Shown piece by piece: positions 1-40,631 of a stretch of DNA of 40,631 nt (within the stretch, counting starts at the first letter, position 1; each line of letters opens with the position of its first letter). The position numbers and the translations under genes were made by a program. This DNA comes from Gemmiger sp. (lineage in GTDB: Bacteria > Bacillota > Clostridia > Oscillospirales > Ruminococcaceae). The notes beneath the pieces were generated by a model that was not told the DNA's origin, ran no database searches, and worked only from the letters and a program-made list of their open reading frames with translations. Where the stretch lies: contig JAQUSS010000009.1 of NCBI GenBank assembly GCA_028710135.1, positions 1 through 40,631 of the forward strand. Reading direction: 5' to 3'.

Positions 1-327
1 GTTCGTTGCCCAGATACGAAACTGCACACCACGCTGGGATTTTACACGGTAACCAACGGAGATGATAACATCAAGATTGTAAAATTTTGTTTTATAGTTT
101 TTTCCGTCAGCACCAGTTGTCAAGTGTTCCTTGACAACTGAAGTACTGTCCAGTTCTCCATCTTTAAAAATATTATTTATATGCAGACTAATATTTTGCT
201 TCGTCGTTTGAAAAAGCTTTGACATATCCGCCTGGCTTAACCATACGGTTTCATCTTGCATCGTAACATCTATTTTTGTCAAACCGTCTTCGGTCTGATA
301 AATAAAAATTTCTCCATAGCTGTTCAC
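1..327 (-). CDS. RhuM-family protein, N-terminal part (cut by window edge)
   Basis: Reading the minus strand from a GTG at 327 gives an open frame of 109 codons to the window edge. It begins MNSYGEIFIYQTEDGLTKID and contains VWLSQADMSKLFQTTKQNIS and GYRVKSQRGVQFRIWATN. These are hallmarks of the RhuM family, named after a Salmonella pathogenicity-island protein of unknown biochemical role and common in phage-like and accessory islands. The first part resembles a helix-turn-helix (DMSKLFQTTKQNIS), so DNA binding is plausible but inferred. A run of five G lies about 8 bases before the GTG. A TTG five codons upstream is the alternative start. The gene starts 4 bases after the small ORF upstream of it and is probably translationally coupled and co-transcribed with the cas genes. 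The C-terminus is not visible. Confidence 0.85.
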   Translation of the reverse strand, partial: MNSYGEIFIYQTEDGLTKIDVTMQDETVWLSQADMSKLFQTTKQNISLHINNIFKDGELDSTSVVKEHLTTGADGKNYKTKFYNLDVIISVGYRVKSQRGVQFRIWATN

Positions 328-331
328 TGTA

Positions 332-448
332 TCAACCCCCAATCATTCCGCATCTTCCTTCACAACAGAAATATAAACCATCTTCAACGGGATCATCTTT
401 TTGTACTTCGGTATGGATACTCCAGATTCGCTTTTCATCATCCGCCAT
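332..448 (-). CDS. Small 38-aa protein between cas3 and rhuM, unknown function
   Basis: An ATG at 448 is preceded by an ideal AGGAGG ribosome binding site with 8 bases of spacing, which marks it as translated although it is only 38 residues long. The product begins MADDEKRIWSIHTEVQKDD and ends with a cysteine-rich tail (FCCEGRCGMIGG). The three cysteines could bind a metal. Its stop lies 4 bases before the GTG of the RhuM-family gene, so the two are probably translationally coupled. It follows cas3 by 125 bases on the same strand. I do not recognise the family. It could be a regulator, an anti-CRISPR-like or toxin/antitoxin-like peptide, or just an accessory ORF; the sequence does not decide. 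Confidence 0.6.
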   Translation of the reverse strand: MADDEKRIWSIHTEVQKDDPVEDGLYFCCEGRCGMIGG

Positions 449-573
449 TATGCTACACCTCCTGCTCTGATGCACGGGTAGTTGTGTGGTTTCTGTTCTT
501 GTGGCCTAATCACCATTCGTCAACGGCTTTTCTGCGTTGCATAAGTGCTTTAAAATGCCAAAAATCCATCTTC
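449..573. other. Gap between cas3 stop and small ORF
   Basis: These 125 bases hold no clear terminator hairpin on the minus strand, so read-through from cas3 into the small ORF and rhuM is plausible. The three frames downstream of the cas3 stop close quickly, and I see no sign that Cas3 was frameshifted here: its usual C-terminal FLGYM-type motif is complete before the stop. Confidence 0.4.
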
Positions 574-2772
574 CTATTTCTCCGGATTTAGCACGCCATC
601 CATGTATCCTAGGAAAGGGTCATAATGGAGATCCCACTGGTAAACATCCTCTGCAATCTGTTTTACGTGCCACTTTTCCAAATTCTTGCGGCGGATGGAT
701 ACCGCGTATTTTTGCACTTCCCGCCAATTTCCATGGCCCTTTTGAATCTGTTCTGCTACGGCAGCGTCCACAATCACCGGTACGGTATCACTTTCAATGA
801 CATGGAATAGGTCGTTGACCGTTTGAAAGTTTGAAAGCGTTTCCGCCTCCATCAGCGCCTGCATTTCTTTCGTTTCGCTTGTGCCGCGATACAATTCATC
901 CTGGATGGATTGTGTGCTCATCTCGGGCGTAATTTCCTTCTTTTCGCGTAAACATTCGCATAAATATTCTTTTAGAATTGCCGCACGCACCTTGATTCCC
1001 GGATGTGAAGTGAGCATGGCATCATCCTTCATATGGAAGCTCCACATCTGCGCATCCCCATAGAGTGCGTTGCGGCCAACCCTGCCTGCTGACTGTAACA
1101 GGGACAGAAGGGCGGCCAACTCCCGAAACCCAGTACGGAACGAAAAATCCACGCCGGCTTCCACACAGGAGGTTGCGGCCAAAACCCAATTGGAATCGGT
1201 TGGATTTGCCAGACGTTTTTTCACCACTTCCATGGTTTTCGCGCGGTCCACCGGCATAAGCGCCGTGGAAAGATGTTCTACGCACTTTTCTCCATACTTT
1301 TTACGGATGTCATCCGCAATCACCGCTGCATTTTGCACGGTATTCATAATCAAAAGCCGCGGCCCTGGCTGTGCCATAACCCAGTCGATCAGCTCTGCTC
1401 GGCTCAGTGGCTGAGAATTCCAACAATACGTAATCCTTTTTTTCTCATAGCGAAGCAATGCCTGGCGCAGGTTTTGGTTCACCATCTCGGGAACCTGCTT
1501 CGCCGGCGTTCCAACAAGCTTGGCAAGCTCTGGAATCTGCCAAAAACGAACCAGCGAGCCGGAGGCCAGAACCCAGTAGCAGCTCCACTCCTCCTCCAAC
1601 ACGTTCATCCAATGCCACGCAAGCGGGAGCAGCTTCACCGGCAGTGCAGCGTGTGCTTCATCCATGAAAATAATACTGCCCGGCAATGCATGCAGGCGGC
1701 GCAGTGTACTTGGGCGGTTGGAGGCTAAGGTTTCAAAAAAGGCAACCGCGGTGGTTACAATGATGGGTGCTCTCCACAAAGAGGTCAGGTAGCGCGTGTC
1801 TTCGCTCTCGAAATCTGCTTTGTGGTGCAGCTCTGCCACAACCGCCTCCGGGTCTTCCCCCGCCAATACCAGTGCTTTTCGGTAAACGTCCACAGATTGC
1901 GTGATAAGGTTGGTATAGGGCAGTACCACAAAAATGCGCCTGGCGCCCCTTAACATGGCCTGCCTTAGCTGATGTGCCATGATCGCGGTGGTTTTTCCAG
2001 ACCCGACCGGTGCGTCATTGGAAACAATGCCTGCTTTTGTTTCGCAATCCCGGCAGGCTTTGTACATCTGCGCGCGCAATTTGTTTCGTTCGCTCGGGTG
2101 CGCACCTTGCAGGCCTTCCACATACTGGTTTAGCGCTTCCAAGCGGCGTGCCGGTTGCAGTTCCGGCACATTTTCCGGCTTTGGGTACTGCCCGTAAGCC
2201 GCGGCGGTATCCGAATGGTCGGCATCCGCCAGGCAGGATAACATCATCCGAAAGAAGATGGCGGGGTCGCCTTCACAATACTCGGGAACGTGTGCGGCAC
2301 TTTCCGGTACCAAATGCCGGTGGAGCTGAAGCAGCTGCTCCAGCTCTTGGTCAACATAGCTTCGCACGGTTTCATGGGCATCTCGGTAGCAGGCTGCCTC
2401 TGCCCTGTTCGTTTCAACCGTAGAATCCGGCAACCCATGGTGATGCGCATACACAAGAAGAATCGAGCACAGCGCATCCCGCCCGCTCTGTTTCAGAAAG
2501 GCCGCACCGGCATCCGTATGGTTTACAGGTAAAGGCCCGGATTCTCCATCTTTTTGATGCAATACCGCCTGGTTTTTCTCGTCCAGTTTTCCTAAGTCGT
2601 GGTATGGTACTGCGCAGCGCAGGATATTTTCAAACTGTGCCGCATCCTTTTTACAATATGGTTTCATCTCCTGCGCAAAGCATAGCGCCAATTTTGTGGT
2701 ATTCTCCACATGCTCTGCATAACGCTGCGGGGGATACCCATTTTTCGCGCTGTGGGCAAAAAACGTTTCCAT
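574..2772 (-). CDS. cas3: Cas3 helicase-nuclease, type I-C-like
   Basis: Signature nuclease-helicase of type I CRISPR systems. It is recruited by target-bound Cascade, nicks the displaced strand with its HD domain and unwinds with its SF2 helicase. The 732-aa product has the N-terminal HD domain (H21, then YHDLGK with H58-D59, and AHHHGLPD further on). Walker A APVGSGKTT lies near residue 255, the DEAH box (FMDEAHA) near 371, SF2 motif III-like ASGS after it, and motif VI QSAGRVGRN near 562. All catalytic motifs are present, so it looks functional. The ATG at 2772 overlaps the cas7 stop as TGATG; a TTG one codon earlier is also possible. Cas3 sits last among the cas genes, whereas canonical I-C operons start with cas3. 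Confidence 0.95.
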   Translation of the reverse strand: METFFAHSAKNGYPPQRYAEHVENTTKLALCFAQEMKPYCKKDAAQFENILRCAVPYHDLGKLDEKNQAVLHQKDGESGPLPVNHTDAGAAFLKQSGRDALCSILLVYAHHHGLPDSTVETNRAEAACYRDAHETVRSYVDQELEQLLQLHRHLVPESAAHVPEYCEGDPAIFFRMMLSCLADADHSDTAAAYGQYPKPENVPELQPARRLEALNQYVEGLQGAHPSERNKLRAQMYKACRDCETKAGIVSNDAPVGSGKTTAIMAHQLRQAMLRGARRIFVVLPYTNLITQSVDVYRKALVLAGEDPEAVVAELHHKADFESEDTRYLTSLWRAPIIVTTAVAFFETLASNRPSTLRRLHALPGSIIFMDEAHAALPVKLLPLAWHWMNVLEEEWSCYWVLASGSLVRFWQIPELAKLVGTPAKQVPEMVNQNLRQALLRYEKKRITYCWNSQPLSRAELIDWVMAQPGPRLLIMNTVQNAAVIADDIRKKYGEKCVEHLSTALMPVDRAKTMEVVKKRLANPTDSNWVLAATSCVEAGVDFSFRTGFRELAALLSLLQSAGRVGRNALYGDAQMWSFHMKDDAMLTSHPGIKVRAAILKEYLCECLREKKEITPEMSTQSIQDELYRGTSETKEMQALMEAETLSNFQTVNDLFHVIESDTVPVIVDAAVAEQIQKGHGNWREVQKYAVSIRRKNLEKWHVKQIAEDVYQWDLHYDPFLGYMDGVLNPEK

Positions 2773-3662
2773 CAAAAACGCACCAAATCGGTGATGCTTG
2801 CAACCTTATCCTGCAATTCTTCCGGCAGCGCCGTTTTGTCCTGATAATCGCGCCAGCTTTCGGACGGTTCAGCTAGATTCCCGATACGTTCCGGGGTCAA
2901 GGCATCCAGCAGCATATAGTCCGGGCAGCTTCCCAGCAGGTTTTTGTGCTCAATGTACCAAGCATGGCGCAGCCGAACATCCGGCCGAATGGCAGAGCGA
3001 TTCATATCGTAGGCATGAGGAATCAACCGTGTAAGCAGCTCGATATCCTCGGCCGTACAGCCGCTCTTTCTGGCATAGTTCGGGTTGACAAAAAACGGCA
3101 TACAGTAAACGCCATGCTCCACCACGCGGAAAGCCAGGGGTGCCATACCGGCATTTTTTCCTTCTTGCACGCCCGCCTTGTTCGTATTCGTTTGGCGAAT
3201 AATGTTGACTGGCGAAAGCGATACCCCGACGCCAAACTGCACAACACCCGTCTTGATATAGCCCTTGTTGCCATCTTTCTCCAGAAAGGTGTTTCCAAAC
3301 ACGCGGGCATCCCAATATTTTTTAACAAAGTCGCTTTCCAAAAAATCGGCCTGGTCAAAATCCGCCAGCTTGCCGCCGGAAGTCATTTCCTTGGCGATGG
3401 CGGTACGGTCACGCCCCCGATGCTCGAGAATCTGATAATGTTCTGCATTCGATTTAAATTTTTCCGGCAGGCTTTCAAAGAAAGGCGAGGCATCGTCATC
3501 CAGCAAATCTCTCACCTTGCGCTTAAACGAAACGGGAGAAATTTCGCCACAGCCGTTTGGCCTTTGGCGCGGGTCCGATTCACGGTCGGGATCCCCATTG
3601 GGATTGGAATTGACCACTTCAATTACCAGCAACCCGGTTGCCCTTTTCATCTCATTCGCCAT
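2772..3662 (-). CDS. cas7c: Cas7c (Csd2-like) Cascade backbone subunit
   Basis: Backbone protein that polymerises along the crRNA guide in type I-C Cascade. The 296-aa product starts MANEMKRATGLLVIEVVNSN and carries the family's N-terminal signature NSNPNGDPDRESDPR followed by VSFKRKVRDLL, as in Csd2/Cas7 RAMP-fold proteins. I chose the ATG at 3662 because GGAGG lies 8 bases upstream. An ATG five codons earlier (3677) lacks such a site. The start overlaps the end of cas8c by 11 bases, and the stop overlaps the cas3 start by one base, so the four cas genes form a tightly coupled operon. Confidence 0.9.
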   Translation of the reverse strand: MANEMKRATGLLVIEVVNSNPNGDPDRESDPRQRPNGCGEISPVSFKRKVRDLLDDDASPFFESLPEKFKSNAEHYQILEHRGRDRTAIAKEMTSGGKLADFDQADFLESDFVKKYWDARVFGNTFLEKDGNKGYIKTGVVQFGVGVSLSPVNIIRQTNTNKAGVQEGKNAGMAPLAFRVVEHGVYCMPFFVNPNYARKSGCTAEDIELLTRLIPHAYDMNRSAIRPDVRLRHAWYIEHKNLLGSCPDYMLLDALTPERIGNLAEPSESWRDYQDKTALPEELQDKVASITDLVRF

Positions 3663-4149
3663 CTTGCTTTCCTCCATCGTTATTTTTTAGCGTATCCAAA
3701 GTATTGTTTTGGGTTTTGTTTTCTGCCTGTTCTGTTTGCTGGCCACCCTGCGGCCCCTCTGTTTTTTCCTTTTTGGGGAATGCTGCCAGATAGCCGATAA
3801 AATACTGGGCTTTTTCCTCCTCGCTAAAACGTGTCTGGCTGCCCCAAGCTGCATATAGCTGTGACGCAATACGCTCGTACAGCGAAAGGTACCAGCCTGC
3901 CAGCCGGCTTTCCTCCCCTTTTTGCTGGATGCCTTTTGCGCGATAGCTTCTTGCCCATGTGATATACGGATTCATCCGCTGGCCCAACACCGCCAACGTT
4001 TTGTAAGGCTGTTCTGCCCCGGCGGCATACAATCCACTGCCCGCCAGTGTGTTGGGCACATCGTTATCGCGCACAACCTTACAGTACAGTTCATGCAGTT
4101 CATCGGATAGCTTGAGCAGCTGCCCGAATAGATAGGGAAATTCCTTCAT
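3652..4149 (-). CDS. cas11c: Cas11c small subunit from an internal start in cas8c
   Basis: Inside cas8c, in the same frame, the ATG of residue 565 (MKEFPYLFGQLLKLSDELHE) is preceded by AAAGGAG with 6 bases of spacing, an almost ideal ribosome binding site. Translation from it would give a 165-aa helical protein identical to the Cas8c C-terminus. In characterised type I-C systems (Desulfovibrio vulgaris) the small subunit Cas11c is made in just this way from within cas8c and is needed for full Cascade assembly; the start in those systems also lies just before the YxLGRL-like helix. No separate cas11 gene is present in this operon. Seen: site, frame and position. Inferred: that it is used. Confidence 0.7.
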   Translation of the reverse strand: MKEFPYLFGQLLKLSDELHELYCKVVRDNDVPNTLAGSGLYAAGAEQPYKTLAVLGQRMNPYITWARSYRAKGIQQKGEESRLAGWYLSLYERIASQLYAAWGSQTRFSEEEKAQYFIGYLAAFPKKEKTEGPQGGQQTEQAENKTQNNTLDTLKNNDGGKQDGE

Positions 4150-5841
4150 GTACTTCTCCTTTCGCGTCCCAAGCCGATACAAAAACAGCCCCATGAGTGC
4201 CAGTGCATTCTGCGCTTGGCGCAGCCCCACCACCGGTGCGCCCTCGCCATCATAGCTTCCGCCGCCAAGGCCTATCTTTCCTAAATAGGGCACCAGGTTT
4301 GCCACATTGCCCATCAGGATAAACAAATCCCGGCGGATGACCGGCGGCTCCGCTTCAAACAGAAGCTGCATCCCATGATAACGCGGAACCGGTTTGAATT
4401 TATCTGTGGAAGGTTTTCCGTCCTGCCTCCAAACCAGGTTTAAGATATCGGAAACTTCCAGTGGAAACAACGTTGCGGGCTGGCCAAATAAAAACGTGGG
4501 CAGGTTCCGGCATCCGCGTGACCATTGTTCGCTGCAACGTTCAATCTCTGCCGGGGAAGTGTTATAGGTATAAACGACCTTTGATCTGGCTTTGTCCAGT
4601 TTTCGTAAAACAAAATACTGGATACGCTCGGACATCGGGTCGGTGCCCGGCTGTTTCGCCTTCTGCAATTCACTTACAAATGCCTTGGCAGCCGATTCAA
4701 ATTCCGCCTTGCTTTGGGTTTCATCCTGCGCCCCGCCCTTCGCCATGGTTTCCGGCGCACTCGGCCGCCTGCAAAAGCCAACCAGGCTGTATTTGTTTTT
4801 TTGCAAGGTTTCGGGGTAAGCGAACAGCGCTTCGTCCCTATCCGTGCCAACCCAGGTGATGCCCTTGTGCTTCGCATCGCTCATCCATGCCAGCGCCGAC
4901 TGCAATTCAAAACGCATTTCTTTGGAAATTGGATAGGTTGCATTTCCAATTTTTCCGTACCGGGTTTGGCACGGCTGCCCGCTGAACATTGTCCGAAGTG
5001 AAACTTCAAAGCCTGCCGCAAGCTTCACGGTCGGCATCGGCTTCTCGGTAGGCGCAAATTTTTTTCCGAACGCATCCTCGGTTTTCTCTTCCGTTTCCGG
5101 TTCCGCTGTCGCCGCCGCATCGGCGTCCAACAGTTTTTTGTTAAGCGCACTTGTAAAGCCGGCCGTTGCCACGGAGCCCCCCGCTTTGATCAGTTCTCTG
5201 CTATCTAACACCACGGATAACGTGCCATAATCGTCATTCGCACTTTTTGCGGGGTTCCCCAAATAGAAGAGAATTTGAAGTGCGAATGCAATCTGTTGTT
5301 TCTGTTCCAGCATTGCAAATGCTGCCCGCTCAAGTTCCCTGTGAAAACACGCCGCATCCGCAAATACACTCGTCTGCTCGATAAGCTGCTGTAGCGGTGG
5401 AAATACCGTTTTCGTTTCCTCAAAAAGTTTGGTTAACGCACAGGGCACATCCTGCATACAAATGCGGTACTTGTTACCAAATTTTTTCCCCCAGTTGTTT
5501 TCTCTGCAAAACCGATGAATTTCTTCCGTATTAAAATCCGTGGATTTTCCCTCTAGCCAATCTGAAACAATCTTTTTTTCTACTTCATCGGTTAAGCGAT
5601 ACAGCGGTGCCAGGTTTAAGGCCGGAAACGTCCCCAGATTTGACCCATACTTTCTGATTTGCGCGGCCTGCGCCATCTCCACACTTTCAACTTTATCAAT
5701 TTTCCCGTTGTCCAATATAATTTGCACGCAGGGGGCCTTTTTTGTGACCTTCGGGATGGGCTTGTAATTCGGATGGGTACGCTCTGGTACGATGCTTGCC
5801 CGGTGAAGTGCCACCGTTAACTGGTAGAGCTCATTAATCAT
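3652..5841 (-). CDS. cas8c: Cas8c (Csd1-like) Cascade large subunit
   Basis: Large subunit of type I-C Cascade, which recognises the PAM and recruits Cas3. The 729-aa product begins MINELYQLTVALHRASIVPE; the ATG at 5841 has AGGAGG 8 bases upstream and overlaps the cas5c stop (ATGATTAA). A longer frame open to 5931 only reads back into cas5c. Length fits Cas8c but similarity to textbook Csd1 is modest. The identification leans on the position between cas5c and cas7c, on GGGSYDGEGAP plus the LRQAQNALALMGLFLYRLG helix, and on the C-terminal YLFGQLLKLSDELHELY and YFIGYLAAFPKK segments, which resemble the Csd1 YxLGRL and FxLGYY motifs. The C-terminal tail after residue 690 is low-complexity (K, E, Q, N). 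Confidence 0.8.
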   Translation of the reverse strand: MINELYQLTVALHRASIVPERTHPNYKPIPKVTKKAPCVQIILDNGKIDKVESVEMAQAAQIRKYGSNLGTFPALNLAPLYRLTDEVEKKIVSDWLEGKSTDFNTEEIHRFCRENNWGKKFGNKYRICMQDVPCALTKLFEETKTVFPPLQQLIEQTSVFADAACFHRELERAAFAMLEQKQQIAFALQILFYLGNPAKSANDDYGTLSVVLDSRELIKAGGSVATAGFTSALNKKLLDADAAATAEPETEEKTEDAFGKKFAPTEKPMPTVKLAAGFEVSLRTMFSGQPCQTRYGKIGNATYPISKEMRFELQSALAWMSDAKHKGITWVGTDRDEALFAYPETLQKNKYSLVGFCRRPSAPETMAKGGAQDETQSKAEFESAAKAFVSELQKAKQPGTDPMSERIQYFVLRKLDKARSKVVYTYNTSPAEIERCSEQWSRGCRNLPTFLFGQPATLFPLEVSDILNLVWRQDGKPSTDKFKPVPRYHGMQLLFEAEPPVIRRDLFILMGNVANLVPYLGKIGLGGGSYDGEGAPVVGLRQAQNALALMGLFLYRLGTRKEKYMKEFPYLFGQLLKLSDELHELYCKVVRDNDVPNTLAGSGLYAAGAEQPYKTLAVLGQRMNPYITWARSYRAKGIQQKGEESRLAGWYLSLYERIASQLYAAWGSQTRFSEEEKAQYFIGYLAAFPKKEKTEGPQGGQQTEQAENKTQNNTLDTLKNNDGGKQDGE

Positions 5842-6505
5842 CGATGGCGCCTCCTGTGGAAAAGTCCAATCTTCCCTGATGAATCCGCAAACTCTGGCAG
5901 TAAACCGCGCGATACTCCGAATGATAGCCATCCGGGAATACTTCTTTTAGCATCGAAGGTATGGTAATATCCGAAACTTCCCTGCACACCTCTGTTTCTG
6001 GGCGAAACGGGCCAAAATAGGATGGCGTAAACTCCTTCCAACCCAGCACCGGTATGGAAAAGGACTGCCCGCGCTTTAGCCGCCGGTTAAAGATATCTTG
6101 ATACGCATGGCCGGGTGCCGTTGTCTTTTTATCCCATTCTAGTGCCTTCTCGGGAAGGTTCTGCTTGCAGCAATTTGGAATCACATCGGCATAGAGGCGA
6201 TAGCAGACATCCAACAGCACCGTTGCATACAGCTGATAATTGTTGCCCTTTTGAATAGCTTTGCTTGCGCGCAAAGGCCCGCCATAATTGGTCACATAGG
6301 CGTGGTACTGGATTGGTGCGCAGATTTCCACCGCCGTGGGAACAACCCGTATGTCAGGCCCCCACAGGACTGCTTCAAAAATCCCTCGCACTGCGGAAGC
6401 TGTTGGCGCCGGATAGCTAACGGGTGCATCGCCGGTATCCGGCCTGCTCCAGATTGCCGTAGCCCCCGCAATCTCCATTGCGATTGGGTATTTGTAGTGC
6501 CGCAC
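5834..6505 (-). CDS. cas5c: Cas5c (Cas5d) pre-crRNA endonuclease and Cascade subunit
   Basis: In type I-C, Cas5 replaces Cas6: it cuts pre-crRNA at the base of the repeat hairpin, leaving an 11-nt 5' handle, and caps the Cascade 5' end. The 223-aa product shows the family pattern SRPDTGDAPVSYPAPTASAV then RGIFEAVLWGP near the N-terminus, and RRLKRGQSFSIPVLGWKEF followed by FGPF in the C-terminal half, matching Cas5d. The start is GTG at 6505 with AAAGGAGG 7 bases upstream; an out-of-frame ATG lies in that spacer. It is the first gene of the cas operon, and 25 bases upstream of its start lies a sequence matched by the crRNA-like element at 6705-6731. Confidence 0.9.
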   Translation of the reverse strand: MRHYKYPIAMEIAGATAIWSRPDTGDAPVSYPAPTASAVRGIFEAVLWGPDIRVVPTAVEICAPIQYHAYVTNYGGPLRASKAIQKGNNYQLYATVLLDVCYRLYADVIPNCCKQNLPEKALEWDKKTTAPGHAYQDIFNRRLKRGQSFSIPVLGWKEFTPSYFGPFRPETEVCREVSDITIPSMLKEVFPDGYHSEYRAVYCQSLRIHQGRLDFSTGGAIDD

Positions 6506-6526
6506 GTTTCATCCTCCTTTTATAGT

Positions 6527-6544
6527 TTCGTTAAATTGGTAGTT
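6527..6544 (+). promoter_or_regulatory. PAM plus protospacer-like site in the cas operon leader
   Basis: TTC at 6527-6529, the established type I-C PAM, is followed at 6530-6544 by GTTAAATTGGTAGTT. This differs at one base (position 12) from the 15 bases that follow the repeat-like element at 6705-6716. The first 11 bases, which include the seed, match exactly; beyond position 15 matching stops. A full Cascade footprint would span about 6527-6564, covering the predicted transcription start of the cas operon. Inference: an autorepression target bound but not cleaved. Confidence 0.75.
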
Positions 6545-6565
6545 AAACACACATGGTTTAGTTCT

Positions 6566-6594
6566 AATATAGCCTGTTTGCAGCGAAATAGCAA
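6566..6594 (-). promoter_or_regulatory. Predicted promoter of the cas operon
   Basis: On the minus strand, TTGCTA (6589-6594) and TATATT (6566-6571) are separated by 17 bases. This gives a plausible sigma-A promoter with transcription starting near 6558-6560 and a leader of about 55 bases before the cas5c GTG. The predicted start lies at the far end of the Cascade footprint expected from the PAM/protospacer site at 6527-6544. Confidence 0.55.
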
Positions 6595-6645
6595 GTGCCA
6601 TTTTGTTTCCCTCAAAAAATTCATTTCGTCATTGTCATTTAGGGT

Positions 6646-6674
6646 TTTACATTTTTCGTTTTTTATGGTAAATT
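6646..6674 (+). promoter_or_regulatory. Candidate promoter of the crRNA-like RNA
   Basis: TTTACA (6646-6651) and TAAATT (6669-6674) with 17 bases between them, in AT-rich DNA, would start transcription near 6681, just before the repeat-like element. The -10 box is weak, so this is a tentative call; an overlapping TATATA at 6677-6682 is an alternative. Confidence 0.35.
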
Positions 6675-6684
6675 TGTATATATC

Positions 6685-6716
6685 TTTTGATAGGGTTATC
6701 AATTGTGGATTGAAAT
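6685..6716 (+). repeat. Solitary degenerate type I-C CRISPR repeat
   Basis: The last 12 bases, GTGGATTGAAAT (6705-6716), are exactly the conserved 3' end of type I-C repeats. They are preceded by a hairpin TTGATA (6687-6692), loop GGGT, TATCAA (6697-6702), in the place where I-C repeats carry their GC-rich stem. The 32-base length fits. The stem is AT-rich and sits 2 bases further from the handle than usual, so the repeat is divergent upstream of the handle. No second copy occurs in the window. Confidence 0.7.
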
Positions 6717-6739
6717 GTTAAATTGGTTGTTCGTCTAAA

Positions 6740-6787
6740 AAAGGCTGCCGTTTTCGTGATTGAAAAATCATGAAAACGGCAGCCTTT
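6740..6787. terminator. Strong hairpin terminator after the crRNA-like element
   Basis: GGCTGCCGTTTTC (6743-6755) pairs perfectly with GAAAACGGCAGCC (6772-6784). The stem continues through a G-T wobble and five more pairs to a GAAA loop (6762-6765). The T-run is six bases when read on the minus strand but only three on the plus strand, so it terminates best leftward; it would still be a stable 3' end for a plus-strand small RNA. Confidence 0.7.
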
Positions 6788-6855
6788 GGTGGTATATGCT
6801 ATATAAAAGAGCAAGCTTTACCTACACCAAACCGTGCCATGCGTTTTTTTGCTTA

Positions 6856-6884
6856 TTGAGAAACCGTGGTTTTTCAGCTATACT
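6856..6884 (+). promoter_or_regulatory. Promoter of the DUF1697 gene cluster
   Basis: TTGAGA (6856-6861) and TATACT (6879-6884) with the optimal 17-base spacing. It lies about 100 bases upstream of the DUF1697 start codon and is the only good promoter before the plus-strand cluster at 6986-8802. Confidence 0.65.
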
Positions 6885-6985
6885 GTATATAATATATGGC
6901 CGTGCGTGAGAAGCTTGCCCGGGGCGCTTGTAAGCGGCAGCTTCACGCGCTGGCCGCGCAGGCTGAATTGGATAAAGGGGTAACG

Positions 6986-7531
6986 ATGCCTATGAACCGT
7001 TATATTGCGTTATTGCGCGGTGTGAATATAAGCGGCAAAAACAAGCTATCCATGCCCGCGCTTACCGCCGCTTTTGCCGCGCGGGGGTATGCCGAGGTTT
7101 CCTCCTATTTAAATAGTGGGAACCTTGTTTTCTCCTGTGCGGCGCAAGATGAAATGCAAATTTCCCGTGCTATTGAAGCCATGCTCCGGGAAGAATTTGC
7201 GCTGGAGATTCCTGTTTTTGTACTATTGCAGGGGGAATTGCAAGCCCTGCTTGGCAAAAAGCCGGCCTGGTGGGGAACGGCCGATAAGGCCCTGTATGAC
7301 AACCTGATTTTTGTGTTGCCGCCTACCTGCGCTGACGAAATTGTAGAAAAGGTTGGCGAGCCCACGCCCGGTCTAGAGCAAATACACGTTGCCGCGCCGT
7401 ATATTTTTTGGTCTTTTGACCGGGAAAAGTACGCCAAATGTAACTGGTGGAAAAAGACCGCCCGCGCCGGAATTGGAGAGCGGCTTACCATACGTACCGC
7501 CAACACGCTGAACGTGCTTGCCACCCGGTAG
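6986..7531 (+). CDS. DUF1697 family protein
   Basis: A 181-aa protein that starts MPMNRYIALLRGVNISGKNK and contains SYLNSGNLVFS, the typical opening of the DUF1697 family (small alpha/beta proteins of unknown function, widespread in gut Firmicutes). The later NLIFVLPP and FWSFDREKYAKCNWWKKT segments also fit. The ATG at 6986 was chosen because AAAGGGG lies just upstream and the conserved domain begins there; the open frame back to 6896 overlaps the promoter region and is unlikely to be translated. It is followed after 35 bases by a YoaP-like acetyltransferase gene, probably in the same transcript. Confidence 0.85.
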   Translation: MPMNRYIALLRGVNISGKNKLSMPALTAAFAARGYAEVSSYLNSGNLVFSCAAQDEMQISRAIEAMLREEFALEIPVFVLLQGELQALLGKKPAWWGTADKALYDNLIFVLPPTCADEIVEKVGEPTPGLEQIHVAAPYIFWSFDREKYAKCNWWKKTARAGIGERLTIRTANTLNVLATR

Positions 7532-7566
7532 GCACAAGCCAGGATGGCCCAAAGGAGATGCCGAAC

Positions 7567-8316
7567 ATGGAATACATACGGGTAACAAAAGAAAACATTG
7601 AGAACGAATCCATCTGCTGTGCCATTTCCAACGATAAGGACATCCAGGTATCTTCCAAAAAAGCGTGGCTGATGAACCGCTTTGCGGACGGGCTGGTGTT
7701 TTTAAAAAGCACTCAAAGAGGCAAATGCTTTATTGAATATATCCCGGCTGAAAATGCGTGGGTGCCTATTTGGGCGGATGGGTACCTGTATATCGATTGC
7801 TTTTGGGTGTCCGGTTCGCTGAAAGGGCACGGTTATGCCAACGACCTGCTAAATGCGTGCATGGCGGATGCAAAAGCAAACGGGAAAATCGGGTTATGTA
7901 TTCTCTCCTCCGCGAAGAAAAAGCCGTTTTTGTCCGACCCTAAGCATTTGCTGCACAAAGGCTTCCAGCTGGCCGATGTATCGGATACCGGCATCCAGCT
8001 GATGTATCTTCCTTTTGAACAAAACGCCCCGGTGCCCAAATTCAAGGCCTGTGCCAAGCACCCGCATATTGAAGAGAGCGGCTACGTTTTGTACTATACC
8101 AACCAGTGCCCGTTCAACGGGAAATATGTGCCCATTGTTGAAGAAACCGCCAGGGAGCACGCAATTCCGTTTAAAGCAATCCGCCTCGAAACCAAAGAAC
8201 AGGCGCAGGCAGCACCCACCCCCTGCACCACCTATGCGCTGTTTTATAACGGAACCTGGCTTACCAACGAGCAGCTCAACGACAAAAGGTTTTTGAAGCT
8301 GGTGGAAAATTCGTAA
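7567..8316 (+). CDS. GNAT acetyltransferase with YoaP-like C-terminal domain
   Basis: A 249-aa protein. Residues 1-150 form a GNAT-like acetyltransferase domain (WVSGSLKGHGYANDLLNACM corresponds to the acetyl-CoA loop region). The C-terminal 75 residues match the YoaP-like domain (VLYYTNQCPFNGKYV, then IPFKAIRLETKEQAQAAP and TYALFYNGTWLTNEQL). The CxFN-type segment gives the domain a thioredoxin-like look. Family members are predicted N-acetyltransferases with unknown substrate. AAGGAG lies 9 bases before the chosen ATG at 7567; an ATG three codons upstream overlaps that site and is less likely. Likely co-transcribed with the DUF1697 gene. Confidence 0.85.
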   Translation: MEYIRVTKENIENESICCAISNDKDIQVSSKKAWLMNRFADGLVFLKSTQRGKCFIEYIPAENAWVPIWADGYLYIDCFWVSGSLKGHGYANDLLNACMADAKANGKIGLCILSSAKKKPFLSDPKHLLHKGFQLADVSDTGIQLMYLPFEQNAPVPKFKACAKHPHIEESGYVLYYTNQCPFNGKYVPIVEETAREHAIPFKAIRLETKEQAQAAPTPCTTYALFYNGTWLTNEQLNDKRFLKLVENS

Positions 8317-8391
8317 CCGGCAGCAAGTGGCCGCAAGCTTAAAAAAAGGCGGCGATTTGTTGGTGGTTGATTGGAAAGTTGAGGTATTGTT

Positions 8392-8802
8392 ATGCGCTTA
8401 GATGGCTTTGGTTTGCTTGTGAACGACATGGGCACCATGATTCGTTTTTACAAGGAGGTGCTTGGCTTTGAAATTAAAGAGAGCGAAGATGCCACGAATG
8501 TATATTTGGTGAAGGACGGTACCTTGTTTTTGCTTTATGGGCGAAAAGATTTTGAAAAAATGACCAGCAAAAAATATGAATACGTGAAGGGGCTCAACGG
8601 CCATTCCGAAATGGCACTTTATGTGGATACGTTTGCGGAAGTGGACGCAGCCTTCAAAAATGCAACCGCAAACGGGGCCACCCCCGTGCTGGAACCCACC
8701 ACCGAGCCTTGGGGGCAGCGAACCTGTTATATTGCCGACCCCGAAGGGAATTTGATTGAGATTGGCTCGTGGAACAAGCCCTTTGAAAGCAAGGATACCT
8801 AA
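8392..8802 (+). CDS. Glyoxalase/bleomycin-resistance (VOC) family protein
   Basis: A 136-aa single VOC unit: MRLDGFGLLVNDMGTMIRFY at the start, YKEVLGFEI in the first beta-alpha-beta module, and the closing PWGQRTCYIADPEGNLIEIG motif in the second. VOC proteins bind a divalent metal and act as isomerases, dioxygenases or antibiotic-sequestering dimers; the substrate cannot be told here. A GAGG lies upstream of the ATG. A perfect 16-bp stem terminator follows 53 bases after the stop, closing the plus-strand transcription unit. Confidence 0.9.
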   Translation: MRLDGFGLLVNDMGTMIRFYKEVLGFEIKESEDATNVYLVKDGTLFLLYGRKDFEKMTSKKYEYVKGLNGHSEMALYVDTFAEVDAAFKNATANGATPVLEPTTEPWGQRTCYIADPEGNLIEIGSWNKPFESKDT

Positions 8803-8855
8803 ATTTTGCTGCACTTAAGGGGGTTCACCGTAATAGTAATAGCGCCACCTGAAGT

Positions 8856-8901
8856 CATGCGCGTACCGTCCTTTCGGACGGTACGCGCATGGCTTGTTTT
8901 T
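8856..8901 (+). terminator. Rho-independent terminator after the VOC gene
   Basis: CATGCGCGTACCGTCC (8856-8871) and its exact complement (8876-8891) form a 16-bp stem with loop TTTC, followed by GCTTGTTTTT. It has the ideal shape of an intrinsic terminator for the plus-strand unit. Confidence 0.9.
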
Positions 8902-8983
8902 GCGGTTTGCTTTTGCAAATATACCCCAAGGAAGCGCGCTGCGCACCGTATTTTATTTTGGATGCCATCAAAACCTATGGCAC

Positions 8984-9012
8984 TTGACTTTTTTGTGCGA
9001 AGGCTGTATGAT
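8984..9012 (+). promoter_or_regulatory. Promoter of the TetR-type regulator gene
   Basis: TTGACT (8984-8989) and TATGAT (9007-9012) are spaced by 17 bases, close to consensus. The predicted start falls inside the inverted repeat at 9016-9043, which points to autoregulation. Confidence 0.75.
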
Positions 9013-9015
9013 ACT

Positions 9016-9043
9016 TATGACCAAAATATAATTTTGAGTCATA
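9016..9043. promoter_or_regulatory. Putative autoregulatory operator of the TetR gene
   Basis: TATGACCAAAAT (9016-9027) and ATTTTGAGTCATA (9031-9043) form an imperfect inverted repeat (shared half-site TATGAC-CAAAAT with one inserted base). It lies directly between the -10 box and the TetR start codon, a usual place for a TetR-family dimer site. Confidence 0.5.
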
Positions 9044-9067
9044 GTTGAAAAAGTGGGGGCAAAGAAC

Positions 9068-9646
9068 ATGGCAAGAAGCTTTAACGGGCAAGAAAAGGAA
9101 GCCATCCAGAAAAATTTGCTGGATGCCTGCAAGCAAAGTTGGACGCAGTTCGGCTACAAAAAAACCAGCGTCGATGCACTTTGCAAGCAGGTGGGCATTT
9201 CCAAGGGGGCGTTCTATCTTTTTTTTGAATCCAAAGAAGCACTTTTTTGTGATGTTTTGTGCGCCGTGCAGAAGGAAATTTGTGGTGCAGCATCCGCCAT
9301 CATCGAAAAGCGCAAAGACAAATATGGGGTTGCCGAAGCCTTAAAATCGGTTTACCGGGCCTACGACAGCAACAATTTTTTATACCAGGCAGACAGCATG
9401 GATTACACGGTTTTGATGCGCAAGCTATCCCCCGCGCAGGCAAAAAGAATTGAAGCATCCAGCAAGATGAGCCGTCACCTTTTTTTGAGCCAGCCTTACC
9501 TGGCCTTGAAGGTGGACGAAGATTTGGCAATATCGGTTATCTACGCCTTGATTATGAATGTAAAAAATAAGGATGTACTGCCGCGCAATGCCACCGAAAC
9601 CTTTGATTTTATGGTTGACCATTTGATGGACAGCCTGTATGTGTAA
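9068..9646 (+). CDS. TetR/AcrR family transcriptional regulator
   Basis: A 192-aa regulator. The N-terminal helix-turn-helix is clear: ALLCKQVGIS-type segment ALCKQVGISKGAFYLFFESK preceded by FGYKKTSVD. The C-terminal ligand-binding half (from about residue 75) is divergent, as usual. The ATG at 9068 gives the standard TetR start; a GTG at 9053 is less likely. The gene has its own consensus promoter and an inverted repeat over the transcription start. Its target beyond itself is not obvious; the downstream acetyltransferase is close enough (38 bases) to be co-transcribed. Confidence 0.9.
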   Translation: MARSFNGQEKEAIQKNLLDACKQSWTQFGYKKTSVDALCKQVGISKGAFYLFFESKEALFCDVLCAVQKEICGAASAIIEKRKDKYGVAEALKSVYRAYDSNNFLYQADSMDYTVLMRKLSPAQAKRIEASSKMSRHLFLSQPYLALKVDEDLAISVIYALIMNVKNKDVLPRNATETFDFMVDHLMDSLYV

Positions 9647-9684
9647 CCGTGGCCAAAAAACACGCGGGCGGTATGGGAGAAAAA

Positions 9685-10131
9685 ATGCAGATACTTGAAA
9701 TAGAGGAACGCACACCGGCCCTGGTGCAGCAGCTACTGGCGGTGTGGGAGCAATCGGTAACCGCAACGCACCTTTTTTTATCGGCGGATGCGATAAAAAA
9801 AATTAAAACATACGTGCCCCCTGCCCTTTGCGGGGTGCAGCATCTTGTGGTGGCAACAAGCGAGCGCGGCGGCCCGGTCGCCTTTATGGGCGTGGAACCG
9901 GAAACGCTGCAATTCCTGTTTGTGCTGCCAGCGCAGCGCGGAAAGGGGTTGGGAACCCGCCTGCTGCGGTATGGCATGGCGCATTTTGGCGTTAAAGCGC
10001 TTACGGTAAACGAGCAAAACCCGCAAGCCCAAGGGTTTTATGCGCGCCAAGGGTTCCGGATATACAAGCGAACGGATTTGGACGAACAGGGGAACGCCTA
10101 TCCGCTTTTGTATATGCGCCGCGAAGGCTGA
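9685..10131 (+). CDS. YjaB-like GNAT acetyltransferase
   Basis: A 148-aa N-acetyltransferase. The acetyl-CoA binding loop is seen in LQFLFVLPAQRGKGLGTRLL (RGKGLG corresponds to the R/QxxGxG/A motif). The C-terminal LTVNEQNPQAQGFYARQGF and YPLLYM segments match E. coli YjaB, as does ATHLFLS near the start. Substrate unknown. The start at 9685 has GGGAG five bases upstream; ATG at 9673 and GTG at 9649 are alternatives. It sits immediately downstream of the TetR gene, so it may be in that regulator's transcript. Confidence 0.88.
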   Translation: MQILEIEERTPALVQQLLAVWEQSVTATHLFLSADAIKKIKTYVPPALCGVQHLVVATSERGGPVAFMGVEPETLQFLFVLPAQRGKGLGTRLLRYGMAHFGVKALTVNEQNPQAQGFYARQGFRIYKRTDLDEQGNAYPLLYMRREG

Positions 10132-10294
10132 CGGCAAACGCGCTGTAAACCCGAAGCCCGAAGCCGGAAGCCGAGCCGCCGGGTTTGCCCCCGGATTGGC
10201 CACCCGCTTGGCAGCGCTTGCAGGCGAGAAGCCCCACGCAATGCCCGCGCCTGCTGCGCACAAATTAAAATGCGATTCATAAGGAGATTAAGAA
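10132..10294. other. Spacer between acetyltransferase and DUF4180 gene
   Basis: The spacer is GC-rich and has a CCCGAAG/CCGGAAG near-tandem run at about 10150-10170. AAACCCG and CGGGTTT flank it and could form a hairpin at the 3' end of the acetyltransferase transcript. I see no gene here. AAGGAGATTAAGAA at its end is the ribosome binding site of the next gene. Confidence 0.4.
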
Positions 10295-10657
10295 ATGAAA
10301 ATTGAAACCGTTGAACAAAACCATGTGCTTTGCGCGGTGATTGAGAGCGACACGCCGGTGATAACCGACGTGCAGAACGCCTTAGATGTGCTGATGCGCG
10401 CAAAATATGAAGCCGGAAGCAACAACATTGTAGTGGATAAAAACCTGGTGGCCGAGGATTTTTTTATTTTAAGCACCGGCCTTGCGGGCGAAATTCTTCA
10501 AAAGTACATCAACTACGGCGGGCGCATTGCCATTTTTGGCGATTACACGCACTATACAAGCAAACCGCTGAAAGATTTTATCTATGAAAGCAACAAGGGG
10601 AAAGACGTATTTTTTGTTGCCACAAAGGCCGAAGCCATCCATATGCTGGCCCGCTAA
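10295..10657 (+). CDS. DUF4180 domain protein
   Basis: A 120-aa protein. The core VVDKNLVAEDFFILSTGLAG, EILQKYINYGGRIAIFGDY, TSKPLKDFIYESNKGK and FFVATKAEAIHML matches the DUF4180 family throughout its length, so it is complete. These are STAS-like small alpha/beta proteins of unknown function, often beside regulators or acetyltransferases in Firmicutes. AAGGAG is 8 bases upstream of the ATG. The next gene is convergent. Confidence 0.9.
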   Translation: MKIETVEQNHVLCAVIESDTPVITDVQNALDVLMRAKYEAGSNNIVVDKNLVAEDFFILSTGLAGEILQKYINYGGRIAIFGDYTHYTSKPLKDFIYESNKGKDVFFVATKAEAIHMLAR

Positions 10658-10718
10658 CCCCCGCTTTGCGGCGCAACGCCCCCGGCAGCGGCCCCCCCTC
10701 TCCCCCTTTTTACTACGC

Positions 10719-10781
10719 AAAAACGCCCCCTTTACCGCGTGCAGTGTGCTTCGCTTCACTGCATTCGGTAAGGGGGGCGTT
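10719..10781 (-). terminator. Terminator of the glycolipid operon
   Basis: Arms AACGCCCCCTTTACCG (10722-10737) and CGGTAAGGGGGGCGTT (10766-10781) pair with one mismatch. An inner TGCAGTG/CACTGCA stem sits between them. On the minus strand the hairpin is followed by TTTTT, right behind the stop of the CpoA/LafB-like gene. It may also stop convergent transcription from the DUF4180 gene. Confidence 0.75.
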
Positions 10782-10816
10782 GCTATTGGGGTAGCGTTCA
10801 AAAAACCGGGGCTTTT

Positions 10817-11845
10817 CTACTGCGCCACACGGCGCTTAAAGCGGGTTGGGGCGTTGCGGCTGTGGTACAGCTCCACCAGCTTTTGGCCCATGCGGGGCAG
10901 GCTGCGGCTTTCGGCCACGGCGCGGCCCGCACCGCTTAGGTTGGGCAGGCTGCCATCCAGCATTTTGGAAACGGCCCGCACAAAGCCCGCCGTGCCGCTT
11001 GCCTTGTAGACGTTTTTGCCGTTTTCCAGCCAATCGGCGTAGACGGGGATATCCCGCACCACGGTGGGCACGCCGCAGGCAAGGGCCTCCAGCACCACAA
11101 TGCCCTCGGTTTCCTCCTGGCTGCAAAAGCAGAAGATATCCGCCCCACAGTAGGCCTCCCGCAGGTCTGCCTGGCCCAAAAAGCCGGGGAAATGCAGGTT
11201 TTTGGGGGCTTGCAGCATCGCGTTTTTCACCTTGGTGGGCACCAGAGAGGGTTCGGTGTAGCCGAACCAGAAAAACTGGGCATCCGGCAGGGCGCGGGCC
11301 AGCTTGATAAAATCCAGTATCCCCTTGCGCTCCATAAAATGCCCCACGCTGATCACCACTTTATCGGTATCCAGCAGGCCGTACCGTGCGCGAAACACGG
11401 CCCGGCTTGCCTGGTTGGGGGCAAAAAACCCGGTATCCACCCCGTTGGATAGGGCGTAGATTGGCTTTTTGAGGTGGTAGCCCTCCAAAATTTTGCGGGA
11501 ATAGGGCGTTGGGGTGATGATGACATCCCCCAAATTGTAGCAAAAGCAAATCCACCGGCCAAACAGCGGGGCCAGCAGGTTGGAGCCTACAAAAGAATTG
11601 CGGAAATCCTGCATGGTGGAATGGCCGTAATACACCACCAGCTCCCCCCGGTGGTGCGCCCGCAGCGCGGCCCACACCGAACCCGGGAACACCGTGTTAA
11701 TCTGCACGGCATCGGCGTGGCCCTGCCAGTTTTCGGTCACCTCGGCCCCGGCGCTTTGCAGCATGGCCTTTTGGTGGCAGATGGCCTGGCCAACGCCACT
11801 TTTTTTAACGGTATCGAACGAGCCCATGTAGAGATGGATACGCAT
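10817..11845 (-). CDS. GT4 glycosyltransferase, CpoA/LafB-like glycolipid synthase
   Basis: A 342-aa GT-B fold enzyme. MRIHLYMGSFDTVKKSGVGQ, YYGHSTMQDFRNSFVGSNLL and PTPYSRKILEGY closely resemble pneumococcal CpoA and other LafB-type enzymes, which add a second sugar to glucosyl-diacylglycerol on the inner membrane face. The donor-binding EETEGIVVLEALACGVPTVV stretch with the E-x7-E motif is intact. In family members the product is a diglycosyl-DAG membrane lipid and anchor for lipoteichoic acid. AGGAGA precedes the ATG at 11845. It is third in a minus-strand operon behind a LafA-like transferase and a VTT membrane protein, which supports the role; sugar specificity cannot be read from sequence. 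Confidence 0.85.
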   Translation of the reverse strand: MRIHLYMGSFDTVKKSGVGQAICHQKAMLQSAGAEVTENWQGHADAVQINTVFPGSVWAALRAHHRGELVVYYGHSTMQDFRNSFVGSNLLAPLFGRWICFCYNLGDVIITPTPYSRKILEGYHLKKPIYALSNGVDTGFFAPNQASRAVFRARYGLLDTDKVVISVGHFMERKGILDFIKLARALPDAQFFWFGYTEPSLVPTKVKNAMLQAPKNLHFPGFLGQADLREAYCGADIFCFCSQEETEGIVVLEALACGVPTVVRDIPVYADWLENGKNVYKASGTAGFVRAVSKMLDGSLPNLSGAGRAVAESRSLPRMGQKLVELYHSRNAPTRFKRRVAQ

Positions 11846-11863
11846 GGTGTTTCTCCTATTTTG

Positions 11864-12460
11864 TTATTTCCACAAGCCTAAAATCTGCTGGAAAAGCACC
11901 GTCAACCCCAGGCTGTAAAGGGCGATGGAAAAGGGCTTGCACAGCAGGATGATGGCGGTATACCGCTGCCACGAAAGCTCGGTGGTGCCGGCCAAAAAGC
12001 AGAGGTAATCGTCCGGGGCAACCGGGATAAAAATCAAAAAAGCGAACCAGCGGGCAAAACGGTCCCGCTCGGCGGCCCAACGGTCGTACCGGGTGATGAG
12101 TTTTTCGGGGAAAAGCTGGTAGAGCAGGGGCCGCCCGCAGTTGCGGGCAATGGCAAAGGCCGCCATGCTACCGGCGCAAATGCCCAAATAGTTGTACAGG
12201 AAGCCGTACCAGGGGCCAAACAGCACCACCCCCGCCAGGCACCCCAGCCCGCCGGGCAAAATGGGCACCACCACCTGCACGGCCTGAAACAAGATAAACA
12301 CCGCCGCGCCCGCCGCGCCAAACCGGCCCACAAAGCCGCGCAGTGCCTCCTGCGAGGTAAGCAGCCCGGCCTGCCAAAACCACACGCCCGCCACTACGCA
12401 AAGGGCAAGGCCCACAAAGGAGGCTATGCGCATCCAATTTTGGTTCATACTTTTAGCCAT
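11864..12460 (-). CDS. VTT/TVP38 (DedA-like) membrane protein
   Basis: A 198-aa polytopic membrane protein with about six hydrophobic segments. It has the VTT-domain core (VVVPILPGGLGCLAGVVLFG, then YLGICAGSMAAFAIARNCGR and the FIPVAPDDYLCFLAG re-entrant segment). DedA/VTT proteins are now linked to phospholipid flipping and undecaprenyl-phosphate recycling. Its place between two glycolipid glycosyltransferases suggests moving a lipid substrate or product across the membrane; that is inference. The ATG at 12460 has AAGGAGG 6 bases upstream and overlaps the end of the preceding gene by 16 bases. Confidence 0.88.
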   Translation of the reverse strand: MAKSMNQNWMRIASFVGLALCVVAGVWFWQAGLLTSQEALRGFVGRFGAAGAAVFILFQAVQVVVPILPGGLGCLAGVVLFGPWYGFLYNYLGICAGSMAAFAIARNCGRPLLYQLFPEKLITRYDRWAAERDRFARWFAFLIFIPVAPDDYLCFLAGTTELSWQRYTAIILLCKPFSIALYSLGLTVLFQQILGLWK

Positions 12461-13650
12461 AGCGCGCCTCCTTTTGCGGTGGGGGATACAAATTCTGTTT
12501 TTTCGGCCAGGGCGGTGCGGTACAGCGCCGCTGCGCGGGCTGCAAACCGGGTAGCCGAAAATGTTTCCGCCGAGGCCGCCGCCCGCCTTGCCATGGCCCC
12601 GCACAGGGTGGCATCCGCCAGCAGCGCGGCAAGGAATGTATCCAGCTCGGCCCGGGTTTGGTACTGAAAGCCGTTATCGCCGTTTTTCAGCACCCCGGCC
12701 AGGCAGGCATCGGCACGGCAAACCAGCGGCAGCCCCGCCGCCAGCGCCTCGATGTAGGTTAGGCCCTGCGTTTCGCTGGTGGAAGCGCTCAAAAACACAT
12801 CCCCCAAATGGTAGCAGGCGGCCACCTGCGCGGGGGGCACCATGCCGGCAAACACCACGGCGTGGTTTTCCAGCAGGCCCAGGCGGGCGGCGGTTTCGGC
12901 CAGCTCGGCCTGTTGGGGGCCACCGCCCACCAGCAGCAGGGTGGCCGGGGCATCCCCCATGCGGGCGCGGCATTTTAGCAGCTCGTCCACGTTTTTTTCC
13001 TTCGCCAGCCGCCCCACATAGAGTAAAATTTTATTTTGGGGCGGGATGCCCAGGCGGGCGCGCTCGGCCGCCAGCCAGCCGGGCGCGGGGCGGGCCGAAA
13101 ACTGCGAAAGCTCGATGCCGGTGGGCAGCACTGATACCGGCCGGGCGATGCCATAATCGGCCAACAGCTCGCGCACCTTCTCGGTGGGGGCAATTACCCG
13201 GTCGGTTTGGTAGAGAACCATGCAAGAAAACCCTTTGGCCAGCCACCGGCCCCAGCGGCGGCTGGGGGAAAAGTAGTGGGTGTAATCCTCGTACACGGTA
13301 TGGTAGGTATGTAGCAGTGGCGCGCCCGCCGCCCGGGCAATCCGCTTTGCAAGCGGAAAGGTGCTGAACTCGCACTGCGAATGTACAACATCGGGCTTCC
13401 AGGCCGTCAGCTCCCGCACAACGGCCCCCACGGCGGCGGCGCGCAGCCGGGCACCCGGGTAAACCAGCCCCGCATACACCGAGCCAATGGCATAAACGCC
13501 ACCTGCAATTTGCGTTTTGCTATCGCCCGAAAGGGTAAGGATGCGTACCTCGTGCCCTTGCTGCTCTAGCGCCTGGCGCAGGTTTGTGATGGAGGTAACT
13601 ACGCCGTTGACGGCAGGCAGGTACCAATCGGATGTAATCAAAATTTTCAT
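12445..13650 (-). CDS. GT4 glycosyltransferase, LafA-like diacylglycerol glucosyltransferase
   Basis: A 401-aa GT-B enzyme beginning MKILITSDWYLPAVNGVVTS, with HSQCEFSTFPLAKRIARA, HTYHTVYEDYTHYF and the donor-site E-x7-E region SETQGLTYIEALAAGLPLVC. The N-terminal glycine-rich NGVVTS loop and the YHTVYEDY motif are typical of 1,2-diacylglycerol 3-glucosyltransferases (LafA/alMGS type), which make monoglucosyl-DAG. AGGAG lies 7 bases before the ATG. First gene of the operon, so its product would be the substrate of the CpoA/LafB-like enzyme two genes downstream. The last 30 residues are not conserved in the family. Confidence 0.82.
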   Translation of the reverse strand: MKILITSDWYLPAVNGVVTSITNLRQALEQQGHEVRILTLSGDSKTQIAGGVYAIGSVYAGLVYPGARLRAAAVGAVVRELTAWKPDVVHSQCEFSTFPLAKRIARAAGAPLLHTYHTVYEDYTHYFSPSRRWGRWLAKGFSCMVLYQTDRVIAPTEKVRELLADYGIARPVSVLPTGIELSQFSARPAPGWLAAERARLGIPPQNKILLYVGRLAKEKNVDELLKCRARMGDAPATLLLVGGGPQQAELAETAARLGLLENHAVVFAGMVPPAQVAACYHLGDVFLSASTSETQGLTYIEALAAGLPLVCRADACLAGVLKNGDNGFQYQTRAELDTFLAALLADATLCGAMARRAAASAETFSATRFAARAAALYRTALAEKTEFVSPTAKGGALWLKV

Positions 13651-13964
13651 GGTGAACTCCTATTCGGGTGGGGCGCAAAAATGGCGGCTGCCAAAAAGCA
13701 GCTACAACCAAGTTGCCGCGCCCGGCAGGCAACCGCCATCTTGGGCAATTGCGCGGGTTTTGGCAACGCTGGCGGGCCACTGTTCTGTTGGTTGGAAATA
13801 AAAGCCTCTATCCATAGAACGAGCGAGCCGGGCATTCTGCTGCAACCTGGCGAAAATTTTATATTCTACCCTTCTATTCTCCCCCATAACGATAAATATA
13901 TCGAAAAGAAAAGGTTAAGCGCGTATAAAGAAACGTGCGCGGCAGCCTCTTTTTGTTGGCCACC

Positions 13965-14018
13965 AAAAAGCACGGCCCACGGCTCCCTGCCAAAAAGGCG
14001 AGGGCCGTGGGCCGTGCT
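13965..14018 (-). terminator. Terminator behind the M32 carboxypeptidase
   Basis: AGCACGGCCCACGGC (13969-13983) and GCCGTGGGCCGTGCT (14004-14018) are perfect 15-base complements. On the minus strand the hairpin is followed by TTTTTGG. It lies about 130 bases after the stop of the M32 peptidase gene. Confidence 0.8.
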
Positions 14019-14024
14019 GTGTAT

Positions 14025-14064
14025 GGTAATCTCTGCATGGGTAATCTCTGCGGGGTAATCGCTG
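14025..14064 (+). repeat. Three short direct repeats GGTAATC(T/G)CTG
   Basis: GGTAATCTCTG occurs at 14025-14035 and 14040-14050, and GGTAATCGCTG at 14054-14064, 14-15 bases apart. The spacing is longer than one helical turn. They lie downstream of two converging transcript ends; function unknown, possibly slippage-derived. Confidence 0.6.
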
Positions 14065-14147
14065 TGGGTTTTGCTTTCGGTTTTGATTCTTATACGGGTG
14101 CTGTTATTTTTTACAGTTTGGCCCGCTGCGGGCCGTCGCAAGCAAAA

Positions 14148-15638
14148 TTACAGCCCGTATATATCGGTATATTTATCCGTTAGGTATTTTATATAATACT
14201 GGGGGTCAAACGCACCGCCGCAAAGGTTTTCCACCAGCCAGGCGGGTTCTTTTTTGCAGCCGTACTGCCAAAGGCGGGTTTTCAGTTCCTTCACCAGGGG
14301 GGTAAGCTCGCCGCTGGCAAAAAGCGTGGCCAGGGGCAGCTTTTTGCCGATATCCGCCACCGCCTGGGCCGCGTAGGCGCTGCCCAGCGCGTAGCTGGGG
14401 AAGTACCCCATATCCCCCATGGCCCAGTGGATATCCTGCAAAACGCCGTGGGTATCGTCCGGCACGGTGATGCCCAAATATTCCTGGTATTTTTCGTTCC
14501 AGGCGGCGGGCAGGTCCCGCACGGCCAGGGTGCCCTGCAACAGGGCTTTTTCCAGCTCGTACCGCACCATAATGTGCAGACTATAGGTCAGCTCGTCGGC
14601 CTCGGTGCGGATAAGTCCCGGCTCGGCGCGGTTTACGGCACGGTAAAATTCCTCCGCCGTTACCCCCGCAAGCTGGGTGGGGAACTGCGCGGTGAGGGTG
14701 GGCCACAGGCAACCGATAAATTCGCGGCTGCGGGCCACGCAATTTTCAAACAGGCGGCTTTGGCTCTCGTGCAGGCCCATGGTGGAGCCACCCGACAAAA
14801 TGGTATAATCGAGTGCAGGGTCAACGTGCAGCTCGTACAGGGCGTGGCCCCCCTCGTGCGCAACCGAATAGAGGTTGGAGGCCATATCCCGCGGGAGGTA
14901 GTGGGTGGTGATGCGCACATCTCCACGCCAAAAATTGGTGGTGAAGGGGTGCTCGGTTTCGCCCAAAATGCAATGTTCCGGGTCAATGGTCCACCGCCGC
15001 ATGATGGCCTGGCTGATGGCCCGCTGCCCTTCCATCGGCCAATCGGCATCCAAAAAATCGGCCCGCACCGCACGCCCGCGCTGCCGTATGGCGGCCAGCA
15101 GGGGCACAATGGCGGTGCGCAGGGTGGCAAAAAATTCATCGCAGCGGGCAATGGTCAGCCCGCGCTCGTATTGGTCAAGCCACACCTCGTAGGGGTCGCG
15201 CCCGGGGGCAATATACCCGGCCTGGGCGCGGCGGCCCGCCACCAGTTTTTCAAGGTAGGGCGCGTAGGCCGCAAAATCGTTATTCCGCTTGGCCTTGCCC
15301 CACACCGTTACCGATTGTTGGGCCAGGCTGGCAAAGGCGGCATACTCCGCCGGGGGGATGCGGCAAATCTCGTTATACCGGCGGCGCAGTTCCCGCACCT
15401 CGGCCTTTTCCTGCTCGGTTTCGGCATCCGCGGCAGCGGTGGTGAGCAGGGCATCGGTTTCGGGGTTGACGAGAAGGCGGAACTGGGCCTCGCTCAAAGC
15501 CTCGGCCGCAACGGCGCGGCCCGCCGCACTCTCGGGCGGGGCCACGGTGGATTCATCATACTCGATGGCGGCCAGGGCATAGTAATAGGCGTAGTATTGT
15601 TTTTCCAGCGCGCGCAGCGCTTGAATGCTTTCTTTCAT
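14148..15638 (-). CDS. M32 family metallocarboxypeptidase (Taq-type)
   Basis: A 496-aa cytoplasmic zinc carboxypeptidase of family M32, which removes C-terminal residues with broad specificity. The zinc site HEGGH is seen in SVAHEGGHALYE near residue 262, and the third ligand in the family motif GLHESQSRLFEN. IRTEADELTYSLHIMVRYEL is another M32 signature. Length is right for the family (about 500). The ATG at 15638 starts MKESIQALRALEKQYYAYYY; the upstream in-frame stretch to 15680 overlaps the transcribed leader. The ribosome binding site is weak (AGAAAGAAG). It is a single-gene unit with its own promoter and terminator. Confidence 0.93.
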   Translation of the reverse strand: MKESIQALRALEKQYYAYYYALAAIEYDESTVAPPESAAGRAVAAEALSEAQFRLLVNPETDALLTTAAADAETEQEKAEVRELRRRYNEICRIPPAEYAAFASLAQQSVTVWGKAKRNNDFAAYAPYLEKLVAGRRAQAGYIAPGRDPYEVWLDQYERGLTIARCDEFFATLRTAIVPLLAAIRQRGRAVRADFLDADWPMEGQRAISQAIMRRWTIDPEHCILGETEHPFTTNFWRGDVRITTHYLPRDMASNLYSVAHEGGHALYELHVDPALDYTILSGGSTMGLHESQSRLFENCVARSREFIGCLWPTLTAQFPTQLAGVTAEEFYRAVNRAEPGLIRTEADELTYSLHIMVRYELEKALLQGTLAVRDLPAAWNEKYQEYLGITVPDDTHGVLQDIHWAMGDMGYFPSYALGSAYAAQAVADIGKKLPLATLFASGELTPLVKELKTRLWQYGCKKEPAWLVENLCGGAFDPQYYIKYLTDKYTDIYGL

Positions 15639-15687
15639 AGTATTGGCTTCTTTCTGTTCGTATTTAAAAAAAGGGGGCACCGGCTAC

Positions 15688-15696
15688 AGTATACCA
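15688..15696 (-). promoter_or_regulatory. Extended -10 promoter of the M32 peptidase gene
   Basis: On the minus strand TGGTATACT gives an extended -10 box (TGnTATACT). No good -35 is present at 17 bases upstream. It places the transcription start about 45 bases before the ATG. Confidence 0.5.
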
Positions 15697-15759
15697 CAGT
15701 TGGGCGGCGGGGGAAATAGCGGCGCGGGCCGGTTTTTGGCGGGCGTGGCAGGGTTTTAC

Positions 15760-15788
15760 TTGCCTTTTGCCTTGCAAAGAGGTATCAT
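15760..15788 (+). promoter_or_regulatory. Promoter of the GT2 gene
   Basis: TTGCCT (15760-15765) and TATCAT (15783-15788) with 17-base spacing, 44 bases upstream of the GT2 start codon. Confidence 0.6.
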
Positions 15789-15831
15789 AAGTGCAAGAAT
15801 ATAGGGGCTATGCCCCGGGAGGTTTACTAGG

Positions 15832-16716
15832 ATGGAGCAACCCCTTGTCAGCATCATCGTACCCATCTACAATGCCCAAAAGCACATTGCCCGCTGTGTG
15901 GAAAGTATCCGCCGCCAAAGCTACCCCGCGCTGGAAATTCTGCTGCTCAACGATGGCTCGCAGGATGTCAGCTACGAGGTTTGCCAGATGTACGCGGGGA
16001 TTGATAAGCGCATTGTGCTGATTGATAAAGCCAACAGCGGGGTGGCGGCCACCCGCAATCTGGGCCTGCGCTATGCCAGCGGCGACTACCTGCAATTTGT
16101 GGACGCCGACGATACCCTGGAGCCGGATGCCACCCGCCTGCTGGTGGAAAAAGCCACCGCCCACCAGGCCGATTTGGTGATTGCCCACTACAACCGCGTC
16201 ACCCCACCTGCCGACCCACCCGAGCTTTCGCGCCTAGCGAAGGATTTGCTGCCGGATGGCACGGTGGAGCGGTTATCTACCCCGCGGCCCACGAAAATCA
16301 AAGCCTTTGGCTTTTTGCCCGAGGGCTTTATGGACAAAACCCAGTTTGCGCAGGGGCTGATGCAGGAACCGGCATCCTTTTATTATGGCGTGATGTGGAA
16401 CAAGCTGTACCGCGCCGCTTTGGTGCGGGAACATACCGATGTGATTTGCAGCGAGGAGCTGAACTGGAGTGAGGACCTCTACTTCAACCTAAGCTTTATC
16501 CGCTACGCCGAGCGTTTTTATTCGCTGGCGGTGCCGGTGTACAACTACCTGCAAAACCCCGAGAGCATCTGCCATACCAAGCTGAACCCCATCAACGTTT
16601 TGACGACCCGGGCCTCCCTGTTTGCCTACTACAAGCAGCTTTACGAGAGCTTGGGCCTATACGAGGAGAACAAGGTACAAATTTTCAAATACCTGGTTTC
16701 CATCGCTGAAAGTTGA
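15832..16716 (+). CDS. GT2 family glycosyltransferase
   Basis: A 294-aa GT-A fold enzyme. It opens MEQPLVSIIVPIYNAQKHIA with LLNDGSQDVS (nucleotide-binding Asp), NSGVAATRNLGL and the metal-binding DxD motif as FVDADDTLEPD. Such enzymes build cell-wall or capsular polysaccharide from nucleotide sugars; donor and acceptor cannot be inferred. There is a C-terminal region with WSEDLYFNLSFIRYAERFY typical of small EpsJ-like members. GGGAGG lies upstream of the ATG. The protein ends abruptly in YLVSIAES, somewhat shorter than many relatives (320-350 aa), so a modest C-terminal loss is possible. It stands alone, not in a polysaccharide cluster. Confidence 0.88.
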   Translation: MEQPLVSIIVPIYNAQKHIARCVESIRRQSYPALEILLLNDGSQDVSYEVCQMYAGIDKRIVLIDKANSGVAATRNLGLRYASGDYLQFVDADDTLEPDATRLLVEKATAHQADLVIAHYNRVTPPADPPELSRLAKDLLPDGTVERLSTPRPTKIKAFGFLPEGFMDKTQFAQGLMQEPASFYYGVMWNKLYRAALVREHTDVICSEELNWSEDLYFNLSFIRYAERFYSLAVPVYNYLQNPESICHTKLNPINVLTTRASLFAYYKQLYESLGLYEENKVQIFKYLVSIAES

Positions 16717-16839
16717 GCGCCACCCTGTTTTGCCCCCAAAAAGGCAAACTGCGCCACCGGCGAATAAAGCAGGCTGCTTAAAAACCAACAAAAAAACGTA
16801 TACCATAATGCTACCATGCTACAATAAGGAAGTGCTTGT

Positions 16840-17211
16840 ATGAAAATTATAACGACCCCCAACGCCCCCGCCGCCATCGGCCCCTACGCCCAGGGGGTAA
16901 TCTCAGGCGGGTTTATCTATTGCTCGGGCCAGATTCCGGTTGACCCCGCCGTGGGCGAGGTTGTGCCGGGTGGCATTGAGGCCCAGGCCGAGCAAAGCTG
17001 CAAAAACGTGGGGGCCGTGCTGGCCGCCGCCGGGGCAAGCTACCCCCAGGTGGTAAAAACCACCTGCTTTTTGGCCGATATGGGCGATTTTGCCACGTTT
17101 AACGCGGTGTATGCCAAGTATTTTACCGGCAAGCCCGCCCGCAGCTGCTGCGCCGTGAAGGCCCTGCCCAAGGGCGTACTGTGCGAGATTGAGGCGGTAG
17201 CCGAACTATAA
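16840..17211 (+). CDS. ridA: RidA (YjgF/UK114) enamine/imine deaminase
   Basis: A 123-aa RidA protein, which hydrolyses reactive 2-aminoacrylate and other enamines made by PLP enzymes, protecting them from damage. Family motifs: APAAIGPYAQGV near the start, YCSGQIPVDP, and the C-terminal region with the substrate-binding arginine in GKPARSCCAVKALPKGVLCE followed by IEAVAEL. Length is standard and it acts as a trimer in the cytosol. AAGGAAG precedes the ATG; TGCTACAAT just upstream looks like an extended -10 box. A bidirectional terminator separates it from the convergent MFS gene. Confidence 0.95.
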   Translation: MKIITTPNAPAAIGPYAQGVISGGFIYCSGQIPVDPAVGEVVPGGIEAQAEQSCKNVGAVLAAAGASYPQVVKTTCFLADMGDFATFNAVYAKYFTGKPARSCCAVKALPKGVLCEIEAVAEL

Positions 17212-17231
17212 CGCCCCCCGCTTTAAACCAA

Positions 17232-17275
17232 AAAATCACCGCCTAGGCAGCGTAGCCTGGGCGGTGATTTTATTT
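17232..17275. terminator. Bidirectional terminator between ridA and the MFS gene
   Basis: AAAATCACCGCC (17232-17243) pairs with GGCGGTGATTTT (17260-17271), with an inner TAGGC/GCCTG stem. A-runs and T-runs flank both sides, so it can stop transcription from either convergent gene. Confidence 0.85.
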
Positions 17276-17281
17276 TACGCA

Positions 17282-18517
17282 TTAGGAGGCCGATTCGTTT
17301 TTGGCGCTGCTTTTGCCGCGTATTCTGCGCCGCACGGCGCAAAGGGCGGCGGCAACCCCGGCCAGAAAAAGTGGAACCCCCAGCAGGCACAGCCCCGCAC
17401 CCGCGCTGCCCGCTGCATCCCCCGCCACGCCCACAAGGGGGCTGGCGATGATCATCAAAACGCTGTAGGCCATGCTATCCACGCTGACAAGGGTGGCGCG
17501 TTGGTCGCTCGGGTAGGCATCGTGCAGGCTTTTTTCAGCATGGAGGAGCCATACCGAGAAGGCCGCGCCCGTAAGCATGGCCCCGGCAATGGCCACCCAC
17601 ACCCGGGGCGCGGCCCCCGCCACGGCGGTGCCCAACCCGCCCAGCATGGCGGCCAGGGCATACAGCTTTAGCAGGCTGCCGGGGTGCAGCCGCCGCCCCA
17701 GGGTGGTGCCCAGCAGGCGGGCAAGCTCCACCCCCAGCAGGGGCAGGCCCAGCAGCATGGTGGGCAGGCCAAGCTCGGTAAGGCGCTGCTGCAAAAACAT
17801 CAGGGTAAGGTAGCAGGGCAGGCTGATGAGGGCGTTTGCCATAATTTTGCGGGCCACCGCCGGGTTGCCCACCAAAAACCGCACCGATAGGGCGATATGC
17901 TCCCGCAGGCGGGCGGGCAGGCCCGCAAAGGGGTGCTGCTGCCGGGCCGTTTGTTTGCTGGTTACGGCAGGCTCCCACAGGCCGCCCGCCGCCACCGTGC
18001 GGGTAAGGGCAACCGCGGCATCCAGCAGGTAGAAGCCGGTATAGCCAAGCACCCCCGTAAGCAGGCTGCACAAATCATTCACCACGCTGCCCAGCGTTTG
18101 CAGGATGCTGACGTTGGCATCCACCTGCAAATACGCATCGGCGCAGCCTGCCTGCACCAGGCTATCGTAGGTAAGGGCCTCCTGCGTGCCGGAAATCAGG
18201 TTGTAGGAGAGCGCCATGAGGGACATGGAAAGGCACACCCAGCCAAAGCCGCTGCCGGCCACCATGGCAACCCCCGCAGCCGCCCCCATCAGCCCCGATA
18301 CCCGCAGCGACCGCCGCCGGCCCATCAGGTCAGCCGCCATCCCGCTGGGTATCTCACAAAGTAGGCTGGTGATGTGGAAAACACCCTCGGCCAAGCCGAT
18401 TTGCCAAAGGGTAAAACCCCGCGCCGCCAGCAGTACCACCCACACCGCGTTGGTAATGCGCAGGCAGGAGGCAAAGGCATAGGCATAAATATGCCGCAAT
18501 TGTTTTTTGATATCCAT
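17282..18517 (-). CDS. MFS transporter, probable drug efflux type
   Basis: A 411-aa major facilitator with about 12 hydrophobic segments. The MFS motif A loop between helices 2 and 3 is seen as MAADLMGRRRS after LLCEIPSG; ISGTQEALTYDS in helix 5 region is typical of Firmicutes MFS exporters. Substrate not deducible. The start chosen is ATG 18517 (MDIKKQLRHIYAYAFA); the open frame upstream to 18610 runs through a terminator hairpin and is not coding. AAAGGAAC lies 12 bases upstream and is partly masked by a hairpin. The gene sits behind a 267-base structured leader with an intrinsic terminator, so expression is probably induced by attenuation, as in many antibiotic-resistance exporters. Confidence 0.88.
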   Translation of the reverse strand: MDIKKQLRHIYAYAFASCLRITNAVWVVLLAARGFTLWQIGLAEGVFHITSLLCEIPSGMAADLMGRRRSLRVSGLMGAAAGVAMVAGSGFGWVCLSMSLMALSYNLISGTQEALTYDSLVQAGCADAYLQVDANVSILQTLGSVVNDLCSLLTGVLGYTGFYLLDAAVALTRTVAAGGLWEPAVTSKQTARQQHPFAGLPARLREHIALSVRFLVGNPAVARKIMANALISLPCYLTLMFLQQRLTELGLPTMLLGLPLLGVELARLLGTTLGRRLHPGSLLKLYALAAMLGGLGTAVAGAAPRVWVAIAGAMLTGAAFSVWLLHAEKSLHDAYPSDQRATLVSVDSMAYSVLMIIASPLVGVAGDAAGSAGAGLCLLGVPLFLAGVAAALCAVRRRIRGKSSAKNESAS

Positions 18518-18524
18518 AATAAAC

Positions 18525-18563
18525 ACCGTTCCTTTAAAATTCAAAAAATTGAAATAAAACGGT
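18525..18563 (-). promoter_or_regulatory. Hairpin over the MFS ribosome binding site
   Basis: ACCGTT (18525-18530) pairs with AACGGT (18558-18563), with inner TTCAA/TTGAA. On the mRNA the arm next to the start codon overlaps the AAAGGAA ribosome binding site (18529-18535). This could add translational control to the upstream terminator. Confidence 0.45.
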
Positions 18564-18577
18564 GCGCCCAAAATGGC

Positions 18578-18609
18578 AAAAAAATGCCGCGGCAAACCAC
18601 GCCGCGGCA
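18578..18609 (-). terminator. Leader terminator upstream of the MFS gene
   Basis: On the minus strand TGCCGCGGC (18601-18609) pairs with GCCGCGGCA (18585-18593) and is followed by seven T. It sits 60 bases before the MFS start codon and downstream of the gene's apparent promoter, so it would switch the gene off unless bypassed. Confidence 0.85.
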
Positions 18610-18629
18610 CGAATAATAACGTACTACTG

Positions 18630-18790
18630 CGTTTTACCAGCTTATAAAAGGGCGCACTGCGGTAAGGTGTTTGTTAAATGTTTCCTTTTGCATTGTACAA
18701 AAGGCCCGATAACCAACACACCGCAGATGCACTCCTTCCGGTAAAACGTTCAAAATGATGGGGCCACAAAGCCTTACAAGGCTTTGCTAT
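18630..18790 (-). ncRNA. Structured 5' leader (attenuator) of the MFS gene
   Basis: On the minus strand the transcript would begin with a perfect 8-bp hairpin (AAAGCCTT/AAGGCTTT within 18767-18786). A nested fold follows: outer stem CGTTTTACC (18740-18748) with GGTAAAACG (18630-18638); middle stem CTGCGGT (18720-18726) with ACCGCAG (18657-18663), extended by GTGTTGGTT with AACAAACAC (one mismatch); and apical CCTTTTG/CAAAAGG (18684-18704). The terminator (18578-18609) follows. A ribosome binding site GGAAGGAG and a 15-codon frame lie inside. This is the layout of a riboswitch or leader-peptide attenuator; it matches no riboswitch class that I recognise. Confidence 0.6.
18674..18721 (-). CDS. 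Possible 15-aa leader peptide of the MFS attenuator
   Basis: A GTG at 18721, 10 bases after AAGGAG, opens a 15-codon frame, MCWLSGLLYNAKGNI, ending in TAA. It spans the middle and apical stems of the leader fold, so a ribosome stalled on it would break them. GTG start and longish spacing keep this tentative. Confidence 0.35.
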   Translation of the reverse strand: MCWLSGLLYNAKGNI

Positions 18791-18819
18791 AGTATACTAC
18801 CGCCGCCGGGGAATTACAA
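18791..18819 (-). promoter_or_regulatory. Promoter of the MFS leader transcript
   Basis: On the minus strand TTGTAA (18814-18819) and TATACT (18791-18796) have 17 bases between them. Transcription would start near 18784, giving a leader of about 267 bases. Confidence 0.6.
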
Positions 18820-18912
18820 GGGGGGATTTTTTGTGGGTGGGGGGCAGGGCCGGTTCGCTATCGGGCTGTTCGGGCGCTGTGCTTTCATGGTGCTATTGCC
18901 CGGTATCGAAGT

Positions 18913-19071
18913 GAAGATCCTTCTGCAACGGTTCAAAACTGGATGCGAAACCGGGATGTTATCGAATTTTTGGGGTTATGGGAAACCATACACAACCCCC
19001 AGTTTAACCCCCTCGAATTCGAGGGGGTTAAACAAAAGGCCGGGTACAATGCGTTTACACCATCGCCCAAA
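18913..19071 (+). pseudogene. KilA-N domain remnant
   Basis: The plus-strand frame starting GAA at 18913 reads EDPSATVQNWMRNRDVIEFL, then GLWETIHNPQFNPLEFEGVK and QKAGYNAFTPSPK. This matches the KilA-N DNA-binding domain of phage and accessory proteins (WxRNRxTIEFLGxWExxxNPxF then EFxGxKxxAGxNxFTLSPK). No start codon with ribosome binding site precedes it, and after SPK the similarity stops; the rest of the domain (WIExTxAIG onwards) is missing. I read it as a decayed fragment of a phage-type gene, about 53 codons of homology. Confidence 0.75.
19002..19033. repeat. Perfect 32-bp palindrome inside the KilA-N remnant
   Basis: GTTTAACCCCCTCGAA (19002-19017) is followed directly by its exact reverse complement, with no loop. 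It encodes the FNPLEFEGVK stretch of the KilA-N fragment, so codon choice created or preserved the palindrome. On DNA it could be a symmetric protein-binding site. Confidence 0.8.
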
Positions 19072-19094
19072 GCCGCCGCAAAGCGGGCTTTTTT

Positions 19095-19128
19095 GCGCAA
19101 ATTCCGCGCAAATTCCGCGCAAATTTCC
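19095..19128 (+). repeat. Tandem 11-bp repeats, three copies
   Basis: GCGCAAATTCC occurs head-to-tail at 19095-19105 and 19106-19116, followed by GCGCAAATTTCC at 19117-19128. They lie upstream of the promoter at 19157-19185. The 11-bp period puts copies on the same helix face. A GC-rich stem plus T-run directly before (about 19070-19094) may be a terminator. Confidence 0.7.
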
Positions 19129-19156
19129 CTGCGGCGCGGGCTTTTCACATTTATCG

Positions 19157-19185
19157 TTGCGCGGGGGGTTGCAGGATGGTATACT
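19157..19185 (+). promoter_or_regulatory. Promoter of the polytopic membrane protein gene
   Basis: TTGCGC (19157-19162) and TATACT (19180-19185) are spaced by 17 bases. The -10 box overlaps the first possible ATG (19176), which rules that start out. Confidence 0.55.
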
Positions 19186-19193
19186 GGTTGCAG

Positions 19194-20765
19194 ATGCAAT
19201 TGAGAAATGGGGGGCGCGGCGTTTTGCGGGAGTTGCGTGCGGGGGGCACTGCGCCGGTACAGGGCGTTTTGTTCAAGGCATTTCATGGGGTATTTGCCCT
19301 GCTGCTGTTATTTTTGGTGGTTGCCGGGGTGGCAAGCTGGCAGTATAACGGCCCGGCGGCCCTGGTGGCGGGGCTTGTTTTGGGCCTGATGCTGGCGCTG
19401 GGCTACCGGCTGGCTGCCCCGCTGGTGGATGCACTGCCCGCCGGGCGGTTCCGGCTGGTGATGGCCGGGGTGGCCGCTGCCTACCTGGCCCTATTGCTGG
19501 TGCTGGGCAACGCCATGGCCGAGGTACTGATCAGCGATATGGGGGTGGTGTACGACACCCTGGCCGAGTTTTTGGCCTACGGCCACCCGGTGCAAAATAA
19601 CGATTACTATATTATCTGCAACAACAACCTGGGCTTGGCACTGGTGCTGTATGGGTTTTATGCCCTGGCCGGGTGGTTTGGCATCCGGCCCGATGCCGGT
19701 GCCGGCATCACGGCGGGCATTTGCCTAAACTGCGTTTGCATTTTTGTGGCCATGCTGCTGTTCAGCTACGCGGCCCGGCTGCTGGCCAGCAAGCAGAGCG
19801 TGCAGCTTTTGTTTTTGTGCTGCGCCGCCTTGTTTGCCCCCCTCTACCTATGGTCGCCCTATTTTTACTCCGATACCCTCTGCCTGCCCTGGCTGGCGGG
19901 GGCGCTGGTGCTATACCTGCGCTGGCAGCAAAGCCCGGGCCTAAGCCCCGGCTGGGCGTTGGCCTTTGGGGGCGCGGTGTTTGTGGGCTACGCCATCAAG
20001 GGCAGCGTGGTGGTGGTGCTGGTGGCGGGGCTATTGGTGCTGCTGGTAGCGCCGCCCAAGGCGGCCACCCGCACCCGGCTGGCGGGGGCGGCGGCAGCCA
20101 TGCTGTTTACCTTTGTTGGGCTGTGGGGCGGCTACCAGGCCTTCCAGGCCCAGTACCTTGATTGGGCTGACCGGGAGGCTGTATGCTTCCCCACGGAGCT
20201 GTGGCTTTGCTATGGCAGCCACGGCGAGGGGGACTATGCCGACGAGGATGCCAACGATTGCCGCCTGCAACCCACCCTGGATGCCCGCCAGGCCCTGATG
20301 CGGCAGCGCATTGCCGAAAATTACGCCGCCCGCACCCCGGTGGGCAACCTAGATTTTATCCTGCATAAGGCGGTGCGCACCTGGGGCGATGGCGAGTACG
20401 GCGCGCCCGAATACCTGGCCGCCCCCCTGCGCCCCACCTTTGCGGCTCGGTTTGTGCTGTATGGCCAGCCCGGGTTTATGCCCCTTTTGTACTATTGCCA
20501 GGCGTGGCAATACCTGCTGCTGGCCTTAAACGCGGTGGGGGCCTTGCTGGCCCTGCGCGGCGGGGCCGCAAGCCCGCTGCGGGCAGCCTTTTTGCCCCGG
20601 CTTGCCCTGTTTGGCGCCATCTTCTTTTTCAGCTTTTGGGAAACCAAGCCCCGCTACGCCCTGCATTTTGCGCCGGTGCTGCTGCTGTGCGGGGTGTTGG
20701 CCCTGGCCCAGCTTGCCACCCGCCGCCAAAAAGCCCCCGCCAAAGAATTTGCGGTGGTACGCTAG
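19194..20765 (+). CDS. Polytopic membrane protein, glycosyltransferase-like (GT-C type)
   Basis: A roughly 523-aa protein with 10-12 hydrophobic helices and a soluble loop around residues 315-400 containing FPTELWLCYG, GDYADED and the basic RQRIAENYAARTPVGNLDFI segment. The layout (DMGVVYDTLAEFLAYGHP after helix 3, long multi-helix core, WETKPRYALHFAPVLL near the end) resembles GT-C glycosyltransferases such as ArnT/PMT-like or YfhO-like proteins that use polyprenyl-phosphate sugars. That function is inferred from shape, not from a clear catalytic motif. The start is uncertain: ATG 19194 follows the promoter closely and has no good ribosome binding site; internal GTG/TTG codons before the first helix near 19270 are possible. 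Very GC-rich codons. Confidence 0.75.
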   Translation: MQLRNGGRGVLRELRAGGTAPVQGVLFKAFHGVFALLLLFLVVAGVASWQYNGPAALVAGLVLGLMLALGYRLAAPLVDALPAGRFRLVMAGVAAAYLALLLVLGNAMAEVLISDMGVVYDTLAEFLAYGHPVQNNDYYIICNNNLGLALVLYGFYALAGWFGIRPDAGAGITAGICLNCVCIFVAMLLFSYAARLLASKQSVQLLFLCCAALFAPLYLWSPYFYSDTLCLPWLAGALVLYLRWQQSPGLSPGWALAFGGAVFVGYAIKGSVVVVLVAGLLVLLVAPPKAATRTRLAGAAAAMLFTFVGLWGGYQAFQAQYLDWADREAVCFPTELWLCYGSHGEGDYADEDANDCRLQPTLDARQALMRQRIAENYAARTPVGNLDFILHKAVRTWGDGEYGAPEYLAAPLRPTFAARFVLYGQPGFMPLLYYCQAWQYLLLALNAVGALLALRGGAASPLRAAFLPRLALFGAIFFFSFWETKPRYALHFAPVLLLCGVLALAQLATRRQKAPAKEFAVVR

Positions 20766-20865
20766 GCACGCCCGGCAGTGCCCCAGGCCCGGGGCAGCGC
20801 GGCAAATTTGCCCCCCTGCCCCCCTGCCGGCCCTGCCCACCCCGGCCCCGGCACACAAAAAACAG

Positions 20866-20905
20866 AAGCGCGGCACCCGGTTTTTGGCCAGGTACCGCGC
20901 TTTTT
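20866..20905. terminator. Terminator between the membrane protein gene and aspS
   Basis: AAGCGCGG (20866-20873) pairs with CCGCGCTT (20895-20902), and TTTTT follows on the plus side. A second A-run before it makes it usable for the convergent aspS gene as well. Confidence 0.7.
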
Positions 20906-20922
20906 ATGGTTGTATGTTCGGC

Positions 20923-22713
20923 TTATGCTTTGGCAGCCGGTTTTTCCATCGCGATGGAAAGGTCATGCAGTTGCTTTTCGTCCACCAGCTCGGGCGCACC
21001 GCTCATCGGTTCGCTGGCGTTTTGCACCTTGGGGAAGGCGATTACATCCCGGATGGAATCTTTTTTGAGCATCAGCATCACCATACGGTCCAGCCCGTAG
21101 GCCATGCCGCCATGGGGGGGCGCACCGTAGCGGTAGGCATCCATCAAAAAGCCGAAGCTTTCGCGGGCGCGTTCCTCGGTAAAGCCCAACACCTTGAACA
21201 TCCGATCCTGCAAAACCGGGTCGTTGATGCGCATTGAGCCGCCGCCCATCTCCACACCGTTGAGCACGATATCGTAGGCAATGGCGTGGCAGGCCCCGGG
21301 GTCACTCTCCAGCTTATCCATATCCTCGGCACGGGGCAGGGTGAAGGGATGGTGCATGGCCATCCAGCGGCCCTCCTGCTCGCTGTACTCGAAGAGGGGG
21401 AAATCCACCACCCAAAGGAAGTTGAATTTGTCCGGGTCAATCAGGCCGTATTTGCGGCCAATTTCCAGCCGCACCTGGCCCAGGGCCGTGCAGGCTTTTA
21501 CCCAGTCGCCATCGCTTACCAGCAGCAGCACATCCCCGGTTTCAGCCGAGAGGGCGGTGTGCAGGGCAGCCTTTTCCTCCTCGGTCAAAAACTTTTCAAA
21601 GCTGGAGGTGGTGCCTTCTTCGGTCAAACGGGTGTAGGCAAGGCCCTTGGCCCCGTAGGTTTTGGCAACCTCGCCCAGCTTATCAATGGTTTTGCGGGTT
21701 AAGGTGGCGGCCATCCCCTTGGCGTTGATGGCCCGGATGCTGCCCCCCGCGCCAAGCGCGGCCTTGAAGGGCACAAACTCGCTGGCGGCAAACAGGGCGC
21801 TTACATCCTGCAATTCCAGCCCAAAGCGGGTATCGGGCTTATCGGAGCCATAGCGGCCCATCGCCTCCTGCCAGGGCAGGCGGGCAAAGGGCGTGGCAAC
21901 CTCCACCCCCAAAATTTCTTTCCACAGGGTTTTGATCAGCCCTTCGTTGACGGTCATCACATCGTCCTCGCTCACGAAGGACATTTCCTCGTCCACCTGG
22001 GTAAACTCGGGCTGGCGATCCGCCCGCAGGTCCTCATCCCGGAAGCAACGGGCAATTTGGAAGTACCGGTCAAACCCCGAAAGCATTAAAATTTGCTTAT
22101 ACTGCTGGGGGCTTTGGGGCAGGGCATAAAAATGCCCCGGCTGCAACCGGCTGGGCACCAAATAATCTCGCGCACCCTCGGGGGTAGATTTTATCAGCAT
22201 GGGGGTTTCAATCTCGCAAAAATGCTGCTCGCAAAAATAGTTGCGCAGCACCTGGCAAATTTTGGAGCGCAGCACAATGGGCCCGTGCATGGAAGGGCGG
22301 CGCAAATCCAAATAGCGGTATTTTAGCCGCAGCTCATCGTTCACCGGCACCTCATCCCGAATTTCAAACGGGGGTGTTTCGGCGGCGGAAAGTACCCGCA
22401 GCTCGGCCACATACAGCTCCACATCGCCGGTGGCAATTTTATCGGTTTTGGCGGCGCGCTCCCGCAGGGTGCCGCGGCAAATCAGCACATATTCACTTTT
22501 TAGGCTTTGGGCCTTGGCAAACACATCGCGGGGGGTATCCTCGTCAAAAACAAGCTGCAAAATGCCGGTGGTATCCCGCAGGTCAGTAAAAATAATGCCG
22601 CCCTTATCGCGGCTGCGCGCCACCGAGCCGCAAACCGTCATCTGCTGGCCCACATTTGCCATGCTAACCTCACCACAATACTGTGTGCGGCGCAGGCTCC
22701 CCATACTTTCCAT
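20923..22713 (-). CDS. aspS: Aspartyl-tRNA synthetase
   Basis: Class IIb synthetase charging tRNA-Asp (and perhaps tRNA-Asn). The 596-aa product has an N-terminal OB-fold (VCGSVARSRDKGGIIFTDLR), class II motif 1 around LRSKICQVLRNYF, motif 2 in RYFQIARCFRDEDLRADRQP and EFTQVDEEMSF, the bacterial GAD insertion (KGLAYTRLTEEG), and motif 3 in GGMAYGLDRMVMLML. It is therefore the bacterial type. The ATG at 22713 has GAGG 7 bases upstream; the open frame further up overlaps the promoter. The leader is only about 55 bases, too short for a T-box. Single-gene unit. Confidence 0.97.
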   Translation of the reverse strand: MESMGSLRRTQYCGEVSMANVGQQMTVCGSVARSRDKGGIIFTDLRDTTGILQLVFDEDTPRDVFAKAQSLKSEYVLICRGTLRERAAKTDKIATGDVELYVAELRVLSAAETPPFEIRDEVPVNDELRLKYRYLDLRRPSMHGPIVLRSKICQVLRNYFCEQHFCEIETPMLIKSTPEGARDYLVPSRLQPGHFYALPQSPQQYKQILMLSGFDRYFQIARCFRDEDLRADRQPEFTQVDEEMSFVSEDDVMTVNEGLIKTLWKEILGVEVATPFARLPWQEAMGRYGSDKPDTRFGLELQDVSALFAASEFVPFKAALGAGGSIRAINAKGMAATLTRKTIDKLGEVAKTYGAKGLAYTRLTEEGTTSSFEKFLTEEEKAALHTALSAETGDVLLLVSDGDWVKACTALGQVRLEIGRKYGLIDPDKFNFLWVVDFPLFEYSEQEGRWMAMHHPFTLPRAEDMDKLESDPGACHAIAYDIVLNGVEMGGGSMRINDPVLQDRMFKVLGFTEERARESFGFLMDAYRYGAPPHGGMAYGLDRMVMLMLKKDSIRDVIAFPKVQNASEPMSGAPELVDEKQLHDLSIAMEKPAAKA

Positions 22714-22773
22714 ACAACTTCCTCTTTTCTGGCTCTTTTTTGGAATATACTCCAAAATCATCACTTATCTGGC

Positions 22774-22802
22774 ATTATAGCATTTTACGGCCCCTTGTGC
22801 AA
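22774..22802 (-). promoter_or_regulatory. Promoter of aspS
   Basis: Minus-strand TTGCAC (22797-22802), 17 bases, TATAAT (22774-22779) with the TGC extension before it (TGCTATAAT). The transcript would start near 22767. Confidence 0.7.
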
Positions 22803-22815
22803 TATATTGTAGCAG

Positions 22816-22844
22816 TTGCCAACCGTCGGTTTTTGGGGTATAAT
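22816..22844 (+). promoter_or_regulatory. Promoter of the COG2426 membrane protein gene
   Basis: TTGCCA (22816-22821) and a perfect TATAAT (22839-22844) with 17-base spacing, divergent from the aspS promoter with only 13 bases between the two -35 boxes. Confidence 0.75.
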
Positions 22845-22910
22845 TGCGGTTGCATTCCCCTATACGCGTCCGGCAAGCGCCGGCTTAACCTTAAACATAG
22901 AGGTATTTAT

Positions 22911-23390
22911 ATGCTAGGCCAGTATTTGATTGTATTTCTTGTTTCGATGGTACCCTTAATTGAACTGCGCGGGGCCATCCCCTACGGCGTGGCCTTTGGG
23001 CTGCCTTTGTGGAGCACTTATGTGGTTGCCATCATCGGCAATATGCTGCCGGTGCCCTTCATCTATCTGTTTGCCCGCAAGGTGCTGGTTTGGGGGAAAG
23101 ATAAGCCGGTAATTGGCAAGTTTTTCACCTTCTGCCTAGAAAAGGGCGAAAAAGGCGGCAAAAAGCTGAAGGAAAAGGCCGGGCGCGGGCTGTTTGTTGC
23201 CCTGCTGCTGTTTGTGGGCATCCCCCTGCCGGGTACCGGCGCGTGGACGGGTACCCTGGCCGCCAGCCTGCTGGATATGGATTTTAAAGAGAGTGTTTTG
23301 GCCTGCATGGGCGGCGTGTTGCTGGCCGGGTGCATTATGGGCGTTATCAGCGTGTTGGGCGTATCGGCCTTTGGTGCGATTGCCGGGTGA
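22911..23390 (+). CDS. Small multidrug-export-type membrane protein (COG2426)
   Basis: A 159-aa integral membrane protein with about four hydrophobic segments. MLGQYLIVFLVSMVPLIELR with the following GAIPYGVAFGLP, GNMLPVPFIYLFARKVL and FVGIPLPGTGAWTGTLAASL are the conserved core of the COG2426 'small multi-drug export protein' family; the ELRGAIP and PLPGTGAW segments are re-entrant-like, as in DedA proteins. Transport substrate is not established for the family. The start at 22911 follows GAGGTATTTAT; the frame upstream contains the promoter. Own promoter and terminator. Confidence 0.9.
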   Translation: MLGQYLIVFLVSMVPLIELRGAIPYGVAFGLPLWSTYVVAIIGNMLPVPFIYLFARKVLVWGKDKPVIGKFFTFCLEKGEKGGKKLKEKAGRGLFVALLLFVGIPLPGTGAWTGTLAASLLDMDFKESVLACMGGVLLAGCIMGVISVLGVSAFGAIAG

Positions 23391-23454
23391 TAAACTTCGC
23401 CTCCCCTGCCGCGCAAGTTTTAGCAAAAGCAAAATTAAAATCAAAGCAAAGTAA

Positions 23455-23501
23455 ATAAGCGCTGTGCCCCGTTTTTTTGTAGGGCACAGCGCTTATCTTT
23501 T
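23455..23501 (+). terminator. Terminator after the COG2426 gene
   Basis: ATAAGCGCTGTGCCC (23455-23469) and GGGCACAGCGCTTAT (23482-23496) are perfect 15-base complements around a T-rich loop, followed by CTTTT. It can also serve the convergent hydrolase gene. Confidence 0.9.
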
Positions 23502-23537
23502 GTGTTTCTACCTGAACCACTATTCGCTTACAGCAGG

Positions 23538-24449
23538 TCAGCGTTTTGAAAGAAATTCCAACACCTGTTTCTTTACCGTATCAAAATGTTCTACCAAGGC
23601 AAAATGCGTGCCTGGTTTCAACTCCACAAAGGTCACCGGCCCGTTCAAATGGTCACGGTAATATTCCATGGCTTGAAACATATATAAACTGCCAGGGTTG
23701 GGGGCAAACACCAGCGCCGGAACCTGAATCGTTGGCACCACATCGCGGTAATCCTGATAGCCGGAATCATACCAAGTTGCTATGCAGGCCAGCTGATCCA
23801 AGCAGTTGGCTATGCCTTTCTCCGCCATCGTAGTCACGCTTTGGAATTCAGCCGGGATGTCTTTCGGGTCTGCCTGTAGCAACTGCGCAAAATCAATTTT
23901 CATTGCCGGAGGAAGCGCAAGCTCCGGGAAGGCACTGGCAGAGGTTTCCGCCGTATCCTGCGCAAAAAAGGCGTCCGGGTCATGGAACATTTTTTGCAGG
24001 GAATCGGCCAGCTTGGCCAAATTCTGTTTGCCGCGTATCCGGCCATAGGGCCAATCCTCTCGGGAAGTGACGCTGGGGGGCTGGTCGAAGATGATGATGC
24101 TGTCCACGTACAAATCTCCATAAGCTTTGAAATAGGCTAAAATAACCGAAAGGCCCATGGAACCACCGTAGAAAATTGCTTTTTCAACTTGCAGGTGCTC
24201 CAGCAGTTCCTTGGCGTCTAGCGCACACCAAGCCATGGAATTGTACTTGCTTGGCGAGGATTTTCCGTAGCCGCGGTAATCGAAGGCTACGCAGTGATAC
24301 CCCTGCTCCGCCAGCTCATCAAACATCGGGTTGGGCAACATTTCATAGGATGCGCCAAAGCCATCGAAAAACAAGACGGTCTGTGCAGATTTTTCTCCTG
24401 CCTCGGTGTAGGAAATATTCAATTTTTGGGAATTGGTATAGTATGACAT
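23538..24449 (-). CDS. Alpha/beta-fold hydrolase
   Basis: A 303-aa serine hydrolase. The nucleophile elbow is GGSMGLS (G-x-S-x-G), with an oxyanion-type segment LFFDGFGASYEM, the DYRGYGKSSPS loop, and the catalytic His in KPGTHFALVEHFD near the C-terminus. A cap domain is inserted between (about residues 130-220). Substrate unknown. GGAG lies 7 bases before the ATG. It starts 21 bases after the stop of the GPH transporter gene, so the two form an operon: import of a compound followed by its hydrolysis is a reasonable reading. Lower GC than the surrounding core genes. Confidence 0.9.
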   Translation of the reverse strand: MSYYTNSQKLNISYTEAGEKSAQTVLFFDGFGASYEMLPNPMFDELAEQGYHCVAFDYRGYGKSSPSKYNSMAWCALDAKELLEHLQVEKAIFYGGSMGLSVILAYFKAYGDLYVDSIIIFDQPPSVTSREDWPYGRIRGKQNLAKLADSLQKMFHDPDAFFAQDTAETSASAFPELALPPAMKIDFAQLLQADPKDIPAEFQSVTTMAEKGIANCLDQLACIATWYDSGYQDYRDVVPTIQVPALVFAPNPGSLYMFQAMEYYRDHLNGPVTFVELKPGTHFALVEHFDTVKKQVLEFLSKR

Positions 24450-24470
24450 TTTGCTTCTCCTTGTTTTATA

Positions 24471-25868
24471 TTATCTTTTTGCTTTGAGCGGTACGGACAG
24501 TTGGCTCTCGCACTCCTCCCGGCTGATTTCTCCCTGGTTTGCTTTGGTCATTAGCTGCACATCCTTATCGCGCAGCTTGTACCCAAGCTTTAGTATGATA
24601 ATGGCAATCAGTTGGCCGATTGCCGGAAACAGGGACATCATAAACCAAATCATGTCGGTAACCGCAACGGGCTGCGCCGCCACATCTCCACTGATAAAGC
24701 CCACTGCGCCCAGCAACAGCATTGTGACGGAACCAGACGCGGCACCGATGATTTTGGCGTTGAAGGTACTCATTGACATGATGACACCGGTAGTGTTTTT
24801 TCCGGTTTTGTACAACCGGTATTCTGCACAATCCAAAAAGAACATATTGAGAAACAGGTTGGTGGAGAAGAAGCAGGCGTTGCGGATGGTGTGGCATACC
24901 AGAAAGAGCACAACGTTACTGTATCCCACAAAGAAAATGATGACGCTGAACAGGCAGTTGCCAACCAGAAAAACCATATACAGCGTAAACTTGTCTATCC
25001 GTTTGGTAATGGCCGGTGCCAGCGTGCCGATAATTAGGGCCGGGACCATCGGCAGCATATTCATGAGAATCATCATATCCACATTGCCCAAATTATATAT
25101 GGCAAAGTAACCCATAACCGTCATGATGGAATTGGTAAGCCCTGAAACAACGGAGGCGCACAGCATAACCAGCATGAACTTATTTTGCACAACCGCCCGG
25201 AACAAATCGTTCAAATTTGGCGACTGTTCCTCGGTGGAAATATTTCGCTCTTTGGCTGTAAACCCTAGCGGTACCATGGTAATCAAGCTGACGGTTGCTA
25301 CGATGATTGCCGTGGCCGTCCACCCGATGGTGGGGTACAGCAGCGGAATGGCAATGCCGGGCAGTATGCCCGCGATGTAGATAATCGTTCTGCCCTGCGT
25401 GACGATTTTGGTGCGCTCATGCACATTGCCTGTCATAGCGGTTACCACTGAGAAAAAGGGGATGTCGCACACGGTGTAAGCCATACCCCAGCACACATAC
25501 AAACCGGTGGCCAGCAAGGTTTTTACCCCAATAGATAGCGAAGAAGGAATTGCGAATAGTAGCACCGTAAAGATGGGCAGCAGGAAAGATGACAGTTTGA
25601 GCCAAGGCTTGTACTTTCCGCCCTTGCGTTTACTCTTATCCACAATGATGCCAAACAGAGGGTCGTTAATGGCATCCCAGATACGTGCACCAAGGAAAAT
25701 GAGGCCCACCACAGCCGCTGTAATTCCAATGTCGGTGAAATAGATTTGTAGGTAGCTGGTAAACAGGCTATACAGAATGCACTGCCCGGAGGAAAACGCC
25801 AAATAGCTGACTCGTTCCTTCAAGGTGGTCTGATTGGAAATTGCTGCGGCTGTCGCTGTTTTCTTCAT
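24471..25868 (-). CDS. GPH-family (glycoside/cation symporter) MFS transporter
   Basis: A 465-aa transporter with 12 hydrophobic segments. LKERVSYLAFSSGQCILYSL, then RIWDAINDPLFGIIVDKSKR with GGKYKPWL are the diagnostic helix 2-3 signature of the GPH family (MelB, XynP, GusB). Members import glycosides, pentosides or hexuronides with sodium or protons. The second half has FSTNLFLNMFFLDCAEYRLY and TGKNTTGVIMSM, equivalent to the conserved DxxEYG-x-x-TG motif. GGGAGG precedes the ATG at 25868. Operon with a hydrolase and divergent from a TetR regulator whose operator overlaps this promoter; likely inducible. Confidence 0.92.
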   Translation of the reverse strand: MKKTATAAAISNQTTLKERVSYLAFSSGQCILYSLFTSYLQIYFTDIGITAAVVGLIFLGARIWDAINDPLFGIIVDKSKRKGGKYKPWLKLSSFLLPIFTVLLFAIPSSLSIGVKTLLATGLYVCWGMAYTVCDIPFFSVVTAMTGNVHERTKIVTQGRTIIYIAGILPGIAIPLLYPTIGWTATAIIVATVSLITMVPLGFTAKERNISTEEQSPNLNDLFRAVVQNKFMLVMLCASVVSGLTNSIMTVMGYFAIYNLGNVDMMILMNMLPMVPALIIGTLAPAITKRIDKFTLYMVFLVGNCLFSVIIFFVGYSNVVLFLVCHTIRNACFFSTNLFLNMFFLDCAEYRLYKTGKNTTGVIMSMSTFNAKIIGAASGSVTMLLLGAVGFISGDVAAQPVAVTDMIWFMMSLFPAIGQLIAIIILKLGYKLRDKDVQLMTKANQGEISREECESQLSVPLKAKR

Positions 25869-25932
25869 GAATTGTATCCTCCCAATTTCATTTAATGCTT
25901 GCCAATGAGAACGCGAACAATTAAATGCACAA

Positions 25933-25977
25933 AATTATCAACACTTGATGTATGTTTATGAACAGCTGTTGACAATT
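25933..25977. promoter_or_regulatory. Operator of the TetR / GPH divergon
   Basis: AATTATCAACA (25933-25943) and TGTTGACAATT (25967-25977) are inverted repeats matching 10 of 11. The left arm covers the minus-strand -10 box (GATAAT) of the GPH gene; the right arm covers the -35 box (TTGACA) of the TetR gene. A perfect AACAGCTGTT palindrome (25961-25970) overlaps the right arm. One repressor could control both promoters. Confidence 0.6.
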
Positions 25978-25996
25978 CCTACAATTCTTTTATAAT
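25969..25996 (+). promoter_or_regulatory. Consensus promoter of the TetR gene
   Basis: TTGACA (25969-25974) and TATAAT (25991-25996) with 16-base spacing, both perfect. About 95 bases upstream of the TetR start. The opposing GPH promoter (TTCATA, 17 bases, GATAAT) lies in the left part of the same 220-base region. Confidence 0.8.
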
Positions 25997-26089
25997 AGAG
26001 TGGATGACTTCTGTCAATAAGCAAAACAACGGTAATATGCACATTCATCCACAGGTTAAGGGGTGTCTGTTCGCAAAGGGAATAAAAAG

Positions 26090-26674
26090 ATGCAAAAAGA
26101 ATTGGTAACAAAGAAAATAGACCGGCGTACAACGTACACGCAGTCTATCATTAAAAAAGCCTTAATTCAGATGCTACATGAGATGCCAATTGAAAAAATC
26201 ACCGTAGCCGGCATTTGCAGAATTGCGGAAATTAACCGCGGTACATTTTACATCCACTACCAAAACCCGTACGACTTACTAAAAAAGATGGAAGAAGAAT
26301 ATGCCGCCAAAATGGTTGAGGACATTCGCCAATTGATTCAGCTGATGATGGCCAAAAAGGACTACCGCCCCTTGGGGATGTCTATGCACCACATCAACGT
26401 CACCGATGACATCCATCGTTTTTTGCTAACACACAATCCAAGCTCCAGCAATATTATGCAGCAGATGCGGCGGGAGGTGGAGCCCTTCGTTAAGGCAAAC
26501 ATGATGGAATACTACGGGTTTTCCGAGGAAAAGGCCCAGATAGCGTTCGAGTTGCTGTATGCGGGTAGCCAAGCGGTTGACATCTATCTGTTGAAGAAAA
26601 ACGCATCGCCGGGGGAAGTGGACAGAATGATTGCCATTATGGATGATATCATTGAAAACGGTTTGGGTAAATGA
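26090..26674 (+). CDS. TetR-family regulator of the divergent GPH operon
   Basis: A 194-aa regulator. The HTH is EKITVAGICRIAEINRGTFY followed by IHYQNPYDLLKKMEEE, a form common in Firmicutes TetR proteins of the TetR_C_7/FasR-like group (KxxxRRTxYTQxxIKxALIxLL start). The ATG at 26090 has AAAGGG upstream; the GTG at 26063 is an alternative. It is divergent from the GPH transporter/hydrolase operon, and the shared inverted repeat fits a repressor of both. The ligand is probably the transported compound (inference). Confidence 0.9.
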   Translation: MQKELVTKKIDRRTTYTQSIIKKALIQMLHEMPIEKITVAGICRIAEINRGTFYIHYQNPYDLLKKMEEEYAAKMVEDIRQLIQLMMAKKDYRPLGMSMHHINVTDDIHRFLLTHNPSSSNIMQQMRREVEPFVKANMMEYYGFSEEKAQIAFELLYAGSQAVDIYLLKKNASPGEVDRMIAIMDDIIENGLGK

Positions 26675-26836
26675 TATCTATCTTCCCCTTTGGTTCTCCT
26701 TGGCCATTGATATGAACCCGTTGGCCTTTCTTGCTATATGAAAACCAAGATTGTGTAACAGGCAGTGAAACAAATCTGAATTTGTCGGAGTGGGATAAGG
26801 TTATTTGTATTTTATGTTGAACAAGAAATAAAATTT

Positions 26837-27715
26837 ATGGGGGGACATTGTAAACGGCTTATTAGGAAACCAAAAACGAAAAAGCGCTATCTTTCAATTG
26901 TTTCATTTTTCATGCTGGCTGCCACCATTTTGAATGGATGCGCGAGCAAGGATGTAAGACATACGGAGAATACCGCGAACATCGGTACCGGCATTCTTCG
27001 CAAGGAAGTATTCGCACTTGTTTCCAGCGCGGAAAACTCCAGCATAGATTACAGCAAGCAATATGCCTACATTGAGGATATTGGAGATGGAAGAGGCTAC
27101 ACGGCGGGCGTCATTGGTTTTACGTCGGGAACCGGAGCTTTGTTACAGGTGGTACATGAATATCTGAAGTTGAAGCCCCAAAACAATTCGTTGGAAAAGT
27201 ATCTTTCTGCACTGGAAGCAGTAGTCGGAACGGATTCACACGAAGGGCTGGGGGATGCATTTCTTGCCGACTGGCAAATTGCGTCAGAGGATGCCGAGAT
27301 GATACAGGCCCAGAATACGATTTTAGATGATTTGTACCTCAATCCATCCATTGCCTTTGCCAATGAAGAGGGGCTTAGCGTTTTGGGGCAATACATCTAT
27401 TATGATGCCATGGTGGTGCATGGCCCCGGGGACGATGAGGACAGCTTCAACGGAATTCGGATGAACGCCAAAGCGTCGGCAGATACCCCCGCAATGGGGG
27501 GAAACGAGAAAACGTATTTGCAGGCGTTTTTAGATGCGAGAAGTGTCATCATGAAAAAGGAAGAAGCACATTCGGATTTATCCCGATTAAATACACAGCA
27601 GGCATTTCTTGAGGCAGGAAACGAAACACTAGCGCTTCCTCTTACATGGACGATGTATGGCGAAGCATTTGCGTTGGATGAAAGCAGTTTGAGCAATATG
27701 GCCGAATGCGCATGA
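26837..27715 (+). CDS. GH46-type chitosanase, predicted lipoprotein
   Basis: A 292-aa secreted enzyme. Residues 1-35 form a signal peptide with a basic N-terminus, hydrophobic core (YLSIVSFFMLAATILNGC) and lipobox-like LNGC at C35; N at -2 is unusual. The rest matches GH46 chitosanases. The acid Glu is E66 in SSAENSS and the catalytic Asp is D84 in IGDGRGYTAG; their spacing of 18 is identical to E22/D40 of the Streptomyces enzyme. FTSGTGALLQVV, LSVLGQYIYYDAMVVHGPGD and EEAHSDLSRLNT are further family motifs. It would hydrolyse chitosan outside the cell. No strong ribosome binding site is seen. The Asp in GTGD is Ala here. Low GC and isolated, so likely acquired. Confidence 0.85.
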   Translation: MGGHCKRLIRKPKTKKRYLSIVSFFMLAATILNGCASKDVRHTENTANIGTGILRKEVFALVSSAENSSIDYSKQYAYIEDIGDGRGYTAGVIGFTSGTGALLQVVHEYLKLKPQNNSLEKYLSALEAVVGTDSHEGLGDAFLADWQIASEDAEMIQAQNTILDDLYLNPSIAFANEEGLSVLGQYIYYDAMVVHGPGDDEDSFNGIRMNAKASADTPAMGGNEKTYLQAFLDARSVIMKKEEAHSDLSRLNTQQAFLEAGNETLALPLTWTMYGEAFALDESSLSNMAECA

Positions 27716-27764
27716 AGGAGTTTGTGGCCCCGTTTACGGGTAGTAAGAATACAAAGGCATAAAA

Positions 27765-27847
27765 AATGCCCCTCAAGGGGCTGCCATGCGTCAGCAATGC
27801 AGTTGGCTGACCATTTTGCAGCCCCTTGAGGGGCATTGTCTGTATTA
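27765..27847. repeat. 83-bp element with perfect 20-bp inverted ends
   Basis: AATGCCCCTCAAGGGGCTGC (27765-27784) recurs as its exact complement at 27828-27847. Each arm is itself nearly palindromic (CCCCTCAAGGGG), and an inner GTCAGC/GCTGAC stem sits between. It can act as a strong terminator for the chitosanase gene, but the size and symmetry also fit a small non-autonomous inverted-repeat element (MITE-like). No target duplication is evident. Confidence 0.7.
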
Positions 27848-27875
27848 GGCCCTTCCAGGGCCATCCCAAGCCACC

Positions 27876-27904
27876 AGCTCTGCTGGTGGCTTGGACTTTT
27901 CAGG
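27876..27904. terminator. Hairpin at the end of the repeat-domain lipoprotein gene
   Basis: CCAAGCCACCAG (27876-27887) and CTGGTGGCTTGG (27893-27904) form a perfect 12-bp stem with loop CTCTG, directly behind the stop codon of the minus-strand lipoprotein gene. The T-run is poor on both sides. Confidence 0.55.
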
Positions 27905-27905
27905 T

Positions 27906-28802
27906 TTATTTTGCGGGGTTTAAGGCAGCGGCAACCCACTGCCCGGTGGCATCCTGGTAGGCCAGCACGTTGATGTTCGCCCCATCGGTAAGGCCATCGC
28001 GCAGGCCGTTCAGCAGGTTATCGTCCTTGCGAAAGCTCAGGGTGGTTCCATCCGCCTGCAACAGGCTAAAGCTGCTCATCATCCCCTCCTGCACGGTGCC
28101 GGTATACACGGTTGTGGCCTGGGCGTAAAGGGCAAGCTGCGCGGCATCATCGGTGATATACACGGCGGTGGCATCGTCGTCATCGGCCGTATCAAATAGG
28201 CAGCCCACGGCCACCTGCATCCCCTCCAACAAACCGTTGGAAAGGGCGCGGGTGGTCGTATCCGTCAGGTGGATATCCACCTCCTGCCCGGTAGCGCCAT
28301 CGTCCAGCGTCAGCTCAAACTGGTTCATGGTGGCATCGCTTACGGTGCCCGTCAACCATGCGGCCTTATTTTGCACCGGCAGGTCATCGTCCGCATCGTC
28401 CACAACGGTCGCCGTCAGGCTTTTGCCGCCATCGGCGGTGGTGCCGCCCACCTCCACCCGCATCCCCTCCAGCAGGCCGTTATCCAAATCAATCTTTGTG
28501 TTATCTTGCAGGTACACCTGCACGGTGGTGCCATCGTCCAGCGCCAGCACAAACTGGTGCATGGTGCATTCGGTGGCGGTGCCGGCCAGGTACAGGGTGC
28601 TGCCCTGCACCGCCTGGCCATCCGCCGGGGCGGTGGTGGGCACCGCCGGGGCTTCGGTTTGGGTGGGTGCCGGGGCCGCCGTGGGCGCAGCCGCAGCCCC
28701 GTCCCCACTCAAGGAAGCCGGGGCGCTGCCACAGCCTGCCAGCAGTGCCACTGCCAGCCCACAGCCCGCCAGGGCGCGGAGATATTGGTTACGTTTCATC
28801 AT
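27906..28802 (-). CDS. Lipoprotein with three related beta-domains, unknown function
   Basis: A 298-aa surface lipoprotein. The signal peptide ends in a classical lipobox LLAGC (C24). A low-complexity Ala/Pro/Thr linker follows (to about residue 65). Three related domains of about 60 residues come next, each with the pattern G-T-x5-M-x2-F-x-L-x2-DDG-T then L-x-NGLLEGM-x-V-x-V (near residues 67, 147 and 230; the third is the most diverged). The fold looks like small OB-type beta barrels. I do not recognise a named family. GAGG sits 6 bases before the ATG at 28802. Likely extracellular binding role; ligand unknown. Confidence 0.8.
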   Translation of the reverse strand: MMKRNQYLRALAGCGLAVALLAGCGSAPASLSGDGAAAAPTAAPAPTQTEAPAVPTTAPADGQAVQGSTLYLAGTATECTMHQFVLALDDGTTVQVYLQDNTKIDLDNGLLEGMRVEVGGTTADGGKSLTATVVDDADDDLPVQNKAAWLTGTVSDATMNQFELTLDDGATGQEVDIHLTDTTTRALSNGLLEGMQVAVGCLFDTADDDDATAVYITDDAAQLALYAQATTVYTGTVQEGMMSSFSLLQADGTTLSFRKDDNLLNGLRDGLTDGANINVLAYQDATGQWVAAALNPAK

Positions 28803-29267
28803 ACATTGCCTCGTTTCTTTCGGTTACCAAAACAGCATCGGGCCGGGCCAAGTATTTGCTTACCGCCTGCTTACCGGCCTGGCACCGTTTTTGCGGCGGC
28901 AGCCGCCGGGAACTTGCGCGGCCCTGCACCGGCCCAAGGGGGGGTGGCGGGGGCACGGTTTGCCACGCCGCCTGCCCGCCCCATACCCCCACTTTAACAC
29001 GTTTTTTACCGGCAAGCAAGGCCGGGGCCGGGCTTGCCCGGCTGCAAAACCTATCGCTGGGCCGCCAAAAGCCCGCCAAAACCCCGATAACTGCCCACGA
29101 TTCCCGGCCCTTGGCGGGGTGTGGCGGCCCGCCCACATTTTTTTTGCAGGGGGCCTTGCCCCCGGCGCTTTTTGCCCCCGGCAACCTTGCTAAACCCCGC
29201 ACCCCCTGCATAGAATTTACAGGCTGCGGTTGTTGCTTTTTTGCAGTGCGCGGAAGGAGGAACCCCT
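28803..29267. other. GC-rich intergenic stretch with AGCS promoter
   Basis: These 465 bases are GC-rich with many G and C runs, and I see no gene with a ribosome binding site. Several imperfect GC hairpins are present (for example around 29020-29045 and 29140-29170). At its right end TTGCTA (29187-29192) and TAGAAT (29211-29216), 18 bases apart, form the likely promoter of the AGCS gene, whose AAGGAGG site ends at 29260. Confidence 0.5.
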
Positions 29268-30806
29268 ATGGTAGAATGGATTACCAACGCCAACCGGGCA
29301 ATCAACGGGTTTGTGTGGGGGCCGGCGGGGTTGCTGCTGCTATTTGGGGCCGGGCTATGGTTTACGGTGCAAAGCAAGGCGTTTCAGTTTACCCATTGCG
29401 GCTACTGGCTCCAAAAAACCATCGGCGCCATCTTTACCAACCGGCAGGTTACAGCCCCCACCGGCCCGCAGGCGGGCAGCATCAGCCAGTTCCAAAGCCT
29501 GTGCACCGCCCTGGCGGCCACCATAGGCACCGGCAACATTGTGGGGGTGGCCACCGCCATTGTAAACGGCGGCCCCGGCGCTATTTTTTGGATGTGGCTG
29601 ATGTCGCTGCTGGGCATGATGACGAGCTTTGCCGAAAATGTGCTGGGCATCTACTACCGCCGCAAAAACCAAGCGGGCGAATGGGTGGGCGGCCCGATGT
29701 ACTACCTGCACGACGGGCTGGGGGCCAAAAAGGGCTGCCGGGGCCTGGGGCGGGCGCTGGCCCGGCTGTTTAGCTGTTTTTGTGTGCTGGCCTCCTTCGG
29801 CATTGGCAACATGGGGCAGGTAAACGCCATCTCGGGCAATGTGCAGGCCGCGTTTGGGCTGCCCACCTGGGTTACGGGGCTGGCGCTGATGCTGCTTTGC
29901 GCCCCGGTGATTTTGGGCGGGGTAAAACAGGTTGCCGCCGTGAGCGAAAAGCTGGTGCCGGTGATGTCTTTATTTTATATGGCGGGCACCCTGCTGGTGA
30001 TTTTTGCCAACCTAGCCCGCCTGCCCGCCGCCCTGGGCGCAATTTTTGAGGGGGCGTTTGGCTTGCAGGCCCTGGGCGGCGGGCTACTGGGGTACGGGGT
30101 AAAAAATGCCATTGGCTGGGGGTTCAAGCGGGGGGCATTTTCTAATGAAGCCGGGCTTGGTTCCTCGGTGATGATCCACGCATCCGCCAACGTGCGGGAG
30201 CCGGTGCAGCAGGGTATGTGGGGCATTTTTGTGGTGTTTGCTGATACCATCGTGGGTTGCAGCTTAACCGCCCTGGCCGTGCTTACAAGCGGCGTGGTGG
30301 AGCTTTCCACCGGGCGGGCCGTGGCCGGGGTATCGGGCGTGGCGCTGGTGGGGCAGGCATTTTCCAGCGTGTTTGGCGGGCTGGGGCCAAAATTTATTGC
30401 GTTATCCATTTTGCTATTTGCCTACTCCACCGTGCTGGGGTGGAGCCACTACGGTGCCAAGGCGTTTGAGTATCTGTTTGGCACCCGGGCCACGGGGGGC
30501 TACCGGGCGGTGTTTATCGCCCTTGTGTTTGTGGGGGCCACCATCCCGCTGGATTTGGCGTGGGATTTATCAGATACCTTTAACGGCCTGATGATGCTGC
30601 CCAACCTGGTTGGGGTGCTGGCACTATCGGGCAGGGTGCGAAAGATTACCCAAAACTATCATGCCCGCTATTTTTTGCACCAAACTGAAATTACGCCGCT
30701 CTGCGCCTTCTCCCCCCGGTACCAGGCGGAAGCTGCCGCCGGGTACCGGCAGGAGGTGCGGGAGAATGCCACGCAACGCCACGCCCGCAACGCCACGCTT
30801 GGATAA
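29268..30806 (+). CDS. AGCS-family sodium:alanine/glycine symporter
   Basis: A 512-aa amino acid:sodium symporter. The family signature lies in the SLCTALAATIGTGNIVGVAT region near residue 90, followed by GGPGAIFWMW; FSNEAGLGSSVMIHA in helix 8 region and FAYSTVLGWSHYGAKAFEYL are also conserved. Members import alanine, glycine or related amino acids with Na+. AAGGAGG lies before the ATG at 29268. The last 30 residues are a hydrophilic tail. Monocistronic: own promoter before and a strong terminator after. Confidence 0.95.
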   Translation: MVEWITNANRAINGFVWGPAGLLLLFGAGLWFTVQSKAFQFTHCGYWLQKTIGAIFTNRQVTAPTGPQAGSISQFQSLCTALAATIGTGNIVGVATAIVNGGPGAIFWMWLMSLLGMMTSFAENVLGIYYRRKNQAGEWVGGPMYYLHDGLGAKKGCRGLGRALARLFSCFCVLASFGIGNMGQVNAISGNVQAAFGLPTWVTGLALMLLCAPVILGGVKQVAAVSEKLVPVMSLFYMAGTLLVIFANLARLPAALGAIFEGAFGLQALGGGLLGYGVKNAIGWGFKRGAFSNEAGLGSSVMIHASANVREPVQQGMWGIFVVFADTIVGCSLTALAVLTSGVVELSTGRAVAGVSGVALVGQAFSSVFGGLGPKFIALSILLFAYSTVLGWSHYGAKAFEYLFGTRATGGYRAVFIALVFVGATIPLDLAWDLSDTFNGLMMLPNLVGVLALSGRVRKITQNYHARYFLHQTEITPLCAFSPRYQAEAAAGYRQEVRENATQRHARNATLG

Positions 30807-30920
30807 AAACGCCGCCCGCGTATCTGCCGCTTGGGCCTGGGGCCGTGGCCGGGTGCCGGGGCCGGGGCTTTGCGCCCCGGCAGCATTTTTAATTGTAATA
30901 CTACTTTTTAATAAAGAAGC

Positions 30921-30955
30921 AAAAAGGGGGCTGCCGGGGGGTGGCCCCCTTTTTT
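30921..30955 (+). terminator. Terminator after the AGCS gene
   Basis: AAAAAGGGGGC (30921-30931) pairs with GCCCCCTTTTT (from 30944), a GC-rich stem with a long T-run on the plus strand. Confidence 0.9.
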
Positions 30956-31026
30956 ATCCCGCCGCATAATCCTGCCGCAGCTTCGCACACTAAGGTAGAA
31001 AAAGGAAATACAGGGAGGCATTCACA

Positions 31027-31569
31027 ATGAAAGCAACCGGAATTGTACGCCGAATCGACGAATTGGGGCGGGTGGTGATCCCCAAGGAAATACGCCGCAC
31101 CCAGCGCATCCGCCAGGGGGACGCGCTGGAAATTTTTACCGCCCCCGATGGGGAGGTCATCTTCAAAAAATACTCGCCCCTAGTGGAGCTGCGGGAGATG
31201 GCGGGCATCTACACCGAGGTACTGGCCAAAAGCCTGGGCACCCCGGTGCTGGTGTGTGACCGTGATGTGATTGTGGCAGCCGCGGGCCTGCCCAAAAAAG
31301 AGTGGCTGGATACCACCATCAGCACGGCGCTGGAGCGGCTGCTGGGCGGGCGCAGCCTGTACGCCGCCACGGCCGACCCCGCCAAGCGGCTGTACCCCCG
31401 CGAACAGTGCGATAGAATTGTGCTTTGCGCCGCCCCCATTATTGTGCAGGGGGATGTGGAGGGGGGCGTTTGCCTGCTGGGCGGTGCCCACGCCGCCGCC
31501 CCCACCAGCGAGCAAACCCGCAGCGTGGGCACCGCCGCCGCCTTTTTGGCCCGCTGGATGGAGGAATAG
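31027..31569 (+). CDS. spoVT: SpoVT-like AbrB-family transcriptional regulator
   Basis: A 180-aa protein. Residues 1-50 form the swapped-hairpin AbrB DNA-binding domain (MKATGIVRRIDELGRVVIPK then EIRRTQRIRQGDALEIF), nearly identical to Bacillus SpoVT. The C-terminal 120 residues form a GAF-like domain (VLVCDRDVIVAAAGLPKKEW, IVQGDVEGGVCLLG). In Bacillus, SpoVT tunes sigma-G dependent genes in the forespore; in clostridia it is needed for spore maturation. Its presence points to sporulation ancestry, not proof of spore formation. GGGAGG lies 8 bases upstream of the ATG. Confidence 0.9.
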   Translation: MKATGIVRRIDELGRVVIPKEIRRTQRIRQGDALEIFTAPDGEVIFKKYSPLVELREMAGIYTEVLAKSLGTPVLVCDRDVIVAAAGLPKKEWLDTTISTALERLLGGRSLYAATADPAKRLYPREQCDRIVLCAAPIIVQGDVEGGVCLLGGAHAAAPTSEQTRSVGTAAAFLARWMEE

Positions 31570-31663
31570 CCCTTTGCCCTGCCCCGGCCCCGCCGCCGCC
31601 CCCTCGGTTTGTGTCGAAACTGTTAAACTTTGCCGCCATGGGCAAAGTTTTTGAAAAAACCAC

Positions 31664-31691
31664 TTGACAGTGGCGGGGGTTGGAATATAAT
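31664..31691 (+). promoter_or_regulatory. Promoter of the hrcA-grpE-dnaK operon
   Basis: TTGACA (31664-31669) and TATAAT (31686-31691), both perfect, 16 bases apart. The CIRCE operator begins 5 bases after the -10 box, so transcription starts within the operator. Confidence 0.9.
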
Positions 31692-31695
31692 AGAT

Positions 31696-31722
31696 TTAGC
31701 ACTCAGGAACAAGGAGTGCTAA
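31696..31722. promoter_or_regulatory. CIRCE operator (HrcA binding site)
   Basis: TTAGCACTC (31696-31704), 9 bases, GAGTGCTAA (31714-31722): a perfect match to the CIRCE consensus. HrcA binds it and blocks the operon until heat or misfolded protein titrates GroEL/HrcA activity. It directly precedes hrcA, giving feedback control. Confidence 0.97.
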
Positions 31723-31834
31723 ACTACAACAAGCCGCCGGGCAACTAAGCCTTACCAAAGCAAGTGCAGCTTTGCCGCCGCCTTTGGGGGCACGGCCTGC
31801 CCGGCAGCTTGAAAACGCAGGGGGGGCAGCTACC

Positions 31835-32860
31835 ATGGCAATGGATGCGCGCAAGCAGCGGATACTGGAAGCGATTGTGGCGCTCTACGCGCTGGACGGC
31901 GAGCCGGTTGGCTCGGGCTTATTGGCAAGTTATTTTGATATGGCGGTATCCAGCGCCACGTTGCGCAACGAGATGGCCGCCCTTACCCGGCTGGGCCTGT
32001 TGGAGCAGCCCCACACCAGCGCAGGGCGGGTGCCCAGCCCCCAGGGGTACCGCTACTACCTTGACCATCTGCTGGAGGCCCCGGCCCCCAGCCTGCTGGA
32101 GGATACCGACCGCGAAAATATTGATGAGCTGTTTGCCGCCATGGATGTGGAGCCGGAAAAGCTGGCCCAAAGCGCGGCCCGCGCCCTGGCCGATTATACC
32201 CACTGCGCGGCGGCAGCCACCACCCCCCAGGCCGATGACCTTTGCATTGCCCACTTTGAGGTGGTGCAGGTTGGCCGCTACAGCGCCGCGGTGCTTGCCG
32301 TTACCAGCGCAGGGGGGGTACGTACACGGGTAGCCAGGGTGGATACCGGGCTTTCCCGCAGCGATGCCTCGGCCCTGGCGCAGCTGCTCAACCGGGGGCT
32401 GACCTTTGTTTCGCCCGACGATTTATCCTCTGCCTTAACGGGCAGTTTGGTGATGGCGGCGGGCAGGCGTTTTGCCCCGGTGTTAAGCGCCGCGGTGGCC
32501 CTTGTGCGGGCACGCCCCCAAGCCTACTTGGAGGGGGCGCAGTACCTTGCCGAGCGCCCCGATGTGCGGGAGAATTTGGGAGAGCTACTGCGGGTATTTT
32601 CCCGCAATGCCGAAGCGATTGAGATGATTGAGCCGGCCCCCGGGCGTATTACCGCCAAGCTGGGCGAGGATATTGACCCACAAATGCCCGGGTTATGTAT
32701 TGTAAGCAAGCATTACCTGCCCGGTGGCGGGTTGACCGGCACCATTGCCCTGATTGGCTCCAGCCGGATGGAGTTTCAGCGGCTGATCCCCGTGTTGGAT
32801 CGGTTTGCTGTAAAGCTTGGCCAGAGTATGTCAGGTAAAAAACAGGAGGAACAACCATGA
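31835..32860 (+). CDS. hrcA: Heat-inducible transcription repressor HrcA
   Basis: A 341-aa repressor of class I heat-shock genes. The N-terminal winged helix is seen in RKQRILEAIVALYALDGEPV, then SSATLRNEMAALTRLGLLEQ with PHTSAGRVPSPQGYRYYLD, the strongest HrcA signature. The GAF-like central domain and C-terminal dimerisation region follow (EYLAERPDVRE-type segment QYLAERPDVRENLGELLRVF). The ATG at 31835 was chosen for the MDARKQRILEAIV start; a second ATG lies two codons later. It is first in the CIRCE-controlled operon and overlaps grpE by 4 bases (ATGA). Confidence 0.96.
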   Translation: MAMDARKQRILEAIVALYALDGEPVGSGLLASYFDMAVSSATLRNEMAALTRLGLLEQPHTSAGRVPSPQGYRYYLDHLLEAPAPSLLEDTDRENIDELFAAMDVEPEKLAQSAARALADYTHCAAAATTPQADDLCIAHFEVVQVGRYSAAVLAVTSAGGVRTRVARVDTGLSRSDASALAQLLNRGLTFVSPDDLSSALTGSLVMAAGRRFAPVLSAAVALVRARPQAYLEGAQYLAERPDVRENLGELLRVFSRNAEAIEMIEPAPGRITAKLGEDIDPQMPGLCIVSKHYLPGGGLTGTIALIGSSRMEFQRLIPVLDRFAVKLGQSMSGKKQEEQP

Positions 32861-33549
32861 GCGAACACGAAAAGAACCCTGCCAGCAAGGCGCAGCAGCC
32901 CCCCGAGGCCGCACCCACGCCCGATAGCAACCAGGCCCCCGATACCACCCCCAACAGCCAGCCCGCCGGCGCTGAAACCGCTGCCGAGCCGGCGCAGGCC
33001 GCACCGCCTGAGGCCGAGGAGGCCGCCACCGAGGAAACTACCGCCGAGAAGGCCAAGGAGCGCAAAGATTGGTTTGGCAAAAAGGCGCGGGAGGCCGAGG
33101 CCCTGAAGGCCCGGCTGGATGCCGCCGAAAATAAGGCCGTGGAGGCCAAAAACCAGCTTTTGCGCACCGCTGCCGAGTACGACAACTACCGCAAACGCTC
33201 CGCCCGGGAGGCCGACCAAAAGTTTAACGATGGCGTAAGCCACGCCGTAAACCAAATCTTGAGCATTTTGGATACCCTGGATATGGCCGCCGATGCCCCC
33301 TGCACCGACGAAAATTACAAAAAGGGCGTTCTGATGACGCTGGATAAGGCCGCCGCCGCGCTGGAAAAGCTGGGCGTTACCGAGATTGAGGCCGATGGCC
33401 AGCCCTTTGACCCCAATTTGATGAACGCCGTGCAGCAGGTTCCGCCCGAGGAAGGGCAGCAGAGCGGCAATGTGGTGCGGGTTTTCCAAAAGGGATACAA
33501 AATTGGCGATAAAATTGTTCGCCACGCTACCGTTGTGGTGGCGGAATAA
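32857..33549 (+). CDS. grpE: Nucleotide exchange factor GrpE
   Basis: A 230-aa homodimeric nucleotide exchange factor for DnaK. Residues 1-75 are a long low-complexity Ala/Pro/Glu segment (N-terminal disordered arm, unusually long and repetitive). Then comes a coiled coil (EALKARLDAAENKAVEAKNQ) and the conserved QLLRTAAEYDNYRKRSAREA stretch, and the C-terminal beta domain (FDPNLMNAVQQV, GYKIGDKIVRHATVVVAE). The ATG overlaps the hrcA stop (ATGA), with AGGAGG upstream. Length is longer than E. coli GrpE (197 aa) because of the N-terminal arm. Confidence 0.96.
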   Translation: MSEHEKNPASKAQQPPEAAPTPDSNQAPDTTPNSQPAGAETAAEPAQAAPPEAEEAATEETTAEKAKERKDWFGKKAREAEALKARLDAAENKAVEAKNQLLRTAAEYDNYRKRSAREADQKFNDGVSHAVNQILSILDTLDMAADAPCTDENYKKGVLMTLDKAAAALEKLGVTEIEADGQPFDPNLMNAVQQVPPEEGQQSGNVVRVFQKGYKIGDKIVRHATVVVAE

Positions 33550-33641
33550 AACCAAACCGGATGTCCGGGCAATGCCCGTTCACATATAAATTAAAAATCA
33601 ACTTTTTCTTGTAAAAAGATACTTTGAGAGGAGCTTTCATT

Positions 33642-35504
33642 ATGAGCAAAATTATTGGTATCGATCTTGGTACTACCAACAGCTGCGTAGCGGTTATGGA
33701 GGGCGGCGAGCCCGTTGTCATCGCAAACGCCGAGGGCGCACGTACCACCCCCTCGGTTGTCGGCTTCACCAAAACCGGCGAGCGCCTGGTTGGCCAGGTT
33801 GCAAAGCGCCAGTCCATCACCAACCCCGAAAACACCATTTCTTCCATCAAGCGGGAGATGGGCACCTCCACCAAGGTACACGCGGGCGACAAAGATTATA
33901 CCCCCGAGGAAATTTCAGCCATGGTGCTGGGCAAGCTGAAGGCCGATGCCGAAGCGTACCTGGGCGAGCCGGTAACCGAGGCGGTGATCACCGTGCCTGC
34001 CTACTTTAACGATAGCCAGCGCCAGGCCACCAAAAACGCCGGTACCATTGCTGGGCTGAACGTAAAGCGGATTATCAACGAGCCCACCGCTGCCTCGCTT
34101 GCCTACGGCCTGGATAAAGAAACCGACCAAAAAATTATGGTGTACGACCTAGGCGGCGGCACCTTCGATGTTTCCATCATTGAGATGGGCGACGGCGTAA
34201 CCGAAGTGCTTGCCACCAACGGCGATACCCGCCTGGGCGGCGACGACTTTGACCAGCGCGTGATTGACTGGATGGCCGAGGATTTCAAGAAAGAAAATAA
34301 CATCGACCTGCGCCAGGACAAAATGGCTGCCCAGCGCTTGAAGGAAGCCGCCGAGAAGGCCAAGATTGAGCTTTCGAGCGCTACCTCCACCAACATCAAC
34401 CTGCCCTTTATCACGGCGGATGCCAACGGCCCCAAGCACCTGGATATGACCCTTACCCGGGCCAAATTCAACGAGCTGACCGCCGATTTGGTTGACCGTA
34501 CCATGACCCCGGTTCGCAAGGCATTGGCCGATGCCGGCCTGAAAGCCAGCGAGCTGAAAAAGGTGCTGATGGTGGGCGGTTCCACCCGTATCCCCGCCGT
34601 TTTTGACGCGGTGAAAAAGGAACTTGGCTGCGAGCCCTTTAAGGGCATCAACCCCGACGAGTGCGTGGCCGTGGGCGCTGCCATTCAGGGCGGCGTGTTG
34701 CAGGGCGATGTGAAGGGGCTGTTGCTGCTGGATGTAACCCCGCTTTCCCTGGGCATTGAAACCCTGGGCGGCGTTTGCACCAAAATCATCGAGCGCAACA
34801 CCACCATCCCCACCAAAAAGAGCCAGGTGTTCAGCACCGCGGCCGACAACCAGCCCAGCGTGGAAGTGAACGTATTGCAGGGCGAGCGCGAGTTTGCCCG
34901 CGATAACAAGAGCCTAGGGACCTTCCACCTGGATGGCATTGCCCCCGCGCCCCGTGGCGTGCCCCAGGTTGAGGTAACCTTTGATATTGATGCCAACGGC
35001 ATTGTGCACGTATCCGCCAAGGACCTTGGCACCGGCAAGGAGCAGAGCATTACCATCACGGCTTCCACCAACATGAACAAGGACGACATCGACAAGGCCG
35101 TTAAGGATGCCGAGCAGTATGCTTCGGAGGATAAAAAGCGCCGCGAGGAGATTGACACCCGCAACGCGGCCGACCAGATGGTGTTCCAGACCGAGAAGGC
35201 CTTGGGCGAATTTGGCGATAAAGTATCCGCTGAGGAAAAAACCGATTGCGAAGCCAAGCTGAACGCCTTGAAGGAAGCCTTGAAGGGCACCAACACCGAG
35301 GAGATTAAGGCCAAGCAGGAGGAACTGCAAAAATCCTTCTACGCCATCAGCGAAAAGGTGTACCAGCAGGCCGCCCAGGCACAGCAGGGTGCTGCCGGCC
35401 AGCCCGGCCCGGGTGCCGCCCCCGGCGCAAACGCCCAGGGCGATGCCGGCGATGCCGGCAAGGGCGGCGATGGTGCCGTGGATGCTGATTTCCATGAAGT
35501 ATAA
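33642..35504 (+). CDS. dnaK: Chaperone DnaK (Hsp70)
   Basis: A 620-aa Hsp70. ATPase domain: [20 protein letters not shown] at the start, [31 protein letters not shown] and [13 protein letters not shown]. The interdomain linker is [18 protein letters not shown], and the substrate domain and helical lid follow. The C-terminal tail is a Gly/Ala/Pro-rich run ending in DADFHEV, close to the usual EEVxDDDK-type end. AGAGGAG precedes the ATG at 33642. It folds nascent and stressed proteins with GrpE and DnaJ, encoded on either side. Codon use is strongly biased, as expected for a highly expressed gene. Confidence 0.98.
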
Positions 35505-35736
35505 CGCCTGCGGCGTCATACGCCGCAATTGCGCGTAGCGCAATGCGTTATCGGCGGAGCGAAGCGAGCCGTTCCCCTGTTGTTGTCGGCGGTAGCCGAC
35601 TTTGGGTAGAGGCAGCAGCCGAGCGGAGCGATTTCTCCCTCTTCTTTGAAACGGTTTCCAAAACCACATAAACACCACAGGCCGCTGCCAGCATATTGCC
35701 CGGCAGCGGCTGTTGTGGGCTTAAAGGTGTGATAAT
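35505..35736. repeat. Cluster of short hairpins between dnaK and dnaJ
   Basis: Several perfect stems follow one another: TGCGGCGT/ACGCCGCA (35509-35527), ATTGCGC-GTA-GCGCAAT (35528-35544), CGGC...GCCG around GAGCGAAGC (35552-35571), GTCGGC-GGTA-GCCGAC (35585-35600), then GCCGCTGCC/GGCAGCGGC (35681-35710) near dnaJ. This resembles a REP-type palindromic block. It may stabilise the dnaK part of the mRNA or reduce read-through to dnaJ. There is no gene here; AAAGGTG before 35737 is the dnaJ ribosome binding site. Confidence 0.75.
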
Positions 35737-36906
35737 ATGGCAGATAAAAAAGATTACTACGAAGTTTTGGGCGTGGGCAAAAACGCCAGCGATAGCGAAA
35801 TTAAAAGCGCCTACCGCAAGCTGGCAAAAAAGTACCACCCCGACCTAAACCCCGGCAATAAAGAGGCCGAGGAAATGTTCAAGGAGGTCAACGAGGCAAA
35901 CGATATCCTTGCTGACCCCGAAAAACGCAAGCGGTACGACCAATTCGGCTTTGCGGGGGTTGACCCCAACTATGCAGCCGAGCAGGGCGGCGGCTTTGGC
36001 GGCAGCTACGGCGGCGGCTTTGGCGGGGTTGATTTGGGCGACCTGTTTGGCGATATTTTTGGTGGCGGCGGCGGTTTTGGCGGCTTTGGGGGCGGGCGTT
36101 CGGCCAACCCCAACGCCCCCCGCAAGGGCCACGATATTCAGGCCAGCGTAATTTTAACGTTTGAGGAAGCCGCCCACGGTTGCAGCAAACCCATTACCAT
36201 CAACCGGCAAGAATCTTGCCCGGATTGTGGCGGCACGGGGGCCGAGCGTGGCACCAGCCCCGAAACCTGTAGCTATTGCGGCGGGCGCGGCTTTGTGATG
36301 ACCCAGCAGCGCACCCCCTTTGGCGTAATGCAGAGCCAACAGCCCTGTAGCCACTGCGGCGGGCGGGGCAGCATTATCAAAAACCCCTGCAAAACCTGCC
36401 ACGGCACCGGCAAAACCAGCACCCGCAAAACCGTGGAGGTACACATCCCGGCAGGCATTGACGATGACCAGAACATTGCCCTGCGTGGCCAGGGCGATGC
36501 CGGCACCAACGGCGGCCCCGGCGGCGATGTGATTGTTCATGTAACCGTGAAGACTGACCCCGTGTTTGAGCGGGATGGCTTTGATGTGTACGTTAAGGTG
36601 CCCATTACCTACTCACAGGCCGTTTTGGGCGCTGAGGTTGAGGTGCCCACCGTGGACGGTAAGGTTGCGCAGAAAATCCCCGAGGGTACCCAGAGCGGCA
36701 CCAAGTTCCGGCTGCGCGGCAAGGGCATTCAATACCTGAACGGGCGCGGGCGGGGCGACCAATTTGTGCTGGTGGATGTGGAGATTCCTAAAAAATTAAA
36801 CAAAACCCAGCGCGATGCCCTGGCCGCCTTTGAGGCATCCCTCAAGGATGAAAACTACGAAAAGCGGAAAGGGTTCTTCAAGAACCTGAAAGACCGGTTC
36901 ACCTAA
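35737..36906 (+). CDS. dnaJ: Chaperone DnaJ (Hsp40, type I)
   Basis: A 389-aa co-chaperone that delivers substrates and stimulates DnaK ATPase. J domain at residues 1-70 ([20 protein letters not shown], then the HPD motif in [10 protein letters not shown]). A Gly/Phe-rich linker follows ([26 protein letters not shown]). The zinc-binding region has four CxxCxGxG motifs: [24 protein letters not shown] and CKTCHGTG. Two C-terminal substrate-binding barrels come last. All elements intact. It is the last gene of the heat-shock operon and is followed by a strong terminator. Confidence 0.97.
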
Positions 36907-36932
36907 TTTCTAAAACAGCACACACTTAAAAT

Positions 36933-36979
36933 AGCACACGCCCTGATGCAAAAGCTGCATCAGGGCGTGTGCTGTTTTT
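36933..36979 (+). terminator. Terminator of the heat-shock operon
   Basis: AGCACACGCCCTGATGCA (36933-36950) and its exact complement (36956-36973) form an 18-bp stem with loop AAAGC, followed by GTTTTTAT-like T-run. A second hairpin GGCAGGGCA/TGCCCTGCC near 37041-37068 lies before the next convergent gene. Confidence 0.95.
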
Positions 36980-37082
36980 ATGGCTAGGGCTTACAAAAAC
37001 CACCTAAAAAGCCGCATTCGTATTCAACCAAGGCTGCGGCAGGGCAGGCTATGCCATGCCCTGCCGAGCTGCCAGGCAGGCA

Positions 37083-37322
37083 TCAGCCCACAAACTTGCG
37101 AACCAACCAGATGCACAGGCAAGCGCCCAGCACCGAAATTAAAATACCGCCAACGCTAAACTGAATGGCCGAAATGCCAAACAGCCCGGCAACAAAGCTG
37201 CCCACGCCGGAGCCTACCAGCCCCACCAAAATATTGCGCAGCAGCGAGCTGGAGCCGCCCATAATTTTGCTGGCAAGCCAGCCGATCAGCGCGCCCAGGG
37301 CCAAGTTGAAAATTAAAGACAC
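37083..37322 (-). CDS. GlsB/YeaQ/YmgE family small membrane protein
   Basis: A 79-aa, very hydrophobic protein with three helices and glycine-rich packing motifs (GALIGWLASKIMGG, NILVGLVGSGVGSFVAGLFG). This is the transglycosylase-associated (GlsB/YeaQ) family, linked to general stress response in Gram-positive bacteria; biochemical role unknown. The start is GTG at 37322 with GGAGGAG 6 bases upstream. It ends 17 bases after the stop of the CobW-like gene upstream and may be co-transcribed with it. Confidence 0.9.
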   Translation of the reverse strand: MSLIFNLALGALIGWLASKIMGGSSSLLRNILVGLVGSGVGSFVAGLFGISAIQFSVGGILISVLGACLCIWLVRKFVG

Positions 37323-37339
37323 GTTTCGCTCCTCCTTTT

Positions 37340-38320
37340 TTAGCTAAACGTCACCACATCCTCGGCAGGCTTTTCGCCCGGGGTAATGGCCAGGGCCGTT
37401 AGCACCGGGCCCGCACCATCGGGCGTTTGGCCCTTATAGATGGGGTGAAATTTCACGTTGATTTTTGCGGTTACCACAATCCAATCCCGCTGTTTCAGGG
37501 CCTTGTAGCCATCGTACTTGCAGGGGAAGCCCACAAACTGGATATCCTGCACGCAGCAGGTCATGGCAAAGCGGCCGGGCACAAAGCCGTTTTTGCCCGC
37601 CCGGTTGGTTTGGCAAACCTGGGCCAAAAACTTTACGGTTTTGCCGTCATACTTTTTGGGGTCATCCATGCAATCCATATACCAGATGCCAAAAAATTCT
37701 TCGGGCACCTCCACCACGGGGGCCTCAATATCAAAGGGCAATGGGTCGGGGATATCGTCATAGGCAACGCTGCCATCGGCAAACTCGTAGGCGATATCGC
37801 AGCGGCGGCTGGCCTGGCGCACCAGCTTATGGATAAGTTGGCGGCCCTCGTCCCCGTTCACCTGCTCGGCACGGTTCACCACCAGCAGCTCGCTCAACTT
37901 CAGCTTATCCAGCAGCAGGGCGCGCATGGCGTTATCGCTTGCATAGGTTTGCAGGGTTGTGCCATCGGCGGTGGCCAGGCACTGATAAATCAGCCAATTT
38001 TCGGGCAGGGCCTCGGCCAAATCGTTCAGCAGCCACATCCCGTTATATTCCAGCACCACCCGGCCACAGCCGGTTTCGGTTGCCAGGCGCTGCAAATTTT
38101 GGGGGTTCAGCTCGCTTTTATCTTCCAGGGTAACCACATCCACCCCGCTAAAGCCAAACTTTTGGGGGTCGTATTCTTCCTCCCCCTCCTCACAGATCAA
38201 CAGCAGGGTTTTATCGCCCGAATCAAACTGCGGATCCTCCATCGTTTCCTGTATAAACTTGGTTTTGCCGCTTTCCAGCATACCCACAAACAGGTAAACG
38301 GGTATTTCCTTTGCCGCCAT
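37340..38320 (-). CDS. CobW-like GTPase with YcgQ/DUF1980-like C-terminal domain
   Basis: A 326-aa protein. Residues 1-200 form a G3E/CobW-like P-loop GTPase with a divergent Walker A (GMLESGKT, residues 13-20) in place of GFLGAGKT, and VVNRAEQ as the NKxD equivalent. The C-terminal 110 residues (KYDGKTVKFLAQVCQTNRAG, then FVPGRFAMTCCVQDIQFVGF) resemble the OB-fold region of YcgQ/TIGR03943 (DUF1980) proteins, including the MxCC pair. Such YcgQ/YcgR proteins go with zinc-responsive genes. Role inferred: metal handling, probably zinc, with the neighbouring His-rich CobW protein 30 bases upstream in the operon. The ATG at 38320 starts MAAKEIPVYLFVGMLESGKT; AGGAGG-type site upstream (AAAGGAGG). 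Confidence 0.8.
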   Translation of the reverse strand: MAAKEIPVYLFVGMLESGKTKFIQETMEDPQFDSGDKTLLLICEEGEEEYDPQKFGFSGVDVVTLEDKSELNPQNLQRLATETGCGRVVLEYNGMWLLNDLAEALPENWLIYQCLATADGTTLQTYASDNAMRALLLDKLKLSELLVVNRAEQVNGDEGRQLIHKLVRQASRRCDIAYEFADGSVAYDDIPDPLPFDIEAPVVEVPEEFFGIWYMDCMDDPKKYDGKTVKFLAQVCQTNRAGKNGFVPGRFAMTCCVQDIQFVGFPCKYDGYKALKQRDWIVVTAKINVKFHPIYKGQTPDGAGPVLTALAITPGEKPAEDVVTFS

Positions 38321-38350
38321 TGCAGCCTCCTTTACACGCAGCAGCGCCGT

Positions 38351-39634
38351 TTACACACCAAACAGCGTTGCAATTTTTGCTTCATCCAGCCCGGAGCCAA
38401 TCACACAAAGCTTGCCGGTAACATCGGGGCCGCAGGCGCGCACCTCGTACTCGCCGGGCACCATATCAAACTCGTACCAGCTATCGCCGCCATCCACAAT
38501 GCCTTTGGCGCGCAGGATATCGCCGTAGCCGCCATGGTCGAGCGCGGCCAGGGCATCCTCCAGCGCGGCGCGGGCATATTTATGGGCGGTTTCGCGGCCC
38601 CAGCTGGTAAAAATTTCGTCCGCGTCATGGTCGTGGTGGTGATGATGGTGGCAGCCGCAGCCCTCGCCATGCGCATGGCCGTGCTCGTGGTCATGGCCTT
38701 CCTCGCCGTGGCCGTGGTGGCAGCAGCCCTCGTGATGATGCTCGTGCTCCTCGTCATCATCCTCATCATCGTCGTCGTCATCGTCCCCATCATGGTGGTG
38801 GTGGCAGCACTCGTGGCCATCCTCATCATGGTGGTGATGATGCTCGTGCTCGTCCTCATCATCGTCGTCGTCATCCTCGTCCCCATCGTGGTGATGGTGG
38901 CAGCACTCGTGGCCGTCCTCGTCATGGTGATGGTGGTGGTGATGCTCGTGCTCGTCCTCCTCGTCCTCGGGGCCATGGGCGGCGTTGGCGGCACTGGCCT
39001 CTTGCACCAGCTCTGCCACCAAATCGCGCTTGCCATCCATCACCGAAACAATCTGTGCGCCGGTAAGGGCTGTCCAATCGGTGGTGATAATAGTGGCCGT
39101 GGGGTTTTTGGCCTGTAGCTGCGCCACGGCGGCGGAAATTTTGGCTTCGTCCGCCTTGCCGGTGCGGCTAAGGATGATGCAGGAGGCATGGCTGATTTGG
39201 TCGTCGTAAAATTCGCCAAAGTTTTTCATATACAGCTTGACCTTGCCCACATCGGCAACCGTCACAAAGCTGTTCAGGGTAACGGGCAGCTCCTCGCCCA
39301 CGCCTTCCACCGCGCGGGTCACATCCGATAGCTTGCCCACGCCCGATGGCTCGATCAAAATACGGTCAGGGTGGTAGGTTTCCACCACCTTTTTCAGTGC
39401 CTCGCGGAAATCGCCCACCAGCGAGCAGCAGATGCAGCCCGAGTTCAGCTCGTTCACCTGCACACCGGCCTCCCGCATAAAGCCGCCGTCAATGCCGATC
39501 TCGCCAAACTCGTTCTCAATCAGCACCAGCTTTTCGCCCGCAAAGGCTTCTTTAATCAGCTTTTTGATAAGGGTGGTTTTGCCCGCCCCCAAAAAGCCGG
39601 AAAATATGTCGATTTTGGTTGTTTTTTCTGCCAT
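38351..39634 (-). CDS. CobW-family metal GTPase with large His/Asp/Cys-rich insertion
   Basis: A 427-aa G3E GTPase. N-terminal domain: Walker A GFLGAGKTTLI (13-23), ENEFGEIGIDG, the metal-binding CICC (67-70) and LIEPSGVG (93-100). The guanine-specificity loop is SRTGKAD rather than NKTD. Residues about 223-340 are almost entirely His, Asp, Glu, Gly and Cys, built from at least two tandem units (EHEHHHHH-DEDGHECCHHHH-DGDxD), then GHDHEHGHAHGEGCGC. The CobW C-terminal domain follows (YARAALEDALAAL to end). CobW/ZNG1-type proteins load zinc or other metals into client enzymes; the His-rich stretch would be a metal reservoir or sensor. AGAGG upstream of ATG 39634. Confidence 0.9.
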   Translation of the reverse strand: MAEKTTKIDIFSGFLGAGKTTLIKKLIKEAFAGEKLVLIENEFGEIGIDGGFMREAGVQVNELNSGCICCSLVGDFREALKKVVETYHPDRILIEPSGVGKLSDVTRAVEGVGEELPVTLNSFVTVADVGKVKLYMKNFGEFYDDQISHASCIILSRTGKADEAKISAAVAQLQAKNPTATIITTDWTALTGAQIVSVMDGKRDLVAELVQEASAANAAHGPEDEEDEHEHHHHHHHDEDGHECCHHHHDGDEDDDDDDEDEHEHHHHHDEDGHECCHHHHDGDDDDDDDEDDDEEHEHHHEGCCHHGHGEEGHDHEHGHAHGEGCGCHHHHHHDHDADEIFTSWGRETAHKYARAALEDALAALDHGGYGDILRAKGIVDGGDSWYEFDMVPGEYEVRACGPDVTGKLCVIGSGLDEAKIATLFGV

Positions 39635-39670
39635 GGTGTATCTACCTCTTTGTCTTTATTGTGATTCAAA

Positions 39671-39732
39671 AATCGGGGATGGAACCTGGCAATCCATAGG
39701 AAGGATTGCCAGACTCCCCTAAGTTTATTATA
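39671..39732 (-). promoter_or_regulatory. Extended -10 promoter and leader hairpin of the CobW operon
   Basis: On the minus strand TGCTATAAT (TATAAT at 39727-39732) is an extended -10 box. The transcript would start close to 39720 and enter a hairpin at once: outer GGGGA/TCCCC (39675-39679 with 39715-39719) and inner TGGCAATCC/GGATTGCCA (39687-39711), followed by GATTTTTG. This looks like a terminator within the leader, 40 bases before cobW, so attenuation is possible. Confidence 0.5.
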
Positions 39733-39775
39733 GCAAACCTGTCAACAGTTTTTGGCCCTTTTCCCCCAAAACAAT

Positions 39776-39803
39776 TTGAATTTTTTGCAAACAATGCTAC
39801 AAT
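39776..39803 (+). promoter_or_regulatory. Promoter of the aminopeptidase gene
   Basis: TTGAAT (39776-39781) and TACAAT (39798-39803), 16 bases apart, with a TGC extension (TGCTACAAT). It lies divergent from the CobW promoter, about 40 bases before the TTG start. Confidence 0.65.
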
Positions 39804-39845
39804 AAGGTGTATCCACATCAATGTTAGAGAAGGTAGGGATTTATT

Positions 39846-40631
39846 TTGACAACAAACGAGAAAATTTCCGCTCTGCGGGCCGCTGTGCAGGCCGCCGGGG
39901 CGCAGGGTGTTCTGCTGATGACCAGCGACCCACACTCGGGCGAATACCTGCCCGCGCATTACCGCAGCCTGACCTATTTCTCCGGCTTTACCGGGGATAA
40001 CGCCACCCTGGTGGTTACCCTTTCGGGCAGCGCTTTGTGGGTGGATGGCCGGTTTTACATCCAGGCCGATAAACAGCTTGCCGGCACCGAGATTGAATCC
40101 ATGCACATGGGCTATGCCGGGGTGCCCACGGTGGAGGCCTACCTGGCCGCGCATTTTGCCGCGGGCCAAACGCTGCTGCTGGATGGTGCCACCGTGCCCG
40201 CTGCGCTGGTGCAAAAATACCAGCAGGCCCTTGCCCCGGCCTCTGCCACGGTGGTAAGCCGGGATATTATCAGCCCACTGTGGCAGGGCCGCCCTGCCCT
40301 GCCCTGCACCCCCTGCACCCTGTTAAGTGCCGCCCAGGCCGGGCTTACCCCGGCTGAAAAGCTGGCCCAGATACGCGCCGCGCTGCAAAAGCAGGGTGCC
40401 ACCGCCCTGGCGGTGACCCAGCTTGGCGCGGTGGCCTGGCTGCTGAACCTGCGCGCGCGGGATTTGCCCTGCACCCCCGTGGCCCTGGCCTACGCCTTTG
40501 TAAGCCAGGATAGCTGCACCCTGTTTTTAGCCCCCGGCCGGTTGAGCGAGGCCGATGCCGCCACCCTCGCCGAGAATGGGGTTGCCCTGCGCCCCTACGA
40601 TGCCCTGCGTGCTTTTGTGCGCAGCTATGCC
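39846..40631 (+). CDS. Xaa-Pro aminopeptidase (M24), N-terminal part, cut by window edge
   Basis: An open frame of 262 codons runs from TTG at 39846 (MTTNEKISALRAAVQAAGAQ) to the window end without a stop. It contains the creatinase N-terminal domain: LLMTSDPHSGEYLPAHYRSL, YFSGFTGDNATLVVT, ALWVDGRFYIQADKQL, and then a second creatinase-like module (AEKLAQIRAALQKQGATALA, VTQLGAVAWLLNLRARDLPC) as in the three-domain Xaa-Pro aminopeptidases related to eukaryotic XPNPEP1. The metal-binding catalytic M24 domain lies beyond the edge. The enzyme removes N-terminal residues preceding proline. The TTG start follows AAGGTAGGG; no in-frame ATG precedes it. Confidence 0.88.
   Translation, partial: MTTNEKISALRAAVQAAGAQGVLLMTSDPHSGEYLPAHYRSLTYFSGFTGDNATLVVTLSGSALWVDGRFYIQADKQLAGTEIESMHMGYAGVPTVEAYLAAHFAAGQTLLLDGATVPAALVQKYQQALAPASATVVSRDIISPLWQGRPALPCTPCTLLSAAQAGLTPAEKLAQIRAALQKQGATALAVTQLGAVAWLLNLRARDLPCTPVALAYAFVSQDSCTLFLAPGRLSEADAATLAENGVALRPYDALRAFVRSYA

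What the first reader, a model, noticed from the sequence alone, without database searches (positions are those of the whole stretch)
6527..6787. A CreR-type crRNA mimic aimed at its own type I-C cas promoter
Seen: a lone I-C-type repeat end GTGGATTGAAAT (6705-6716) is followed with no gap by GTTAAATTGGTTGTT (6717-6731). The cas leader carries GTTAAATTGGTAGTT at 6530-6544, and the three bases before it are TTC, the known I-C PAM. Eleven seed-side bases match exactly, then 3 of the next 4; beyond that nothing matches. Register (spacer begins exactly at the repeat boundary), PAM, and location over the cas start all agree. A rough chance estimate for an exact 11-mer plus PAM in about 400 positions is near 1 in a million. 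Known: Cas-regulating RNAs (CreR) guide Cascade to cas promoters with partial pairing and so autorepress, and derepress when Cascade is titrated or inhibited. I am not aware of a described case in a divergent, adaptation-less I-C operon like this one.
Basis: partly seen in the sequence, partly recalled or inferred. Interest (0 to 1): 0.95.

Follow-up and report, generated by a model that had tools for sequence, protein, structure and literature searches.

The report
Self-repressing guide RNA for CRISPR genes
Next to a type I-C CRISPR operon lies a short guide-RNA gene, outside any array, whose first bases match the start of that same operon, most likely so that the CRISPR complex can turn its own genes down; the same arrangement, with different matching letters, recurs in other bacteria.

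Summary
A lone type I-C repeat end (6705-6716) is followed without a gap by a guide matching the cas5 leader at 6530-6540 behind TTC.

Comparison supports the CreR reading. In 75 non-duplicate relatives, the same pairing (handle, guide at the repeat boundary, TTC, at least 9 of 10 seed bases) occurs in 16 at the true register and in none at 15 false registers. All 18 lone handles near cas5 have a seed partner, 15 behind TTC. Among four close relatives guide and target co-vary at positions 1, 4, 5, 9 and 10. Pairing runs 1-5, 7-11 and 13-17 and skips 6 and 12. Twelve of 80 further I-C stretches show it too.

Most likely this is a CreR-type autorepressor of a type I-C operon; transcription, loading and repression are inferred. 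It is not universal: 59 of 75 relatives show no such pair. One review names CreR in I-B, I-E and V-A; the two primary papers were not held, so an earlier I-C prediction cannot be excluded. 'Adaptation-less' is unproven: the contig ends 573 bp past cas3.

The parts
6705..6716 (+). lone repeat end (5' handle) GTGGATTGAAAT
   Evidence: in nine relatives with both array and element the last 12 repeat bases agree at 11-12 positions
6717..6739 (+). guide; seed 6717-6727, further match 6729-6731
   Evidence: co-varies with the target in relatives
6527..6529 (+). TTC, PAM of the target
   Evidence: TTC in 16 of 75 relatives against at most 2 for any other trinucleotide
6530..6544 (+). target in the cas5 leader (seed 6530-6540, mismatch at 6541, match 6542-6544)
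6646..6674 (+). promoter-like site for the element (TTTACA-17-TAAATT)
   Evidence: consensus match only (3 sites found, 1.3 +/- 1.3 expected); largely conserved among window, L020, L021, L022
6687..6702 (+). possible small stem before the handle (TTGATA-GGGT-TATCAA), remnant of the repeat hairpin
   Evidence: shuffle p 0.134 here; not part of the predicted minimum-energy fold of 6688-6790
6740..6787 (+). 22-bp hairpin closing the element, terminator-like
   Evidence: -38.4 kcal/mol, z -10.3; the terminator scan lists none, plus-strand T tract only TTT before GG
6566..6594 (-). promoter-like site for cas5 (TTGCTA-17-TATATT), predicted start about 6559
   Evidence: consensus match only
5834..6505 (-). 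cas5 (Cas5c)
3652..5931 (-). cas8 (divergent Cas8c)
   Evidence: PADLOC 8.8e-217; no Pfam or NCBIfam match
2772..3677 (-). cas7
574..2775 (-). cas3, nuclease and helicase motifs present by eye

Best explanation
A CreR-type regulatory guide of a type I-C system. A short RNA starts upstream of 6705, carries a degenerate repeat whose last 12 bases (the handle) are intact, then a guide, and ends in a strong hairpin. Cas5c and the rest of Cascade take it up like a crRNA. Because the guide matches the cas5 leader only over segments 1-5, 7-11 and part of 13-17 beside TTC, Cascade forms a short R-loop there, enough to hinder transcription of cas5-cas8-cas7-cas3 and too short to call in Cas3. The operon thus represses itself; ordinary crRNAs or anti-CRISPRs that occupy Cascade would relieve it. 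Shown: anatomy, register, PAM, recurrence, co-variation, pairing pattern. Inferred: transcription, processing, loading, repression, relief.
For: 16 of 75 relatives with a handle-guide-TTC pair at the true register, 0 at each of 15 false registers; PAM tally TTC 16, TTT 2, others 1. 18 of 18 lone handles near cas5 have a seed partner, 15 behind TTC. Own leader scores 10/10 in 12 and 9/10 in 4; other loci's leaders reach 10/10 in 2 of 240 cells (the sisters L020/L021) and 9/10 in 2. Co-variation at five guide positions among four close relatives. Skipped positions 6 and 12 and an end at 17, in 28 pairs. 8 of 42 and 4 of 40 further I-C stretches, 0-1 at false registers. Handle intact while the rest of the repeat has decayed. 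Target overlaps or touches the best predicted cas promoter region in 11 of 16. Cas3 motifs present.
Against: No transcript or binding data. 59 of 75 relatives show no TTC pair, and the second I-C locus of the same genome shows none. 3 of 18 lone handles lack TTC. In 5 of 16 (L019, L036, L037, L043, L093) the target does not overlap the best-scoring promoter prediction. The small stem before the handle is weak: below p 0.05 in 6 of 19 elements, 0.134 here, and not in the predicted fold. No terminator listed by the scan.
Confidence: 0.88

Rival explanations
1. Same RNA and same target, but the outcome is not simple repression: for example activation, a transcription roadblock with a timing role, or control of the element's own promoter.
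For: In L043 and L093 the target lies just upstream of the best predicted -35 and in L019, L036 and L037 elsewhere. In L235 the target abuts the element's own repeat.
Against: 11 of 16 targets overlap or touch the best predicted core promoter or start; known CreR guides repress (passages).
Confidence: 0.07
2. A leftover repeat and spacer of a decayed array, a self-targeting accident without a regulatory role.
For: The 5' part of the repeat is degenerate; no array near it in this contig.
Against: Recurrence with different letters, co-variation, and pairing limited to 11-17 bases in a fixed pattern.
Confidence: 0.03
3. A plain antisense or trans-acting RNA pairing with cas mRNA, or a duplicated leader piece, without Cascade.
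For: The guide equals a leader stretch of the same locus.
Against: The match begins exactly at the repeat boundary and needs TTC; every sixth base is skipped; targets occur on both strands (L019, L033, L037, L065).
Confidence: 0.01
4. A phage-type RNA anti-CRISPR (Racr) decoy or a CreA antitoxin of a toxin pair.
For: Racrs are solitary repeats, with a tested I-C case (passages of PMC10651486); CreA guides Cascade to a toxin promoter (PMC9458426).
Against: It sits at the cas operon; its handle-plus-guide pattern has no match in viral contigs; the guide addresses the cas5 leader, not a toxin gene.
Confidence: 0.01

Closest known systems
CreR, cas-regulating RNAs (Liu et al. 2023, Cell Host Microbe; seen only through reviews PMC12737573, PMC13131331, PMC12948488)
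   Same: Repeat-derived guide beside the cas operon, limited match to the cas leader, PAM, own effector as target.
   Different: Type I-C here; the review lists I-B, I-E and V-A. One repeat only, closed by a hairpin instead of a second repeat.
CRISPR-derived RNA regulatory elements (Shmakov et al. 2023, NAR; not held, title seen in a reference list, contents recalled)
   Same: Standalone repeats with partial match to cas promoters, predicted by computation, mostly in type I.
   Different: Could not check whether I-C loci of this kind are in it.
CreTA (CreA guide)
   Same: Ectopic degenerate repeat, partial match behind TTC (PMC9458426 passages).
   Different: CreA represses a toxin, not cas genes.
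Racr RNA anti-CRISPRs
   Same: Solitary repeat, including I-C (PMC10651486 passages).
   Different: Carried by viruses and plasmids as decoys.
Cas9 long tracrRNA autoregulation (Workman et al. 2021; reference-list title seen, contents recalled)
   Same: A short partial guide makes the effector repress its own operon.
   Different: Type II, single-protein effector, tracrRNA-derived.

Membership tests
CreR | Repeat-derived element outside an array beside the cas operon | tested here: met
CreR | Guide beginning at the repeat boundary with limited match to the cas leader behind a PAM | tested here: met
CreR | Guide-target match maintained in relatives | tested here: met
CreR | Target on the cas promoter | tested here: inconclusive
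   predicted promoters only; overlap or touch in 11 of 16 by best prediction
CreR | Transcribed and loaded into the effector | not testable with these tools
   needs RNA sequencing and pull-down
CreR | Represses cas expression; relieved by crRNA competition or anti-CRISPR | not testable with these tools
   needs reporter assays
CreA of CreTA | Target is the promoter of a toxin gene | tested here: not met
   only exact TTC-seed site in the genome is the cas5 leader
Racr | Encoded by a virus or plasmid as a decoy repeat | tested here: not met
   host cas locus; no match in viral contigs or plasmids
Type I-C CRISPR-Cas (the operon) | Cas5c, Cas7c, Cas8c, Cas3c | tested here: met
   PADLOC (Cas7 best model labelled Cas7b, I-B/I-C); NCBIfam Cas5c and Cas7c below cut-off
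Type I-C CRISPR-Cas (the operon) | cas4-cas1-cas2 and array | tested here: inconclusive
   contig ends 573 bp past cas3

The most novel reading that the evidence does not exclude
A single-repeat CreR is an old, recurrent part of type I-C systems, placed beside the start of the Cascade genes in both gene orders. It obeys a fixed pairing rule (TTC, then 5 bases, skip, 5, skip, up to 5, then nothing) that sets Cascade to bind and repress without cutting. In this genome a second I-C system has a repeat ending in the same 12 bases, so crRNAs and the CreR could be exchanged and the two systems' expression coupled.
Probability: 0.4. Interest if true: 0.72.

Novelty: new variant of a known kind. Interest (0 to 1): 0.62.

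Why it matters
Type I-C is one of the commonest subtypes (abstract of PMC7684278, listing). A built-in autorepressor would explain how its cas genes are held low and how they could respond when Cascade is drawn off by crRNAs or blocked by anti-CRISPRs. The natural guide-target pairs also form a ready data set on how little pairing lets Cascade hold a promoter without recruiting Cas3.

Tried and rejected
Rfam scan of the window: nothing at gathering threshold. Looser handles gave no convincing new elements: with two tail mismatches 17 loci at the true register but up to 8 at false ones. Viral contigs with the lineage's handle-plus-guide pattern: none. Plasmids with the 341-bp region: none. Cas8 against solved structures: one chance match, E 0.82. 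The 23 viral-contig relatives of Cas7 (23-34% identity) were not followed. Terminator scan of 6450-6900: none. No structure was predicted. CreTA, Racr, array remnant and antisense readings were set aside as given under rivals.

Literature. Passages only: PMC12737573, PMC13131331, PMC12948488, PMC10651486, PMC9458426, PMC7684278, PMC11656645, PMC11127173, PMC7296934. PMC11417383: searched for five terms, none found. PMC8406640: start of abstract in a listing, TTC for a I-C system. Liu 2023 and Shmakov 2023: not held; what I say of their contents comes from reviews or recall. Searches bearing on whether an I-C CreR is in print; none of the listings shows one, and most subscription papers are outside that library.

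Full report
WHAT IS THERE. The window is the whole of contig C128 in a 2.8 Mb, 88% complete draft genome. On the minus strand lie cas5 (5834-6505), cas8 (3652-5931), cas7 (2772-3677) and cas3 (574-2775). PADLOC's best models are Cas5c, Cas8c (E 8.8e-217), Cas3c and, for Cas7, a model labelled Cas7b for I-B/I-C, with Cas7c next. NCBIfam's Cas5c and Cas7c models match below cut-off and Cas8 not at all, so the operon is divergent. Cas3 keeps its nuclease and helicase motifs (by eye). Divergently from cas5, on the plus strand, follow a promoter-like site (6646-6674; 3 such sites found where shuffles give 1.3), a possible small stem, the repeat end GTGGATTGAAAT (6705-6716), a guide of about 23 nt and a 22-bp hairpin at 6740-6787. 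The guide's first 11 bases equal 6530-6540, directly behind TTC, and positions 13-15 match as well. The target lies between the predicted cas start (about 6559) and the ribosome-binding site seen by eye.

IS IT CHANCE? For this locus alone, Markov leaders of the same length and composition gave a TTC plus full seed match 3 times in 100,000. TTC plus the seed has one exact match in the draft genome.

RELATIVES. A search of 297 genomes of the same family with Cas8 found 5 with a match, the window's own included; four other genomes of the genus that were searched had none. A scan of genome contigs with a Cas7 alignment found 185 relatives, of which the best 80 were kept. With the window and four family stretches this made 85 loci; 79 had a resolved cas5 start. 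Two duplicates (L028 = L018, L049 = L016) and two with under 250 nt upstream (L048, L099) were dropped, leaving 75. In these I asked, on both strands of up to 860 nt, for a handle (at most 2 mismatches) whose next 11 bases match, at 9 or more of positions 1-5 and 7-11, a site behind TTC. 16 loci have such a pair at the true register and none at each of 15 false registers. By trinucleotide: TTC 16 loci, TTT 2, four others 1 each. Asked the other way, 18 lone handles (at most 1 mismatch, within 450 nt of cas5; array-like L058 set aside) all have a partner of at least 9/10, 15 behind TTC; the other three are L024 (AGT), L025 (TTT) and L069 (GTC), where the match without TTC is weaker evidence. 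59 of 75 show no TTC pair; looser handles did not add convincing ones.

CO-VARIATION. Guides tested on other loci's leaders reach 10/10 in 2 of 240 cells, both between the sisters L020 and L021, and 9/10 in 2 more; on their own leaders 12 reach 10 and 4 reach 9. In the alignment of window, L020, L021 and L022 the guide varies at positions 1, 4, 5, 9 and 10, and the target carries the same change in the same genome each time; position 6 differs between guide and target in two of the four, position 12 in all four. These are few evolutionary events, but in four near relatives at the same place.

PAIRING RULE. Over 28 pairs (16, 12), matches at positions not used for selection are: position 6, 6; 12, 6; 13 to 17: 26, 22, 24, 20, 15; 18, 6; 19, 8. 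Five, skip, five, skip, up to five is what a Cascade filament would give, in which every sixth base is turned out of the duplex. That is recalled for type I; the passage I found states the six-base step for type III Cas7. The match then stops, which fits binding without Cas3: in a I-F1 system shorter R-loops keep interference off (passages of PMC7296934).

OTHER I-C SYSTEMS. Cas5c searches found matches in 55 of 245 genomes of the order and 85 of 299 of the phylum. From each ranked list I took 40 stretches by hand, for flank length and spread (one genome, G458, gave two), plus two stretches of the window genome's own second I-C locus. Pairs at the true register: 8 of 42, false registers 0-1, and 4 of 40, false registers 0-1; one or two could be chance. 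At 10/10 in those 80 stretches TTC has 10 loci, TTT 2, three others 1 each. Nine lie in the cas3-cas5 gap (L174, L178, L189, L191, L193, L196, L204, L210, L236) and three before cas3 (L168, L169, L235). The window genome's second I-C locus showed none. So the device occurs in both gene orders, mostly next to the start of the Cascade genes.

THE REPEAT. In nine loci with array and element the last 12 repeat bases agree at 11-12 and the 21 before them at 3-10. A stem before the handle is possible in many, but its shuffle p is below 0.05 in 6 of 19 elements and 0.134 in the window, and the predicted fold of 6688-6790 pairs these bases otherwise. The closing hairpin stands where a second repeat would be; the window's plus-strand T tract is poor and the scan lists no terminator.

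MECHANISM. The best account is autorepression by a CreR-type guide as described for other subtypes (passages). Transcription, processing by Cas5c (the I-C processing enzyme, passage), loading, repression and relief are inferred. With the best-scoring predicted promoter the target overlaps or touches the core promoter or start in 11 of 16; L019, L036, L037, L043 and L093 do not fit.

NOVELTY. One review lists CreR in I-B, I-E and V-A, another says type I and V-A in general. The primary papers were not held; the searches in Tried and rejected list no I-C CreR. I call it a new variant of a known kind: same principle, another subtype, one repeat with a closing hairpin, and a clear pairing rule.

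LIMITS. 'Adaptation-less' is not shown: the contig ends 573 bp past cas3, with a RhuM-family fragment at its edge. Near relatives differ: L021 has a partial cas1 match, cas2 and an array, L022 an array without a cas1 match, L020 neither in its 20 kb.

Noticed in passing
L002 and L124 (G000:C180, about 12926-21009): The same genome has a second I-C locus in the usual order (cas3, cas5, cas8, cas7, cas1, cas2) followed by one repeat ending in the same 12 bases; beyond it the sequence looks like a conjugative element (by eye), with no further exact repeat end in the genome besides the window's.
   Followed up: partly
window 574-6505: Cas7 is 88-89% identical to three Lachnospiraceae-type loci (L020-L022) but 74-75% to loci of its own family (L016, L018), and four genus members lack the operon: probable horizontal transfer.
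   Followed up: no
window 1-327: A RhuM-family fragment (PF13310) at the contig end just downstream of cas3, where relatives carry arrays.
   Followed up: partly
L017, upstream of cas5: A transposase-like reading frame (by eye) lies directly upstream of cas5, and no lone handle was found there.
   Followed up: no
L024, L025, L069 upstream of cas5: Lone handles whose guide matches the leader behind AGT or TTT, TTT and GTC instead of TTC; weaker PAMs might favour binding without cutting.
   Followed up: no
L058 28-194: A short repeat array, with a degenerate last repeat, sits directly upstream of cas5 in addition to the main array.
   Followed up: no
L235 1929-1990: The target abuts the element's own repeat upstream of cas3, which could mean control of its own promoter.
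   Followed up: no
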